This document shows, one piece after another, positions 1 to 64,000 of a stretch of 64,000 bases of DNA. Source of the stretch: Gaertneriomyces semiglobifer (lineage: Eukaryota > Chytridiomycota > Chytridiomycetes > Spizellomycetales > Spizellomycetaceae). The stretch's first letter is position 1, and each line of letters begins with the position of its first letter. Where the stretch lies: positions 186,001 through 250,000 of the forward strand of contig JAHLKF010000023.1 in the NCBI GenBank assembly GCA_025558075.1, written 5' to 3'. The notes under the pieces are model-generated. The model was not told where the DNA came from and made no database searches. It saw nothing but the letters and a program-made list of their open reading frames with translations. The position numbers and the translations under genes were made by a program.

Positions 1-2858
1 GCGGGTGGAATACCGCGGGGAATGACTGCTAAATGCTCAAGTTGTCCTCCGTGTGCAGGTGCAGCAACAGTTCTTCGGCATATCTGTGTTTCTGCATTGT
101 ATACCCGAAATTTTGAGGCGCTATTCGCTGCGAGAAGGTAATACTGGGGCGGCTCGTTTGAGTTTTTTGGAGTAATGGGCGGATGCAAAATCGCACATAT
201 CGGCCGGTTGACCTGATCAATCCGGAAGATGGACTGCGGCCTGGGCTTAGTTACGGGTGTGTCAACGTCAACAGCCGGGATCAGCACCAACCTTAGCGGT
301 TACCCCACCTGAAACAGTGGAATGGCTCAGGTCGTACTCTGCGACATGTCGATCCTTTGACACGGACAAAAGCCGTGGCACTCCGTCTTCTCCTTGCCCT
401 GGAATAAACACCAAACCTGTTGTTCGGGTCGTGAGTACACGAATACGTGCCTGCTGCCAACTTTTTGGCTCTTACCAACGATGTCTTTGTAGTGAGCTTT
501 GATTCTGCCCACAAAGACCCATTCTTCGTGGCCCTGAAGTCTGGAAAAAATCCCCACCCCGCAGTCAGCATCCGCAACAGCCAAATAGTTGCCGTCGTGA
601 GCAAATGTCGCATGTGAGATAGGAGCTTTCGAAACTGCATAACCCGGTAGGCCCGCACGGTGGGACGCTGGCGTCGATTGTTGCAGGTCTACCAGTGTTG
701 TGGAACGCACGATCCGAACAGTGCCATTATCGAAACCGATTGCTTTAACCATCCCAAAATCAGAGCTCGAAAATGGTTCTCCGATTTCGAGAATACTTAC
801 CCAAGACATCTCCGTTCGTCGAGTATGCTAAAGTTCGCGCGCGGAGAAGTTCACCACTTGCTGGGTGTGACTGCCTTCCGGCCGCTTGACCTCCCGCGGT
901 TTCGAAAGGCTCCTCAAACTTCTTTGTCGCGACTAATGACCTCTTCTCGTAGTTCCACACGTAGAGATAACCTAAGGAAAGCCCGCTCAATGCCTAATTG
1001 AATCGCAGAGGAAATGGCGAAAGTACCATTGTTGCCGCCCACTACGAAGTATGGTAGATGCGGATGGACAGCTAATGCATACATTGGCCCATACTGCGCC
1101 TCAAGGATAACAGTAGTGGATGTCTCCTGTATCCGTACGGTTAGAACCTGGATGTTCCTTTGCAGAGTCAAAAAGTTGTACCGAGGGCATTCCGGCCTTC
1201 ATCATGATGTTCGCGTTGTTGATATCGCCTTGGTTGATGAGAAATACGCGAGCATGGCGAGTGGCGACTACAAGATCTGGCACGCTGTTGCCTGAATGCA
1301 AGTGAGCAGAGTGTTGTACCGGTAGTCTGCGTGGGATACATACTGCCACCGGCTCCATTAACGCTGGGATTTACAGCCGGTGAGACTGCAACAATGGGGC
1401 CCGAACGTAGACGTTCAAACCAAGCAACAAGGCGTAACTGTTCGAGTTGATGGTATCAGGGTCATGAGCCTCAAGATCGCCGTGAGGAGAGGTGTCACCT
1501 GCATGTCGTATACACGCACGAAGCCATCATCTGCACCGGTCACCAGATACTGCCCGTTCACGATGGTGGCCACTCGGATGCTGGCATTGTGCAATCTATA
1601 ACTGGATGTGAGACACCAGATACGGCTGCACATATTGTCGAATACCAACCGAATCAGCTTGACCGCCGCCTTTTTGCCCTTTTCCATTCTAACACTTAAG
1701 TTGTTGAGATTGCGGTTGGTCCATATTATGACATCCCCTTCTGTAGTGGTAGATAACGCCTGACCGACTGTGTTCTCTGGTGTTTGAGGCAAAAATGTGG
1801 ACGTTATGAATGATGCCGGAGTGTGCTTGAAATCTCTGTAATCCACTGTCAATTTTAGATGTGGTTGGAGGTTGCATATGAAAAATTCCTGCCTTGAACT
1901 CAGCACGGGGACATACTGCTGTATGCCTTTGACTGCGTTCCAGGTAAAGAAGTTTACACTGCCTTCACCGTTCGTCATAAACTCGGTAGCATCGTCTGGA
2001 TTCACTCGAACAACTCTCTGCAAACCATCAGTTCTTACTTGTAGGTTTTTGACAATCGCTCAATAAGACTTACCTGGGAATCACCATCGATTATGGTCGA
2101 AACCAACGGCTCATGGGTTCCAGCGGTCCAGTCCCACACCGCAACGGTTTGTGGACTGTCTATTTGTTGCAAAAAGTGTTGGACAACAGGCGATTCAAAC
2201 AAGCGGTGGAAGTCAAGTTGTTATCACTTACCAGCGCCTAGTGTCATCAAATGCTTACTATCGGGTGTGAAAGCGGCAGCTACAATACCGGCGCCAGAGT
2301 GCGGTTCTAATAGGGTTTTAATGGGCATCGGACGGAGTGAAGACTGATCGCTCCCATTTTCAGCTGGCTCCGCTGCAATATCCCATATGGTTACGAGCGA
2401 GTTGGGTCCCTTATCCGCGGTTAGGAGAAAGCGCTGAGAAGGCGAAACCGCCAGGACGTCAACCAAGTTGACCTATTAGGTAGGTTTTTTTAGAAAGTGC
2501 GTTCAAACGCAACCGCAACAGCGGCGAAGATGCGCAAGCGCTTACGTGTCCTTGCAGAAGCTCTTGCTGGCCACTTTCCCAGTCAAATAGAACGGCGGTA
2601 TGACCAGCCGCGTAGAAAGTCAACTGTAATTCACAGGCAAAAGTTGTAGCTCCGATTGCTCCGATGGCTTGCGACATCATGTTCATACCCTTTGGCCATT
2701 GTGTTCGATATAATGAACTGCCTCTGCTATCTCGACGTTCACCCCGAACGTCCAAGAAAGTGACTGAGGAAAATTGAACGTGAGCTCGACAAAACCTTGC
2801 TTTGGTGAACCCTGCGACTTCACAGGATACCTACCAGAACATTAGAAGATGCTGCCAT
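1..2858 (-). CDS. CFAP251: CFAP251/WDR66-like axonemal WD40 protein (partial, C-terminus outside window)
   Basis: Multi-exon WD40 beta-propeller gene read on the minus strand. The proposed start is the ATG at 2858, giving MAASSNVL, followed by a short intron and then a SLSWTFGVNVEI segment like the first blade of WDR66. Later exons carry ELLQGH, LTADKGPNSLVTIWD, YGPMYALAVHP, EEWVFVGRIKAHYKDI and, near base 100, KFRVYNAETQICRRTV, in the same order as in vertebrate WDR66/CFAP251. That family is a component of the calmodulin and spoke-associated complex at the base of radial spoke 3 in motile cilia. The usual C-terminal EF-hand-like part is not in the window, so the gene is truncated by the left edge. 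Exon joins were done by eye and several are approximate. Family assignment is firm; the exact start is inferred. Confidence 0.85.
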
Positions 2859-3141
2859 AGTGACTATAGCTATAACGTGGATGTAAACTGAGAGAGCTCG
2901 TCCGGATGTCAAGCGCGTAGCGGGGATCTGCCGGATGGCTTATGTAATCTGAAGTGTGATAAATAACAGGTTACGGGTGCTGGCGTTGAGCTGCTTCCAC
3001 AGTCCTACTCAACGTTCGGCCGGATTGTCAGAGCGCACCCGCGAAACCACTACGCAGACATCAAAAGACGCCGCAAATCGTACGCTAGTGTGTTCGACAA
3101 AGCATTAACAGTTTACGGAAGGGGCTTGTGCCAATAAAACC
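2859..3141. promoter_or_regulatory. Divergent intergenic promoter, CFAP251 / SED5
   Basis: A 283-bp spacer separates the divergent starts of the flagellar WD40 gene and the syntaxin-5 gene, so it must hold both 5' leaders and core promoters. I see no clear TATA box. No other gene is visible in it. Confidence 0.5.
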
Positions 3142-4176
3142 ATGCGAGACCGGACGCACGAGTTTCAAGCTGCCGTGGAATCCATGCTCTCACATTCTGG
3201 GCCCGGCAATGTTGTTCCTATTGAAACGCAACGGCTAGTAACACTGAAGAATACGCCAAATGGCGCTCAAGCAACATCGGAGTTTACGAGGGCTGCTGCA
3301 TCGATTGGGCGCGACATCAACTCTACAGTCACCAAACTTCAAAAGCTTGCACGATTGGCGAAACGGAAGACTCTCTTCGACGACCGACCTGTAGAAATCA
3401 ATGAACTGATTTACATAATCAAACAAGACATTGCGAAGATAAATCAGCAAATATCCCAACTGTCACAGTGGACACGGAATGGAGGTGGCCGAACGGGCGG
3501 ACAACCAGCGTTGGCCGCTGAAATACGGAATAAGCAAATGCAAGAGCACTCCTCAAATGTGATTACCAGCCTACAAAGCAGGCTAGCGACAACGTCAACA
3601 GAGTTTAAGAACATTTTGGAAATTCGCACGGAAAATATGAAAGAACAAAAAACTCGTAAAGAGCAGTATATATCAAACCCGATACCAGGTGCGGGCACGG
3701 GGACGCCTGGGCAAACTCCTGGCAACTCCATCGCGGATTCACCCCTGTATAATCCGCTACGGCATTCCGCCTTGGGGCAGCAGACGGCCTCATCTTACGG
3801 CGATGGTTCTGTTATCATAGACTTTGGTGGTGCCGATTCTGGAAGCGGTGCAGCGCTGCTACAACAACAACAACTAGTACCGAATTCGTCAGTCAACATG
3901 GAGATTATAGAATCTCGGTCTCAAGCCATTGAATCAATCGAAGCAACCATTGCAGAACTAGGGCAGATATACCAGAATTTCGCATCTATGATTGCAAGCC
4001 AACGTCAAATGGTTCAGCGAATTGATGAGAACGTACTGGACATTGAGATGAATGTGACAGGAGCCCACTCGCAACTCCTGAAGTATTATCACAACATAAG
4101 CAGCAACCGTTGGTTAATGATCAAGGTCTTCGCTGTTCTGTTGGTTTTCTTCTTGATTTTCGTAATCATGACCTAG
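3142..4176 (+). CDS. SED5: Syntaxin-5 / Sed5 Qa-SNARE
   Basis: Intronless 344-residue protein. It begins with MRDRTHEF, which matches the DRTxEF N-peptide by which Sed5/syntaxin-5 binds the SM protein Sly1. The next part resembles the N-terminal regulatory helices of Sed5 (RDINSTVTKLQKLARLAKRK). A Q/S-rich linker follows. The SNARE helix begins near residue 265 (SIEATIAELGQIYQNFASMI) and includes the usual QRIDENVLDIEMNV end. The C-terminus is a single hydrophobic anchor of about 20 residues ending FLIFVIMT. Sed5 is the Golgi t-SNARE for ER-to-Golgi and intra-Golgi fusion. Length and architecture match the family, and the start is fixed by the N-peptide. Confidence 0.95.
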   Translation: MRDRTHEFQAAVESMLSHSGPGNVVPIETQRLVTLKNTPNGAQATSEFTRAAASIGRDINSTVTKLQKLARLAKRKTLFDDRPVEINELIYIIKQDIAKINQQISQLSQWTRNGGGRTGGQPALAAEIRNKQMQEHSSNVITSLQSRLATTSTEFKNILEIRTENMKEQKTRKEQYISNPIPGAGTGTPGQTPGNSIADSPLYNPLRHSALGQQTASSYGDGSVIIDFGGADSGSGAALLQQQQLVPNSSVNMEIIESRSQAIESIEATIAELGQIYQNFASMIASQRQMVQRIDENVLDIEMNVTGAHSQLLKYYHNISSNRWLMIKVFAVLLVFFLIFVIMT

Positions 4177-4391
4177 AGGGATAATGTGAAGATTGTGCGT
4201 GTGTATATATATATAGTGAGTGTACCTCATATAAGGATGTTGAAAGCAAACCTCGTAATTGTATGACATCACAACGCGCGCGTAACTGCCAACTTATTAT
4301 ATATGGCCAAGCTCAGAACGCAACTCTCACAACAGCGAGGTACGCAGCACATACATTACTGTAGCTACTGAACGACAGACACGTTAGCATC

Positions 4392-5132
4392 ATGATTCAA
4401 GCCTTATCGCTTACCCGCTCCATGCCGGTCCAATCCTTCCGGAGCATGGGGAGCGTTATCCGCGTCAATGCGTTCCACACAAGCAGGTCCGTATTGAAGA
4501 GAGATGATAAGGAAGATTATAGCCAGCCGAAAAAGAACCCAGGTTGGCGGTCGGCTTTCATGGCATCGGCAGAGGAGGACAAGCAGCGAGGAAAGAAAGA
4601 TCGCGTTCAGGCAGTACAGTGGGGTGAGTCGTCGTGTTGATATGTGCCACAAGCAGCCAACTCATGTCTGTGCAGCCAAAGAAGGATGGAGCCACAACGC
4701 TTTAAGGTTCGCAGAACATTGGAGATTCAAGCAATAGCAAACTCATGTATGGGCAAATCTCTAATTTGCTGATACAGTGGGGCTGCGAAGGCAGGTTTAG
4801 ATGCTAAACAGCGACAAGAAGACCCGGAGAGCCAGCGTCCACCCGTTCGCGCCGATAAATCGTACATTTCCGACTCTGCGCCACGTGAGTATATGGTTTC
4901 CCCTATTTGCCCAGTACCGTCACCTTTGCTGAGGCAAGCTTGTCGCTCCAAGGTCCAATCATAGGGTTGGAAGATCAAATCGGCGGCGGCAAGCCAAACC
5001 AAGAAACCACAGACTTCGTGAAGAAACATTCGAAATGATCTTTTCAGCCATCTGCTTGTTTCAGAGGAGCGAAGCATGACAATAACTGGAGTTGTTAACC
5101 GCTTCGCCGCCACGGGCCACTCATGTACATAA
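4392..5132 (+). CDS. Small putative mitochondrial protein, function unknown
   Basis: I do not recognise this protein. The first exon starts at the ATG at 4392 with a basic, Arg/Ser-rich stretch without acidic residues (RSMPVQSFRSMGSVIRV, then FHTSRSVLKR) that looks like a mitochondrial targeting peptide. In-phase splicing can join it to a 30-base exon near 4675-4705 (AKEGWSHNAL) and then to an exon from about 4780 to 4883 (KAGLDAKQRQEDPESQRPPV). Both joins use good GT..AG sites and restore one frame. The last exon is unresolved: acceptors near 4917 and 5064 give stops at 4964 or 5132, and I have drawn the longer one. The hydrophilic body suggests a matrix or assembly factor, but that is a guess. 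It converges on SRP72 with a gap of about 25 bp. Confidence 0.5.
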
Positions 5133-5155
5133 TCCATCGTAAACCAAGGCAGCAG

Positions 5156-7932
5156 TTACTTCTTTGATTTCTTTTTCTTGGCTTTGCTTGCGCTAGTTAT
5201 GCTCGAAGACGGCGGTTGTACGGTTTTCGCGGCCACAGGCTGCGAAATCTCCGTATTTGCGGCAGAGGTATTTCCGATGCTGGTTGAGAGAAGTGATGAG
5301 CTTTCGCACGCATGTGATCCTGAAACGCTAAGGACATCGTACGATTTTGTAACGGATATATTCGCACTGCCAGTGCCCCCAATGCCGCCTCCCGGCAAGG
5401 AAACTCCTTGGGGACCTTTGCCCAGGTCCTTTCTCGACTTCAATTTTTGCCCAAGTCCTCTGTCTCTTTTGGGTAGCCAGCGCTCTACACATGTATCACG
5501 CAATGTGAACAAGTAGCAATTATTATGGAAACAGACAGCACTTGACGTACCTGGATCCGGGGAAGTAGTGGGATCAATATTCTTAGGAGGAATAGTTTTG
5601 CGCTTTCGCTTTCTAGGCGCAGTTAGGCCCTCGGCACTGCGTGAAAGGTAAAATGGAATTAATCCGGCTTTTCGGCAATTCACTTATCTCCTCAAACTTA
5701 CGCTGCATTGTCTGCATTATATCTGGGCTTCTGCATGGGTTGCTCCAGTGCATCAATAGCCAGGCCATGAATCAATGAGTGTACATCCACAGCAAGATAA
5801 CTTTTGTAACGCTCAGCTAAGGCCAAGTCAACAGCAGCATATGCCTCCGTTAGCCCGGCCGCCGTCTCAGTATCGGTGGGTTCCATTTGCAGCAGAAGCT
5901 CGTAATCTTTAGCGGCTGCAGCCGCATCACCATGTTCCAGCTTCAAAGCTGCCAGGTTCTTGCGAAAGTCTGAAGTCTAATTGCAGGGTTAACATTTTGG
6001 CCAATTCAAGGAATTTACCCGCCCTACCTGCTGGGAATAGCCCGATGTGCCGTAAAAGAGAGTTGCGGCATGCAACACCGTCGCCCCTTTTCCCATCATC
6101 TGGCAAGCGTGTAAAAGCCAGAGCCGCAACGCGAGAATACCAGGCTTGTGGCGCACAGAGTCCTCAACTCTCTCACAAAATAGTTCCATAACTTCTGAAG
6201 CCCTGGAAATATTTCCGGATGTAACTTGTGCTTGGATTAGTGACATACAAAGCGGTAAGGACCAAGGTTGCTCTTTCCACTGCCGCTGCAGTACACCTAG
6301 CGTGAGACGTCCGTGGTTGTTTGAAATTACGGCGCAGTCCTTCGTACCTCGAGTCTTTCCAGCGTCTCCCTGGAATCACAACCATTGCCCTCAATGGTCG
6401 CAAGCAACTGTCTGGCGATCTCGTCGCCTTTGAACGTTTCGGCTAAACGGGTAGCCTTTCGGCGCGCCGCAGACGTCTGGTGTGATCAACCGTCATCAGT
6501 ATGGAGCACCTGACAATCATAATAAGACCAAGACGATTCTACTTACCTTTTTGGCGCGAAGAAGCAAAATGGCATCGTTATATGCTAACATCTTACGCTG
6601 CGCAGCACTGAGTTTGTGATTCATTTTAGCTCCTTCCGATATTAAGGCTCTAGCGCGATTGTGCGGTAACTGGGTTGGAGATTGGAGACTGATGTAGTTG
6701 TTGGCGGCGATTACCATCAAGGTAGGGTCAACACCACTGTTGGCGACGCATTTGTAAATGGCGGTTTTATGGTTGGCATCTTCATGGCAAATTTACCTCG
6801 CTTTCAAAGTAGTCAAGTATGTCTCCTTGGCTTTCCGGTTACATCCGAGGTGCTGATAAACATACGAGAGCTGGATGCGCATCATTCGCAGCTCTGCCTC
6901 TATTTCGTCGTCGGTACACCCATCCGACGAGAGCGTTCGCCTACACAGATCTGAAGGAGCCAATTAATTTGGGTCGCCGGGGAGGATTTGAACATACCCT
7001 ACCTTCAGCTTTTTGTATGAAACTGGCAGCCTGTTCTAAATTACTCGCTGCTACATTCAAGCATCCTCTGTTATACAGAATTTCGTAGGTTGCTTCTTGG
7101 TGATCGGGTACCTCCTACGACGGTAACGACGTGTTAGAATAGCAAGCAATCGCCGCCTTTTAACCATACATGATATTGACACGCACCTCATCTATAAAGC
7201 CGGTTTCTAAAGCCACACCAGCTCGGGTTGCGATTATGTTGGTGAATAATTCTGCCAGCTCGTCCTATCGTTGAGATCAGCATATGCTCTGCCGGCCATA
7301 GATGGAGGCAACTCACCTCATCGACGGACGATCTTATTGTTTCGTACGCTGCTGAGCATGCTTTGTAATCTTCCATTCGATAAAGCTATCCCAAGTACGT
7401 TCAGGGGGCCTCGTTTGTCATTGAGTGCAATGGAAGTTGAGTTTGATCTTACCACTTGCGCTTCCAACTGAGAAAGACGCGAGGCAGCATTTCCGTTTAT
7501 GGAACGCGGACGTTCTTGGCGAATAACGGCAATGCATTCCTCCAATTTATTTGAACGATATAGGCAATACGCATGCTCCAGAGTCAATTCGTCGGCATAC
7601 TCGGCAGAGCCGGAGAGCAGCTGAATAGCCTTGCCGTATTGCCCAAGCTTAGTTAACGCAGTCACCTGTCTCGGCGTCAATCAGATGAATTCTACAGGCG
7701 AGAAGAGACAAAACAAACGCCAGTTCTTACTTTGGCGTGAATGGCGTCGGGATCCCCGGGCGAGGTGATGAGAACTGTACTCCACGTTTTAGCCAAATAT
7801 TCTCCCAACACTTCAGATCCAGTTCAACCTACCCTTATCCGAAAGCTGCAGGGCGAGTGACGAGTCCTCCGCCAAGCACGCATCATGTAACTTCTGAAAT
7901 AGCTCGGCAGCAGGTGGCGGTGCACTTCCCAT
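5156..7932 (-). CDS. SRP72: Signal recognition particle subunit SRP72
   Basis: Multi-exon minus-strand gene. The start is the ATG at 7932 (MGSAPPPAAELFQKLHDACL), followed by short introns. TPR-type repeats follow, including the characteristic EHAYCLYRSNKLEECI segment, and then further TPR-like helices (AKDYELLLQMEPTDTETA). The C-terminal part has VERWLPKRDRG, the hallmark of the SRP72 7SL-RNA binding domain, then a very basic Ser/Lys tail ending KKKKSKK. SRP72 dimerises with SRP68 and binds SRP RNA in the cytosolic particle that targets signal-peptide nascent chains to the ER. The whole gene reads without an obvious break. Several intron borders in the middle (about 6.2-7.1 kb) were not individually resolved. 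Confidence 0.88.
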
Positions 7933-8099
7933 TGTCTATGGCGTTCAAGAGCTGCTAGGAGCTGTATATGGGAGCCGTAATCGTATTCTTCTTCTCGTGG
8001 CTCTGATCTCCTGGTCGTTGATGCTGGACCAGTACGTTTTCAACACAAATGGGAGTTAGATCTGAGGCCGCAGCTTAAAGTGTTATTGATATAAATGTG

Positions 8100-10012
8100 A
8101 TGGCCTTATGTAAACGCTTACGTGATACCTCCGACGGGTTGCTTGCTTGTGGCGCGTGTAAAGTTACAATGGGACAAGCATGCATCAATGCAGTTACGGT
8201 TATACGGACAGAGATGCGCAACGTGTACAGCAACGGCAGAAGACCTCATAGAGATTTGGACCCACAAGGGTTGTCTGTGGATGCTACTAAGTTATTCCGC
8301 CTGGCCGAGTTGCTTTCCCAATCGGTAGGCGCGCCCGAATGTCAACCGTGTATGCCCCTCTAAATTTGTAGTACGCCATCGTAGAGCGAGGGCTTCACGC
8401 ATAAAGCCTTCACAGAGTGCGTTGAATCATGCATAGAGGTACATCGAAAACGCTCGCCGCCCGAGGTCCGCTCAAAGACAAATAGAAGCCCGCTGGGTGA
8501 GAAAAGGCAAGCTCAGGGAACGCCAGTCAGGCTGAGGGTCAACGCTATCGCACCGCAGCAAGGTCCGGCACCAATAGCCAAGGCGCATCAATTGAACGCT
8601 GCGAAACTTGCGCAACCCGCTGTGGAAACTGTTGCTGTTGGTCAAAGAGCGGCAACGACTGATCTGAAATGGGATCCCGCAGAGTTTTCCGTCGCACGCT
8701 TTATACGGGAATACGTACGGAATCAACGGGAATCCGAAGAGTTGCAACATCGTCGCGGCAGCCAATTCACACGTCCCAGTCAGCTGGAAGCAAAGCTCGA
8801 GAGCTATGGTCGCCCGAGGACTCCCGTACTTCGTCGCTGCTCGGAGCACGCCAGTGCACCGTCAGGCGATCTTCTGCGAGCAACAGCGTTAAGCGTTCTT
8901 ACAAAGCCGGTTTTTGAAAGAACAGCTCAAGACGTGAGAGCTGTGTACAAAGTCATGCGTGGTTTGCCAGCATTTGGCCATTTCAGTAATTTCATTCTCG
9001 GCCAAATCTGTAACGTGCTGCGACTTCACATCTATGAACCAGAGCGCGTCGTATTTGGACAAGGGGAACAAGGAACAGCATGGTACATTATTCTTAAAGG
9101 AAGCGTATCAGTACAGGTTTCTCCAACTGGGAAACCGGAAGACAGCGTTGTTGTCGCGCGACTCCAGGCTGGAGAGGGATTTGGTGACTTAGCGTTGGTG
9201 GAAGATAAACCCCGAGCTGCTACAATTTTGACTACGGAGCTTTGTGAGTTGGTTTACGTGGAAAAAGCGGATTACGATCGCATAATCAAGTTCATTCATG
9301 AGCGCGAGATCCAGGAGCGGTGTTTGTTTCTGCGAGCTGTTCCGATTTTCCAAGACTGGGCTCAAGCGTCTCTGCGCGCGGTAGCACAAGTCATCAACTG
9401 GCGCACGTACACGGCGGGTGCAACCATTCTAGCACAAGGTATGGCCAGATGAAAAAGTTACAGAAATTGCTCGCTGACTAGGCAACCTTTCCAGGTGACC
9501 ACGTGCAAGAGCTTTTCATTGTCAAAACAGGACAATGCGCTGTAATCAAAACTTTCAACCAGGAAGTTCGAGAGGCTGGAACTGTACGGTCACGTAGGCG
9601 ACACGTGCAGCTCGGAATGCTTGGAACTTTTGCGTGCTTCGGGGCAGAGGCCGTTATAGACAGTGCTGCGTCGCCTACGGCGCGATATACCATTAGAGCA
9701 TGGTCTGAAGGGCCTGTCGAATGTGCCGTTATGACGGCATTTGATGCGAAATCGAAGCTTCGTGGAACAAATTTGATGTTGCCTTTTACCGAGTACAACG
9801 ATGAAACAGCATTAAGTGGGCTCCTCCAATACCAGCTTGAAGAGCGCAAGTATGCCCGGTTACGAGACACCGTCATACGCGGTCTGTTGAAAGAATGGAG
9901 TGGCGATCCGAACGCCAGTGTGCAGTCTCCTACAGTAGTACGAGGTACGAAGCACCCAGTAGATGTAGTCACTCTTAACCGAGTTAAACTAGAGACCTCT
10001 GGATACACGTAA
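8100..10012 (+). CDS. Tandem cyclic-nucleotide-binding-domain protein
   Basis: Two cAMP/cGMP-binding folds in a row. The first is complete and has FGQGEQGTAWYIILKGSVSV and the phosphate-binding cassette FGDLALVEDKPRAAT, including the Arg that contacts the cyclic phosphate. The usual Glu of this cassette is Asp here. The second begins across an intron (about 9440-9494) with DHVQELFIVKTGQCAVI; its cassette region is degenerate. The main exon has no ATG, so I infer a first exon from the ATG at 8100 (MALCKRLRDTSDGLLACGAC) spliced at about 8323-8374 in phase. I see no kinase domain and no PKA-type inhibitor site. The architecture resembles animal and ciliate CNBD-type proteins more than a PKA regulatory subunit. 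Given the flagellar neighbour, a cilium role is possible but inferred. Confidence 0.75.
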
Positions 10013-10029
10013 TTACAGCTCATATGAAC

Positions 10030-11270
10030 TCATGCACGGTCCGCTGAACTTTCTATGAGATCCTCATCCTCCCATAACAGTGGGTCGTTATCCTCGTCGT
10101 CTGCAGTTTGATTGTTGACCGTAGCATACTTTCTGCTGTTGAAAGTGTCGCGGAGTCGACCCCAAAGTCCAAGCGAGCGACCTTCCCCGGAACTTCCAAT
10201 CGATGGGCGATCATGAAATGGTAAAGCGATACTTGAAGCAGAGATAAAATTATCTCGATCTGAAATGAACGAAAATATCCTGGCATTTTGTAGCGCTGTT
10301 AAAACCCTGCTCAAAAACAATTAGGCTGCGAAAGTCCATGTGGTCACGCAATAGCACGTCACCTCTGGGGTAGCTTCAAAAAATCTAAAAGCCCAAATGA
10401 GTCTGTTTGGTGCATTAATGAGTGATAGTGCTCCGGTCATCGACAAGCAGCGTACTCACAGAATTCACCCGCAAGGATTCCAGCAAGGTGCGAGAGAAAG
10501 GACGCTCCGGCAGTGAGTACGGCGATGATTATAAGAGCAATGAATGGGTAAACTGCTCCAGGAATGGTCCAGGAGGCTATCCTGATATGTGAGGTCAGAA
10601 ACTACTCGAAGATAATGGCATGGTCGCGATAGGTTTACCTACGGGGTGTAAAGATCCGCGATTCGGTATTCGCTTCAATGGTGAAGAAAGCAAATATCAA
10701 TCCTCCCAAACCGACCGAACACCCAGCCCAACTCGAAGCGAAAAGTCCAACAACAGCGCCAAGCAAGACGTGAATCAGCGATCCAATCAAGGTCAATATA
10801 AATATAAGGTGCATGAACTGAAAGGATCCAACATTTCGCTCAAGCTGTTTTCCTAGCCCAGCAAATGGAACGGCATTGAACGCTAGGTGCAGCAACCCTC
10901 CGTGTAGGAATTGGTTACCGAACAGACGGGGCACTAACACGGGACCGTGAGACAAGGTTAATCATGTCTTTTCTCTCAAAAGCTACTCACGGTTTCGTAT
11001 TGGTGCCGCCAAAAAATGTGCTGGATCCAGGCATCCGGAGGCGTTAAGGTTTACAAAGAAACTGACTATATGGAGTCTGAATTAGAGTGGACGGCTACCA
11101 TGACGGCACGCACGGAGCGGTCATAGATGAGATCGTACCAATTTGTAACAGCGAACAACAAGCAATAACAGTAACGGTTCCAAGAGGCAGCTCGCTGAAC
11201 GAATCCGTTATGGCAGAACCAGCGCCCCAAAGTGCTGGTGTAAGGTGACGAGAAATAGATCACCATGAAC
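10030..11270 (-). CDS. Rhomboid-family intramembrane serine protease
   Basis: Multi-pass membrane protein assembled from five or more exons. A first transmembrane helix (LGTVTVIACCSLLQI) is followed by GCLDPAHFLAAPIRN. Next comes the rhomboid core NQFLHGGLLHLAFN and a helix with the candidate nucleophile in AGCSVGLGGLIFAFF. A later helix carries the candidate catalytic His in SHLAGILAGEF. The tail is soluble and acidic (DEDNDPLLWEDEDLIESS). The layout is closest to fungal Rbd2 and animal RHBDD-type rhomboids, which act in Golgi or ER membranes. The stop TGA at 10030-10032 lies only 17 bp from the stop of the convergent neighbour. The start is unresolved, because the first coding exon begins after an acceptor near 11235 and the initiating ATG is not certain. 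Confidence 0.78.
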
Positions 11271-11529
11271 TTTCATTAGTTGGTGTTGGACATTTGTGGC
11301 CAGCATTGCGCTTGTAAATTACCCCTCTTTCCTGCCTCTCGATATCCTTGAGTTCGACCATTCGTTTCCGCTAGCTCTGGCATACTTGGTTTGGCTCGGC
11401 ACCTGGCCTTTACTGGGAGGCTAGCAAGATGGACGTAAACTACAGTCGCGCGTTGTATGTGTCCAAATTGTCACAAACCGCTGTTGAGTAATCCGAGATC
11501 TTTACACGGTTGCGAAGGTTGACAGACGT

Positions 11530-12234
11530 ATGACAGCAATGTCGGGTTCGCAACGAAGGCTGTCAGTAGTTGGGGAGGATACCCCACAGTCACCTTTTCC
11601 TGTGTTTTTAAAGGGGAGTGTCTCAAAAGGCTTCGGCCGCGGAAGTAAAGAACTGGGGATTCCGACAGGTAACTTGATGTTGATGATCACTGTGTCGTCT
11701 ACAGCTACGGTCTAATGTGATATTTGCCTTGTGGAAGCCAATTTACCAGATGATGCTGCAACGGAAGCCGGCGAAACCTTGGAGAGTGGGATATACTTCG
11801 GATGGGCAGCCGTGGGTGAATCATCAAAGGTTTATCCTATGGTCATGAGTTTTGGATGGAACCCATACTATAAGAATGAGAAGCGATCGGCGGTGCGTGC
11901 AAAGGAGCGATATCTCGAACAATCGGTTTCAGGGTGCTTATAGGATTGCTACGTAGGAGGTGCACATTATCCACGATTTTGCAGATGACTTCTACGGTTC
12001 CGAATTGCGGGTTATTGTTTTGGGCTATATCCGACCTGAGAAGAATTATGAGTCGTTAGGTATTTGATATGCCCATGCTGCCTGTAAATGCAACCAGCTG
12101 AACAATTGCCTCCCGCCGTAGATGCACTGATAGAAGACATCAACACCGACATAAAGGTTGCGCAGAGCTCGCTTCAAAGGCCTGCCTATCTCTCATATCA
12201 ACGGCATAGAGAAATTGTTACGCCTTCGCCTTAA
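11530..12234 (+). CDS. FMN1: Riboflavin kinase
   Basis: Four short exons. Exon 1 (11530-11668) has [18 protein letters not shown] and splices into AN to recreate the PTAN motif that binds Mg-ATP and riboflavin. Exon 2 has [12 protein letters not shown] and MSFGWNPYY. Exon 3 gives the [14 protein letters not shown] core with the catalytic Glu, then [16 protein letters not shown]. The last exon ends TPSP at the TAA at 12232-12234. Introns follow ACAG/gtaact, GGCG/gtgcgt and TTAG/gtattt. The enzyme phosphorylates riboflavin to FMN in the cytosol. It is the monofunctional eukaryotic form, without a bacterial-type FAD synthetase domain, at about the usual length of 160-175 residues. Confidence 0.95.
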
Positions 12235-12308
12235 AGCTCTGCCGCCTGCCGCTTCCTGATAGAAGTTACTAAGGCACGTGTGTAACGTCTACGATTATTA
12301 CATAGTAT

Positions 12309-15300
12309 TCATGAGCTACTCTCAGCGTCCAAGTATTCATCACTATCATCATCCGTTGATTGTTCGCTATCTCTCTCGTAAGCACTATCTGTCACACTAT
12401 GTGCGAGGGTCAGCCGCTCCAGTTGTTCTTCGAGCATTCCAAGTGTTTGCATCGCCGCAGCGAAGTTAGATTCCGCGAGGTACTCATTGTCAAAAAAACT
12501 TACTGCTCTTAATGCCGTTGAGAGCATCGCGTTATGCTGCGTGATCATCAGACACTCTTCAATTGTGCTTAATCGAATAACTGGCAGACACCTACCGCTA
12601 TGATCAGGTCAAGCTGCGTCTTCTGCACGCCGTGCCCGCCCAACACTGTCGTCGTCAAAGGCCCTCTTAGAACTTGCTCCTTCGTGACTAACTCATGCAC
12701 ACGAGTTTTGGTTTGCTCAAACCGTGTACGTAGGTTTGTCAACGAAGTCTGCAATTCTCCAACCTCCACCTCGCGATGACGTCTTTCCATCTGCAAAAGA
12801 TCTGTTCTTGTTGAGCTGAATCTCTCCGGTAACACTAGTGCATACGTACCTGCAGGTCGTGGTGTAGCGCGGCGTTCTCCCGCTTCATTTCTTCAACGGA
12901 TTTATTTAAGCCGGCGTTCTCGGTGGCCAGGACCTCGATGCGATGAATGTCAAGCTCGCTTGCTCGGGAGCTATTAGCTTGCACGTGTAACTCAGCCGCC
13001 TGAGTTTCGAGATGGTTGATTTGCGCATCCTTGCCATTGAGCTGCGCAAGGAGGACTTCTCGTTCTGTTCGCCATCTGGCTTCCATCGAGTTCCATTTCT
13101 GGGCTTCTCGTTGCATACTTTTGTATTTCATAAGCATGTCCGCGAGATGTAATTTGAGCTGTGATCTCTCATCTTTGAGCCTCTCGCAAACAGCTTTAAA
13201 ATCATTGACGCAATCCCGCAATCCTTCCGCATCATCTTCAAGCATGCTATAAGCCTGTTTCTCAGAATGCAGCATCTCTTCCACATTTGATTTCTCCTGG
13301 GAAATATCCGAGACGGCTTGCTCAGCCTTCCGCAGTCGCTCAGTTACTTGTTCAAGCTCAACCTGAAGTCGAGAGGATTGCGTTCCCAAATTTTCATTTT
13401 CTTGCTTTACAATCGAAAGCTCAGATAGTCGTGCCTGAAGCTCGGTAACGTGCTCGTTGCTCTCGGTAATGTCCTGTTCCAGCCGGTGAATCAGATCATC
13501 CTTCCGTGCTAAATTGTCCCGTAAGCGTGCAATCTCGGCTGCAGCCAAATCGTCAGTAGATCGAACGACTGCCGCCAATTGAGCATTTTCTTCCTTTGAG
13601 AATCGGGCTTCAGATTCTAGTTCTTGTATGCGAAGATCTCGCTCGGCGATAACCGAACGTAAGAAATCCATTTCTGGCGACCTGGACTCAGTCCCGTACT
13701 TGAATGCGCCAGACCCAGTACATTCGTTGACGGGTCGCTCTGTCGAAGTCATTGTGTTCTCAGCATCAGCAAGCTTTTGAAGCGCCTCTGCTTCTTTGGG
13801 TTGCGAATCATCAAGCTCCCATGCTGAACGCAAGCACCCATGTTGACAAGTTTCCAACTTTGTCTGGTGCTCCTGTACTCCCGTAATATCTGTGAGCACG
13901 ACATGTTCTCCGTGCCGGGGTGTCTCTTGTATGTCCACATCACCATTTATCTCTCCAACCGCAGGAGTTGCATGCGGTTGAGCATTGCGATTTGCTAGTT
14001 CTTGTTGCAGCGATGCTACTGTCGACCTTGATTGAGAAAGCTCCGCATTCGCAGCCTCCAAAGAGTCCAACACTTCCTCTAATTTTAATTGCCTATTCTG
14101 AGTGTCAGATGGATTTACATTCTCAACTGGTGGCGGCCTTTCCTGTGGACCGCCCTCGCAAGTAAAGGCCTCGTTGGCTACATTGGAGTTACAGGCTACG
14201 CTGGTACAAGATTGATTCCGGCATGCTTCCGGTGGACATCTCGCCTCGTGGGTATCGTCGATTGCACATGCCGCTGAATGTTCCTGGCCATCTATTCGAT
14301 CTTTTTGCGGCCGGAGCGCTGAAAGCTCAGTTTCCAATTTTGAGGCGTGTCTGTTAGCCGCAAAAAGCTTAATTTCTAGGTTAAGAGCGGTTTGTATGAG
14401 GGTGTCGCGAGTAGGTTGAGGGCACGTTCGACGCCTTCCTTGAGTTTGGCCAATGCAGAGTCGCTCGATGTGCGGCTCATATGTATCTGCGTACCGTCGA
14501 GCCGCTGTCAACTGGTGGTCTAGCAGTCGCACCTTTGCCGCAAGACTGCAAACTTCCTGTAGCATTTCTCGTTCAAACACTTCACTGTCTGCGCTGACAC
14601 TCATGGAGCCGCTTGGAACCAGGGAGTCTCCAATGGCGTCAATGATCGAGGGCAGCCTGACGCTAATATTGTTGTGTGTTCGGTAGGCTCTGTAAGAAGG
14701 CGCTCAACTTTCCTGCATCAGCCAGCATTTGCGAAAAGAGCATCCTCTTACCTATCAGCGTCGAGGGAAAGGCCTATAATATGCGATGTGACCGGTGATC
14801 TGGACTGGTCTGATGGCGCTTGGCTTGCAAAGCATGACATACCCACATACTCCGACTTCGCCGTTATAGAAGGTCGGGCAACTGCAAATGCATTATCATT
14901 GAGATTGTCAGAGGTGTGGGTTTTCAGCAGATGTTTCCGCTGCTGGTAGACGACGATGAGGTCGTGTGGCTGACAAGGCATGAAATGGACAATCTCACTT
15001 GAGTAGTTGGGTTTTCATTATCATGACCAACACTACCATTTGCTAGTCCGCCATACGGCACCGTCGGCGCTGGTGAACGGCGTGGGGTATGCACTACTGA
15101 GGACATGTGAGCCAAGGCGATCTCTGAACCAAAGCGCAGCCCACTGCATAAAGCAGACCCTTCTACAGTACCATCGTCATAATGGGCTGAATAAAACATT
15201 TGTCGATGGTATGTTTGAGCGTCTGCTGCCGCCAACATATTTGCTTGTGCAACTACCGATGGAACGGATTTCGCCAACTCATCCTCGTGCTTCAGCACAG

Positions 15301-15355
15301 CAGTAAATGGACGCTCCTGAAAATCGCCCTGCCCGATTTCATCTGCCGCCAGCAT
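12309..15355 (-). CDS. Long coiled-coil protein, function unknown
   Basis: At least five exons with clean introns: 14940-14998 (59 bp), 14690-14751 (62 bp), one near 12790-12850 and one near 12590. The start is the ATG at 15355 (MLAADEIGQGDFQERPF). The first 180 residues are Ser/Thr-rich and low complexity. The central 600 residues are almost continuous heptad-repeat coiled coil, rich in Glu, Gln, Leu and Arg (for example RDLRIQELESEARFSKEENA). The C-terminus is acidic and Ser-rich. There is no motor, kinase or membrane segment. It could be a centrosomal, basal-body or golgin-type scaffold; I cannot tell which, and I name no orthologue. It diverges from lysyl-tRNA synthetase across a 398-bp spacer. 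Confidence 0.8.
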
Positions 15356-15753
15356 GTTTGATGCCCAAGGTCCTCTCTATTTCATATATCCTACTCGCTC
15401 TCTCCGTCTGTCGACCGTTTGTGTCGCTGTTGGATCTGCAGCTCAACAAAAAGTGTTCCGTCGCGCTCGCGCGTTTCGGACATTGCTCTTATCGTTAAGC
15501 TTGGATCGAATCTCGCTGACGGCACAATCTCTTTTCAGATTTGCAGGCGTCTGGCGTGGTTTTTTTTCTGGCATTACTTTACCACAAGACAATTGGACAT
15601 CTCAGTATTCCGGCAAGTACAGAAGCTCCCGTATCAGAAATCGCTGGTGGGTTTGCTCAGGAGTTGTGGAGAAACCGACAACGTCTGTGGAATTACTGAT
15701 ATCTAATTCGGCGCCCCGATACCAGGTTGAACTTGTGCCACATTATTTTCCCA
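15356..15753. promoter_or_regulatory. Divergent intergenic region, coiled-coil gene / KRS1
   Basis: A 398-bp spacer lies between divergent starts. It contains open frames of up to about 130 codons, but these lack convincing starts and family features, so I read it as shared promoter and 5' leaders. Confidence 0.5.
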
Positions 15754-17708
15754 ATGGCTGATCAGGACACCCCAGTTACCGCTTCAAGCGATGTCAACCT
15801 TATCCTAGATGAGGTTACCAACGAAATGGTTTCTAAGTCGTAAGTGCTCTAGCGTAGGCCATCTACCGTTCTTGGTGTACCAAGAGGTATGCTCATCGCG
15901 GCAACCCCATAGCGAGCACAAAAGGCGTAAGAAGCAGAGAGAGAAAGAAGCTGCTAAGGCTGCCAAGGCTGCCGCCGCTCCTGCACCAACGTCTGCGAAG
16001 GCGAAGACCGATGCTGAGGATGAAGAGGAACTAGATCCGCGCATGTACTTCGAGAACCGTTCAAAGCTGGTTCAAAAGCTCCGGGAAACCAAGCAACCCA
16101 TTCCATACCCTCATAAGTTTGATGTTTCTATTTCCCTGCCGCATTACATCGAAAAATACTCCAAGATTCAACCGGGCGATAGGTTAGCTACCGAAGTCGT
16201 AACGGTTGCAGGTCGCTTGCACAGCGCTCGTGCGTCCGGAAAGAATCTCATCTTCTACGACCTTCATGCTGAAGGGGAGAAAGTACAAATCTTGGCGTCG
16301 GCTCAGGACTCACAGCGTGACTTCCACGAGGTACACAAGAATCTGCGACGTGGAGACATCGTTGGCGTGAGAGGGTTTCCTGGAAAGTCCAAGAAGGGAG
16401 AATTATCCATCATTCCTTTGGATATTACCCTCCTTACCCCGTGTTTACGCATGTTGCCAAAGGCACACTATGGCTTCAAGGACCAGGAGTTGAGATACCG
16501 TATGCGCTACCTGGACTTGATCATGAATAACAATGTACGAAACAAGTTTACCACCCGGGCGAAGATCATCAACTATCTCCGTAAATTCCTGGATAACCTT
16601 GGCTTTTTGGAAGTTGAGACTCCAATGATGAACATGATTGCCGGGGGTGCAACCGCGAAGCCCTTCATTACGCACCATAACGACTTGAAGCTAGACCTGT
16701 TCATGCGCATCGCTCCGGAGCTATTTCTCAAACAACTTGTTGTTGGCGGCATGGATCGCGTCTACGAAGTCGGAAAGCAGTTCCGGAATGAGGGTATCGA
16801 TTTAACTCACAATCCAGAATTTACCACCTGCGAGTTTTACATGGCATACGCAGACATGTTCGATTTGATGGATATTACAGAGAGCCTGGTTTCCGGTATG
16901 GTAAAGGCAATAACTGGCGATTACAAAGTAAAGTACCACCCGCATGGAGCCGACGGCGAGGAATGGATCTTGGATTTTACACCTCCATTCCGCCGTGTCC
17001 AAATGATTCCCGAACTCGAACGCCTTTTGAATACCAAATTCCCCAGTGCCGACACGTTAGGAAGCGAGGAAGGCCGTCGTTTCTTGGATGATTTATGTAA
17101 GAAGCACAATGTTGACTGTTCCGCACCACGAACTAGTGCTCGTTTGTTGGACAAGTTGGTTGGAGATTTTATTGAGGTCCAGTGCATCAATCCGACCTTC
17201 ATTACTGAGCACCCACAGATGATGTCGCCTTTGGCCAAAGCCCACCGTTCTGTCCCTGGCCTCTGCGAGCGGTTCGAATGCTTTGTCGCTACTAAAGAGA
17301 TCTGCAATGCCTACACGGAGCTGAATGACCCGTTCGACCAGCGTGAACGCTTTGAGCAGCAAGCTGCTGACAAAGCCGCTGGTGACGATGAAGCGCAACT
17401 CATTGATGAAACTTTCTGTAATGCGTTGGAATATGGTTTGCCGCCGACTGGTGGATGGGGTATGGGTATTGACCGTCTCACCATGTTCTTGACGGACTCG
17501 AACAACATCAAGGAGGTGCTACTTTTCGTAAGTGTCACACGCGGCGGGTTTGGTTCCTCACACATGTTTGGCACTCACACATCTTTGATTTGTTTAGCCC
17601 GCCATGAAGCCAGAGACTCAAGAGCAGGAGAAGCAACGGGAGCATTTTTTGGAGAAACAGATGGATCCCACTGCTGAAAACACCGAGTACGGTGTGCGTA
17701 GTGTCTAG
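15754..17708 (+). CDS. KRS1: Lysyl-tRNA synthetase (class II, cytosolic)
   Basis: Three exons: 15754-15839, 15913-17527 and 17598-17708. The start is the ATG at 15754 ([18 protein letters not shown]). A Lys/Ala-rich N-terminal extension ([20 protein letters not shown]) is typical of eukaryotic enzymes and binds tRNA. The OB-fold anticodon-binding domain follows ([20 protein letters not shown]). The class II catalytic core has motif 1 ([10 protein letters not shown]), motif 2 ([20 protein letters not shown]) and motif 3 ([15 protein letters not shown]). The enzyme charges tRNA-Lys. The length of about 600 residues is normal. I see no mitochondrial presequence at this start, so an organellar form would need another start or another gene. 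Confidence 0.96.
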
Positions 17709-17862
17709 TAACTCGGATAGTAAAACTTAAACACTTCATGGAACGCCAGCTATATCAATAACAGAGAGATTTGTCCACATTTCGTGAATATGTTTTGTTT
17801 TTGCAAGTCCTTTGCCAACGCAGAACCTACACATCGCATTTGGAGATCGTCAAATAATCGCA

Positions 17863-19700
17863 ATGTCGAGTCTGGAGATCCGCCTCTGTCGGAGGATTGT
17901 GGAACAGCATTTTGGGCCGATTGTAGAGGTTGGTCGTGGCTTGTTGCTCCGTGGAAATGTCACCACTGATTGCTGATGATGTTGGGCCGTTTCCCATACC
18001 ATTAGCGGGTCTGCACGGTCATATTACGCAAAGGACGAAGTACCCTTCCACTGATTTGTCGTGCCAGTGAAATATCTCCGAAAAAAGTCCGTGAAAGCCT
18101 GTTCGTTCTTATTCAACATGGCATCGTCACATATTTTGACACAGAAGAGAAAAACAGAATAGTTACATACTATGAAGCACACGTACACAAGATTACTGTG
18201 CGGGACTGTTTTCCCCTTTTCATCCACACTGTCCGTGCACAACTTGGGTTGCAGGTGCGTTTGTCTAACTATTCATCGCTTGAAGCAAGTTTCACTAAAT
18301 GTTCGTATGAACCCGGTAGTGCGAAACAGTGTACCGAGAAGTCCTGCGTCATGGTCTTTTGAATTTGGCTACATTGTTGGGCAATAAAGAGCTAGGTCTG
18401 AGTGGGGATCAACTACGTGAAGCATGGTCCCAGCTGCAGGAGGCCAAGGTCATCAGGATATGTCGCGAAGAGGATACCAAAACGTTAGAGGACGTGCAAA
18501 TGAAGGAGTTGGATGATGAAATCAATCGCCAGGGCGGTTTACCCCTCACAGCAGCTGAGAAGACCAAAATCAAGCGTGGATTAAACGCTAAACGAGACGC
18601 AATGTATGACGAATCAGCAATGACGGGTTCTAAGCGCAAGGTTGTGAAGGACTTTGATGAGGTTGCAAATAAGATGTCCAGAGTGGACGGAGATAGCGAG
18701 CAGTCACATTCAGGAGATGTCGATTTTTATTGCGCTAGCTACGAGCGACCCCAGATATATCTCAAGAATGATGCTCTCGCCATGTTCATGGAACGCAGAG
18801 TGAACAAGGCAGCAGGAGATATCATGCGCAATCTTCTCCAGCTTGGGACACGAAGTTCCCGCTCGTGCAAGGATGAGAGTAGCGAGCCAGTGAGCCAAAT
18901 CACTCTTGCTTCACAACTGAGCAAGGAGGTGGAGGCCGTAGTAGAAGGAAAGGCACAGCATGGTTTAGGGGATTATTTGGAGCTGCTCGCTCATGATGAG
19001 ATCGGCGTCGTCAAGAAAGACTCTGCTGGGGGTGGTGGGCAATATTCTGTTGCGTTTGCCAAGGCAGGAGATGTGCTCCGCGCACGGGTCATTGAGTCGG
19101 TCATTCAAGAGCGGCTGGGAGATGGGGCACGGAGAGTGTGGCGAATTCTATACCATAAAAGTAAGCTCACGGACGCACAGGTAAGATCCTCGAAAGTTTT
19201 CGCACTTGAAACCATTTTGAATGACCAAGGGGCTGGGCGTTACAGGTAGCAAAGTTCGCATTAATCCCATCAAAGAATGCCCGTGGCCATTTGTTCGAAC
19301 TGTTGAAGATTGGACTAGCCTTCATCCAGGCAAGTGCTTCTCATCCTCCGTATCCTGACCTTTTGACTGACCGGACACACCACAGGACGTTCCAAAAACG
19401 GCCGACCATTCTGCAGCCAGAACATACTTTTTGTGGTACGTTTCCATACCGAAAAGTGCAAGTGTTCTCGTTCAGGATGCGTACAAAACTTTGTGCAACA
19501 TCAAAGAACGTCGACTGGTTGAAGCAAATGCTCGGTCCATATTAATTGAGAAAACGCGCCGCCTGGATGTCATATCAGGAGAATCCCAGCTGAGTGAAGG
19601 CGAACTTAGCCGTGTTGCGCAATGGCAGAAAATTGTGGCTCAGATGAACGTTTGCGAAACAAGAATCGCTCACTTTCTGATGGTTTTCAAAGACTTTTAA
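17863..19700 (+). CDS. RPC82: RNA polymerase III subunit RPC3/Rpc82, with an apparent frame break near 17,962
   Basis: The start at 17863 gives MSSLEIRLCRRIVEQHFGPI, matching the first winged helix of POLR3C. Downstream exons give VRESLFVLIQHGIVTYFD, then CETVYREVLRHGLLNL, the long central part, and a C-terminal exon ending MVFKDF. The order matches human POLR3C throughout. RPC3 forms the initiation subcomplex with RPC6 and RPC7, which helps open Pol III promoters. Introns 18255-18319 and 19181-19244 are GT-AG. Intron 19330-19385 is GC-AG (CAG/gcaagt), and the frame resumes as DVPKTADHSAARTYFLW. Near 17959-17966 the frame changes by one base between GLLLRGNV and PLIADDVG with no intron possible, so a sequencing error or a genuine lesion must be considered. 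Confidence 0.88.
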
Positions 19701-19817
19701 ATACAACTCACTATCGCAATATATATATGTATATGTCTCGTCGTCAATTTTTATAACGAGCAAAGTGCTCCTCGTATGTGCTTACGGCTTCGGATCGACA
19801 TAGCATCAAGTGCCGCG

Positions 19818-21242
19818 CTATCTCCTCATAACCACTTCGTAATCATGAGTCTCTGGAATGTAAGGGCAATGTTCGGAATCCAGTTCTGCAGCTTTAATTG
19901 TTGATTGTAACGCTGCAGTCTTTTCCGCTCGTTGGCAGATAATTTGGTCATAGTACGCTGATAAGTCCAACAATGCACTATGCAACTACATGTTACTGGC
20001 GCAGCAAGCAGTGCACAAACAAATAAACAGTCTCACCTCAGTTGAGCGTATGATTTCGTTCTTGCTAACGTCTCGCGGAACTCTTTTCCTTCAGATGATG
20101 GCCACATCAGTAGCAGACAATATTTGGCATTGTGGAAAGGCATGTCGTAGAGGATAGCAGTCCTGGTGTACTCTTCCATCACTTGACGAATTGGGAGTAA
20201 CCCCTCCGGTCGAAACACGGACACATTGTACTGTGGTGCTCGTGCCAGCATAAATGATTTCAAGCCGGTTGACTCGGCAAGCTTCTTCATATCGGCCACG
20301 CTATATATGTCGCCGTTGGCGATGACCGGTATGGACACCGCAGTTGAAAGTGGCCCAAACACCTCCCAATGTCCAGGATCTCGGGGCCTCTCCTCTTTGA
20401 AGCGACAGTGCACGCCTATGGCTTGAACGCCAGTCCGCTCGATTCGTTGCATCAAGTCAATTGTGCGCTCTATAGTCGTTTCGGTAGCTGTAGCTGGAAG
20501 CAGTCGAATTTTACAAGTAATTGGTATCGGAATCTCTGCAACTAGCTTTTTCAAAATGCCCAGCAGGCGCTCCGGGTCATCTAAAAGTGCTGCTCCCATA
20601 CTAGAAACAAGCGAGAAGCGTTTGGGGCAGCCGCAGTTGAGATCGATACCAGCCACATCGTTTGCTCTGGAAAGGCCAAGTTCAACAATGGATCTGTTGT
20701 TAACGAGACAACTAGAAGCAGCGGAGTTACCTACACCACTTTCGCAGCTTGCACGGCAAGTGCTGGATCTCCGGTACCGAGCTGCACCACCAGCTTATCT
20801 TTCTCGGAAGGGTGTATCCGCAAGGTCAGGGATCCAGAGTCCGTACAGACATAGTCGATGGTTCCAAGGGTTTCTGGAAGAATGAACGCAAGTGTGTGGG
20901 TGACTGACAGCAAGCATAGGTTCCAAGGTCATGAAATGAACCTACCATTCACGACCCGCTTTGACTTAATGAGCCGTCTGTCTACCGTCTCCGGAGAATA
21001 CACAATATCTACAGGTAGGCATATCAGGTTAAAATACTTGAAGTGGCCCCACGCCGAAGAAGTCGCACGAAATTCTCACCTGCGCCGTATTTTAACGCCA
21101 TCAATCGCATTGGCAACGTCCCTACCCGTACCATGGGAGCCAATATCATCTTGAAGATGTTACAATGAATACAAAGAATGATTCCAAGAAAAAATCAGCG
21201 CAATGAGTCTTTTACCTTCCCGCCATAGTCAAGGCGAGCCAT
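19818..21242 (-). CDS. DUS2: tRNA-dihydrouridine(20) synthase DUS2/Smm1
   Basis: FMN-dependent enzyme that reduces uridine 20 in the tRNA D-loop. The chosen start at 21242 gives MARLDYGGK, spliced to MILAPMVRVGTLPMRLMALK, the TIM-barrel entry of DUS2. Further exons give DIVYSPETVDRRLIKSKRVV, then the catalytic loop NCGCPKRFS with its Cys. TCKIRLLPAT, VQAIGVHCRF and VIANGDIYSV follow, and the last exon ends YEVVMRR at 19818. The family double-stranded RNA-binding domain at the C-terminus of human DUS2 is absent or reduced here, as in fungal Smm1. A longer in-frame start near 21340 is possible but would add an atypical extension. The gene converges on RPC3 with 117 bp between stops. Confidence 0.92.
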
Positions 21243-21410
21243 TTCACCTTGCGCGATCCGATTGCGAAGAGCCTTGGTAGAGATAGCACAAGAGAGGATA
21301 AATGCTGGCCTTGAAAGTAGCCCAAAAGGGTTCATCGACTGAGCGGCGGCAAAACTTTGTGGCAGGATATCACCAATGTCAACTCCTTGTGCTAAAATTC
21401 TTCGAATACA

Positions 21411-21424
21411 TTTTTTTTTTTTTT
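21411..21424. repeat. Homopolymer T run (14 T)
   Basis: Fourteen consecutive T residues upstream of DUS2, which read as poly(dA) on its coding strand. Such poly(dA:dT) tracts often exclude nucleosomes at fungal promoters; that role is inferred here. Confidence 0.7.
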
Positions 21425-22484
21425 GGACAAAATCCTCACCGCGCTTTTGTTTTTGAAAGCTTCTCAACGCAAGGATCAAGTTACTTCCACAACACCAACG
21501 AGCATTTCCCAAACGCTAGCGACCGCTATGACTTAGTACCATTGAGGATACGAAGGGTGGCGGGTGGTGCTGGATATCTGGTTTGTTCAATTCATTAGAA
21601 ATGAAGCGCTCGCGGGCGCATGCCAGCTTGTAGGAACCGTGCAATGACAAGATATATTGGTACAATCTACCAGACTTGTGGAAGCCGCATTGTGGGAAAC
21701 TACTTTGACTGGTTGTTGGAACTCAGTTCATGGTATCTATCTTCGAGACATAGCCGTGCGAAACGCATATGGATTGCCCATAGTGTACCACGATCTGCAC
21801 TTGAGAACTTTCTTTACAACCGTTAGCGATCAGAACGCCGTCATTGATTTTGCAGTGTCCAGAAGCTACATGTTCAAAGCGAGCTCGTATGACATTGGAA
21901 CTAGCCCTGATGTAATGAGCACAGCAGGACGCCGGAGGTGTTCATTCGGATGCAGTCTTCATTTAGCTTTCTACAACTGCGGGTGGCTAGAAGCGCTACT
22001 GAACAAACCCACAGTTTCTGAAAGTGTACTGCCATCACACCTCAGCTGAAAATGCAACGTGATCTGGAAGATCGCGAATGGTGTCGCCCATCACTGCAGA
22101 GGAGAAATCGCAAGAACATGTGGCAGCGGGCCTCAGTTACCCAAGTGGCATCCGGTGTTTTCTGCTGACCTCCTGGTTTCTCCGCGGACACGGCAGAACC
22201 TACTGGTGGCACTCGCAGCGCGCCACATTAAGCGCCACACACCTTATTTCCTTTCAGAAAAAAACCGCCCGGATGCTGTCGTTGAGGTTGCAACGCATGA
22301 ACTTGAATGCACTGTATGTTGCAACCCTCCGTAATCCCAACCATAAATGTTGCTCATGCGATTCATTCAATCGTTTTCGGCGGAACAAGCTGAATGGACT
22401 AATAATGGCGTGACTACCAAAAACCAAGCCGCTATTTCGATTTTACTCAGACCGAACCTTTGGGAAAAAAACAAATCACGCGTG

Positions 22485-22492
22485 TGACGTCA
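22485..22492. promoter_or_regulatory. CRE/ATF-type palindrome TGACGTCA
   Basis: A perfect TGACGTCA octamer ends 17 bases upstream of the ATG of the F-box gene. This is the binding site of bZIP factors of the CREB/ATF family (Atf1 in fungi). Its location so close to the start suggests it lies in the 5' leader or core promoter. One octamer can occur by chance. Confidence 0.35.
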
Positions 22493-22509
22493 GCGAACCA
22501 ACCTTAAAA

Positions 22510-24081
22510 ATGTTTCCCACGCGCGCGGAAACGTCGCAAATGGACCAGCAGCGTCCAGAGACACGCAGCTTGATAACTTGGGAAAAAGCAATTAACACTC
22601 TCTCTGTGCGTACTCTCCCCTCAGAGACAGGTATTGCTGATTGCAAGCAGTCCTTTCCTATGACCGATATGACCATGCACGCTCTAAATATGCGTGATCT
22701 ACCCCCCGAGGTTCTGTTACTGATTTTCACTTATGCAGATTCAGCCGCAGTGTGCGCCTGCAGTGCTGCGTGTAAACGCTGGCATGCTCTGATTCACGCT
22801 GCAGATGAGCATATCTGGAAGCCGCGGGTAAGTCATCCTTTCGCGTTGTAAAGTGGAATAGAGTAACTCACACAAACTGCGCAGGTGTTGAAGTCGTCCC
22901 CTCTTGGCCTCCAGCCGGCCCTCAAGGCAAAGGAAACGTGGAGAGACGTTTATTCCCTTATTCATATATGGAAGCGACCTTTGAAGGTATACAAGTCAGA
23001 GAGACTTAGGGTACCTGTCATAGATGCGGATGCTCCACTTCCAGGAAGCTCGACCCAGTCGAAATGCCGCTTGCTCGCCAGCTATGTAGCTACCAGAGAG
23101 GCTGATGGTACACGGGTTCTACTGAAGCGCGCTTGCACCGTCGATGAGGCTCGTGTTGTTTACGTTTGGAATCGCCAGCTATGGTCTACGCGTCTGGATC
23201 AACGACATCTCCTATTCCTACCGGACAGACCGATTGATGGCCTAGCTGAAGGGCCTGCCCATCGCATTGATCCATGCATACGCTCTGATATATACGTAGT
23301 GTGTGGCGACAACGTCACAGTCTTTCGCCGCATGTCAGATGACAAAGTAATCGCCACCATAAGCGGCGTATCTTCAGAGGAAGGTATTACGTGTGGTGCG
23401 ATACACGCCATGCACACATATGACGATAATGCAATGTGCGGAACTCTGCAGTTAGCTCGTGTACCAGACGATGAAACGGAAGAGTCTACGCTGGACAGTG
23501 ACGACGATGTGGTTTTTTTTGCGCGTTTTCGCATGGACGATTCACTGAGCTCTACCGCCATGAATGAACATCTCGTCGCCTACAAAATATGGAGTCGCGG
23601 AAACCAACAGCATGTTACCATTCACAGAATTGAGGATCAATCCTTGTTCGCAAACCTCTGTGTGGAAACGGCAGAGACTGATGTGGTCGTGCATTTACAC
23701 ATGACTCGATTTCACCTCGTGGTCGCCTGCAACAGCGGCCGCACAGTCCACGTGTATGATCTTTGTACAATGAGGCGACTCCACACCATATCTCTCGGCG
23801 ACATATTTAGAGAAGCGTACGGCGTCGAGTGGATTGACGTTCTCGAAGAGGAAGCTGCCCTGCTCTTTGGACTTGAGGATAGGAAGATTTTATGGATAGA
23901 CTTGAAGGATCGCCGGACAGCCCTATATCACGACCGGACCGCCGACGACGATCCGGGAGGCAGGTCTGACCCCGGTTTGTGGGTTGCGTATCAACTGGCA
24001 CAGAATACTGGACGTCCAAAGGAATTCGTGGCATTTCGAGCTCGAATGCCTCACCCGTCGGATACGTGTTCCCTAGCCTAA
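22510..24081 (+). CDS. F-box protein with a C-terminal propeller-like region
   Basis: Two exons joined across a short intron after WKPR (GCGG/gtaagt to gcgcag). The start at 22510 gives MFPTRAETSQMDQQRPETR. An F-box spans about residues 60-105 (MRDLPPEVLLLIFTYA, then CKRWHALIHAADEHIWKPR), the module that docks on Skp1 in SCF ubiquitin ligases. The remaining 400 residues contain irregular beta-rich repeats (VVACNSGRTVHVYDLCTMRR and similar) that look like degenerate WD40 blades, a substrate-binding fold. The substrate is unknown, and I cannot match it to a named F-box protein. It converges on TOP2 with 64 bp between stops. Confidence 0.8.
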
Positions 24082-24145
24082 CACAAATAGGTCTACGTAC
24101 TTACTGTAGATGACTAGAGAATCTGCTCTGAACTTGAAAGCTACC

Positions 24146-27100
24146 TTAATCTGAAAGCACGTATTCGTCGTCGGAATCAGAGATAGCCCGTTTGCTTTGG
24201 CAATAGTCTGTGCGATCGGAATTTTCCTCGAAATCAAACACGGAGCGTTTTTTCATGGATGTCATTCGTCGTACTCGTGATCTCACTTCCCGAGTGCTGC
24301 TACAGTCGCTGTAGTTATCGACTGCAGCAACACTCTTGGACTGTTGTACCGAAGCATCGGCTTTCCGTATTCGCGAGGGGGAAGAACTGGGTTCCCTTTC
24401 TTCGACTGGATCACCTTCAGAATCACTCTCATTATGATCAAGTTTCGTCACCTTGGACTTGATTTCGGCTGTACTCCTAGGAGCTGGCCGCTTGAGCCTC
24501 GTCGTTTTGTCTTCTATAATATGAGCTGTTCAATGGCGCAGAGCTAGGTAGTCACCACTCACAGTGTGTCACTTACGCGTGTGATCTGAATGCGAAAAAT
24601 TGGCTTGTTCTTGTTCACTCTTGTTAATACCATTCTTATGTATATGTACCTACCAAGACACAGATGAGTTGCTGTTCAGGTTACTCCAAAACAGGGCCGC
24701 TTACAGATTCTTCGTTGTGTTGCTTCGGAAGCGCGAATCGAAACAAATCCGTCAACTTTGCCTGGCCTCTACGGGCTGGTGTTCCTTTCGTGCTTCTGGG
24801 TGATTCTGGGACTCATGTGTTAAAACCGTGTCTGGAAATACTACGGCCATCACATACCGGTAACGTCGAACGCGAAGGGGTCTTCTGGCACTTCAGCGCT
24901 CGGGTACGCCTTTCCCGAGCTCACACGCCGTGAAAGTGCCTCTGGTGAAGCTGCCTTTTGCTGTTTCACCGTCTCTCGTTTCGCTGCACTAGACCGCCGT
25001 CCGGAATGCGGCTCAGCAATTGGTGATGTGTCGACGGAAAGCGACCATCCTTCCTGCGCATGAGATGCAACAGCCGCGCTTTTCCGTTTCGCTGTGGCAC
25101 GAAAGCATGTTAGCATCCCATCAGTGGCGCACTGCCGTGAAAGTAGCCGGAATTACCTGGTCTCGCATGGTCGCTGGGATCATCGTTTTGATCCACATCT
25201 ATACTCTTGACAGCTTTCCGTTTCTTCGTGTTGGCAGCTGGCACTCGAAGACTTTGTCCTTTCGTCCCTTTGGTGGTTGTGGTAAGATAGCGTTCATCAA
25301 ACTCTGTCTCCAGCCTCTGATCATTGCCACGACGACGTCAGACACAATTAAAAACCTAATTCACTGCGATCTTACATTCCATTCGTCTTCCAGCGCCGAC
25401 AGATCCTTACGCCATAAATCGCTAGGGCTTGTGGCTAGAAGCTCATCCAACTCTTGTTGCTTACGGTTGCAGTCATCAGTCAGCTTTTGCACCTGATTGA
25501 TATACTTTAGCGACCAGTACGCCAGTGTGAACATGTGCCAGCACGAGTCTCACCTTTTCCATTGTAAGGTTCCAGATAGGCATCGATAAAAGATAATCAT
25601 AATCTTGTCGACCACTATCATCCGCTTCGTCGACTTCAAAATCGACAGAGGTCTCCTGCTTCTTGGGTATAGAGGCAAAACCACCGTCTTCCAGTTGTTG
25701 TACTACATTCGCTCGTGTTCGGTTATGCACGATGAGATCGCCATTGATGACCTCCAACACAAAGCGAACTTGGTTTTGCAACCTCGTTAAATCTTTGCGA
25801 AGAAGTTGGACCAACAAATTCTACAAATCATCAAACCTTGATCAGCGACTGAAATGCACCTTTTGCACTGAACGCGCTCACCTTGCGCGCATCATACAAC
25901 TTCATGCGCAAGTCGAAGAACTCCTCCATGATGTCCTCTACACTGGCATACCTCTTCAAATGACCTTCAGAATCGAAGAGGACCATATTGTTGATGCTCT
26001 TCGTGGTTGATAACCGAAACTTTTTCTCCAGACCCTCTTCCTTTGCTTCTCGCATTTGATCTTCAGTCAGGTAAATCACGAAATGCACAGCGGTGTCCGT
26101 ATGATACTCTTTGTAGTCCCTGATAGACGGGAGCGTTTTGTCTGTCCCTGTCAGTAGGCTCTCCAGGAACTCTTTGTACGGTTGCGTCCAGGACCCGATA
26201 GGCAGTTCCGTAACCTCCAGCGTTGTCTCATCCAATTGTCTCATTAGTCCCGTAATCTTGTATTTATCGCCCTGTTGTTCAACACTTCCTTTAAAGCCGC
26301 GGTACCAAGGATGCATGCGCTGGAATGCTTGCTCGTCCAAACGACGCTTCAGGTTCCCAATAATATCACGCGGATTGAAATTCGGAATGGTTGTGCTCCA
26401 CCCAGTTCCTATACCTTCGGCACCGTTGACGAGGACCATGGGAATGATAGGAACATACCACTCCGGTTCGATATCCATGTTCTCTTCATTGAGATATTTG
26501 AGGAGTTTGTCATCCTGAGGGTGATAGATCATTCGGGTTGCCGATGAAAGTCGGGTGAAAATGTAACGGGCGTGCGCATGATCTTTTCCGCCTTGTAGTC
26601 GCGTCCCGAATTGACCGCGGGGCTCCAAAAGATTCAAATTATTGCTGCCAACAAAGTCTTGTGCGAGATTGATCATGGTAGACTGTAAGGAAGCTTCACC
26701 ATGATGATATGCAGAGTGCTCAGAGACGTATCCAGCTAGTTGAGCGACCTTCACTTCACCCTTGACTAAGTTTCTTTTTATGCAAGCATAAATAATCTTT
26801 CTTTGGCCCGGCTTGAAGCCATCGACTAGTGAGGGAATAGATCGGACGTTGTCGGCCATCGAGAAGAGGATCAGTTCCTTATTCACAAAGTCCGATATTG
26901 GAATTTCCGGGGTAGTGTGGTCAAGGTATGTGTTCGCAGCGAGATTTGCTAACCAGTCCTTTCGTTCGTCGGCCCTTTTTTTGCTGAAGGCCAGTTCGAT
27001 GGCTTGACGATCACCGTCATCAGCCTTTGCGAATCGCCTCAGATGTGTCTCCATGGCAGAAAAGTATTTCTTTGCATCGGCAGCGGTGCTGGTGCCAAGC

Positions 27101-29478
27101 CCTTTGTAGTATTTGATGTTCCATCCTTTGCCGTCGTTATGGTGGCGACGCCAGTTTTCGTACTCCGGAATATTGAAGAAGTTAATCTCTTGAGTATTCT
27201 TCGTCACCCGGACGATTGGCGTTATGAACTGCAGCAAAAATCCCGAACTCTTCAAAAGGCTGGGCCAGAAGTAATCGAACAAATTCACCAAGAGTCCCTT
27301 AATATGAGACCCATCATGATCCTGGTCAGCCATTATCATTACTTTGCCATAGCGCAAACTATCAGTGGATGTGTAGGATTTGTCTGACTTGAGACCAAGG
27401 ATTTGTTTGATGTTGCCGATCTCCTGATTCTCCATGATTTGTTTATGAGACGCTTCCCGCACATTAAGTAACTTGCCACGCAATGGAAACACGCCAAAGT
27501 TGTCCCTCCCCACCACGCTAAGTCCACTGATCGCCAATGCTTTAGCTGAATCTCCTTCGGTGAGGATCAATGTGCATTGCTTGGCATTCTTTGTCCCGGC
27601 ATTATTGGCATCGTCCAGCTTCGCAATACCCGAGAGACGTGCGCGCTTTGCACCGTCAGTGGTCTTCAGTTGCTGAGCTTGTTTCACCTTCGCGAATGCC
27701 AGAATATTATCCACCACACCAGAGCGCAAAACCTTTTTGATAAATTCTTCTCCAATAGTGCATTTGGACCCGAACTTGGATTGCTTCAACGTCATGTTCT
27801 CCTTGGTCTGTGAATCAAAGCTCGGATTCTCAATGAGACAATTAACGAAAAGCCACATGTGGCTTTTAATCTGATGGGGCTTCAATGTCGTGCCTTTGTT
27901 TTTCTTCTTCACGAAATCATTGATTTTAGATACAAGCTGATCTGCAATTGCATTGACGTGTGTGCCACCCTTAGAAGTACAGATGCTGTTCACGAAACTC
28001 ACCTACAGGACAAAGATTTAGTCCTAGTGAAAACCGCAAGCACCATGTCAAAACCTACTTGCTGAAATTGCCCATCACTCACGGCAAAGGCAATCTCCCA
28101 TCGATCGTGCGCTTGTTCGTAGACAATAGAATGTCTGTTGCCAGAATCGCCAAAGGTGCTGTCCAAGTACAGCTTGACGTACTCCTTGAAATTCTTGATC
28201 TTCACGCGCTCATCATTCAGGTACACCTTGACATTGCGAGCAACTCCCGCAATATCATACACCCGCTTCGTAAGTAGCGCAACGAGGTCATCATCGAAAG
28301 CCACCATTCCGAACTTTTCCAAATCCGGCGTGAAGGTAATCTTGGTGAAATCATTGACGGCGGCTTTCGTAATTTTCGGTGACGACTTCTTGCTCATATT
28401 GTCGTTAAATGTCTATTGAGAGACAAATGAACCTCTGGTTGATAAACTGAGTGTACGCAGCCTAACGAACCTGTCGAAATTTATGGCCCGATTCCTTATC
28501 GGATGTCTCCACAACGAACTCTTTACTAAAAATGTTGCAGAGTTTTGCCCCGTATCCGTTCCTTCCGCCAGTCACCTTCCTCTCGTCATCATCATAATTT
28601 GAGGAGGTCAAAAGGTGTCCAAAGATAAGCTCCGGCACATACACCTGCTCTTTCGCGTGCATTGTAACAGGTATGCCCTTGCCATTGTTCATTATGGAGA
28701 TAAGATTCTCATCCTTCTTAATCCATACTTTGATCGTGTCCATGGTGGGGTCACGGATCTGCACCGTTGCGCATTAGTGGTACTGTATCTACGATATTGC
28801 CGTCAAAATCAGCTGACCTTATTATCGGCTGTTGGCACAAGTAGTTAGGTGAAGCATTCGAAGAACAAAGATGTAGTCATAATACCAGCATTTACAAGGA
28901 TCTCATCGAAGATCTTGTATAATCCGGGAACAAAAGTGACCGGGCGGAACGCCATCTTAGCGTCATCGATTACCCACATGGGCGCAGACGTTGGCTCGAC
29001 TGAGCCAATATATGTATCAGGGCGCAGAAGGATGTGTTCCAACTGAGACTTTCGCTGGTATATGTCCTGAAAATTGCCACTTGCGCGTCAGACGAGATGA
29101 CCCCAGATGCCCGCTCAACTCTGAATTTAGGCCCTAAGAAGTACAGACCTCAATAGCTTTCTTTTTAGATACAGCACCAATCGGTTTGGAGGTGGATAGT
29201 GGTGTGACTGTTCGCGCTTCTGGTGTGGCCGCGCCATTGTTAAAGGTCAAAGGCATTTGCTTCGTCCGTGTAGCCAACGGGGTTTGGCGTTTGGTGGATG
29301 GGGTAGAAGCGCCCGAGACGTCGTTTGTAATGCTGTTCTTCTGACAGCAGATTCTGGTTAATATCTAAACACGAAACCTCAGCACCTTCAGTATAACGCT
29401 CACCTTGTTCGGTCGAAAGTCGTCGTCGTCGTCGGACGCCGAGGACACTTCGTAATACTCTTCTTCATCGGACGACAT
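24146..29478 (-). CDS. TOP2: DNA topoisomerase II
   Basis: Roughly 1,400 residues over about ten exons. The start at 29478 gives the acidic MSSDEEEYYEV. The GHKL ATPase region follows with EHILLRPDTYIGSVEP, IMNNGKGIPV and GGRNGYGAKLCNIF. The TOPRIM domain has EGDSAKALAISGL, PLRGKLLNVREA and the metal-binding MADQDHDGSHI. The cleavage domain has LEPRGQFGTRLQGG and the catalytic Tyr in ARYIFTRLS. After the coiled-coil gate, the C-terminal tail is Ser/Asp/Lys-rich with basic clusters (TKKRKAV, MKKRSVFDFEE) and ends DSDDEYVLSD, as usual for a phosphorylated nuclear-targeting tail. The enzyme passes one DNA duplex through another to resolve supercoils and catenanes. Confidence 0.97.
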
Positions 29479-29695
29479 ACTTGACACAGCTGACTGCCTT
29501 CGGCAACTGTACAATGCAAATAAATAGATAATAGGTTGATGGCAAAAATTCTGGCAGAGCGGGATTCAAAAAGCGGAGGAAAGTCGGACGCGTTTGTCCA
29601 AAGAGCCTTTGCGGAAATGGAAACGATGATTAGGTCAATGTTCAATACAAGTCCTAATTACATGGTACATTATAGTCGTATGCATATGTGGTTGA

Positions 29696-32600
29696 TCAAG
29701 TCCCAGAGGGTGGTCGAGCCCCTGAAGAGTCTACGAGCTCCTTCGAAGTTCTAATCCGCAGAAGCTGCGGTGTCCCTTCATCCTCAATCGCTGAGTCAAG
29801 GCTGTCCATTGCCTTAGCGGCTTCCCATCTCCTAATAATATCCTTCTCGTTCCGAAGAGAAGGGTCCAACAGTCTCAGCAACTGTTGAAAACTGGGAGTA
29901 AGAAGTCTCCCCTCGTGTAGACCCTCGCCATCGCTGTGGAAAAACAAAGCTAGCAAATTAGCCACCTTCTTTACCGCCTGCGCCCGGCGTTCATCGAGAC
30001 CTATATGCTCTTTGCCCTCTTCGTTACTGCTGGGCCCGACAACTAGGGTTTCCAAACCGGATACAATCCGATCCCAAACGTGCCCTGCCACGACTAGCGC
30101 CAGCTCGTGCTCCATATTCTCGGTAAGCACCTCCAAGTTTACGTTTATATATGATAGTATTGGCGCAAGGTCCTGTTCAATCTCTTCGTCGGACGGGGCA
30201 ACAGCAGCACCAGCCTTGCGGGTGTGACCCAAAGGCGGCGAGTTTTCCTTTTCTTTGGGACCCAATTTCGTCAGAAACTTCTTCAAGGCGGCACGCTTGT
30301 ATTTCTTCGACACTGCTTTCAAACGAGCAGAAAGATCATTGTAGACGTGATCACTCAAGCGTAGGGTTCCATCGTGAAGAGCGTGTTCAACTGATGACTC
30401 TACCAATCCCTTCGCGAAGGCCGTCTCGTCGTCAGACATGTTCTCACATTTGACACGTATTCCCCCGCAACTTGGCCCTAAATCTACCAAGACCTCTTGG
30501 CCCGAAGCAGAAAACCAGTTAACGGCAGTAGTGCCTCGGGCAAACATAAAAACTTTAGCAGCGTTCTCCGCAAAGCTTGGATCTGGCATATGGTGCATAA
30601 GACAGATCTCCAACGGAAGCGGCATCTCGCTTTCGCCTAGTGCAAAATAACATGGTGTCTCCCAAGACGCATCAGGCGACTGCCCCACCGCCGTAGTTTC
30701 CCCCAAGGTGCGATTGCCGCAGCGTAATCGACACGAAATTAGAGTTGTAGACGGTCGGGTGGGCTGTAGCCGATGCCCGCGCAGAACCGTCACTCGGATC
30801 GGTATTCTAGAGGGGGTAGCGTGGCGTCGGCTTTTGGGTGGTACTGCGGGAGGCGCGTTTGGGATATCGCATGAAGGGCGATGGTCCGGCCATATCCCCG
30901 AAAATCTTCCACACAGTTCAGCGAAAAGCTCAGGGAGAGCGTGGATATTGTTTAACTTGACGCACGCCTGTCATAATGGAATTTGCCGTGAGAATGGTTG
31001 GAATTACGACAACATGTGTGAGGCATAAGTCACCTTCTGTGGAACTCGGATTTCGCATGAATCAATGTCAGGTAGCTTCTTCGATTTGCCTAATTTGATT
31101 TTCATCTTCTTGCGCCTTTTGTCTTTACTTTGAGACTTAGGAGGCACGACCGATGAAGTATGGCCTACAGTTCGAAAATCTTCGTCCATTTTCTTGACCA
31201 TTGCGTGCGTATAACTTTCCAGCGTTAGCGCAATGTCTTTGATCAAACACTTCAAGACCGCATCTTCCTGAGCTTGATTCGGCCACTTCAAGCCAAGGAT
31301 GAACTCTATTTGTTGCTGAAAGGAGCTGAACATGTCCACAACCGAAGTAGAATAAGGTGTAGTGTCTGAGAAGGAAAAGTCGTCCAAGCTGATCGCTCTT
31401 TGCATCCACTCGTCAAACTTGCGCCCTGTGACTAACGTCCACTCACGCAAAAACGGGGTAAACCAGTCTTCAACCGTAAACCTTTCCGCAAGCTCATAGT
31501 TCATTTTGTCATACACTTCAATGAGAGATTGCACTTGCTTGTAAAGATCGAATGCATCCCCCAGGTCGCTTGATGACGCAAAATATACTTTGGAAAATGT
31601 GTCGAGCTCGGGTTTGAGCTTATGAAAGAAAACCTCCGCAGCCAGATCCGGTATACAAATGAATCCAAAATACTTTTTGCTGAGGTGCCTTCTGTAGAGC
31701 TCTAACTCTTCGCGTGTTGCCTGGACCAGATTTATTAACCCGGCAAACCGTGCATTTTGATTGGAATGGGCAATAGCATGAAGACCGTGGTAACGCGCCT
31801 CGAGTGCAACGACAATAACCTGCTTGGCTGTTCCAGCCATGTCCGCATTGCCCATATCAATTGTAGGATTGCCTTGAATGGACACCATCATTGTGATTAT
31901 AGCGTCCAGTTGCTGGGCATGTAGTGTGGTCAGCGGATGGTTGAGGAAAGTACTGAGTTGATGTTTAAGAAGTGGCAACGCAACGGAGCATGCGGCGCGA
32001 AATAACTTGACCTAATCAACCATTGTCAACAGCGCCATAGTCGGGAGAAAAATGCATGCGCCCATCACCTCGGGGATGCTTAAGTGTCGCGAGCTCACAG
32101 CTATTTCGTTCGCCTTGGAGAGCCCGGCTTCCAACAGTGCAGTCGCCGTTATGACCCCACGGGAAAATAGTGCAGTGAGGGCTTCAAAATAACTGCGGTA
32201 TACACATTAGCATAAACTCTGGCTGTTCTAACATGTACCACAACATACACCATGTTCCTAAACGGGACGGTTATTCTCCATGTTGTCGCGACAGTGTCCA
32301 GAAGAGCTCGCGACTTTTCTGAAAGCAACGCCTGCCCCGACGAGATCTCCAAATCGTAATCGAGGCACTTCTTGACAAGAATCTTGAAGGTCGCCTGCGG
32401 GTCTGATGGAATGGTGGCAAAAATTTTCTCATACGTGCGGGACGGAGGGTCATTTAGGCAAACACGCTGGGCTGCCACAGATATTGTGCCGCTAACATGG
32501 CTTCGCGAGGATCGTTTTCCCAGTGGACGTCGCTGCTCGGACGGCCCGGTGTCACAAGCTTTCAAAAGTTCGCTAGGAAGGACAGTAATCATGCCTAGAA

Positions 32601-33569
32601 ACGCATCTGACCGCCTGTCCTTAGCTATGTTTGACGACCTATTCCACACACTGATAATGATTTCGTCATGGGTATTAGCATGTAGGATTCTAGAGGACGC
32701 CAATTATTAAGTTGAATAGGATCGAGATGGCATAGGAAAGAACACCTTACAATGGCACCTCAAACTCCCAGCGGGGATTCAGGTTGCTAGTTACGGAAGG
32801 GCTTATATAAGCGACATCGGCCATGGAGATGGTGCAGTACGGATTACTCGACCCATTCGGGTCCTTCGGAAGTAAATTCATCGCTTCCCGGATGCAGAGG
32901 GTAATTAGGATGGCGTCATCAGGAAATGCTGGCGATGATGCGTTTATAGCGGATATTCCCATTTGTGGAGAATGGCAGATGCTAACCATTTTCTGTATAT
33001 CGCTCCGTTCGAGTTGCTTCCATTCCCCGTACACTGTCGGCCCCGGTAAGTCATCTGGTCGCCAGAAACCTAGATTTCGCTCGAGCAGAAAGAGATAGAT
33101 GGTTATGTCGAGTGCGGTAGCCTAGATCGCGAGAAGTTAGGACACCTCATCAAACGATGGACGCAACTGCACACGGTTTTCGCACTTGCGTCGAATGGGT
33201 TTCCACAATGTTCCTCTTTAAGCTCTCAAACTGAGAGCCCTCCAGTTTTAAAACATTCTTCGTGTGCTCTGCAAGCATTGCGCTGTCCGCAGACGGTCGC
33301 ACCTGGGCTCGAGGAGGTCGTGCCTTTTTTCCAGTTCTGGCAGGTGGAGCGAGGAAGCGAGAAAACTTGGCCGACTGCCCGGGCGTCCCTTGACTTGCTG
33401 CGGACGACGAAGCCGTTGTTGACGCCGTCACATTTGTTCGCACGGAAGCTCCATCTGACCAGTCACTGTCAAGATGTGCAGAGCTCGCTGACGACGATCC
33501 CCCAGACAGATCAATTGGGTAAAGGATTCCTCGAAGTAGCTTGTGCACGTCTGTCGGTGTTATTGTCAT
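29696..33569 (-). CDS. Unc13/Munc13-like protein with C2 and MUN (MHD) domains
   Basis: Multi-exon protein of about 1,100 residues. The start is the first in-frame ATG after a stop, at 33569 (MTITPTDVHKLLRGILYPID). A Ser/Ala-rich linker follows, then a C2 domain (ITLCIREAMNLLPKDPNGSS, NPYCTISM, SNLNPRWEF). Next is a long helical MUN part with MHD1 (VYDKMNYELAERFTVEDWFT). The last large exon contains a second C2-like region and an MHD2-like segment (ESSVEHALHDGTLRLSDHVY; ENMEHELALVVAGHVWDRIV). This is the BAIAP3/Unc13D-like and fungal Ync13 architecture, associated with vesicle tethering and SNARE assembly at the plasma membrane. The first C2 keeps an acidic DPNGSSNPY loop, so calcium or lipid binding is plausible. 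It is tandem with TOP2. Confidence 0.85.
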
Positions 33570-33764
33570 GACTCTGAGGCTACTGTGGGTGATCTTGAAA
33601 GTGCATGGTCATGTATAAGGGAACTTGCCAAACCGCTGCGAACTTATATAAAGTGAACGCGGTTGGGGAAAGCCTTGGCGAAGAGCCGTGCTCGTAACCA
33701 TCTTTATCAGGATCCTACTACCGGCGTGTAGGCTGGATACCGAAACCAACGAGGGCAGCCAGCG

Positions 33765-34685
33765 ATGGAGGACTTTGCCAACAGTATAACACTTGAGATG
33801 GCCGAAAATGGACCAGGAATTTTTAAGATTGCACCAAGTACATGCGATCGGCAGTGGCTCAAACTTGAACGCCGGGCAGCCAGTGAAAGCAGACCGATCA
33901 GAGTGGCCATCTTGGCTGCCAGTTTTAATCCTCCAACCATAGCTCACAGCACATTGCTCGAGGAGGCTCTGAAAGTGAAACCGCTGGGAGATGACACCAT
34001 GACAAGTGATGATGCCCAAGAAGAGGACGCCGACGGACTTACTTTTGACGCATCTTTGCTTATATTTGCCATGAACAACCCGGACAAACCTCTTACGGGA
34101 GCAACGGTGGGCGACCGCGTGCAGATGATGGATGCTCTTGCAGAAACTGTAGCGAGAAAAGCGGCAGTCCCGCTTGCTACTGTTGGAGTGGGTGTTACAG
34201 ATGGCGGCATTTTCTTCGACAAAGCTCGTATTTTACGGTCCTTCTTCACTTTGCGTGGGATGCCCAATGTCTTTTTGTATTTTATCATGGGATATGATAC
34301 CGTTACTCGCTTTTTTGATCCCAAATATTACAAGGATGACATGGTGCAGGAAATGGAGCGGTTTTTTCATCATTCCCGAATCATATGTGCAAGCCGGGGA
34401 GGGACCGAAAATGGCCATGATCCTCTAAAAGAGTGGCTGGTTAAAGCGTCCTCTGAGAATCCGCTGGTGCAACAGTTCCGGAGATATATCCTACAGATAC
34501 CTGACTGGTCGGCCAACGCGTCCACGGTCGCCAGTCTGTCGAGTACCATGGCGCGAAGTCTGATGCACGGCTATTGGGTTAGCGAACGAGATGACGAGAA
34601 GGATGCTATTTACGACGAGTTGAAACGAGTTGTACCCGAAAGCATCTTATCTTACATGAAAAAACGAAGATTGTATGTACAGTGA
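33765..34685 (+). CDS. POF1: Pof1-like nicotinamide mononucleotide adenylyltransferase
   Basis: Single-exon, 306-residue protein. The nucleotidyltransferase signature AILAASFNPPTIAHSTLL corresponds to the (H/T)xGH-type ATP-binding motif, with NPPTIAH here. Residues LLIFAMNNPDKPLTGATVGD, then MGYDTVTRFFDPKYYKDD, are typical of the fungal Pof1 branch. The C-terminal SSTMARSLM corresponds to the ISSTxxR motif that contacts ATP phosphates. The reaction is NMN + ATP to NAD. Budding-yeast Pof1 has been assigned this activity and a link to protein quality control. It is divergently transcribed from the Unc13-like gene across 195 bp and converges on EAF7 with about 50 bp between stops. Confidence 0.85.
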   Translation: MEDFANSITLEMAENGPGIFKIAPSTCDRQWLKLERRAASESRPIRVAILAASFNPPTIAHSTLLEEALKVKPLGDDTMTSDDAQEEDADGLTFDASLLIFAMNNPDKPLTGATVGDRVQMMDALAETVARKAAVPLATVGVGVTDGGIFFDKARILRSFFTLRGMPNVFLYFIMGYDTVTRFFDPKYYKDDMVQEMERFFHHSRIICASRGGTENGHDPLKEWLVKASSENPLVQQFRRYILQIPDWSANASTVASLSSTMARSLMHGYWVSERDDEKDAIYDELKRVVPESILSYMKKRRLYVQ

Positions 34686-34738
34686 AGTGGTATCGTACAA
34701 GTGTAAGCGAGGGACACTAGAGCGCTCTCGTCCCTTTT

Positions 34739-35532
34739 CTACGCCCTTCTCCGTGTGCGCTTCGCTGCAGGAGTAGGTGTTCCGACGGATGTTGACGCTG
34801 CGCGCGTTCTCCGCGACGGTGGCTCTGAAGCGGGCGGAGCGGGCTCTGGCTTTGGATGCTTTCTGGGCCGCCCAACACTTCTCTTTACTGGGGCGGTTGC
34901 TGGTGGCTGGTCATCCGAGTACGAGGGTTCCGGTGTGCCCTCCACACCGGGTGTTGAATGTCGTGATCCCTCTTGCATGGCACTTGATGGATGGTCGAAA
35001 CTTTCGGTTGGTAAACTAAACTCGGCGACGGTCTTGAAGGGATAGTTGCTATGCTCTGGTCGCGGATCGGCGGTGGGATCTTCTGCGGCTTCTTCAACCT
35101 ATACAAGCATATATGATTTAGATGCTGACATGATGCACCCCGCCAAACCAACAATCATCATACCAGTGCATTCAAGGTTTCCATATCATAATAATACTCG
35201 AGGCGCTCACGTAGCTGCTTTACTCCTAAATCCAACGCAGTCTCCTTATTGAAATATCTCCTCACACTGAGCATTCTGAAGTGCTTGTGCACGCCTGCAA
35301 AAAATCTCTCGGTTAACTCAATACCATGTTCACGCTAGCACAGGATAAATCCTCTGAACGTACCCACTGGTCTAAACTTGACGAGAGCCTGAAACAAGAT
35401 GATATCGAGCTCTGGTGTCCATTCGAAGCCGTGCTCATCCAAAGCGATCCCCTTTGCTTGATCTTTCAGTATCTCGTCCACCGGCGGCGTCCCAGAAGCA
35501 CCCGCCATGCTTTCCTCTACCGCAGAACCCAT
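34739..35532 (-). CDS. EAF7: Eaf7/MRGBP subunit of the NuA4 histone acetyltransferase
   Basis: Three exons. The start at 35532 gives MGSAVEESMAGASGTPPVDE, followed by EWTPELDIILFQALVKFRPV. After an intron comes GVHKHFRMLSVRRYFNKETA, then LRERLEYYYDMETLN, the conserved CT20 family core of Eaf7/MRGBP. The C-terminal exon is Pro/Ser-rich with an AT-hook-like VGRPRKHPKP and a basic end KRTRRRA, suggesting DNA and nuclear contacts. In yeast and animals the protein links the NuA4/TIP60 complex to the MRG15/Eaf3 chromodomain subunit. The assignment rests on the first two exons and is firm. Confidence 0.93.
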
Positions 35533-35850
35533 CGCAAGCAGCTTTTTCCCGCTGTCATTTACTCCCTCCCGCGGCCGTAAACTTTCTCACTGCGACACGC
35601 TGCTCGTCGCAAACGCCCGTCGCAACTCTTAACACAATCGCGAAGCCACACGCGTCAACCCTAACCCTTAGGTGGGATTTGAAGCTGCGATCTTCAACGA
35701 CGACGAATGGGGAAACCAACGAACGGTGAGGCAACTAAAGGTTGGAGAGAGAGAGAGAGAAGAGAGAGAGGTGGTGGAGATAGAGAGAGGCCAGCCGGAA
35801 AGAAACAGTGAGCTACTTAACGACCACCAGACATCAGACACGATAAAAAG
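35533..35850. promoter_or_regulatory. Divergent intergenic region EAF7 / NDUFA11 with GA tract
   Basis: A 318-bp spacer. It includes a GA microsatellite at 35744-35770 and a further purine-rich run up to about 35800, just upstream of the NDUFA11 start. No gene is visible. Confidence 0.5.
35744..35770 (+). repeat. GA-dinucleotide microsatellite
   Basis: About 13 GA units with one interruption, lying in the probable 5' leader of the NDUFA11 gene. Comparable GAGA-rich leaders precede two other plus-strand genes in the window (REI1 and the NDUFAF4-like gene). Confidence 0.8.
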
Positions 35851-36514
35851 ATGAGCACCGCCGAAATCACTTCCAAAAAGATCTTTGAGAGCAATGTGCT
35901 CCATGCCTCCATTGGGCTCGAGACAATGAAGGCCGGTGTGGTGGGAGGTGTTGCCGGGGCGTTGGCAGGCTCCGCATTCGGGTGGTGGGTCGCTATGCCA
36001 AGTAGAGAAATTATCAGAGAGGCTGCGTCAAAGTCTATGCTGTTTGGTAGGCATTGTATATCACTCATCGCGTAGCATTGATGCAGAATCTAATGTTCCA
36101 TGCTTCCTCATCAGCCGGAATTGGCGCTGCCTTCTACGGAACAAAGTGCACAGTTGCGCACATCCGTCACAAGGACGATATGTGGAACGCGCCCGTTGGC
36201 GGCCTCGTTGCTGGTGTTTTGCTTGGGTTAAGATGTAAGGGCCATAACGTACAATTGCTGTCGCAATCGCTTCTAAACCCGCCGGTCTCCTTCTAGCTGG
36301 TAAAATGATCAAGGTACTCGCTCATGGTGCCACCGTACCTGTGCTGATTGCCATTGCCGAGTGGGGCGCATACAACACATCAGCGAGAAAGGGTTTATCA
36401 TATGAGGAGAAGCAAGCAAAGCGGGATTCCGGAGTTTTCCAATGGCCGAGAAGGGATCCTTACCAAGAGCGGTGGGAAGAGATTCAGAAAAAAGAAGGGG
36501 CCACCTCTGCTTAA
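35851..36514 (+). CDS. Complex I accessory subunit NDUFA11 (B14.7 type)
   Basis: Three exons: 35851-36046, 36076-36234 and 36297-36514. The protein is a Tim17/22-like four-helix membrane protein. It starts MSTAEITSKKIFESNVLHAS, with glycine-rich helices GVVGGVAGALAGSAFGWWVA, then AGIGAAFYGTKCTVAHIRHK and APVGGLVAGVLLGLRSG, which align in order with the NDUFA11 helices. The last exon adds KMIKVLAHGATVPVLIAIAE and a hydrophilic tail (FQWPRRDPYQERWEEIQKKE). The tail is longer than in the human protein but of a kind seen in fungal orthologues. NDUFA11 sits in the membrane arm of NADH:ubiquinone oxidoreductase. Tim22-family import subunits are the main alternative; the tail and HIRHKDD segment favour NDUFA11. 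Confidence 0.8.
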
Positions 36515-36678
36515 ATTTTCTCATTCCCCTTTCTCATGTGAACTTTCGAAATCCAATTCCAATATGATACTCATTCCCCTTGACAATCAAAAAACCCCTT
36601 GGCATCGCTACTCCAATGTGTCATTCACGTCAAAAAAGTATATGGAATATAGCCACTACCAGACACATTTAATCAATG

Positions 36679-38232
36679 TCACCAGTGTGTGGGTGCCAAC
36701 AGCACATCTAGCAAGCCAAGTACTTCAAGTAGCTTCTCTTGTGTCTGAATCTCGGTGTGTACTTTTTGGCGCAATCGAGAGAACATATCATCGATTACGT
36801 AGGACTCTCCCATGATCCGATCGTACATATCTATGCGCGGAAATGTAAATAGACCGCCCGACGATCCTCAAACAAGAAGTACCGACTGCTTACCCAAAAC
36901 CAGCTCGCTCACTTTAACCAGAAACGGAGCATATCTAGGTTTAGTGATGTTCTTCATCAAAAATCGGAGCACCGGCTCCAAGGATTTCTCTGTCCGTCCA
37001 CTCAACGCTATCCTTAAACCCTGGCGTCTATGCAGCTCTTCCAGCAGTGAGACAATTATGATAGGACGATGGCTGCCGGATAACACCGCATCTAGCGCAT
37101 CCCCATAACGGAACTGCCGCATCAGTTTGTCGTATGCAGCAAGTTGTCTTCGTCTTTTGGCTTCAACTCGGATATCATGTACTTCCGGTTGATACTCTGA
37201 TCCACGCTTGAGGTATGCCTTTGTTGCTCTGCGAAAGTCTTTTTGTTTCGCGGCTGCAATGTCTTCTGTCTTTAAAAGCCTCTGCCTCATACTTAGTAGT
37301 CCACTATTCATGCCCACAACAAGATGTGTGTCGTCAGGTGAGACGCCAATGCTCTGTACCGGCGCTGGGTATTTGATGTTATGCACGACCTTGAAGTCGC
37401 GGGTGCTATAGACTTTGACATGGTGGTCCAACGAGCCTGTCAATAGGCGTGATGCACTTCCATCAAACGTCATGCATGTGATTGTCTTTTGGTGATTCGC
37501 TAGTCCTTGTATCATCCGGCCTCCACTGAGAAGATCCCATATCTTTACCGAGTTTCCACCTGCAGATGCCAATAGTCCACTCCCCGGAAACATCAGTAAT
37601 GACTCTACAGGAGCACCATGCTTCATGGTCATCGTACATTCCCCTGACCTAACATCCCATAACCGCACAGTATGGTCATACGAGCCCGTGGCAATTAAAT
37701 ATGGGTGTTCCTGCGAAACCAGTCCTGCTCTAACGTAATCCTCGTGCTCTCCAAAAATGACGACGGGCGTTTCCGTAGGTACGTCCCACACTCTAACCGT
37801 TTTGTCATCACTTCCAGATAGAACCTGCATGTGGTCCGGAGAAAACTTTGCTACGTGAACCGCTCCATCATGCCCTCGTAGAGTTCTCAAAATCGCCCTG
37901 CTGTTCAAATCAAACAGTTGCACCAAACCGGACGCATCTCCAGCCACTAGTAACTTTCCATCCCCTCTGATCGTCCCACTGTAAGCGGTATCTTTGAAAC
38001 GAGATATTGTCTTCTTGACTGTATGACTTCTGGTGCTGTAAACTTGGACTCGGGTAGAAGAAGTGACGGCAAAATCGTAGGGCGATATCGGAGAGAAGGA
38101 AATGGAGGAAATAGAGGCGTATTCTTTGACAAGGATGGGTGCTTGAAACTTTCTCCAATATGTTGCTTCTGCTGACTTGCGTCCCGCGGCCTTTGGGAAC
38201 CGCTTTACCGGCACCTTTCTGTAATCCGACAT
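36679..38232 (-). CDS. UTP15: Utp15, U3 snoRNP / small-subunit processome WD40 protein
   Basis: Two exons. I choose the second Met (38232, MSDYRKVPVKRFPKAAGRK); an in-frame ATG at 38241 would add three residues. Residues 1-300 form WD40 repeats (RTLRGHDGAVHVAKFSPDH, SGSDDKTVRVWDV, IATGSYDHTVRLWDVRSGE). The Utp15 C-terminal domain follows (RRQLAAYDKLMRQFRYGDAL, then VSLLEELHRRQGLRIALSGR). The last short exon gives MYDRIMGESYVIDDMFSRLR and ends LLDVLLAPTHW at the stop 36679-36681. Utp15 belongs to the t-UTP/UtpA complex, which binds nascent pre-rRNA in the nucleolus. Length and domain order are normal. Confidence 0.95.
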
Positions 38233-38241
38233 GATGTCCAC

Positions 38242-39568
38242 TCCGCTGTACCCCTCCTTCCGTTCGTCTCAATTACCTCCACTGTAGATGGCTTCTGTGT
38301 CCTGCTGCTCCTGCCTTGAAATTGATACGATTCTGTGAAAAATGTTGCAAAATGCAACGCGGCCAAAAAAACTGAGACTGGATTACGTCAGCCAAAATCC
38401 GACGCGTTCGTTTGCACTAACCCAGATACTAGGGCGAGGTCATCTCGGCATCACGAAGGAACTCTTGAACTCAGCGCCCATGGCATTTTGGCTATAACTG
38501 TTTGAACTCACGTCCTTTTGGTGGAGCTAACTACGGATACCTCTTAGCGAACCGTTGTGCATGCCAGCATCGGGTATTGGATGCACCCATCACGCAACAA
38601 GGACTGGTGTCTATGATCCATGCCGTGGTCCGAAATCATTGCTAGCAATTTGTTCTGTCAGGTCTTAGTAACTGAGGAAGGAGGGTGGTAATTAACATGC
38701 CAAAGGTGGAACGTATGAATTCAAGTGGTCGAAGAATCGGTTGTATGATGAACGACTGGCTAATGGCAGGAGTAACTCGCGGGGAAGTGCGACTCAACCC
38801 AAAGTATTCCGATTTTTGATGCCTCGGTCTTCCCTGGGCCGCATTGCAGGCACTTAGTATAATGAGACGTCTATCCTGTCAGACTTTGCGCGAGGACAAT
38901 GCTCTGCAGCGCAGAAAGCGCAACATTGTCTTTTGCGAGTGTCGTTTGCTACAGTTTGATGCCTTACCCAAGTGTTAGATGGGGTACAGCACAGTTTTCG
39001 TAGCAAGCAACGGGGGAATGGCAGACCCGGTCCTCAACAAACTGCGAACTACCAAATAGATATTGTGTGATTGATAACCAGTGGTCCCGCCGCCGTTCGC
39101 TTCGAACCCCCGATTCAAGACCGACGCTTTTGCACGGCCGTCTTGTTCGTTGGAACAAAGCATGAACGGAATGCAGGCAGAGTTGCGTGAATTCATCACA
39201 GTCGCATGTCGGGTGGGAAGGCCTTTGGAATTGCTCACTGAACAGATGTCCCTCTTAACTCTAGCAGCGTGAGCTGAGACTTTTACACCTTCTGGTCGTA
39301 GGCCGTCGGTAGAGTAGAGTAAATGGCTTACTGGTCCGCTTCTCTTGAATGAATCCAAAGTCCGAAGAGCAGCAACTCATCAGTTTGAGGGCAAGAAACT
39401 CGAAACTCGAAACTCATAACAGAAGCGCGTTGAGGTCATTTGGGAGCCATTGCTGCATGCCACCAGCTGGAAGGGTTTCTACTTATTTCAACACTCCACA
39501 GACGAAGAATAGCAGAGAATAACAGGGAAGAAACTCTCCAGTGACGTTTAAGAAAAAGAAGAGCCGAC
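38242..39568. other. Intergenic stretch with no supportable gene (1.33 kb)
   Basis: The longest gene-free interval outside the mobile-element region. A minus-strand open frame at 38975-39358 codes for a Ser/Arg-rich sequence without recognisable family features. An ATF-like half site is seen at about 38375. No tRNA, snoRNA box pair or repeat was evident by eye. Confidence 0.45.
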
Positions 39569-40074
39569 ATGCCGCCGTCCAGTTTCTCGTTGCGTCTTCA
39601 AAAGGGCAAGTCTTGGCATGCTCGCCTTATTCCGTAGCATGATGCTCATGCGCCGTTACGCTTGTTACTCTAGGCATTACAGGAGGTTTTGCGCCTCCTA
39701 CTCCAAACCAGGTTATCACAGTACATCGTTCGGACGGTGCAAATGAAATGGAAATAACACATCATAAGCGTGAATCAGGCACACCTCATCTGCAAAGTCT
39801 GGGCACAAAGTCCGCACCGGTGAATGAAGGCCACAAGGCTGCTCTCATCGCTGAGTTGGAGTCTCTTCTTAAAGGTCTGCCACAAGAGGAACCCCGCGGC
39901 AGTGAAGACATTTATGGTTTGGACACTGGTATTTTCTGGCAGAGTGCTGATTTCCAATGGGCCAACGCCGCACCGGAAGGTTGTGATCGTGGCCACAGCG
40001 ACGTACAGCCGTCCGAAGAGCAGGTCGCTAAATTCCAGCGTGCCGTCGACATAGTTCAACAGCTGGTGCAGTAA
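39569..40074 (+). CDS. Small protein of unknown function, spliced by a GC-AG intron
   Basis: I do not recognise this gene. The inferred exon 1 (39569-39605) encodes MPPSSFSLRLQKG. A GC-AG intron (AAGG/gcaagt at 39606 to ttacag at 39682) joins it in phase to GFAPPTPNQVITVHRSDGAN, and the frame runs to the TAA at 40072-40074, giving about 143 residues. The C-terminal half looks structured and constrained: DIYGLDTGIFWQSADFQWAN, APEGC, then an amphipathic helix QVAKFQRAVDIVQQLVQ. There is no signal peptide or membrane segment. Without the GC-AG intron the protein would start at the internal ATG at 39748. It lies head-to-tail with the cargo lectin gene. Confidence 0.6.
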
Positions 40075-40522
40075 AACGGTGGCTTCGTAGTAGCGACTGC
40101 CCTGCTAGGCTGACACATACATAGCGAATACATATACACTTCATCGTTCGCCGTCTGCTACACGTTATCGTTTGCTGCTCTGCTGTTACTGCTTCAAAGG
40201 CAACAATGATACTTTATGAGTTTCAATCATGAAATTTATTGCTCGTTCCTATGCGCTGCAATATGGAAATTTACGAAAGTTTCTAATGGAAAAGCGTCGA
40301 AAATTTCACGGCGCGAACAGAACCAGCGACTTGCCGATCTGCGAAAAGAACAGCGAACGGCCGTCAAGAACCTGGAAAGCGCTGGACAGTCGCCATTACT
40401 TTCTTTTTAATCAGCAAAGAGAGCCAGGCTACGGTTCTTGGAAAGCTGCGCCGGAGTTGTCTAACCTGTCAGGTTGATATTCCAACCAGAAGTCACCGTT
40501 AACCTCATAGAACAAGGGACAA
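40075..40522. promoter_or_regulatory. Spacer upstream of the cargo lectin gene
   Basis: A 448-bp tandem intergenic region. It includes an 81-codon open frame (40229-40477) that is basic, lacks family features and is probably fortuitous. It likely holds the 3' UTR of the unknown gene and the promoter of the lectin gene. Confidence 0.4.
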
Positions 40523-41620
40523 ATGCAGGTGCCGGCGCTATCATCATCACAGGCATTGCTCCTGGCTTTGTTGGCCGTAGCGCCTCTGACTGCCAATGCT
40601 CAAGTCATGGCCGACAAAGACGCAGGCGAAACACGGTACAAGCTGCACAGCTTTTCTTTACAGCCGCCGTTCATTGATCACAACCTGGAAAACAAGTGGT
40701 GGAACTTTGGAGGTGATGCCATTATGGAGGTAAACAAACATATTAGGCTGACGCAAGATAAGCCGTCAAAGTCGGGATGGGTGTGGAGTAAGGAGGTGAG
40801 CCTCAACCTGGCCCAGTCGTACCTTAGGAATGTGGTCCACGGCTAACCGCTATCCCTCAACAGCCAGTCACAGCCACCTCATGGTCCATTGAGTTCGATT
40901 TTAAGGTGCACAGCGAACACACTGGGATGCATGGTGATGGGTTCGCCTTCTGGTACACCCGCGAGAGAGAACAACGCGGCCCAGTTTTTGGAAACAAAGA
41001 TTACTTCCAAGGACTTGGCGTCTTCTTCGACACCTACGCCAACGCGCGTCACAAGCATGGGTTTCCGTACATCAATGCCATGACCAACGACGGCAAATTG
41101 TCGTACGATGTTAGTGACGATGGCGCCAAAACTGAGATTGGTGGATGTTCTTCCAACTTTAGGCAAAAGGACCATCCGACCAGGGCCAAGATCACCTACG
41201 TCAAAAGCGACTATTTGAAAGTCGAGGTGGACGTAAAGGGGAGCGGCCAGTGGGAGGACTGTTTTACTAGTTACAATGTTACTCTTCCACTCAACGGTCA
41301 TTTTGGATTTACCGCACTCACCGGCGACGCGTCCGATACCCATGATCTCCTTTCTATAACGTCATATGGTATCTCCAAGGTAAGTTTCGCATTATATTTC
41401 TTTAGTTCATCCGATCACTTACATCTTTCATTCGGCGCTTCAAAAGCCCAACCACTTAATGCCGAAACTCAACGATCGGCCGCTCGCCACAACTCAAGCC
41501 TCTAGCGCCGGCTGGGGATTTTTCACTAAGCTGTTCTTCCTCATCGCACTTTCTGGAGTGGGCTATGTTGCGTATGTAGCTTTGAAAAAGCGGGAAACAT
41601 CTTCCTACAAGCACTTTTAG
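40523..41620 (+). CDS. VIP36/LMAN2-type L-type lectin, ER-Golgi cargo receptor
   Basis: Three exons: 40523-40795, 40864-41379 and 41447-41620. A signal peptide (ALLLALLAVAPLTANA) is followed by the legume-lectin fold: WWNFGGDAIM, GMHGDGFAFWYTRERE, FGNKDYFQGLGVFFDTYANA, INAMTNDGKLSYD, GGCSSNFRQKDH and GDASDTHDLLSI. These keep the Ca- and mannose-binding residues (Asp of FFDTY, His and Asp of THD). The last exon supplies one transmembrane helix (KLFFLIALSGVGYVAYVAL) and a short cytosolic tail KKRETSSYKHF, with basic and aromatic C-terminal sorting features as in VIP36 and ERGIC-53. These receptors carry high-mannose glycoproteins between ER and Golgi. The lack of a long coiled-coil stalk favours VIP36 over ERGIC-53. 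Confidence 0.94.
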
Positions 41621-41642
41621 TTGTAGAGTAAGATAGCGACCT

Positions 41643-41658
41643 TAGGCTAGGCTAGGCT
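41643..41658. repeat. Short direct repeat (taggc)3
   Basis: Three tandem copies of a TAGGC-like pentamer between the lectin stop codon and the 60-bp tandem repeat. Confidence 0.6.
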
Positions 41659-41661
41659 GCG

Positions 41662-41797
41662 TATTATAGTGTCCAAAAATAGTGCACTACTACGAATACA
41701 TCAGGTCACTGAGCAACTATATATTATGGTGTGCAAAAAGAGTGCACTACTACGCATACATCAGGTCACTGAAATAGTATATATTATAGTGTGCCTG
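41662..41797. repeat. 60-bp tandem repeat, about 2.3 copies
   Basis: Copy 1 spans 41662-41721, copy 2 spans 41722-41781, and a third starts at 41782 and loses similarity after about 14 bases. Copies share the core AGTGCACTACTACG, a following ATACATCAGGTCACTGA and a leading TATTAT, with about 8 differences in 60 positions. The array lies 3' of the Fanzor relic on its strand, where transposon ends and guide-RNA sequence are expected in this family. That association is inferred. Confidence 0.85.
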
Positions 41798-41821
41798 ATA
41801 GGTACTAGGCGATTGTAATAG

Positions 41822-41852
41822 GGCCTAGTTCTGCCTTCAGCAGACCTAGAGG
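41822..41852 (-). other. Imperfect hairpin 3' of the Fanzor relic
   Basis: Perfect 5-bp inner stem (TCTGC at 41830-41834 with GCAGA at 41840-41844) around a 5-base loop. After a mismatch the stem is extended by CTAG/CTAG at 41825-41828 and 41846-41849. It starts about 24 bases beyond the stop codon of the relic at 41876. A structured RNA or transposon terminus is possible; chance pairing is not excluded. Confidence 0.35.
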
Positions 41853-41875
41853 TCCGCGATGGCCATTGAAATTGA

Positions 41876-42415
41876 TCACTGTGATCGCTGAAACGGCACC
41901 GGTCTTTCTACATTCTCCCTGCTCATGGGGAGAACGTTCTTGCGTATGTTCCTGGCGGCTTTGACATCCGTGTTCCAGAACTGTTTGTGACAGGCATCTT
42001 GGCAGATTTTCACACCCCAGTGAGGGGAACTGTTCTTCGGGATTTCGCCTTCGCAGAGAGAGAGGTCCTGAATTCGTCATTCACGACTAGTTGACATTTG
42101 CCCCTCAACCGCCTTTGGAGCTGCTTCACTCCCGGTGTCGTCGCATGACCGCGGGAGTTGTGTCGAAACTTCCCATCACCAAGAGCTACAATGGTGTTCG
42201 GGTTGCTCTCGGTGATTTCATCCACCAGCCTATCCCATGCAACTTCTTTACTGATGTAAGCGTCTCAATGCTACCTCCAGGTAGGCGAGATAGGCGGTCA
42301 CCGTCGAAAACTTTGACAGAAGGCATGTTCTTCTCCATCTGCCATACGGTGGGGTTGCTTCGTCTCCAACGATTCTGCAGGCGGTTTTTCCGTTTTATGC
42401 CGGCCATGGAGTAGT
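41876..42415 (-). pseudogene. Fanzor (eukaryotic TnpB-like) nuclease relic, C-terminal half, frameshifted
   Basis: Reading 42415 down to 41876 in shifting frames gives TnpB/Fanzor landmarks in order. They are WRRSNPTVWQMEKNMPSVK (the ME..MPS.K block of Fanzor1 proteins), then TAYLAYLEVALRRLHQ in another frame, then GDGKFRHNSRGHATTPGVKQ and VVNDEFRTS. After another one-base shift come LCEGEIP and CQDACHKQFWNTDVKAARNI, the degenerate zinc ribbon followed by the RuvC-III motif with its Asp. The reading ends at a TGA at 41876. The RuvC-I part is missing, one zinc-ligand Cys pair is damaged, and at least three frame breaks occur, so it cannot encode an active enzyme. Fanzor proteins are RNA-guided DNA nucleases found in eukaryotic mobile elements, including those of chytrid fungi. 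Confidence 0.8.
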
Positions 42416-42672
42416 GACAACCGTTCTCCGCCTTGGAACGCACACAGTAGCAACGTCCGATGACCATCCTATCTGGTTGAGTTTGGTCCGAATGAGGTGG
42501 AATTGAAAGGCGTATGGTGTGATCACTCCGATGTGCTCCCCCTTAGCTTCATACTTCTTCAAAGTCTTGACCCATTCAACCACAGCGTCTGCTTCTGCTT
42601 CGTTGCTCCCGGAAGTACCGTCAGCCTGTCGGACAGCTGTCCCATCATTGACATTCGTGATCGCTACAGGCT
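42416..42672 (-). pseudogene. UPF1-like SF1 helicase relic (C-terminal motor fragment)
   Basis: The minus-strand frame after a TAG at about 42672 gives NVNDGTAVRQADGTSGSNEA, then EADAVVEWVKTLKKYE and GEHIGVITPYAFQFHLIRTK. These match the second RecA domain of UPF1/SETX/ZNFX1-type SF1 helicases (FxNV...EA..V, IGVITPYxxQ). After SSDVATV a small deletion breaks the frame, and AFQGGE (motif V, normally DAFQGxE) follows in another frame. No motif I-III sequence and no motif VI is visible around it. It abuts the Fanzor relic at about 42415. It may be part of the same element or an unrelated gene fragment. Confidence 0.65.
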
Positions 42673-43061
42673 AGTCGTCCCTTGGCAACAAGTGTGACAT
42701 ACGCAGCAGAGTAATAAGCATCGAGCTGGTTTCACAGTAGAAACTCCGAAACAGCGTCAAATCGCTGCAATCGCTTCGGAAGATGGCGGTCGACCACATG
42801 TCATCAAGAGAATATCGACTGTGGGAATTTGGAAAGTTTACCGCCCTAGAATTCGCCGAATGCTCTATTCATGTAGTGATGCCGAATAAAAAGAATAAAA
42901 ACCGTAGGCCCTCATTGGACTTCATGACTAATAGGGACGAGCGAACCACCGACATTCGCGCTTTCTGTTTGTATTCACACCTTGTCTTCTTTGTTCCCGG
43001 ATTAAAATTCATATATTATTCTCTACCTCCAAAAAGCGACCTTCGACATGGGTAACCAAAT
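42673..43061. other. Spacer between helicase relic and MPS1, no supportable gene
   Basis: About 390 bp, AT-rich towards MPS1. A plus-strand open frame (42783-43055) lacks family features. Weak helicase-like similarity may continue to about 42830 on the minus strand, but I could not establish it. Confidence 0.4.
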
Positions 43062-46000
43062 TTATGTCCCATTTCGCAGGCTTAGGCACAAATTCCTGGC
43101 GACATCGTCAATGTCGGCCTTGGGGTCCGTATCCCTAAGGTTCCAGACCCTAGATATAATCGTCTTGAGCATCTCTTCATCCACGACCACATGTCCGACG
43201 TGAGGATGGGAAACGGGATATAAAAACTCGTTCGACAACAATTGTGGTATCGTTGGTCTCAGCTTTGGGTCGCGGTGCAAGCACGCTCGCAGAGTAGAAT
43301 GGAGAGGATGCGATGCCCAAACTTCCGGCGTGATGACCGATTCCGCGACTGTACTGTCGCCTTGCCCACTGAATGCAGGAGGCGGGAAATGGATGACGTG
43401 TTCTTCATCCACAATGCTCTGCAACTTTTGTACGACGTTTGTCAAGTGTGCAAACGGTGGCCGCCCATACACCAGTTGATAAAGGATGCATCCGGCGCTC
43501 CATATGTCACTGGCACGGCCCATCTTCCAGCTTCGTCCCGTCAATCCACCGCTTTGAGCTTTGATGGCTTCCGGCGCCATGTAATTCAAAGTGCCAGTTT
43601 GACAGTCTCTTTGGATATTGGTGGTGTCGTTGGGAATGGCTTTGGCAATGCCAAAATCGCATAGCTTCAATTGGCCATGCACGAGAAGGAAATTGGCTGG
43701 TTTCAGGTCGGAGTGGATAATCGAGTTCTGGTGAATGATTTGGATGGAAAGCAGGATCTGCTCCCAGTAAAGGCGTATAAAGTTCATGGATGGATTAGGC
43801 GTACGGGCGAGGAGGCGTGCGAGATCTTGTTCACCAAATTCCAGAACAATAGACAGTATCTGTTTGTTTGCATCAAAGTCGTAGCCGTGAAGGTGGATTA
43901 TACGTGGATTGCCCTTTAGCCGGTCAAGAAGCTCAATCTCATTCCTGTAGCCTTGCACCGTGCTTGAATCGAGTCCGCGTAATTTTACACGTTTCAGTGC
44001 GTAGAGCTTGTGATCCGCAGGGTTCATGATCTTGTAAACCTTGGAAGACCCACCTCGACCAATACATTCCATTCGTCGATATGCAATACCGCGTATGACA
44101 ATTGTTTTATCTACCGATACCGCTGTCTGCCGATTATCCCAGTCTGGCTGAAGCTGAGGGATCGGTTGATTCAGTGCGCTCAACGTCGATACGGGATTTT
44201 GTGGAGCCTGTACAACACCGTTGTGAGGGTTCAGGCGATCACCCGGAGGCTTCATTGTAGGCGTTGCATCTGGGAAAGGATTATGTACTGCGGCGGAAGC
44301 GGGCGTACCTCGCGGAAGCGCGCTGTGAGAGGCATCGGCTAACGTCATGACCGTGGGTGTTGCTTGTGAGAGTGGCTGCATTGGTACCGTTGGTGCCGGT
44401 GTTGCAAACTGCTCTGCCTTCGGCGCAGAAACCGTTCGGCGCAAGTTAGCTGGAGTCCAAACGGAAGAGACATGATCAACGGTCTCGACAGTAGTTCCTG
44501 CACGACGCACTGGCGGCCGGCTGGGAATGGATGGAGTCGATGATGTCCAAGTTCTTCGCAGCAAAGGGTCAATGGTTTGTGATCGCGTGGGTTTTATTTC
44601 GGCGGGTTGCCGATCGATGGGGATTGTGTTAGAGGAAGAGCTCTGCATCGTTGGTATTGGTATATGGCGATTGGCTAAAATAACTCCATCGTGGTGTACT
44701 TGTGTGCTTAGAGACCCAGAATCTGTTTGTTCGTCGTTGTTGGGTACCGCCGTGGTGGTGTTTCGATTAATGACTGGTGCAGATGCGAGCTCTCTTGGGC
44801 GAGGGTCATCTGGCGTATCCAATGATGACAGGATGTTGTTTGATGATGTTCGATCTCGAGCAAAAGCGCTAAGGCTTGACTCGGCGTCGAAGTCATTGTA
44901 AAGCGATTTGTCTGAGGATAACGTCAACAAACATCAACTGAAAAGCACAGAATACCAACATACCATCGCCAGATTCGGATCTTTGACTACCATTGGCCGT
45001 TACAAAGGAACCGTTGGACATGAATGATTCGTTGGAAGACGCGAATGAGTGGGCAACCGAGCTTGAAAGCGCACTGCCCAACATCACGGAGGCGTCAGGT
45101 TCCTCATCACTACGTTCACGAGTAGGTTGGTTTCTAGCCACGCGAGCAGGCGGACCTTCAGGAGGATATTAATACTGAGTCCTAATTCTGTGAGGGCTCG
45201 GGAGACCTACCTAATCGAGTCATTTTTAACCTCCCTAACGGGCGGTTCCGCGAGAGGACTTTGCTGGCGAAAGCGTCTATCAGCAAACGAATGTGGCTTA
45301 TCACTATGCTTTATGTGCTCACTTTTCCAGAGGTAGTTCAAGAGAATTCGGCACGTTTGGTTCTTTCCCAGGTGAATTTCGAGGGGACACGGAAGTGGTA
45401 GCTGATTTAGATATTGAGGTCACCGGCCTGTTTTCTTTATCCTGTAGATAAAGGTGATTTAGTTTTGCTCTCATTGGAAGGCGGGAGAGTGCCACGGCAA
45501 ATCTAGCAACCTACCGCGTGAATGTCCATCCCGTGTTTAACTGGCGGTGACATGCTGGGTGCCCGCTCTACCACTGACACGCTCAAAGCAGCATCTCCAC
45601 TGTAACTGCTGATGGAATTCTCGTTCACCGGTAACGAGCGTGAAACAAGGTGATTATCGGGCGGCGGCACAGTTGGACCCTCACGAACCCGGTTTAGCAA
45701 GAGTCGCAGTTCATCTTTCTCATGCTCTGGCACTGTAGCAATGCCAGACATGAGCAAGCTCTGCGCTTTGGCAGCGTTCCCTGTTAGCCGCAACGGTATG
45801 AGCGCAGGAATGACTCAGGCGATGCATGTCAACCAACGCACCCGTGGACATTTCAAACTCTGCCCAAGATTTGTAAAACCTCCCACTCTGCGCTCCAACC
45901 CTCATCGCCTTTAGCATCTTGTACTGGTCGCGAACAGAAGATTCGTCGTCTCCACGCTTCTGCCGAAGCTCTAAATATCGAGTCCATATCTCAATCAACG

Positions 46001-46265
46001 CTTTAGAATCGCGGTTTTTCTCTGCGGGGATTTTCCGGGTAGCCTCTTCATACAGTCTCATCAATATTCTCTTGCTGCTGTTACCGCTGATGGAAACGGC
46101 ACGTATATTTCGCAGCCATTGGTCCGGATCCACCTGGCAAACTTGGGTAATGCGTTCCAGAGAAAACGGTTCCTGCTGAACCTGGGCGGCGTACACGGAC
46201 GATGGTTGATAGTGGGTTTGCCTGAGACTTGCCAGGGAGGCTGAATTATTGTTCTCCTCTACCAT
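43062..46265 (-). CDS. MPS1: Mps1/TTK spindle-checkpoint kinase with N-terminal TPR
   Basis: At least four exons, about 930 residues. The start at 46265 gives MVEENNNSASLASL. The N-terminal TPR-like domain of Mps1/Bub1 type follows (SKALIEIWTRYLELRQKRGD, then KSWAEFEMSTG and AKAQSLLMSGIATVPEHEKD). A long Ser/Pro-rich disordered region leads to the kinase domain: G-loop IGRGGSSKVYKI, Lys in ALKRVKL, HSDLKPANFLL, DFGIAKA, QTGTLNYMAPEA and DIWSAGCILYQLVYGRPPF. These are the Mps1/TTK hallmarks. The kinase localises to kinetochores and phosphorylates Spc105/KNL1 to start the spindle checkpoint. Keeping the TPR, which budding yeast has largely lost, resembles animals. The stop is at 43062-43064. 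Confidence 0.93.
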
Positions 46266-47042
46266 GACTCCAAACTACGCCTCAACAGTTGGCGCGAGAT
46301 TCCATCCGCGTGCAATCGTCCGCCACCGTCCGCTCCAAGTTGCGCTTCCATTAAACCCGGCACGTCCCTCCCGTTCTCTGCTTCGCGCCGAACCTTATCA
46401 ACCGATTGTTTCCTCCTCCCTGGCTTGTTCCTCGGAACCCTTGCGCCTTCGTCGTCGTTGTCGTTGTCGTTGTCGTCGTCGTCGATGCACCGTCCGTTCG
46501 ACCTTTCATCGAATTCACCGATGTTCGACGACGGTTAAAACTTATTATCGATAGACGTATTGTGTCCTTACGCAATCAACTTCCACGTGACGCGCTTACA
46601 TAACCTAAACGCGTGGCGGAGTTGTTCGATGACGCTCCATTTGCGCGCGCGCGATTATTATTTTAACCTTGGCGGGTCTCTCGGTCTCGCTCTCTTAGTA
46701 TATATGAGTGTGCTGTAGAATCTTTTGACCTTCTTTTAATTTGCTTCCTCGCAGCCTTAAAAGCCATTTTTCAGCCCATCTAGCTGTCTAATTCATTCTT
46801 TCTTCCCGGTGGTGTGGAGGGTTCCTGATTGCTTTGAGTGACTTGGCCTGGAATCGCCGCCGCTTTATTTACATCTACACGTGAATCGTCCATTCATCGG
46901 AAAGCCCCATCCGGTCAAGGTCATCCGTACTGGCGTTAGTCAGTCAGCGAATTTACTCTTCAAAAACCAGGACAACGCCGACGTATTCTCCCACTCACCT
47001 ACGCACTCCTCTCTTGAGCCCCAATTCAGTACATAGAACGCC
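46266..47042. promoter_or_regulatory. Divergent intergenic region MPS1 / YSC84
   Basis: A 777-bp spacer. It holds a TCG/TTG-type trinucleotide repeat (46449-46484), a TATA-like stretch at about 46698-46705, and pyrimidine-rich sequence towards the YSC84 start. No gene is seen. Confidence 0.5.
46449..46484. repeat. TCG/TTGTCG microsatellite
   Basis: About twelve TCG-type triplets, with TTG interruptions, in the 5' region of MPS1. On the minus strand it would read as a run of Thr-type ACG/ACA codons. Confidence 0.75.
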
Positions 47043-48254
47043 ATGGGCAAGGTCAAACTGAACCCGCACCTCCCAAACGTCTCCAAGATTGGACGTGCCA
47101 CCATTCACTCGCCGCTGCCAGACTCGCTATCCGCAGACCTGGCAAAGGCAACGAGTATCCTCGAGCACTTCATCAAGGGCACAAACAAGGCCGATCAATC
47201 AATGATTCCGCCAAAGGTTATTGCGAAAGCGAAAGGGTATGGCGCAAGATCTTTTGAGTGGCATTAATTTAGCCAAGTTTTCTCACAAGCTTCATTCGTA
47301 TAGGATTGCAGTTATTACCATTCTTAAAGCTGGCTTTGTATGGTCTGGTCGGGCTGGGTCGGGGATTGTAGTTGCTCGATTACCCGATGGCCGGTGGTCG
47401 GCACCAGCAGCCATTGCCGCAGCCGGTGCCGGGTTCGGTGCACAAATCGGCGCTCAGCTGACGGATTGCGTCTTCATCCTGAATAACGATGCTGCCGTCA
47501 AGGCGTTCAGTCACGGAGGAAACTTGACTTTGGGTGGGAATATGAGCGTGGCTGCGGGGCCAAAGGGCCGTAGCGTCGAGGGTGCTGGTTGTGAGTACAA
47601 GATGTGGCTTCTAGAGTGCCTGTGTGATATGTGCTTGTCGCTTACACATCACCTATTTCTCTAGCGATGATGAACTTTGCGCCCATTTACTCGTATTCAA
47701 AGTCCAAAGGCCTTTTCGCAGGTGTTTCTCTTGAAGGCTCGGTTATCTTGACCCGTAATGACGCAAACAGAGACTTATATGGTCGCAAAGTAACAGCCAA
47801 AGAGCTCCTAAGCGGCGAAGTGTCGCCACCGGTACAAGCGGAAGCCTTATACCGTATCCTGAATTACAAATTTGCGAACCTCGGGACGGGGATAGTGCCC
47901 ATGAAACCGGGCGCAGAAATGGCGGACGCTTCTGGCCCTAAGCGCTCGTCGACTATGGGCGGCGGCAGCAGAGTAGGCATTGCCGCGGCGGCGGCGGGGA
48001 CCGACGTACAGCGAAGCGCTTCGGTTGGAACGGCTGGAAAGCGAGCACCGCCTCCACCTCCTCCTGGCATGGCAAAGGCTGCTGTCACTACTGCAACAGC
48101 GCTGTATGATTTCAATGGTGAACGCGAATCCGATTTGTCGTTCCGAAAAGGAGATACCATTACCGTCATAAAAAGTGGTGGTGAGGCCGACTGGTGGGTT
48201 GGCGAATTAAATGGGAAACGAGGAGATTTTCCAGGGAATTATGTACGGTTGTAA
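47043..48254 (+). CDS. Ysc84/Lsb3/SH3YL1-type SYLF + SH3 protein
   Basis: Three exons. The start at 47043 gives MGKVKLNPHLPNVSKIG. A SYLF (DUF500) domain follows: SMIPPKVIAKAKG, then after an intron IAVITILKAGFVWSGRAGSG, APAAIAAAGAGFGAQIGAQL and VFILNNDAAVKAFS. The next exon gives NFAPIYSYSKSKGLFAGVSL. A proline stretch (APPPPPPG) leads to a C-terminal SH3 domain (ATALYDFNGERESDLSFRKG, then WWVGELNGKRGDFPGNYVRL). The SYLF domain binds phosphoinositides and actin, and the SH3 binds endocytic partners such as Las17. The family acts at actin patches in endocytosis. Length and architecture match fungal Ysc84 and animal SH3YL1. Confidence 0.95.
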
Positions 48255-48767
48255 GATGAAAGAAGGGACTGTGGGTTGATTCGTCCGTTTGATTGAACGT
48301 TTTTGGTTACAAGCTTGACATTTGAACGTTGAACTTTCATGTTGGACATTTTGGTTTTGATGTACACTTTTTTACTTTCACTGTTCAATAGATTCAGTTG
48401 ATGACCTATAATATGAGATGACAATCTAAAACTGCAAATTTCGCCCTGTTAGAGATGCTGGTGACGTGCGGTCACCTATTGTCCAGATGGACAAGCTAAA
48501 GATATCGAATACGCTGTAACCACCACTGCTGTATTGTCACTGGCAATACGAAATGAAGTGGTTGTCCTTGTCCGTTTTATAATCTTGGGCAACGGTTCAC
48601 GCAGTAAGCTATGCGAGAGATGCGTGAAGTATCTTCAATTGTTAATGAAGAAGTTTATTCGGAGTCGATGGACGCATGACGGTTTCCCTATTACGTTTGT
48701 TTTTCCTACATGGACGTACTTCTGCTCTATAGGAAAGATTCAAACTAGAACTCGCAGGCTATTCGAA
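48255..48767. other. Convergent 3' spacer YSC84 / NIT1
   Basis: A 513-bp convergent intergenic region that probably holds both 3' UTRs. It is AT-rich near 48300-48420. An open frame at 48534-48854 mostly overlaps the end of NIT1 on the opposite strand and is likely fortuitous. Confidence 0.5.
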
Positions 48768-50382
48768 CTACTGTGCGTTGTTGGTTTCTACCACCTGATA
48801 GACACTATCTGCTCTGTGTGCCTCAACAGGCATAGAAGTTCGGACGTTCCTTAAAAAATCTAAATCAATTTCCGCGTACGCAACGGTCCCAGCTTTGTCA
48901 GGGCATTGAGCTAGGATAGTGCCTACCATAGCTGGTTATTACAGCAACTCAACGCCAGATAAAAATTTCTTACTTACCCCAAGGGTCAATGATCATAGCA
49001 TGTCCAAAGCTGGCTCGCTTGCTGTTGTGCTCCCCGACTTGAGCCGCTGCGATGACATAACTGTTGGAGTCGATGGAAAAATATAAGCCGGAGAATGAGG
49101 CCTGCAAACAATTGGAAATAACGAACGGATCAGCAAACGACATACCATTGCGTCTCAATCGCGCGAGCACGCAGTAACGTCTGTATGATTTTGAATAAAT
49201 ATCAAACAGCCAGACCCATAGCGCAAAGGGCATCCTAGCAATTACCTTCCAATGTGCTTGACCTGTTCTACGACACAACATCGCAAGCGAGTGAATAATG
49301 AATCGCAACCACCGGCACGGTCTTCGTCACACTCACTTTATCGTGAAAGCCGAAGGATACGTAAGGATCTCGGCGCCCTTCTTCCGCAGCAGCCATGACA
49401 TTTCTGTGGAGTCCAGCAGACAGGTTGGTTGAGTTCTCAAAACGTACAAATGGCCTGCCAGCGCGATTATTACCAGGGAAACGCAGGTCGTAGCATACGG
49501 CCAGGCCGAGATTTCCTACAGGAGTGGCAACGGGCGACGGTACTGAGAACGCCGAGAGGACTTAAGTAATGTTGTTTGAGAAAACCCTCGGTGCCCGCGG
49601 GATAGTTACTTTCCGTTCCGGCGGTAGTGTGAGCCGACTCCAATAACCGTGGTCCGGAAGGAATGTCCTATACCATGAGATGTGTTTATCGTCAAGTTGT
49701 GAAGGCTTAGCCAAGAAGACTCCAACCCATACCACATCGAATAAGTGAATCTGGGGCAGGCCATCACGAGAGTGTTACAGCATGGATTTTGGATGGTTTG
49801 GTCCTCATACAACAGCGCTTACTTTTTGATACCGCCCGACGATAGCACCGGTATCACTTATTACTGAGAGAATCAGCGTCAGTGTAGTAGTTCACACATT
49901 GTGAGTTCAGTAACTCAGCGTATTACCTAGATGCACATTGGCCATCTTTCCATGGTGCCCTTGCTCATGTACGCCAACGGATATATAAATGGCATTGGCC
50001 TGTGCTGCGCTTTGCAGACACGCAGTGAACGCAGGGTTGACGAGGCCTAGAGCATCGGCAGACGTCAAAGCGATAAAGTCACTGAGAACGTTTTGATGAA
50101 CTTTGAGTTCGCAGAATCGCAATTTCAGTCGTTTTCACCTCGCTTCGGGGAAGAAGATCATCTGAGGGCATCCATTAGTGCTACTGTCAGGAAATGCCAG
50201 CACAAATCCGAAATACCTTTGCCCCTTTTGCAGCTGCTGCCTCGATGAGTTCGACGCATGTTTTTTGGTTCGCTTCCAAAGACGCCGTGGAACATATCTG
50301 GCCTTGCAACAAATCAGTTTCCGCAGCCAATTGCTTCCAGAATGTGCGGGTCCAACGACACCTGCGCAACGGCTGCCAACAT
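48768..50382 (-). CDS. NIT1: Nit1-type amidase (deaminated glutathione amidase), nitrilase superfamily
   Basis: Many short exons. The start at 50382 gives MLAAVAQ, spliced to ICSTASLEANQKTCVELIEA, then MIFFPEASDFIALTS, which carries the catalytic Glu. Later exons give AIYISVGVHEQG, VISDTGAIVGRYQKVHLFDV with the catalytic Lys, and NLGLAVCYDLRFP with the nucleophilic Cys. YVIAAAQVGEHNSKRASFGH and MIIDPWGK follow, and the last exon ends DSVYQVVETNNAQ at 48768. The order and the VGxHNxKR..GH..IIDPWG block match Nit1, which hydrolyses deaminated glutathione as metabolite repair. Some middle introns (49.2-49.8 kb) were not resolved exactly. It is not fused to a Fhit domain. Confidence 0.87.
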
Positions 50383-50552
50383 GATCTCAACAATGGGCGC
50401 TAAGACTTGATACTCAAGATCTACGTTTGCAGAACGCTCATAACGCGTTGGACTTCAAGGATCAGTGCTCGGCACACACACAGACGAGGACACTGTTCCA
50501 ACGTCGCCATTCGCAGTTTCTCGCCGATCGGTTGTTCGTCGTTGTCACCATC

Positions 50553-51251
50553 ATGGACCATATTAGACGGCTTCTAGGGCCGTTTGTGCCGAAAGACGTT
50601 CTGCCATTGATCTTCCCGCATCCTGCTCACCCCCAGCAAGCATCACTGAAGCAAACACTCAGCAAGCCCAACCCGGCTGCTGGTAAAGAGGCCAGTCTTT
50701 CTGCCGCATGGTCTCAAATCACAGAGGATGGCAGCTCGTTTTTGACAAGGGTAAGTGAATGCATTGCCTTGGACGTACACTTAAGCACAACCTTGTCCCA
50801 ACTTTGCCTATTCCTTCTTTTGTACCGTTAGGTTGATTTCAATGATCCCTTCATCCTATCTATAGTAGGCTTCCACCTGTGTATGGGTCTATGGGTGCTC
50901 GCTACTCGGAGTTCATATGCGCTGACAGTGTTCAATCTTTTCCTTCTCAGTAAGTAGCTATGCTTATGAACGGTCCACATTGCTTCATTGTTGCTTGGTC
51001 GGATGCTGATATGATTGCGGGATATAGGTGGTATGATCTTGTTGACGTCCTCGTTGCAGAAGTATTCACATCTCCTGCCTCTGCCGCAGCGAACATACTT
51101 TGAGGACTCTGGAGCGGCATTTGTGCTCATATTCTGGGCGGCACCACTGCTGGCCTACTTGGTCATCGTAGTATTCGTACTGATGGGGAAGGTGGTGAGT
51201 TCCATGACGGAACTTCGCCAGAAACAGATGCAGACGAGGAAACGAAAGTAG
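50553..51251 (+). CDS. TMEM18: TMEM18 homologue
   Basis: Three exons. The start at 50553 gives MDHIRRLLGPFVPKDVLPLI. The conserved core begins after an N-terminal extension: ITEDGSSFLTR, then VDFNDPFILSIVGFHLCMGL with a first membrane helix. A second helix follows (LTVFNLFLLS), then MILLTSSLQKYSHLLPLPQR and TYFEDSGAAFVLIFWAAPLL, with a third helix and a basic coiled tail (RQKQMQTRKRK). This matches TMEM18, an integral inner-nuclear-envelope protein of animals and plants that is absent from most Dikarya. Its molecular function is not settled. The basic tail may act in nuclear targeting, as in the animal protein. Confidence 0.88.
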
Positions 51252-51928
51252 CCTATCAAATGCAACCCCTATTCCTTGACCAATACAATCACCACATACC
51301 AGTGAATACCAGGTGCGATCTGGTCTCACATTTCTACGGATGGAAGGGTTGGAAGCTGAGGAACATGCGTTCTGACCCAATTCCAATCATACTGCCATGC
51401 GTTCATAGTCTTGCAATGGAGTCAATCATTCGACAGCATTTCATGCAGTAGGTTGGTAATAAAAGCCATGATCCTCCCTCCATTCTATCCCTCCAATCTA
51501 TTCCTCCGTTCAAATGAATGTCTCTTCGCTCGCATAAAACAGTCCCTAGAAGTTCATGTCCTTCAGTGGACCGTTCATCCTCATCGTTCAGCCATTGACC
51601 ACCGCCGCATTGCTGCCCACCCAGCAAACACTGCTGAAGCCATTGTTCCCTATCCAACAACTACATATACAATGTATTAAATTGTTCAAATAAGCGAAAT
51701 GTCGATCCAGAAAACGAGGTGGGTAAGGCACGCATTCTTTTTTACGAGCGCATTCTTAATCCATTGTTTCTTTGACATTTGCATTTCCTCGAACATTGTA
51801 CTTAAAGAACGGCAAAGAAGAGAGAGAAAAAGAGAACGAGAAGGAGAAGAGTTACTGAGACTTGGAGGAGCAGACGAAAGGAGATTAATTGATTGTGGAG
51901 GTACCCTCAACTGTCGCACACTATTGCA
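51252..51928. promoter_or_regulatory. Spacer TMEM18 / REI1 with purine-rich leader
   Basis: A 677-bp tandem intergenic region. A strongly purine-rich run at about 51810-51860, with repeated GAGA, precedes the REI1 start. Open frames on both strands between 51400 and 51680 show no family features. Confidence 0.45.
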
Positions 51929-53272
51929 ATGGACGTAGAAGCCCGTTCCGTCACTTCGGAGACAGCGTCCGACTTTTCCGACCTGTCGCATCTCTCAACC
52001 GCAACAGGAGCAACAGGTCCGTCTACGATGGCGAGTTCAACGACGCCCCGCAGTCACCTTTTCACTTGTCTCGCATGCCACGTCGCCTTTCGGTCCGCCG
52101 AGCACCAGCGAGAACACATGCGCTCCGACTGGCATCGCTACAACCTGAAGCGAAAAGTAGCCGAGCTCCCACCTGTGTCCGCCGAGGCCTTTGCTGAAAA
52201 GCTCACTTCGCAGAAACGCACCACTGTGGATGAAGAAAAGAAGGCTTCCTATGCCGGCGAGTGCCAAGCATGCGGTAAAAGTTATTCCACCGAGAATGCA
52301 TTCGAAAATCACAAGGCCAGTAGAAAGCATAAGGAGCAACAGGCAAGGTTTGACTTGATGAGAGAAAAGGGGATACAGCCACAGAAGAGTTCATCCACAG
52401 ATCAGCAAGAAACTAGCGCCGAAGCACAATCTACTAACTGGCGCCAGGCGCTTGCGTCCGCGACGTCAGAAGCCGAATACAATGAAATTCTTGACAAAAA
52501 GCTAGCATCGCTTCCCCGTTTAACCGAAGTGCAGTGTCTGTTCTGTACTGCCTCGGCCGACACCTTCGAGTCGAATCTGGAACACATGGCCAAAGCGCAC
52601 AGTTTCTTCATTCCTGACGTGGAATACCTGGTTGATATCAAGGGGCTTATCAAGTACTTGGGCGAAAAGGTTGCTGTTGGCCACGTTTGTCTGTCCTGTA
52701 ACGGCAAGGGGAAGGGTTACCACAGCTTAGAAGCCGTGAGGAAACACATGGTGGATAAGGGCCACTGTAAAATTGCGTATGAAGACGGGGCGGAGTTGGA
52801 GGTGAGCGACTTTTACGATTTCAGCTCCACCTACCCTGATGAAAAGGATGATGATTGGGAGGATGTTGACGGTGAGGAGATTTCTGCCGCGGATGCGGAC
52901 GATGTGCAAAGTATGGATGATGACGACGAGGACGAGCTACCGCCAGCGACTCCCGTAGCCATCAACGAATCCGGCACGGAGCTTATCCTCCCGAACGGTC
53001 GCTCCATTGGTCATCGTCACCTCAACCACGTCTGGCGTCAGAATGTGCGCCCGGCCGTCGCAAAGGACTCTACCGTCATCAATCGTCTTATGGGACAGTA
53101 CCGTCTGCTCGGCTATGAGCCGACTCCCTACGAGATTGCCCAGCAGCATCACGAGCGCCGTATACAAGCCAAAAAGCAAATGCGGACAGAGCACGAGTTC
53201 AAGTCAAGAGTTGGACAAAGAGCGAACAAGTTGCAAAAGCATTTCCGAAGCCAGATTGGTTTCGGTGTTTAG
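51929..53272 (+). CDS. REI1: Rei1/ZNF622, cytoplasmic 60S ribosome maturation factor
   Basis: Single-exon protein. I choose the ATG at 51929 (MDVEARSVTSETASDFSDLS), since upstream in-frame sequence has no ATG. Four C2H2-type fingers are seen: FTCLACHVAFRSAEHQREHM, GECQACGKSYSTENAFENHK, VQCLFCTASADTFESNLEHM and HVCLSCNGKGKGYHSLEAVR. An acidic stretch (DDDDEDELPPATP) and the conserved C-terminus with INESGTELILPNGRSIGHR complete the family layout. Rei1 helps remove Arx1 from late pre-60S particles and probes the polypeptide exit tunnel with its C-terminus. The length of about 447 residues is normal. Confidence 0.95.
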   Translation: MDVEARSVTSETASDFSDLSHLSTATGATGPSTMASSTTPRSHLFTCLACHVAFRSAEHQREHMRSDWHRYNLKRKVAELPPVSAEAFAEKLTSQKRTTVDEEKKASYAGECQACGKSYSTENAFENHKASRKHKEQQARFDLMREKGIQPQKSSSTDQQETSAEAQSTNWRQALASATSEAEYNEILDKKLASLPRLTEVQCLFCTASADTFESNLEHMAKAHSFFIPDVEYLVDIKGLIKYLGEKVAVGHVCLSCNGKGKGYHSLEAVRKHMVDKGHCKIAYEDGAELEVSDFYDFSSTYPDEKDDDWEDVDGEEISAADADDVQSMDDDDEDELPPATPVAINESGTELILPNGRSIGHRHLNHVWRQNVRPAVAKDSTVINRLMGQYRLLGYEPTPYEIAQQHHERRIQAKKQMRTEHEFKSRVGQRANKLQKHFRSQIGFGV

Positions 53273-53431
53273 AGTCGCTGTCCGGCGCATTTCCGTTAGG
53301 TCATCAGACACGCTTTTTCCATCGATTCTATACTTGCTGTACTGCCTACTATGTTTGAAATAAACTAATTGACGATTACAAATTTTGACATGGCAACATG
53401 GCACCGGATTGAAATGCACTAACTCGAAAAT

Positions 53432-54901
53432 CTAGTCTTTCCTACTTCGCTTCGGCGTTTTTCTAAGGTCATCTACTGACTCTACGCCTTCCAAAATTCC
53501 ATGCAGAAACTTCCGTTTCCCCTGACCGTAATCACCTGCGCCTTGTCCTTTGCCGTAGAGGCGATACTTGTAAATAACAAGCCCCTCTAGCCCAACGGGA
53601 CCTCTAGCGTGGGTCTTATTTGTGCTAACGCCAATCTCTGCTCCAAAGCCGTACCTGAATCCGTCTGCGAACCTGGTAGAGGCGTTATGATACACACCTG
53701 CAGAGTCGACTCGGGACATGAAGACGTCAGCGGTTTGTGCGGAAGCAGTGACGATCGCATCAGTATGATGTGAGCCGTGGGTGTTGATGTGGGTCATGGC
53801 TTCTTCAAGGGAAGTAACGGTTAAGACTGAGAGGGCAAGCGTGAGGTACTCGGTCTGGTAAGATTCCGGGGTGGCTGCAAACAGCGACTTGGCGTACTGT
53901 TTGAGATCTGGTGTACTTTGCAATAGTTCCAGGCTCTCCTTATCACAGTGTAATTCCACACCCTTCTCCAAGAGTGCCTTCGCCACACCGGGCAGCACTC
54001 GTTCCAACGCATTTTTATGGACAATGAGTGTTTCTACAGCATTGCATGCAGCCGGATAATTGCATTTGGAATCGACAACAACCGAAGTAGCGATGGCGAG
54101 ATCGGCATCCTCGTGAACATATACGGAACAAATGCCGTCCGCGTGGCCCAAAACCGGGATGCTAGTGTTGGATTGGACGTACTGGATCAGTTGCTTTGAG
54201 CCCCGAGGAATGACCATGTCAATGTAAGCATCTTGAGAAAGCAGAGAATCGATTTGTGAGCGGGTTGATACAAGAGACACGGCAGCAGGTGCGATAGTAT
54301 GCTTTACGTCTTCGGCAAGCGTAGACAGAGCGTATTGCAGTGCTTGAAACAGGGCCTTGTTCGAGTGTGATGCTTCTTTCCCGCCCTTCAATATGACTGC
54401 GTTGCCAGACTTGATGGCTAAGCAAGATATTTGAACAACTACTTCCGGACGAGCTTCAAAAATAATGAGAAGCACTCCAACAGGGCATGTTATTCTGAAA
54501 AGATCCAGGTTTGTATCGAGATGAGTCGCCAGAGTCACCCGGCCGGTTGGATCGGCAAGCCTCGCAACATCCAGGACACCTTGCAAGAGCGCCGAGTACT
54601 TTTCCTCCGTTAGAGCGAGGCGAGAGAAGAGAGAATTCGAGAGAGTGCCCTGTTCTACTTCTGCTTTTGCCGCCTACAAAATGCACTGACTGTTTCAGTA
54701 AAGTCTTCGATCTGCCGCTTATTAAACAGCTGCCTGTACCTCCAAATCAAGCTGATTGGCCGCTAGGATTTCATTCTTTCTCTCTTTGAGAACGTCGTGA
54801 AATCTTTGCAATGCAATGTTCTTTTGGTCATTTGAAGCACTTTGCAAAAGCAAGGCCGCCAACTTTGCTTCCTTGGCTATCGCCGTCGCATCATCCGCCA
54901 T
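53432..54901 (-). CDS. PRO2: Gamma-glutamyl phosphate reductase
   Basis: Two or three exons. The start at 54901 gives MADDATAIAKEAKLAALLLQ, and an intron near 54680-54740 joins to the main exon. The aldehyde-dehydrogenase-like fold has PVGVLLIIFEARPEVV and ILKGGKEASHSN. The catalytic Cys lies in CNYPAACNAVETLIVH. GFRYGFGAEIGVSTNKTHAR and GPVGLEGLVIYKYR are the diagnostic C-terminal motifs. The enzyme reduces gamma-glutamyl phosphate to glutamate semialdehyde, the second step of proline synthesis. It is a separate ProA-type protein and not a P5CS fusion with glutamate 5-kinase, as in other fungi. Confidence 0.95.
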
Positions 54902-55269
54902 AGTAGCTTATGGAATTACCGGTGATGGAAATGACCGTCTTCTGATAGCAGATCACCACGCTGGGATCGGTTCGACTACCTCTTGACCAGTGTTACGCTT
55001 TAAAGGCACTTCCGTTGCAGAAAAGACGTCCTTTTTCTCGCGAAAATGTAATGCGAGGAAACAGACGAGATCAAGATCGAAACAGATGAAGCTCTCTCAA
55101 GTTGCATATTCAAATGAGAAACAATTCCAGACGAATGGTGGATGCTAAAATGGATTCTCATATGAAATAGGAATGCAAGTCTATATGTAAATCTATGTAT
55201 ACTACGACGTTTCCACTAGTTACAGCCATGCCAGTCTCCATCAAATCACTACAAATGGGCACTTCTTGC
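54902..55269. other. Spacer PRO2 / ZNF277, no gene seen
   Basis: A 368-bp interval between the PRO2 start and the end of the ZNF277-like gene. It probably holds the PRO2 promoter and the ZNF277 3' UTR. Confidence 0.45.
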
Positions 55270-57255
55270 TCAGGAGCACTCTGAAGCCTCCGCGGTGCTC
55301 TCCACCGCTTCCTCGTTTGTCCCCTTTTCTGTCGGCTTTGAAGTCGTTTCTTCATCGGTTACAGCCATTCCTGCTTTGGCAACACTTGCAAAGCTTTTAC
55401 TCACTGTTGCACCAGCCTCATTTACACCCACCACCAGAAGGTCGTCACCGTCGTCTCCACTTCCTTCGTCTTCATCCTCTCCATGTTCCTCATGCTCTTC
55501 TTGCTCCAACAGCTTTTCTTTCTGAGCGCGCTCCTTTTCCTGCACAGCAGTTTGTTCTCTCTGTTCCGCCTTTCTCCGTTCTTCCTCAACTACCTTCTTC
55601 AGCGCCTCGTACTCTTCGGCTTTTGCCTCCTCACTTCGAGATTTGCCTTCGTCCTCCTCCTCATTGTCAACGTCAAACATCAGTAACGGATCGTCCTCGT
55701 AACAAGGGAAGAGGTACTGAGGATCGTTCCACAGAGGGTGCTCTGTGTTGGGAATCTGTGAGCAATGGCCGGAACTGTCCAGATGCGCCGTCAACTCAAC
55801 AAATGTATCGAACGTCTCTGAGCAAGCAAAACAGGTGCACAGCGACGTCTGTTTACGGATGTAATTGACTAGTCGAATAGAAGCGTAAAAGTCCAGCTGA
55901 CGGTCCTGTCGAATTTGACAAAGGTCAAAGGCATGGGCGGCCCGCATATGGTTGACGCACTCTTCTGCGTTGCTGTAGACAGTTTCATCAAATAAACACA
56001 TTGTTTGGGATTCGCCAGCATCTTCTTCACTCCAATCACCCCACTCTTCCTCCTCTTCACTACCATCGCCCCAACCACCTCCACCATCTCTTTCATTCTC
56101 GAAGCTCTCCCAGTTCTTGCCCGGTTCCAAGTAATTAATCACATAGAAACGGTCGTACCCCCGATTCCGCGGATTGATCTTAAAATGCTTCTTCTTCCGC
56201 ATGTGCTTTCGGAGCACTGCTGATGTTTTGAAAATCTTTTCGCAATAAAGACATTGCAGATTGGCAAGCTTCTGTGACAGCGTGGATAGGAACGTCGAGA
56301 CTTCGACGAGATTATCCGGCAGGCCAATATTGAAACCATGCTCCGAGAACATGTGACGGAAGAGAGTTGTGCGTTCCGGAGATATAACTTTGCAGAACAA
56401 ACATTTGAGTGGAACAGTGCTGTCCTCCAGTCGCTCGCGCTCTTGGATTTTGAGCATCTCCGTCAGCTTGTCTTTCTGCAGCTTTGCGCGGAAAGTCTTG
56501 TCATCCGCATCCTCCTCATGACCAAGACATAGTACTTCAACTCCGTCTTTCACGCATTTGGGTATGCCTTGCGTTCCCGTTTCTGCAACGATGGTCGCCC
56601 AATGCTCAATATACTTGTCCAGATAAGGAAGAAGATGATGAGGGTTTTTTACTTCCATGTTGTGCACGGTCTTCAAATGGTCCAATGCTACCGTCGGGTT
56701 TGTTGTCGGTTCCGTGTCAGGCGGACAGTTGGGCATTGGGCAGAGGAAGACCACCGGTGTCCAGAAGGTCAAAGGAACAGAAGGAGGCGGTGAAGGTGAT
56801 CTACTGTTGTCGCCATCTTCCTCCCCGTCAGAAGAGTCAGAAGAGGCCTCTCCCTTTGCCTCTGACTTCTCCGACTCCTTTCGTCCCCTTCTCACAGGTC
56901 CACCACGGCCTCGTGTGGAAGCTGAGGAAGGTCCCCTAGCAGACCCAACTGCTGCTCCTCGCCCAGTCCCTCTTCCTCGTCCGCGGCCCCGTCCACCGCG
57001 GAAGCCATTCGGCCCGCTTACCTCCTTGTTGCTTATCGGTTTCTTTGGGTATACCAATTCCTGTTTACTGGCGCTGCTGCTGTTACTTGTGTTTTTCTTG
57101 GGATACTGCTTGCTATCTTTTCCGGCCGCCACAGGACTTGCACTCTTGACTGCCTTTGAAGTACCCGCTGCTGCGGTCGGCAACATCTCTTTTTTCTTCT
57201 CACCGTTCCCCTCCTTGTCCTGTTTTCCCGCCTGCTGTTGTATCTGCTCAGTCAT
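55270..57255 (-). CDS. ZNF277-like C2H2 zinc-finger protein
   Basis: Intronless, 661 residues, start at 57255 (MTEQIQQQAGKQDKEGNGEK). The N-terminal third is low complexity, with a Gly/Arg-rich RGG-type tract (RGGRGRGRGRGTGRG) and acidic Ser runs. The ZNF277 finger array follows: CLFCKVISPERTTLFRHMFS, LQCLYCEKIFKTSAVLRKHM, MCLFDETVYSNAEECVNHMR and CTCFACSETFDTFVELTAHL. The intervening ENLVE-type helix is close to animal ZNF277. The C-terminus is a Glu-rich coiled coil and an acidic tail. Human ZNF277 binds ribosomal protein uS5. The RGG region is an addition relative to the animal protein and suggests RNA binding. Confidence 0.85.
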   Translation of the reverse strand: MTEQIQQQAGKQDKEGNGEKKKEMLPTAAAGTSKAVKSASPVAAGKDSKQYPKKNTSNSSSASKQELVYPKKPISNKEVSGPNGFRGGRGRGRGRGTGRGAAVGSARGPSSASTRGRGGPVRRGRKESEKSEAKGEASSDSSDGEEDGDNSRSPSPPPSVPLTFWTPVVFLCPMPNCPPDTEPTTNPTVALDHLKTVHNMEVKNPHHLLPYLDKYIEHWATIVAETGTQGIPKCVKDGVEVLCLGHEEDADDKTFRAKLQKDKLTEMLKIQERERLEDSTVPLKCLFCKVISPERTTLFRHMFSEHGFNIGLPDNLVEVSTFLSTLSQKLANLQCLYCEKIFKTSAVLRKHMRKKKHFKINPRNRGYDRFYVINYLEPGKNWESFENERDGGGGWGDGSEEEEEWGDWSEEDAGESQTMCLFDETVYSNAEECVNHMRAAHAFDLCQIRQDRQLDFYASIRLVNYIRKQTSLCTCFACSETFDTFVELTAHLDSSGHCSQIPNTEHPLWNDPQYLFPCYEDDPLLMFDVDNEEEDEGKSRSEEAKAEEYEALKKVVEEERRKAEQREQTAVQEKERAQKEKLLEQEEHEEHGEDEDEGSGDDGDDLLVVGVNEAGATVSKSFASVAKAGMAVTDEETTSKPTEKGTNEEAVESTAEASECS

Positions 57256-57612
57256 GCTGTCACTTTCGACCTCCCGCTTAACGAGACTCAGTTTGTTCCG
57301 TCACTTATTCCCTCGCCTCTCCAGAACCTCTCCTCGTGGTAGGTAGTCTTCGCTCTCGTTGTGCGTTGTGGTGGAATAGCAAACTCCCCTCCCGCTTCGG
57401 TTCTCCTCGTGCGGTCCTTTCAACTGAGATCTGTCGACTTCAAAGTTCCCCCAAAAAAGTCACGTGGAGCGCTCGTTGGCCTTAAAACTTCAAAACGACG
57501 AATAGGAACACATTATTAGGGCCATTCTGGAAGCAATTGAAGCATCAGCAACGGAAGGAGAGAAGTAGCCTGGACAGGGAGAGAGCAAGTGATAGAAGGA
57601 ATCTGAAAAGAG
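57256..57612. promoter_or_regulatory. Divergent intergenic region ZNF277 / NDUFAF4-like, purine-rich leader
   Basis: A 357-bp spacer. It contains AGGAGAGAAGTAG-type and GGGAGAGAGCAAG-type purine sequence at about 57555-57590, just ahead of the plus-strand start. Confidence 0.45.
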
Positions 57613-58423
57613 ATGGGCGCCCATTCGTCAAAGGCCGCTCGGCGTTTCCCTACTCGTCCGTCTTCGCTACCGACAGGAAGCGTCCGCCCAGGAGCAGGAT
57701 CATTACCAACGCCCACACCCGCTCACAACGTTTCTCCGAACTCGGTTTCCTCGGCAGAAGCGGCAGAGATCGCCGAGACGCAAAACATTGCGCGAAAATG
57801 GAATCAAGGCAAGGTCGGGCACGTCGAGGATCTGAACATGAATGATACCCGTTATGCAGAGGCAACGCCATCATCTTCACCATCATCATCATTACCATCA
57901 TCCCCTGCAGAAGATTCTATGGAGAAGGAGTGGAAAAAAGAAAGGGAGCAGCATGCGCGGTTATTGGAGCACTACCAGCAGATGCAGTTTGAGACGCAGA
58001 GGCAGGTAGGGCCAGATGACCATCACCAAGCTGCATACCGAAAGGTGCGTCTTTCATAACCCGCATATCGATGTGCGCATATGGGTGCTGACGCTCCAAC
58101 CACAAATCGCACAGGACAACCCGCTCTTAACAATTCTTTCGAAACGCTCTCGCACACAAGCTAATGAATCCCTATCACAAGCGTCCTACACCAATCTCCC
58201 TACTGCCGACCAGAAACTTCCTATTCAATCCCTGGCACGTCTTTACGATCTTCGAAAGACGCGAAATCTCTCCAGTGATGAGCTGGCCTCCATGTTCAGC
58301 CTAGAAGAAAAGGATGTGAACATATTGTTGCGCTACTGGAATGCACCTGAAATTGTGCTTAGAGAAGGCGGTGGTAGCTTGGAAGGAAAGGGTGTTTGGG
58401 TAGATGATGCGCGGAAACGATGA
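57613..58423 (+). CDS. NDUFAF4-like complex I assembly factor
   Basis: Two exons, 57613-58044 and 58114-58423, joined AAAG/gtgcgt to cgcacag. The protein starts MGAHSSKAARR; Gly2 with Ser5/6 is a good N-myristoylation context, and human NDUFAF4 also starts with MGA. A Ser/Pro-rich middle is followed by a helix (EWKKEREQHARLLEHYQQMQ). The C-terminal block LPIQSLARLYDLRKTRNLSS, then MFSLEEKDVNILLRYWNAPE, aligns with the NDUFAF4 end that reads QLEQKDVNSLLKYF. NDUFAF4 works with NDUFAF3 in assembling the Q-module of mitochondrial complex I. Similarity is confined to that C-terminal block, so the call is good but not certain. Confidence 0.72.
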
Positions 58424-58439
58424 TAGAGATGGGTACGCG

Positions 58440-58465
58440 GATCCTCTTAGTTGATCCTCTTAGTT
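58440..58465. repeat. 13-bp direct tandem duplication
   Basis: Two exact adjacent copies of GATCCTCTTAGTT just after the NDUFAF4-like stop codon. Confidence 0.85.
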
Positions 58466-58624
58466 GGGTGAGGAAAGGTTTCAACGTCTGCTTCGCAATA
58501 CAACTACTCTGATATTCCTCGTTATCAATGGCATATTATCCCTCTTCGTTCCCAAAATCCAATCATGGAGAAGTTACGGTACACTATAACTGGACTACGA
58601 CTACTCAAAATTTAGACACAAACA

Positions 58625-61600
58625 TTAAAAGAGGAAGTAGCGTGCGCTCATTGCCACCCGATCGACAGGCTTAACCTTAATCAGCTGCCCGTCCACCGTC
58701 ACTTCATAATTCTCCGGATCTACGTGCACCTGCGGCATGGCACTGTTGAGCTTCATGTCTTTCTTGCCTATATTCCTGCAGTTCCTGACGGCCTCTATCC
58801 GCTTCTTTAATCCCAAGCGAGTGACTACCTCCTTGTCCAGCGAGGCCTGAGAAACAAACGTGATCGAATTGTGAGCCGCCGCCGAAGGATACGCACCGAA
58901 TTGCGGTCGAGATATCAACGGCTGTGGAGTTGAGATAGAGGCGTTCGCGTCTCCCATCATAGCGTAGACAATCACACCGGATTTAAGTACGAGTTCCGGT
59001 TTCACGCCAAAGTACATCGGCTGGTACTGCACAAGGTCAGCGACCTTGCCGACCTCAACGGAGCCTACCAAATGAGAAATGCCGTGGGCGATGGCTCTAC
59101 ATGAGTGTTCATTAGACAACATCTTCCTTGCTATCAATCGCAGCAAAATGTACATACGGATTGATAGTATACTTGGCAACGTAGCGTCTGGCCCTGAAAT
59201 TGTCAGCTTTCGAATCAGGATCACCATCATCGTTCAACTTGCCACGAACACCCTTCATTTTATCAGCCGTCTGCCAGCAGCGACTGACGACTTCACCAAT
59301 TCGTCCCATGGCCTGACTATCACTGCTGATGATGCTAACAGCACCCTCATCAGTGAGCCAATCTTCGCCACCGATTGTCTCTCCGCGGATTCTGGATTCT
59401 GCGAAAGCAACATCTTCAGGTATATCCTTTCTCAGGTGGTGACAGACCATTAACATATCCAAATGTTCATCAATCGTATTAACGGTATATGGGCGCGTGG
59501 GATTTGTTGACGATGGAATCACATTGGGATGAGAGACCGCAGATATAATATCGGGAGCATGTCCACCTCCTATAGAAGTTCAGAGTTAAATCTAAGCATG
59601 ATTTAGGCGAAGCGTATGAGTTCGTTCCTGCGCCCTCAGTGTGGTAGAAATGGATCGTCCTATTTTTCAAGGCGGCAAGGGTGGTTTCAACAAACCCGGA
59701 TTCATTCAACGTATCGGTATGAATTGTACACTGCACATCATGCAGATCGCAAGCAGTCAGACATGCGTCTATCGCAGCTGGGGTGGTTCCCCTAAAACCA
59801 CCCAAAATGTCAGCACATAAAATGGCATCAAGCGTTCCAAAGGTCAACCAACCAATCCTCATGAAGCTTGAGACCAATAGCTCCCGCCTCAATCTGCTCT
59901 TCAAGCGGTTTGACATCACTGCAGTTACCTTTACCCGTAAACCCGATATTGATAGGCAAGCCATCTATCGCCCGCAACATCATGTGTATATTGTTGCTTC
60001 CGGGTGTGCAGGTTGTAGCATTCGTGCCAGTGTTGGGTCCAGTGCCACCTCCGATCAGGGTGGTTATGCCGTTAGCCAATCCTTCCATGCACAACTGGGG
60101 GCATATGAAGTGGACATGTGTGTCTATGGCACCAGCTGTGATAATGGTCCCCTCGGCCGAGAGGACCTCGGTCGTGCTGCCAATGACCATCCCAGGAGTA
60201 ATATCCATCACGGAAGGGTTACCAGCTTTGCCAATATGCGATATAATTCCATTCTTAACGCCAATGTCTGCCTATTGAAGTTGTAAGGTTAATCGCACTG
60301 CTTTTAATGTAGACAACACGGACCTTATATATTCCAGTGTAGTCGAGGATAATAGCATTTGTGATAACAAGGTCCAAAGCCTCTTTATCGCCGATGTCAT
60401 TATTCATTCCCATGCCTTTAGTAACGGCATTGTTAGCACACCCATTCGCTATGCACGATATTAGTACAACCTACCCTCCCGGATAACTTTTCCACCCCCA
60501 AAAACCACTTCATCACCATAAATGGTGTAATCCTTTTCAACCTGAATCCAGAGGTCAGTGTCAGCTAGCCGTACACGATCACCGGTGGTAGGGCCGAAGG
60601 AGGTAGCGTAACGATTCCGGTCCATTTCGAAAGGCGGTGGAGGTGGCAACGTAGGCTGGGGTTCGTGTTGAAACCCGCTGGCAATCACTTTTTGCAGTAT
60701 CTCAGGGATTCGGGCCTCGTCCACAGTGCCTGACGCAAGTGAGTTACCGCCCGAAATTTGTCGAAGGCCGGACAACGTCGTCAGCGAAACCGTTTTCGCT
60801 TCCCCTAGAGGTAATGATAGTGTATCAATGGAATATGAAGAAACGATGAGAGAAACTGTCGTGCCTCGACTTTACCCGGCTCAAAGCGCACCGCAGTTCC
60901 AGCGGGAATATCCAGTCTTTTGCCATATGCCAAAGCTCGATCAAACTTCATCTGAGCATTCACTTCGATGAAGTGGTAGTGCGATCCGACCTGTGTGGTT
61001 TAGACACAGTTAATATGAGAGAAGCCTGCGCTGACAGTTTGGAATGCCAGTACATATGAAAAATACCTGGACAGGACGGTCTCCGTTGTTCGTGACTGTC
61101 AAAGCGACACGTTCTCGCCCCTCGTTCAGCGGAATTTTGCCGGCAGCAACCAAAATCGCGCCTAAGAAGAATGATATCAGTTACAGTACCTTCAAAAAGG
61201 TTGGGCATACGGACACTAACCTGGTTCAACAGGAAGCTGTGGATTGGTGACTTCCACCGCCGATGTATTTTCACCGGTAGAGGCAGAACCGAGCGCAGAG
61301 TCACTAAAGCTTCGCCTACGCTGCCTATCGACAAAAACACTCAAATCAGGAACTGGAAGAAAGCTACCATGTAGGGCTATAGCCAAGTCGCCGTCCTCGC
61401 TAGCAATTGGGTCTTGCACAGCCACCAGCTTGGTTCCGTCAGGGAAGGTCCCTTCCACCTGCACCTGGTCGATCATGCTGGCAACTCCAGGCAACACTTG
61501 ATTCGTGCCGAGCATGTTTCGACCGATGCCCATAAGCTCGGAAACACTATGCTTGCCATCGCGAATGAACTCCAAGATTTGGGACGCAATGAGGGCTGTC

Positions 61601-61704
61601 GCTTCCGTTACATTTAAGCGAAGGCCTCGCGCCAATCGCTTCTGAGCTAGCGAACCGGCGTGGTTCAGAACCAGCTTGTCCACCTCACGCGGCAAAAGAC
61701 GCAT
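58625..61704 (-). CDS. URE1: Urease (fused gamma-beta-alpha, fungal type)
   Basis: Nine or more exons. The start at 61704 gives [20 protein letters not shown], the gamma domain. The beta domain includes [20 protein letters not shown] and [20 protein letters not shown]. The alpha domain has [20 protein letters not shown], the nickel ligands in [10 protein letters not shown], the carbamylated Lys in [23 protein letters not shown], the HTEGAG loop, and MVCHHL in the active-site flap. The stop follows SARYFLF. Urease hydrolyses urea to ammonia and carbamate. The intron after HTEGAG (59570-59627, 58 bp) appears to begin with GA instead of GT (CAG/gaacga to tatag), yet only that join restores the HTEGAGGGHAPD sequence. 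Other introns are GT-AG. Confidence 0.96.
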
Positions 61705-62161
61705 CACTTGAGGATCGCTGCCTTAATGATTTGGCCGAATGGTAGGCACAAAAGTCACGCTAACCCGCCAAAGTGCCATGTTAGCATTTCCGACTAGACA
61801 TGAGAAATCACCAAGCATCGCCCCACCCACCTCACGCTCCACTTCCCTCCTTTTCAGGGTATCGGCCGCAATGCCAGGCGTCCGCGATGGTTTCGCTGTT
61901 CCTCGTTAACGGCCGGCCAAAATCTGGTTTGTCGCACGCGTTTGCGCAAGCCTATTTACATTCGTTTATTGATAGGCAAAGGGTTGCTATCCAGAATGCT
62001 TTCCTGCCATTTGCCGCGTTCCGTACAGACATCGTCTCGAGATCGACAGATCCAACACCGCAACGGAACAATACAAGCAGCATTGAGCGACACTAAGGGA
62101 TGATCAACCCGAATGAACGAGCATTCACTGGCGACTATCGAGTCAGCGAACGCATTTGAGA
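61705..62161. promoter_or_regulatory. Divergent intergenic region URE1 / TEL1
   Basis: A 457-bp spacer between divergent starts. A plus-strand open frame at 61800-62096 has no family features. No TATA box or GATA cluster is obvious. Confidence 0.45.
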
Positions 62162-64000
62162 ATGACGGTTGAGTATGCGCTTCGCAGCGCCTTGCAAAAG
62201 GTCGACTCGGATAAAGTCAAGGTATATCACATGCACAATTCTGCTACGCAACAAACGGGACCTGATCTGCCTAAATACTTCAGGAGAGAGCAGTGGGTTT
62301 GGGAGATTTGAAAACCCTGCTTTCAGATCCGCGGAATGTCTCGCAAGTAGACGAGTATGCATGGAGGAACATATTTGATGTTTTTACCAGGTGGGAATCC
62401 GGGCCGCTCTTGTGTCCGGCGCTTCTTCTGATTAGCAATTTTGCATTACAGGCACGTCGAGAAGCGTAAGGCTGAATATTTGCACAAGAAGACAAACAGT
62501 TCGACTTCCGTATTGACAAGGCTCCATGCGGCCCTCTCTGAAGCCGGCCAGGATCTCCGATGGCTCTGTGAAAAAGGGTTTGAGAATCTAAAGGAGGCGC
62601 TTGTTAAGCCCATCTTGGAACATATCTTGTCTGTCCTGCCCTGCCGATATGACGCCTTGTTCGAGCCTCTCGCCACATCCTACACCCGCACTCTCCGCCT
62701 TTTACTTTCACGTCAATCGTATAGAGATCATTTGCCAACCAAGGCATGGGAAGCCCTGTTGGACCTGTGCACCGATGGGTTGCTAGGATTTGAAGAATGT
62801 CCAGATGATTCCCCCGACGAAAGTCCGAAATCATCCTCATTGCGGGGTACATTCTCCGTTAAAAAGCCTACGGATGCACTGGAACTATCTCGTGTTTTTG
62901 CTTTACTAGTTATTTCGTGCCCTAGAGATCTTCTTACATATACCCGGCGACTGCTCGATTTTCTGGCAAGATATTTTGCACAAAATGCCTCCGAGACGCC
63001 ATCACATGGCCCGCTACTGGCGGCTGCCAACCATGTCCTGTTCGAGACTGCGTATAACTACCCAGACACTGCATATGATTTTTTATGTTCCGTTATACCA
63101 CATCTGATATCCTTATGGGAAAGTCGCTCGGCGTACCTCAAGTCACAGTTGATCTACATCCTGCGATTCTATATCCAAGCACATGCGTATTCAGAAGATC
63201 TCGACTGGAGGCAATGCGTCACTATCCTCTACGATGTCATGCGCCGTGAGATGAGTTCTCGTTTCTCTGTCGGTCCCGTCTCGCATACTGGAATTTTCGT
63301 GTCACTAATGACACATTGCGACTCGCCCACCGGAATGACAGATCTCATTGATGAATGGTCTCACAAAGACATTGACGTCCTCTCACGTAGTTACGGATCG
63401 CTTGTCTACATTGAAACGTTGGCCGACGTATTCTACCACGTACTTAAAATTGAAGCTCATCCGATAACTGAGCGGCAGCGTACAGCTTCGGAGGAATCTT
63501 CCGGTGTGCGCGACAGTTGCATAGACTCGCCGATTGCGAGAAAGAGAGCACGACGAAGCGATGTCCTGGGAGATATTTCACGAACCTTCGCCTCGCGATC
63601 TCCAACGAAAGATGAAAAAGCACTTCTTCTACAGACACTCAGCATTCTGTTGACCAAGTATCGCAGTGAATTGGGTGGCGACGCGTGCCAGGCATTAATC
63701 GAACATTCGCAGTTCGTCCTCGATGAGCCGACTACCGAGCTCCATTCATGGGCGTTGTTATGCCTCGCATGTCTCATTACCACACCGCAGATTGACTGTA
63801 AACTTGTATGGGACCTAGCCCTTCGATCGTTGACCCTATCCACGACTCGTGATGCCGCGTGGGCTCTGCTCAGTAGTGTACTTTCCGCGCGAGTTCTACC
63901 TAACGATATGCACGCAGCGGCCCAGACCGAGTTCTGGAAGATGCTAGAGCTGCATGCGTGCGTAGACAGCCACTTCATGGGGATCTGTCGTGTTATTCAG
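62162..64000 (+). CDS. TEL1: Tel1/ATM kinase, N-terminal part (runs past the right edge)
   Basis: Three exons are seen: 62162-62221, 62284-62390 and 62452 to the window end, with the frame still open. The start gives MTVEYALRSALQKVDSDKVK, and the first junction creates KERAVGLGDLKTLLSDP, the TAN motif of Tel1/ATM (K.R..GL..L..IL), which in ATM is needed for telomere and DNA-damage functions. The following helical solenoid has PILEHILSVLPCRYDALFEP and LHSWALLCLACLITT followed by VWDLALRSLT, which match HEAT-type repeats of the ATM N-terminus. The FAT, PI3K-like kinase and FATC domains must lie beyond the window, since ATM proteins are about 2,800-3,000 residues. The kinase is activated by MRN at DNA double-strand breaks. 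Confidence 0.85.

What the first reader, a model, noticed from the sequence alone, without database searches (positions are those of the whole stretch)
41876..42415. Fossil Fanzor (eukaryotic RNA-guided nuclease of the TnpB family)
Seen: minus-strand frames contain, in order, an ME..MPS.K block, a GDGKFRHNSRGHATTPG block, DEFRTS and CQDACHK with FWNTDVKAARNI. Known: the last is the zinc-ribbon plus RuvC-III signature of TnpB/Fanzor, and active Fanzors were described from chytrid fungi. Inferred: this is a dead copy of a Fanzor1-type element. It lacks RuvC-I and carries several frameshifts, so an intact relative with its guide RNA may exist elsewhere in this genome.
Basis: partly seen in the sequence, partly recalled or inferred. 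Interest (0 to 1): 0.88.

Follow-up and report, generated by a model that had tools for sequence, protein, structure and literature searches.

The report
Dead fragment of a Fanzor1 gene

Summary

The genome is Gaertneriomyces semiglobifer. RuvC-I and everything before it are missing. The fragment abuts an equally broken piece of a UPF1-type helicase. Five other clear Fanzor1 loci were found, all broken. A nearly complete gene on contig C13 is of a different, Fanzor2-like type. The window copy groups with two other relics (93/92), apart from the relic that has inverted repeats.

Verdict: an ordinary transposon fossil, a dead new member of a known kind. Interest is low. The hoped-for intact Fanzor1 was not found.

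The parts
41876..42416 (-). Fanzor1 pseudogene fragment: from about 26 residues after the RuvC-I position of its relatives to the natural C-terminus and stop
42311..42416 (-). first block (HYSMAGI ... MEKNMPSVK), own frame
42064..42264 (-). second block (AYISKEV ... GDGKFRHNSRGHATTPG ... DEFRTS), second frame; relocated RuvC-II glutamate at 42075
41876..42061 (-). third block (rest of zinc ribbon with three of four cysteines, FWNTDVKAARNI with RuvC-III aspartate at 41968, C-terminus), third frame
42428..42670 (-). fragment of a UPF1-type helicase (AAA_12), broken at both ends, abutting the Fanzor1 fragment
   Evidence: Pfam AAA_12 5.4e-11; 119 against a null maximum of 47 with the C6 helicase
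41662..41794 (.). tandem repeat, 60-nt unit, 2.2 copies, 3' of the fragment; no second place in the genome found
40828..41505 (+). flanking host gene: legume-like lectin (PF03388); context only
43062..44933 (-). flanking host gene: protein kinase (PF00069), convergent with the lectin gene; context only

Best explanation
A 5'-truncated, frameshifted pseudogene fragment of a Fanzor1 gene, left by an old transposable element in the spacer between two convergent genes of the chytrid Gaertneriomyces semiglobifer. Its living ancestor would have worked as Fanzor1 does: a transposon-borne RuvC nuclease guided by an RNA from its own element (known for Spizellomyces Fanzor1; inferred here). The copies diverged mostly while still coding; the window copy then decayed by frame-changing deletions and lost everything before the middle of the RuvC domain. 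Shown: homology, frame changes, lost RuvC-I, lost zinc cysteine. Inferred: that it makes no nuclease, and that an old transposon brought it.
Against: The fossil alone finds no Fanzor in Pfam or the PDB. No terminal repeats or target-site duplication were found around it, so the transposon origin rests on the family and on the C7 relic. The P0085 model is of moderate confidence (mean pLDDT 67.3; zinc ribbon partly under 50). The tree group of the window copy is not starred.
Confidence: 0.96

Rival explanations
1. It is a fossil of Fanzor2 or of a bacterial-type TnpB rather than of Fanzor1.
For: The zinc ribbon and RuvC-III are shared by all of them; in the profile search two LaTranC chains (0.0027, 0.003) rank above Guillardia Fanzor1 (0.006).
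Against: Best PDB matches by profile and by fold are Fanzor1. The genome's Fanzor2-like gene shows no Fanzor1-level match: L014 scores 74 with P0085 but 1643 with P0001, while the fossil scores 363 with P0085.
Confidence: 0.02
2. It is a living gene whose frame changes are introns or assembly errors.
For: No in-frame stop in the aligned pieces; the database gene model of the related C7 relic uses introns (P0079).
Against: At the frame changes the fossil is shorter than its relatives, not longer. RuvC-I, the N-terminal half and a zinc cysteine are missing.
Confidence: 0.01
3. The helicase piece and the Fanzor1 piece are remains of one composite transposon that carried both genes.
For: They abut within about 12 b, on the same strand, both broken.
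Against: None of the 19 AAA_12 matches in the genome lies within 40 kb of another Fanzor1 relic; the nearest case is an AAA_12 gene 7 kb from the Fanzor2-like relic C10:342k. Only an 84-residue internal helicase piece is present. The word helicase occurs twice in the main text of PMC3627910, and the passages shown do not pair a helicase of this type with Fanzor1.
Confidence: 0.05

Closest known systems
Spizellomyces punctatus Fanzor1 (SPu-1 element; SpuFz1, PDB 8gkh, 9ceu)
   Different: SPu-1 has 17 full-length copies, nine with intact ORFs, and 33-bp inverted repeats (PMC3627910 passage); the window copy is a single truncated fragment without detected repeats
P0085, P0083 and kin (unnamed full-length Fanzor1 proteins, 685-739 aa) and Borealophlyctis nickersoniae HK104_004841 (P0080, 621 aa)
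   Same: Best matches to the fossil: 100 identical of 212 (P0085) and 85 of 172 (P0083) aligned residues
   Different: Complete, with DPG and N-terminal half, where the fossil has only the C-terminal part
C7:202k relic of the same genome (BC832DRAFT_430388 in the database, P0079)
   Same: Fanzor1 relic in the same genome, with frame breaks
   Different: Longer, keeps RuvC-I DPGR, reads V where the relocated glutamate is expected, lies between 59-b inverted repeats, and belongs to the Borealophlyctis-like group (98/99)

Membership tests
Fanzor1 | C-terminal motif D-X(125,275)-[TS][TS]-x-x-C4 zinc finger-x(5,50)-RD (PMC3627910, abstract) | tested here: not met
   Fossil: RuvC-I D absent, TS present, three of four cysteines, T in place of R before the D. 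Met by its complete relative P0085: D491, T652 S653, C656, C659, C675, C678, R684 D685. So: derived from a Fanzor1 gene, not a functional Fanzor1
Fanzor1 | DPG in RuvC-I and relocated glutamate six residues before the zinc finger (PMC10711439, passages) | tested here: inconclusive
   Glutamate present at 42075, but the first cysteine that sets the spacing is lost; DPG region absent. P0085 has DPG at 491 and E649 with C656
Fanzor1 | Closer in sequence and fold to Fanzor1 than to Fanzor2 or TnpB | tested here: met
Fanzor1 | Carried by a DNA transposon (terminal repeats, target-site duplication) | tested here: inconclusive
   None found at the window, C10:450k or C9:358k copies; present at the C7:202k relic
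Fanzor1 | RNA-guided DNA cleavage | not testable with these tools
   Needs RNA and biochemistry. The window's 3' flank folds better than most shuffles (z -2.7, 2 of 200), the C7 flank does not (z -0.3); this settles nothing
UPF1-type helicase (AAA_12), for the neighbour | Complete AAA_11 + AAA_12 helicase core | tested here: not met
   Only 84 residues matching the middle of AAA_12; the rest not found beside it

The most novel reading that the evidence does not exclude
The window, C9:358k and C10:450k relics are remains of a Fanzor1 lineage that died out in this fungus and that, at least once, travelled with a UPF1-type helicase in a composite element, a pairing I saw in none of the Fanzor passages read here.
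Probability: 0.05. Interest if true: 0.45.

Novelty: new member of a known kind. Interest (0 to 1): 0.2.

Why it matters
It indicates that Fanzor1 elements of at least two lineages entered Gaertneriomyces and that the copies found are all broken, whereas Spizellomyces keeps intact ones. Such a contrast could help ask what keeps these elements alive. The window fragment itself is one short data point.

Tried and rejected
Led nowhere: Pfam and PDB with single pieces or with the fossil alone (best PDB match in 45 is TIM10 at E 1.3); PDB with one piece of the C7 relic (unrelated chains at 0.34-0.58, Parasitella Fanzor1 at 0.62); protein-database search with one piece (no candidate); DNA search for sister copies (self only); search for RuvC-I upstream; terminal repeats around the window, C10:450k and C9:358k copies; the helicase C-terminus beyond the Fanzor1 stop, which would have shown an insertion into a helicase gene (22, against 21-35 in 12 null tiles).

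Rejected: TnpB/Fanzor2 identity; a living gene with introns; a recurrent helicase-Fanzor1 element.

Literature: Gaertneriomyces with Fanzor and Fanzor with pseudogenes found 0 papers each in the held library. Subscription papers and supplements were not searched.

Full report
WHERE. The window is contig C23:186001-250000 of a genome of 20.86 Mb in 66 contigs. Two database proteins named as Gaertneriomyces semiglobifer lie on contigs of exactly 572,120 and 924,567 b (P0020; P0079), the lengths of C10 and C7 here. The genome is therefore that chytrid fungus. The finding lies in a spacer of about 1.4 kb between two convergent genes: a legume-like lectin on the plus strand (PF03388, 8.6e-59) and a protein kinase on the minus strand (PF00069, 2.2e-55).

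OBSERVATION. I wrote a local protein-to-DNA aligner that allows frame changes. With a read-through of the better preserved relic on C7 as query it gave one alignment from 42416 to 41884, score 203.5, 60 identical residues in 183 columns, four frame changes, no stop. Nulls: 102 other tiles of the window, mean 38.5, SD 4.9, maximum 52; 100 shuffled queries and the reversed query against the same DNA, maximum 56. Against complete database proteins the fossil scored 233 (P0080), 310 (P0078), 338 (P0081), 312 (P0082), 355 (P0083), 329 (P0084) and 363 (P0085); the more distant P0095, P0096 and P0097 gave 92, 79 and 67. The null for P0080 reached 77 over 58 tiles, so these last three are not informative.

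ANATOMY. The fragment begins about 26 residues after the RuvC-I aspartate of P0085 (D491) and runs to the natural C-terminus and stop. Kept: the relocated RuvC-II glutamate (42075), the second, third and fourth zinc cysteines, and the RuvC-III aspartate (41968). Lost: the first zinc cysteine; the arginine before the aspartate reads T (the third cysteine is read from the alignment). In the alignment with P0083 there are three frame changes and no stop, and at the frame changes the fossil is shorter than its relatives: deletions, not introns. RuvC-I and the N-terminal half were not found within 36000-56000.

THE NEIGHBOUR. Directly upstream, 42670-42428, lies a piece of a UPF1-type helicase (AAA_12, 5.4e-11). 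An 84-residue stretch of the C6 helicase (an open frame with AAA_11 and AAA_12) matches it with score 119 against a null maximum of 47; the rest of that helicase is not found beside it. Its best matches elsewhere in the genome are 41% (C1), 38% (C6) and 39% (C7:154k) identical. Of the 19 AAA_12 matches in the genome none other lies within 40 kb of a Fanzor1 relic; one lies 7 kb from the Fanzor2-like relic at C10:342k. Chance joining of two dead fragments by deletion is the simplest reading (inference).

OTHER COPIES. P0085 as query gives 13 matches in the genome and P0080 gives 8, all partial. Clear Fanzor1 loci besides the window are five. C7:201.8-203.0k has three frame changes and a stop against P0078, V for the relocated glutamate, and 59-b inverted repeats 92% complementary and 2380 b apart, found nowhere else. 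C10:450.6-451.1k has three frame changes. C9:357.6-358.4k has two frame changes and, in an inserted stretch, five stops. C9:31.7-32.3k holds two tandem pieces, 82-83% alike. C7:544.2k has four frame changes. Weak matches at C4:573k, C15:13k and C16:293k were not studied. The tool warns that its counts are lower bounds, so an unseen copy is not excluded. On the Fanzor2-like side (my label: best PDB match mimivirus L79, which titles Fanzor2; DPG and relocated glutamate read by eye), the C13 locus aligns with residues 2-535 of the 537-aa P0001 with one frame change (316 identical of 532 aligned). C10:342k has 12 frame changes and 9 stops, and C7:267k is a fragment.

HISTORY. In a tree of 24 rows and 293 columns the window, C9:358k and C10:450k copies form one group (93/92; window with C9 at 87/72) near P0081-P0086. 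The C7:202k copy groups with Borealophlyctis P0080 (96/88) inside a group at 98/99. Only 5 of 21 inner branches are starred, the window group is not one of them, and the chosen outgroup did not hold together. Differences by codon position are 0.24/0.27/0.51 (window-C9, 86 codons) and 0.43/0.39/0.67 (window-C10, 132 codons): most divergence arose while the copies still coded for protein (inference).

MECHANISM. [quoted passage not shown] abstract passage and others). Fanzor1 genes ride on several superfamilies of DNA transposons (PMC3627910; abstract and passages). DPG and a glutamate six residues before the zinc finger mark Fanzor proteins (PMC10711439; passages). The ancestor presumably worked that way (inferred). 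The fragment lacks half of the catalytic domain and everything N-terminal of it (shown), so it should make no such enzyme (inferred). Its DNA flanks are unique, so no element boundary can be drawn.

VERDICT. The hope for an intact close relative in this genome was not borne out. It is an ordinary fossil of a known family in a species for which I found no Fanzor paper in the held library.

Noticed in passing
G000:C13:267-271k (L014, about 3965-5590, minus strand; L001): A nearly complete Fanzor2-like gene: 316 identical of 532 aligned residues with P0001, one frame change; PF07282 at 1e-14.
   Followed up: partly
G000:C7:200.6-203.2k (L012 2163-4660): Fanzor1 relic between 59-b inverted repeats, 92% complementary, 2380 b apart; repeats found nowhere else in the genome.
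   Followed up: partly
L044 3708-4342 (G000:C9:31.7-32.3k): Two tandem pieces of a Fanzor1 zinc ribbon, 82-83% alike, 458-460 b apart; each piece is also partly palindromic.
   Followed up: no
window 41662-41794: Tandem repeat of 60 nt, 2.2 copies, just 3' of the fossil; single place in the genome.
   Followed up: partly
L049 612-1776 (G000:C1:1314-1315k): Another apparently broken copy of the UPF1-type helicase family whose fragment sits beside the fossil: helicase motifs in two separate frames.
   Followed up: no
L017 4019-4107 (G000:C7:544.5k): A 26-b inverted repeat (hairpin) directly after the end of the C7:544k Fanzor1 relic.
   Followed up: no
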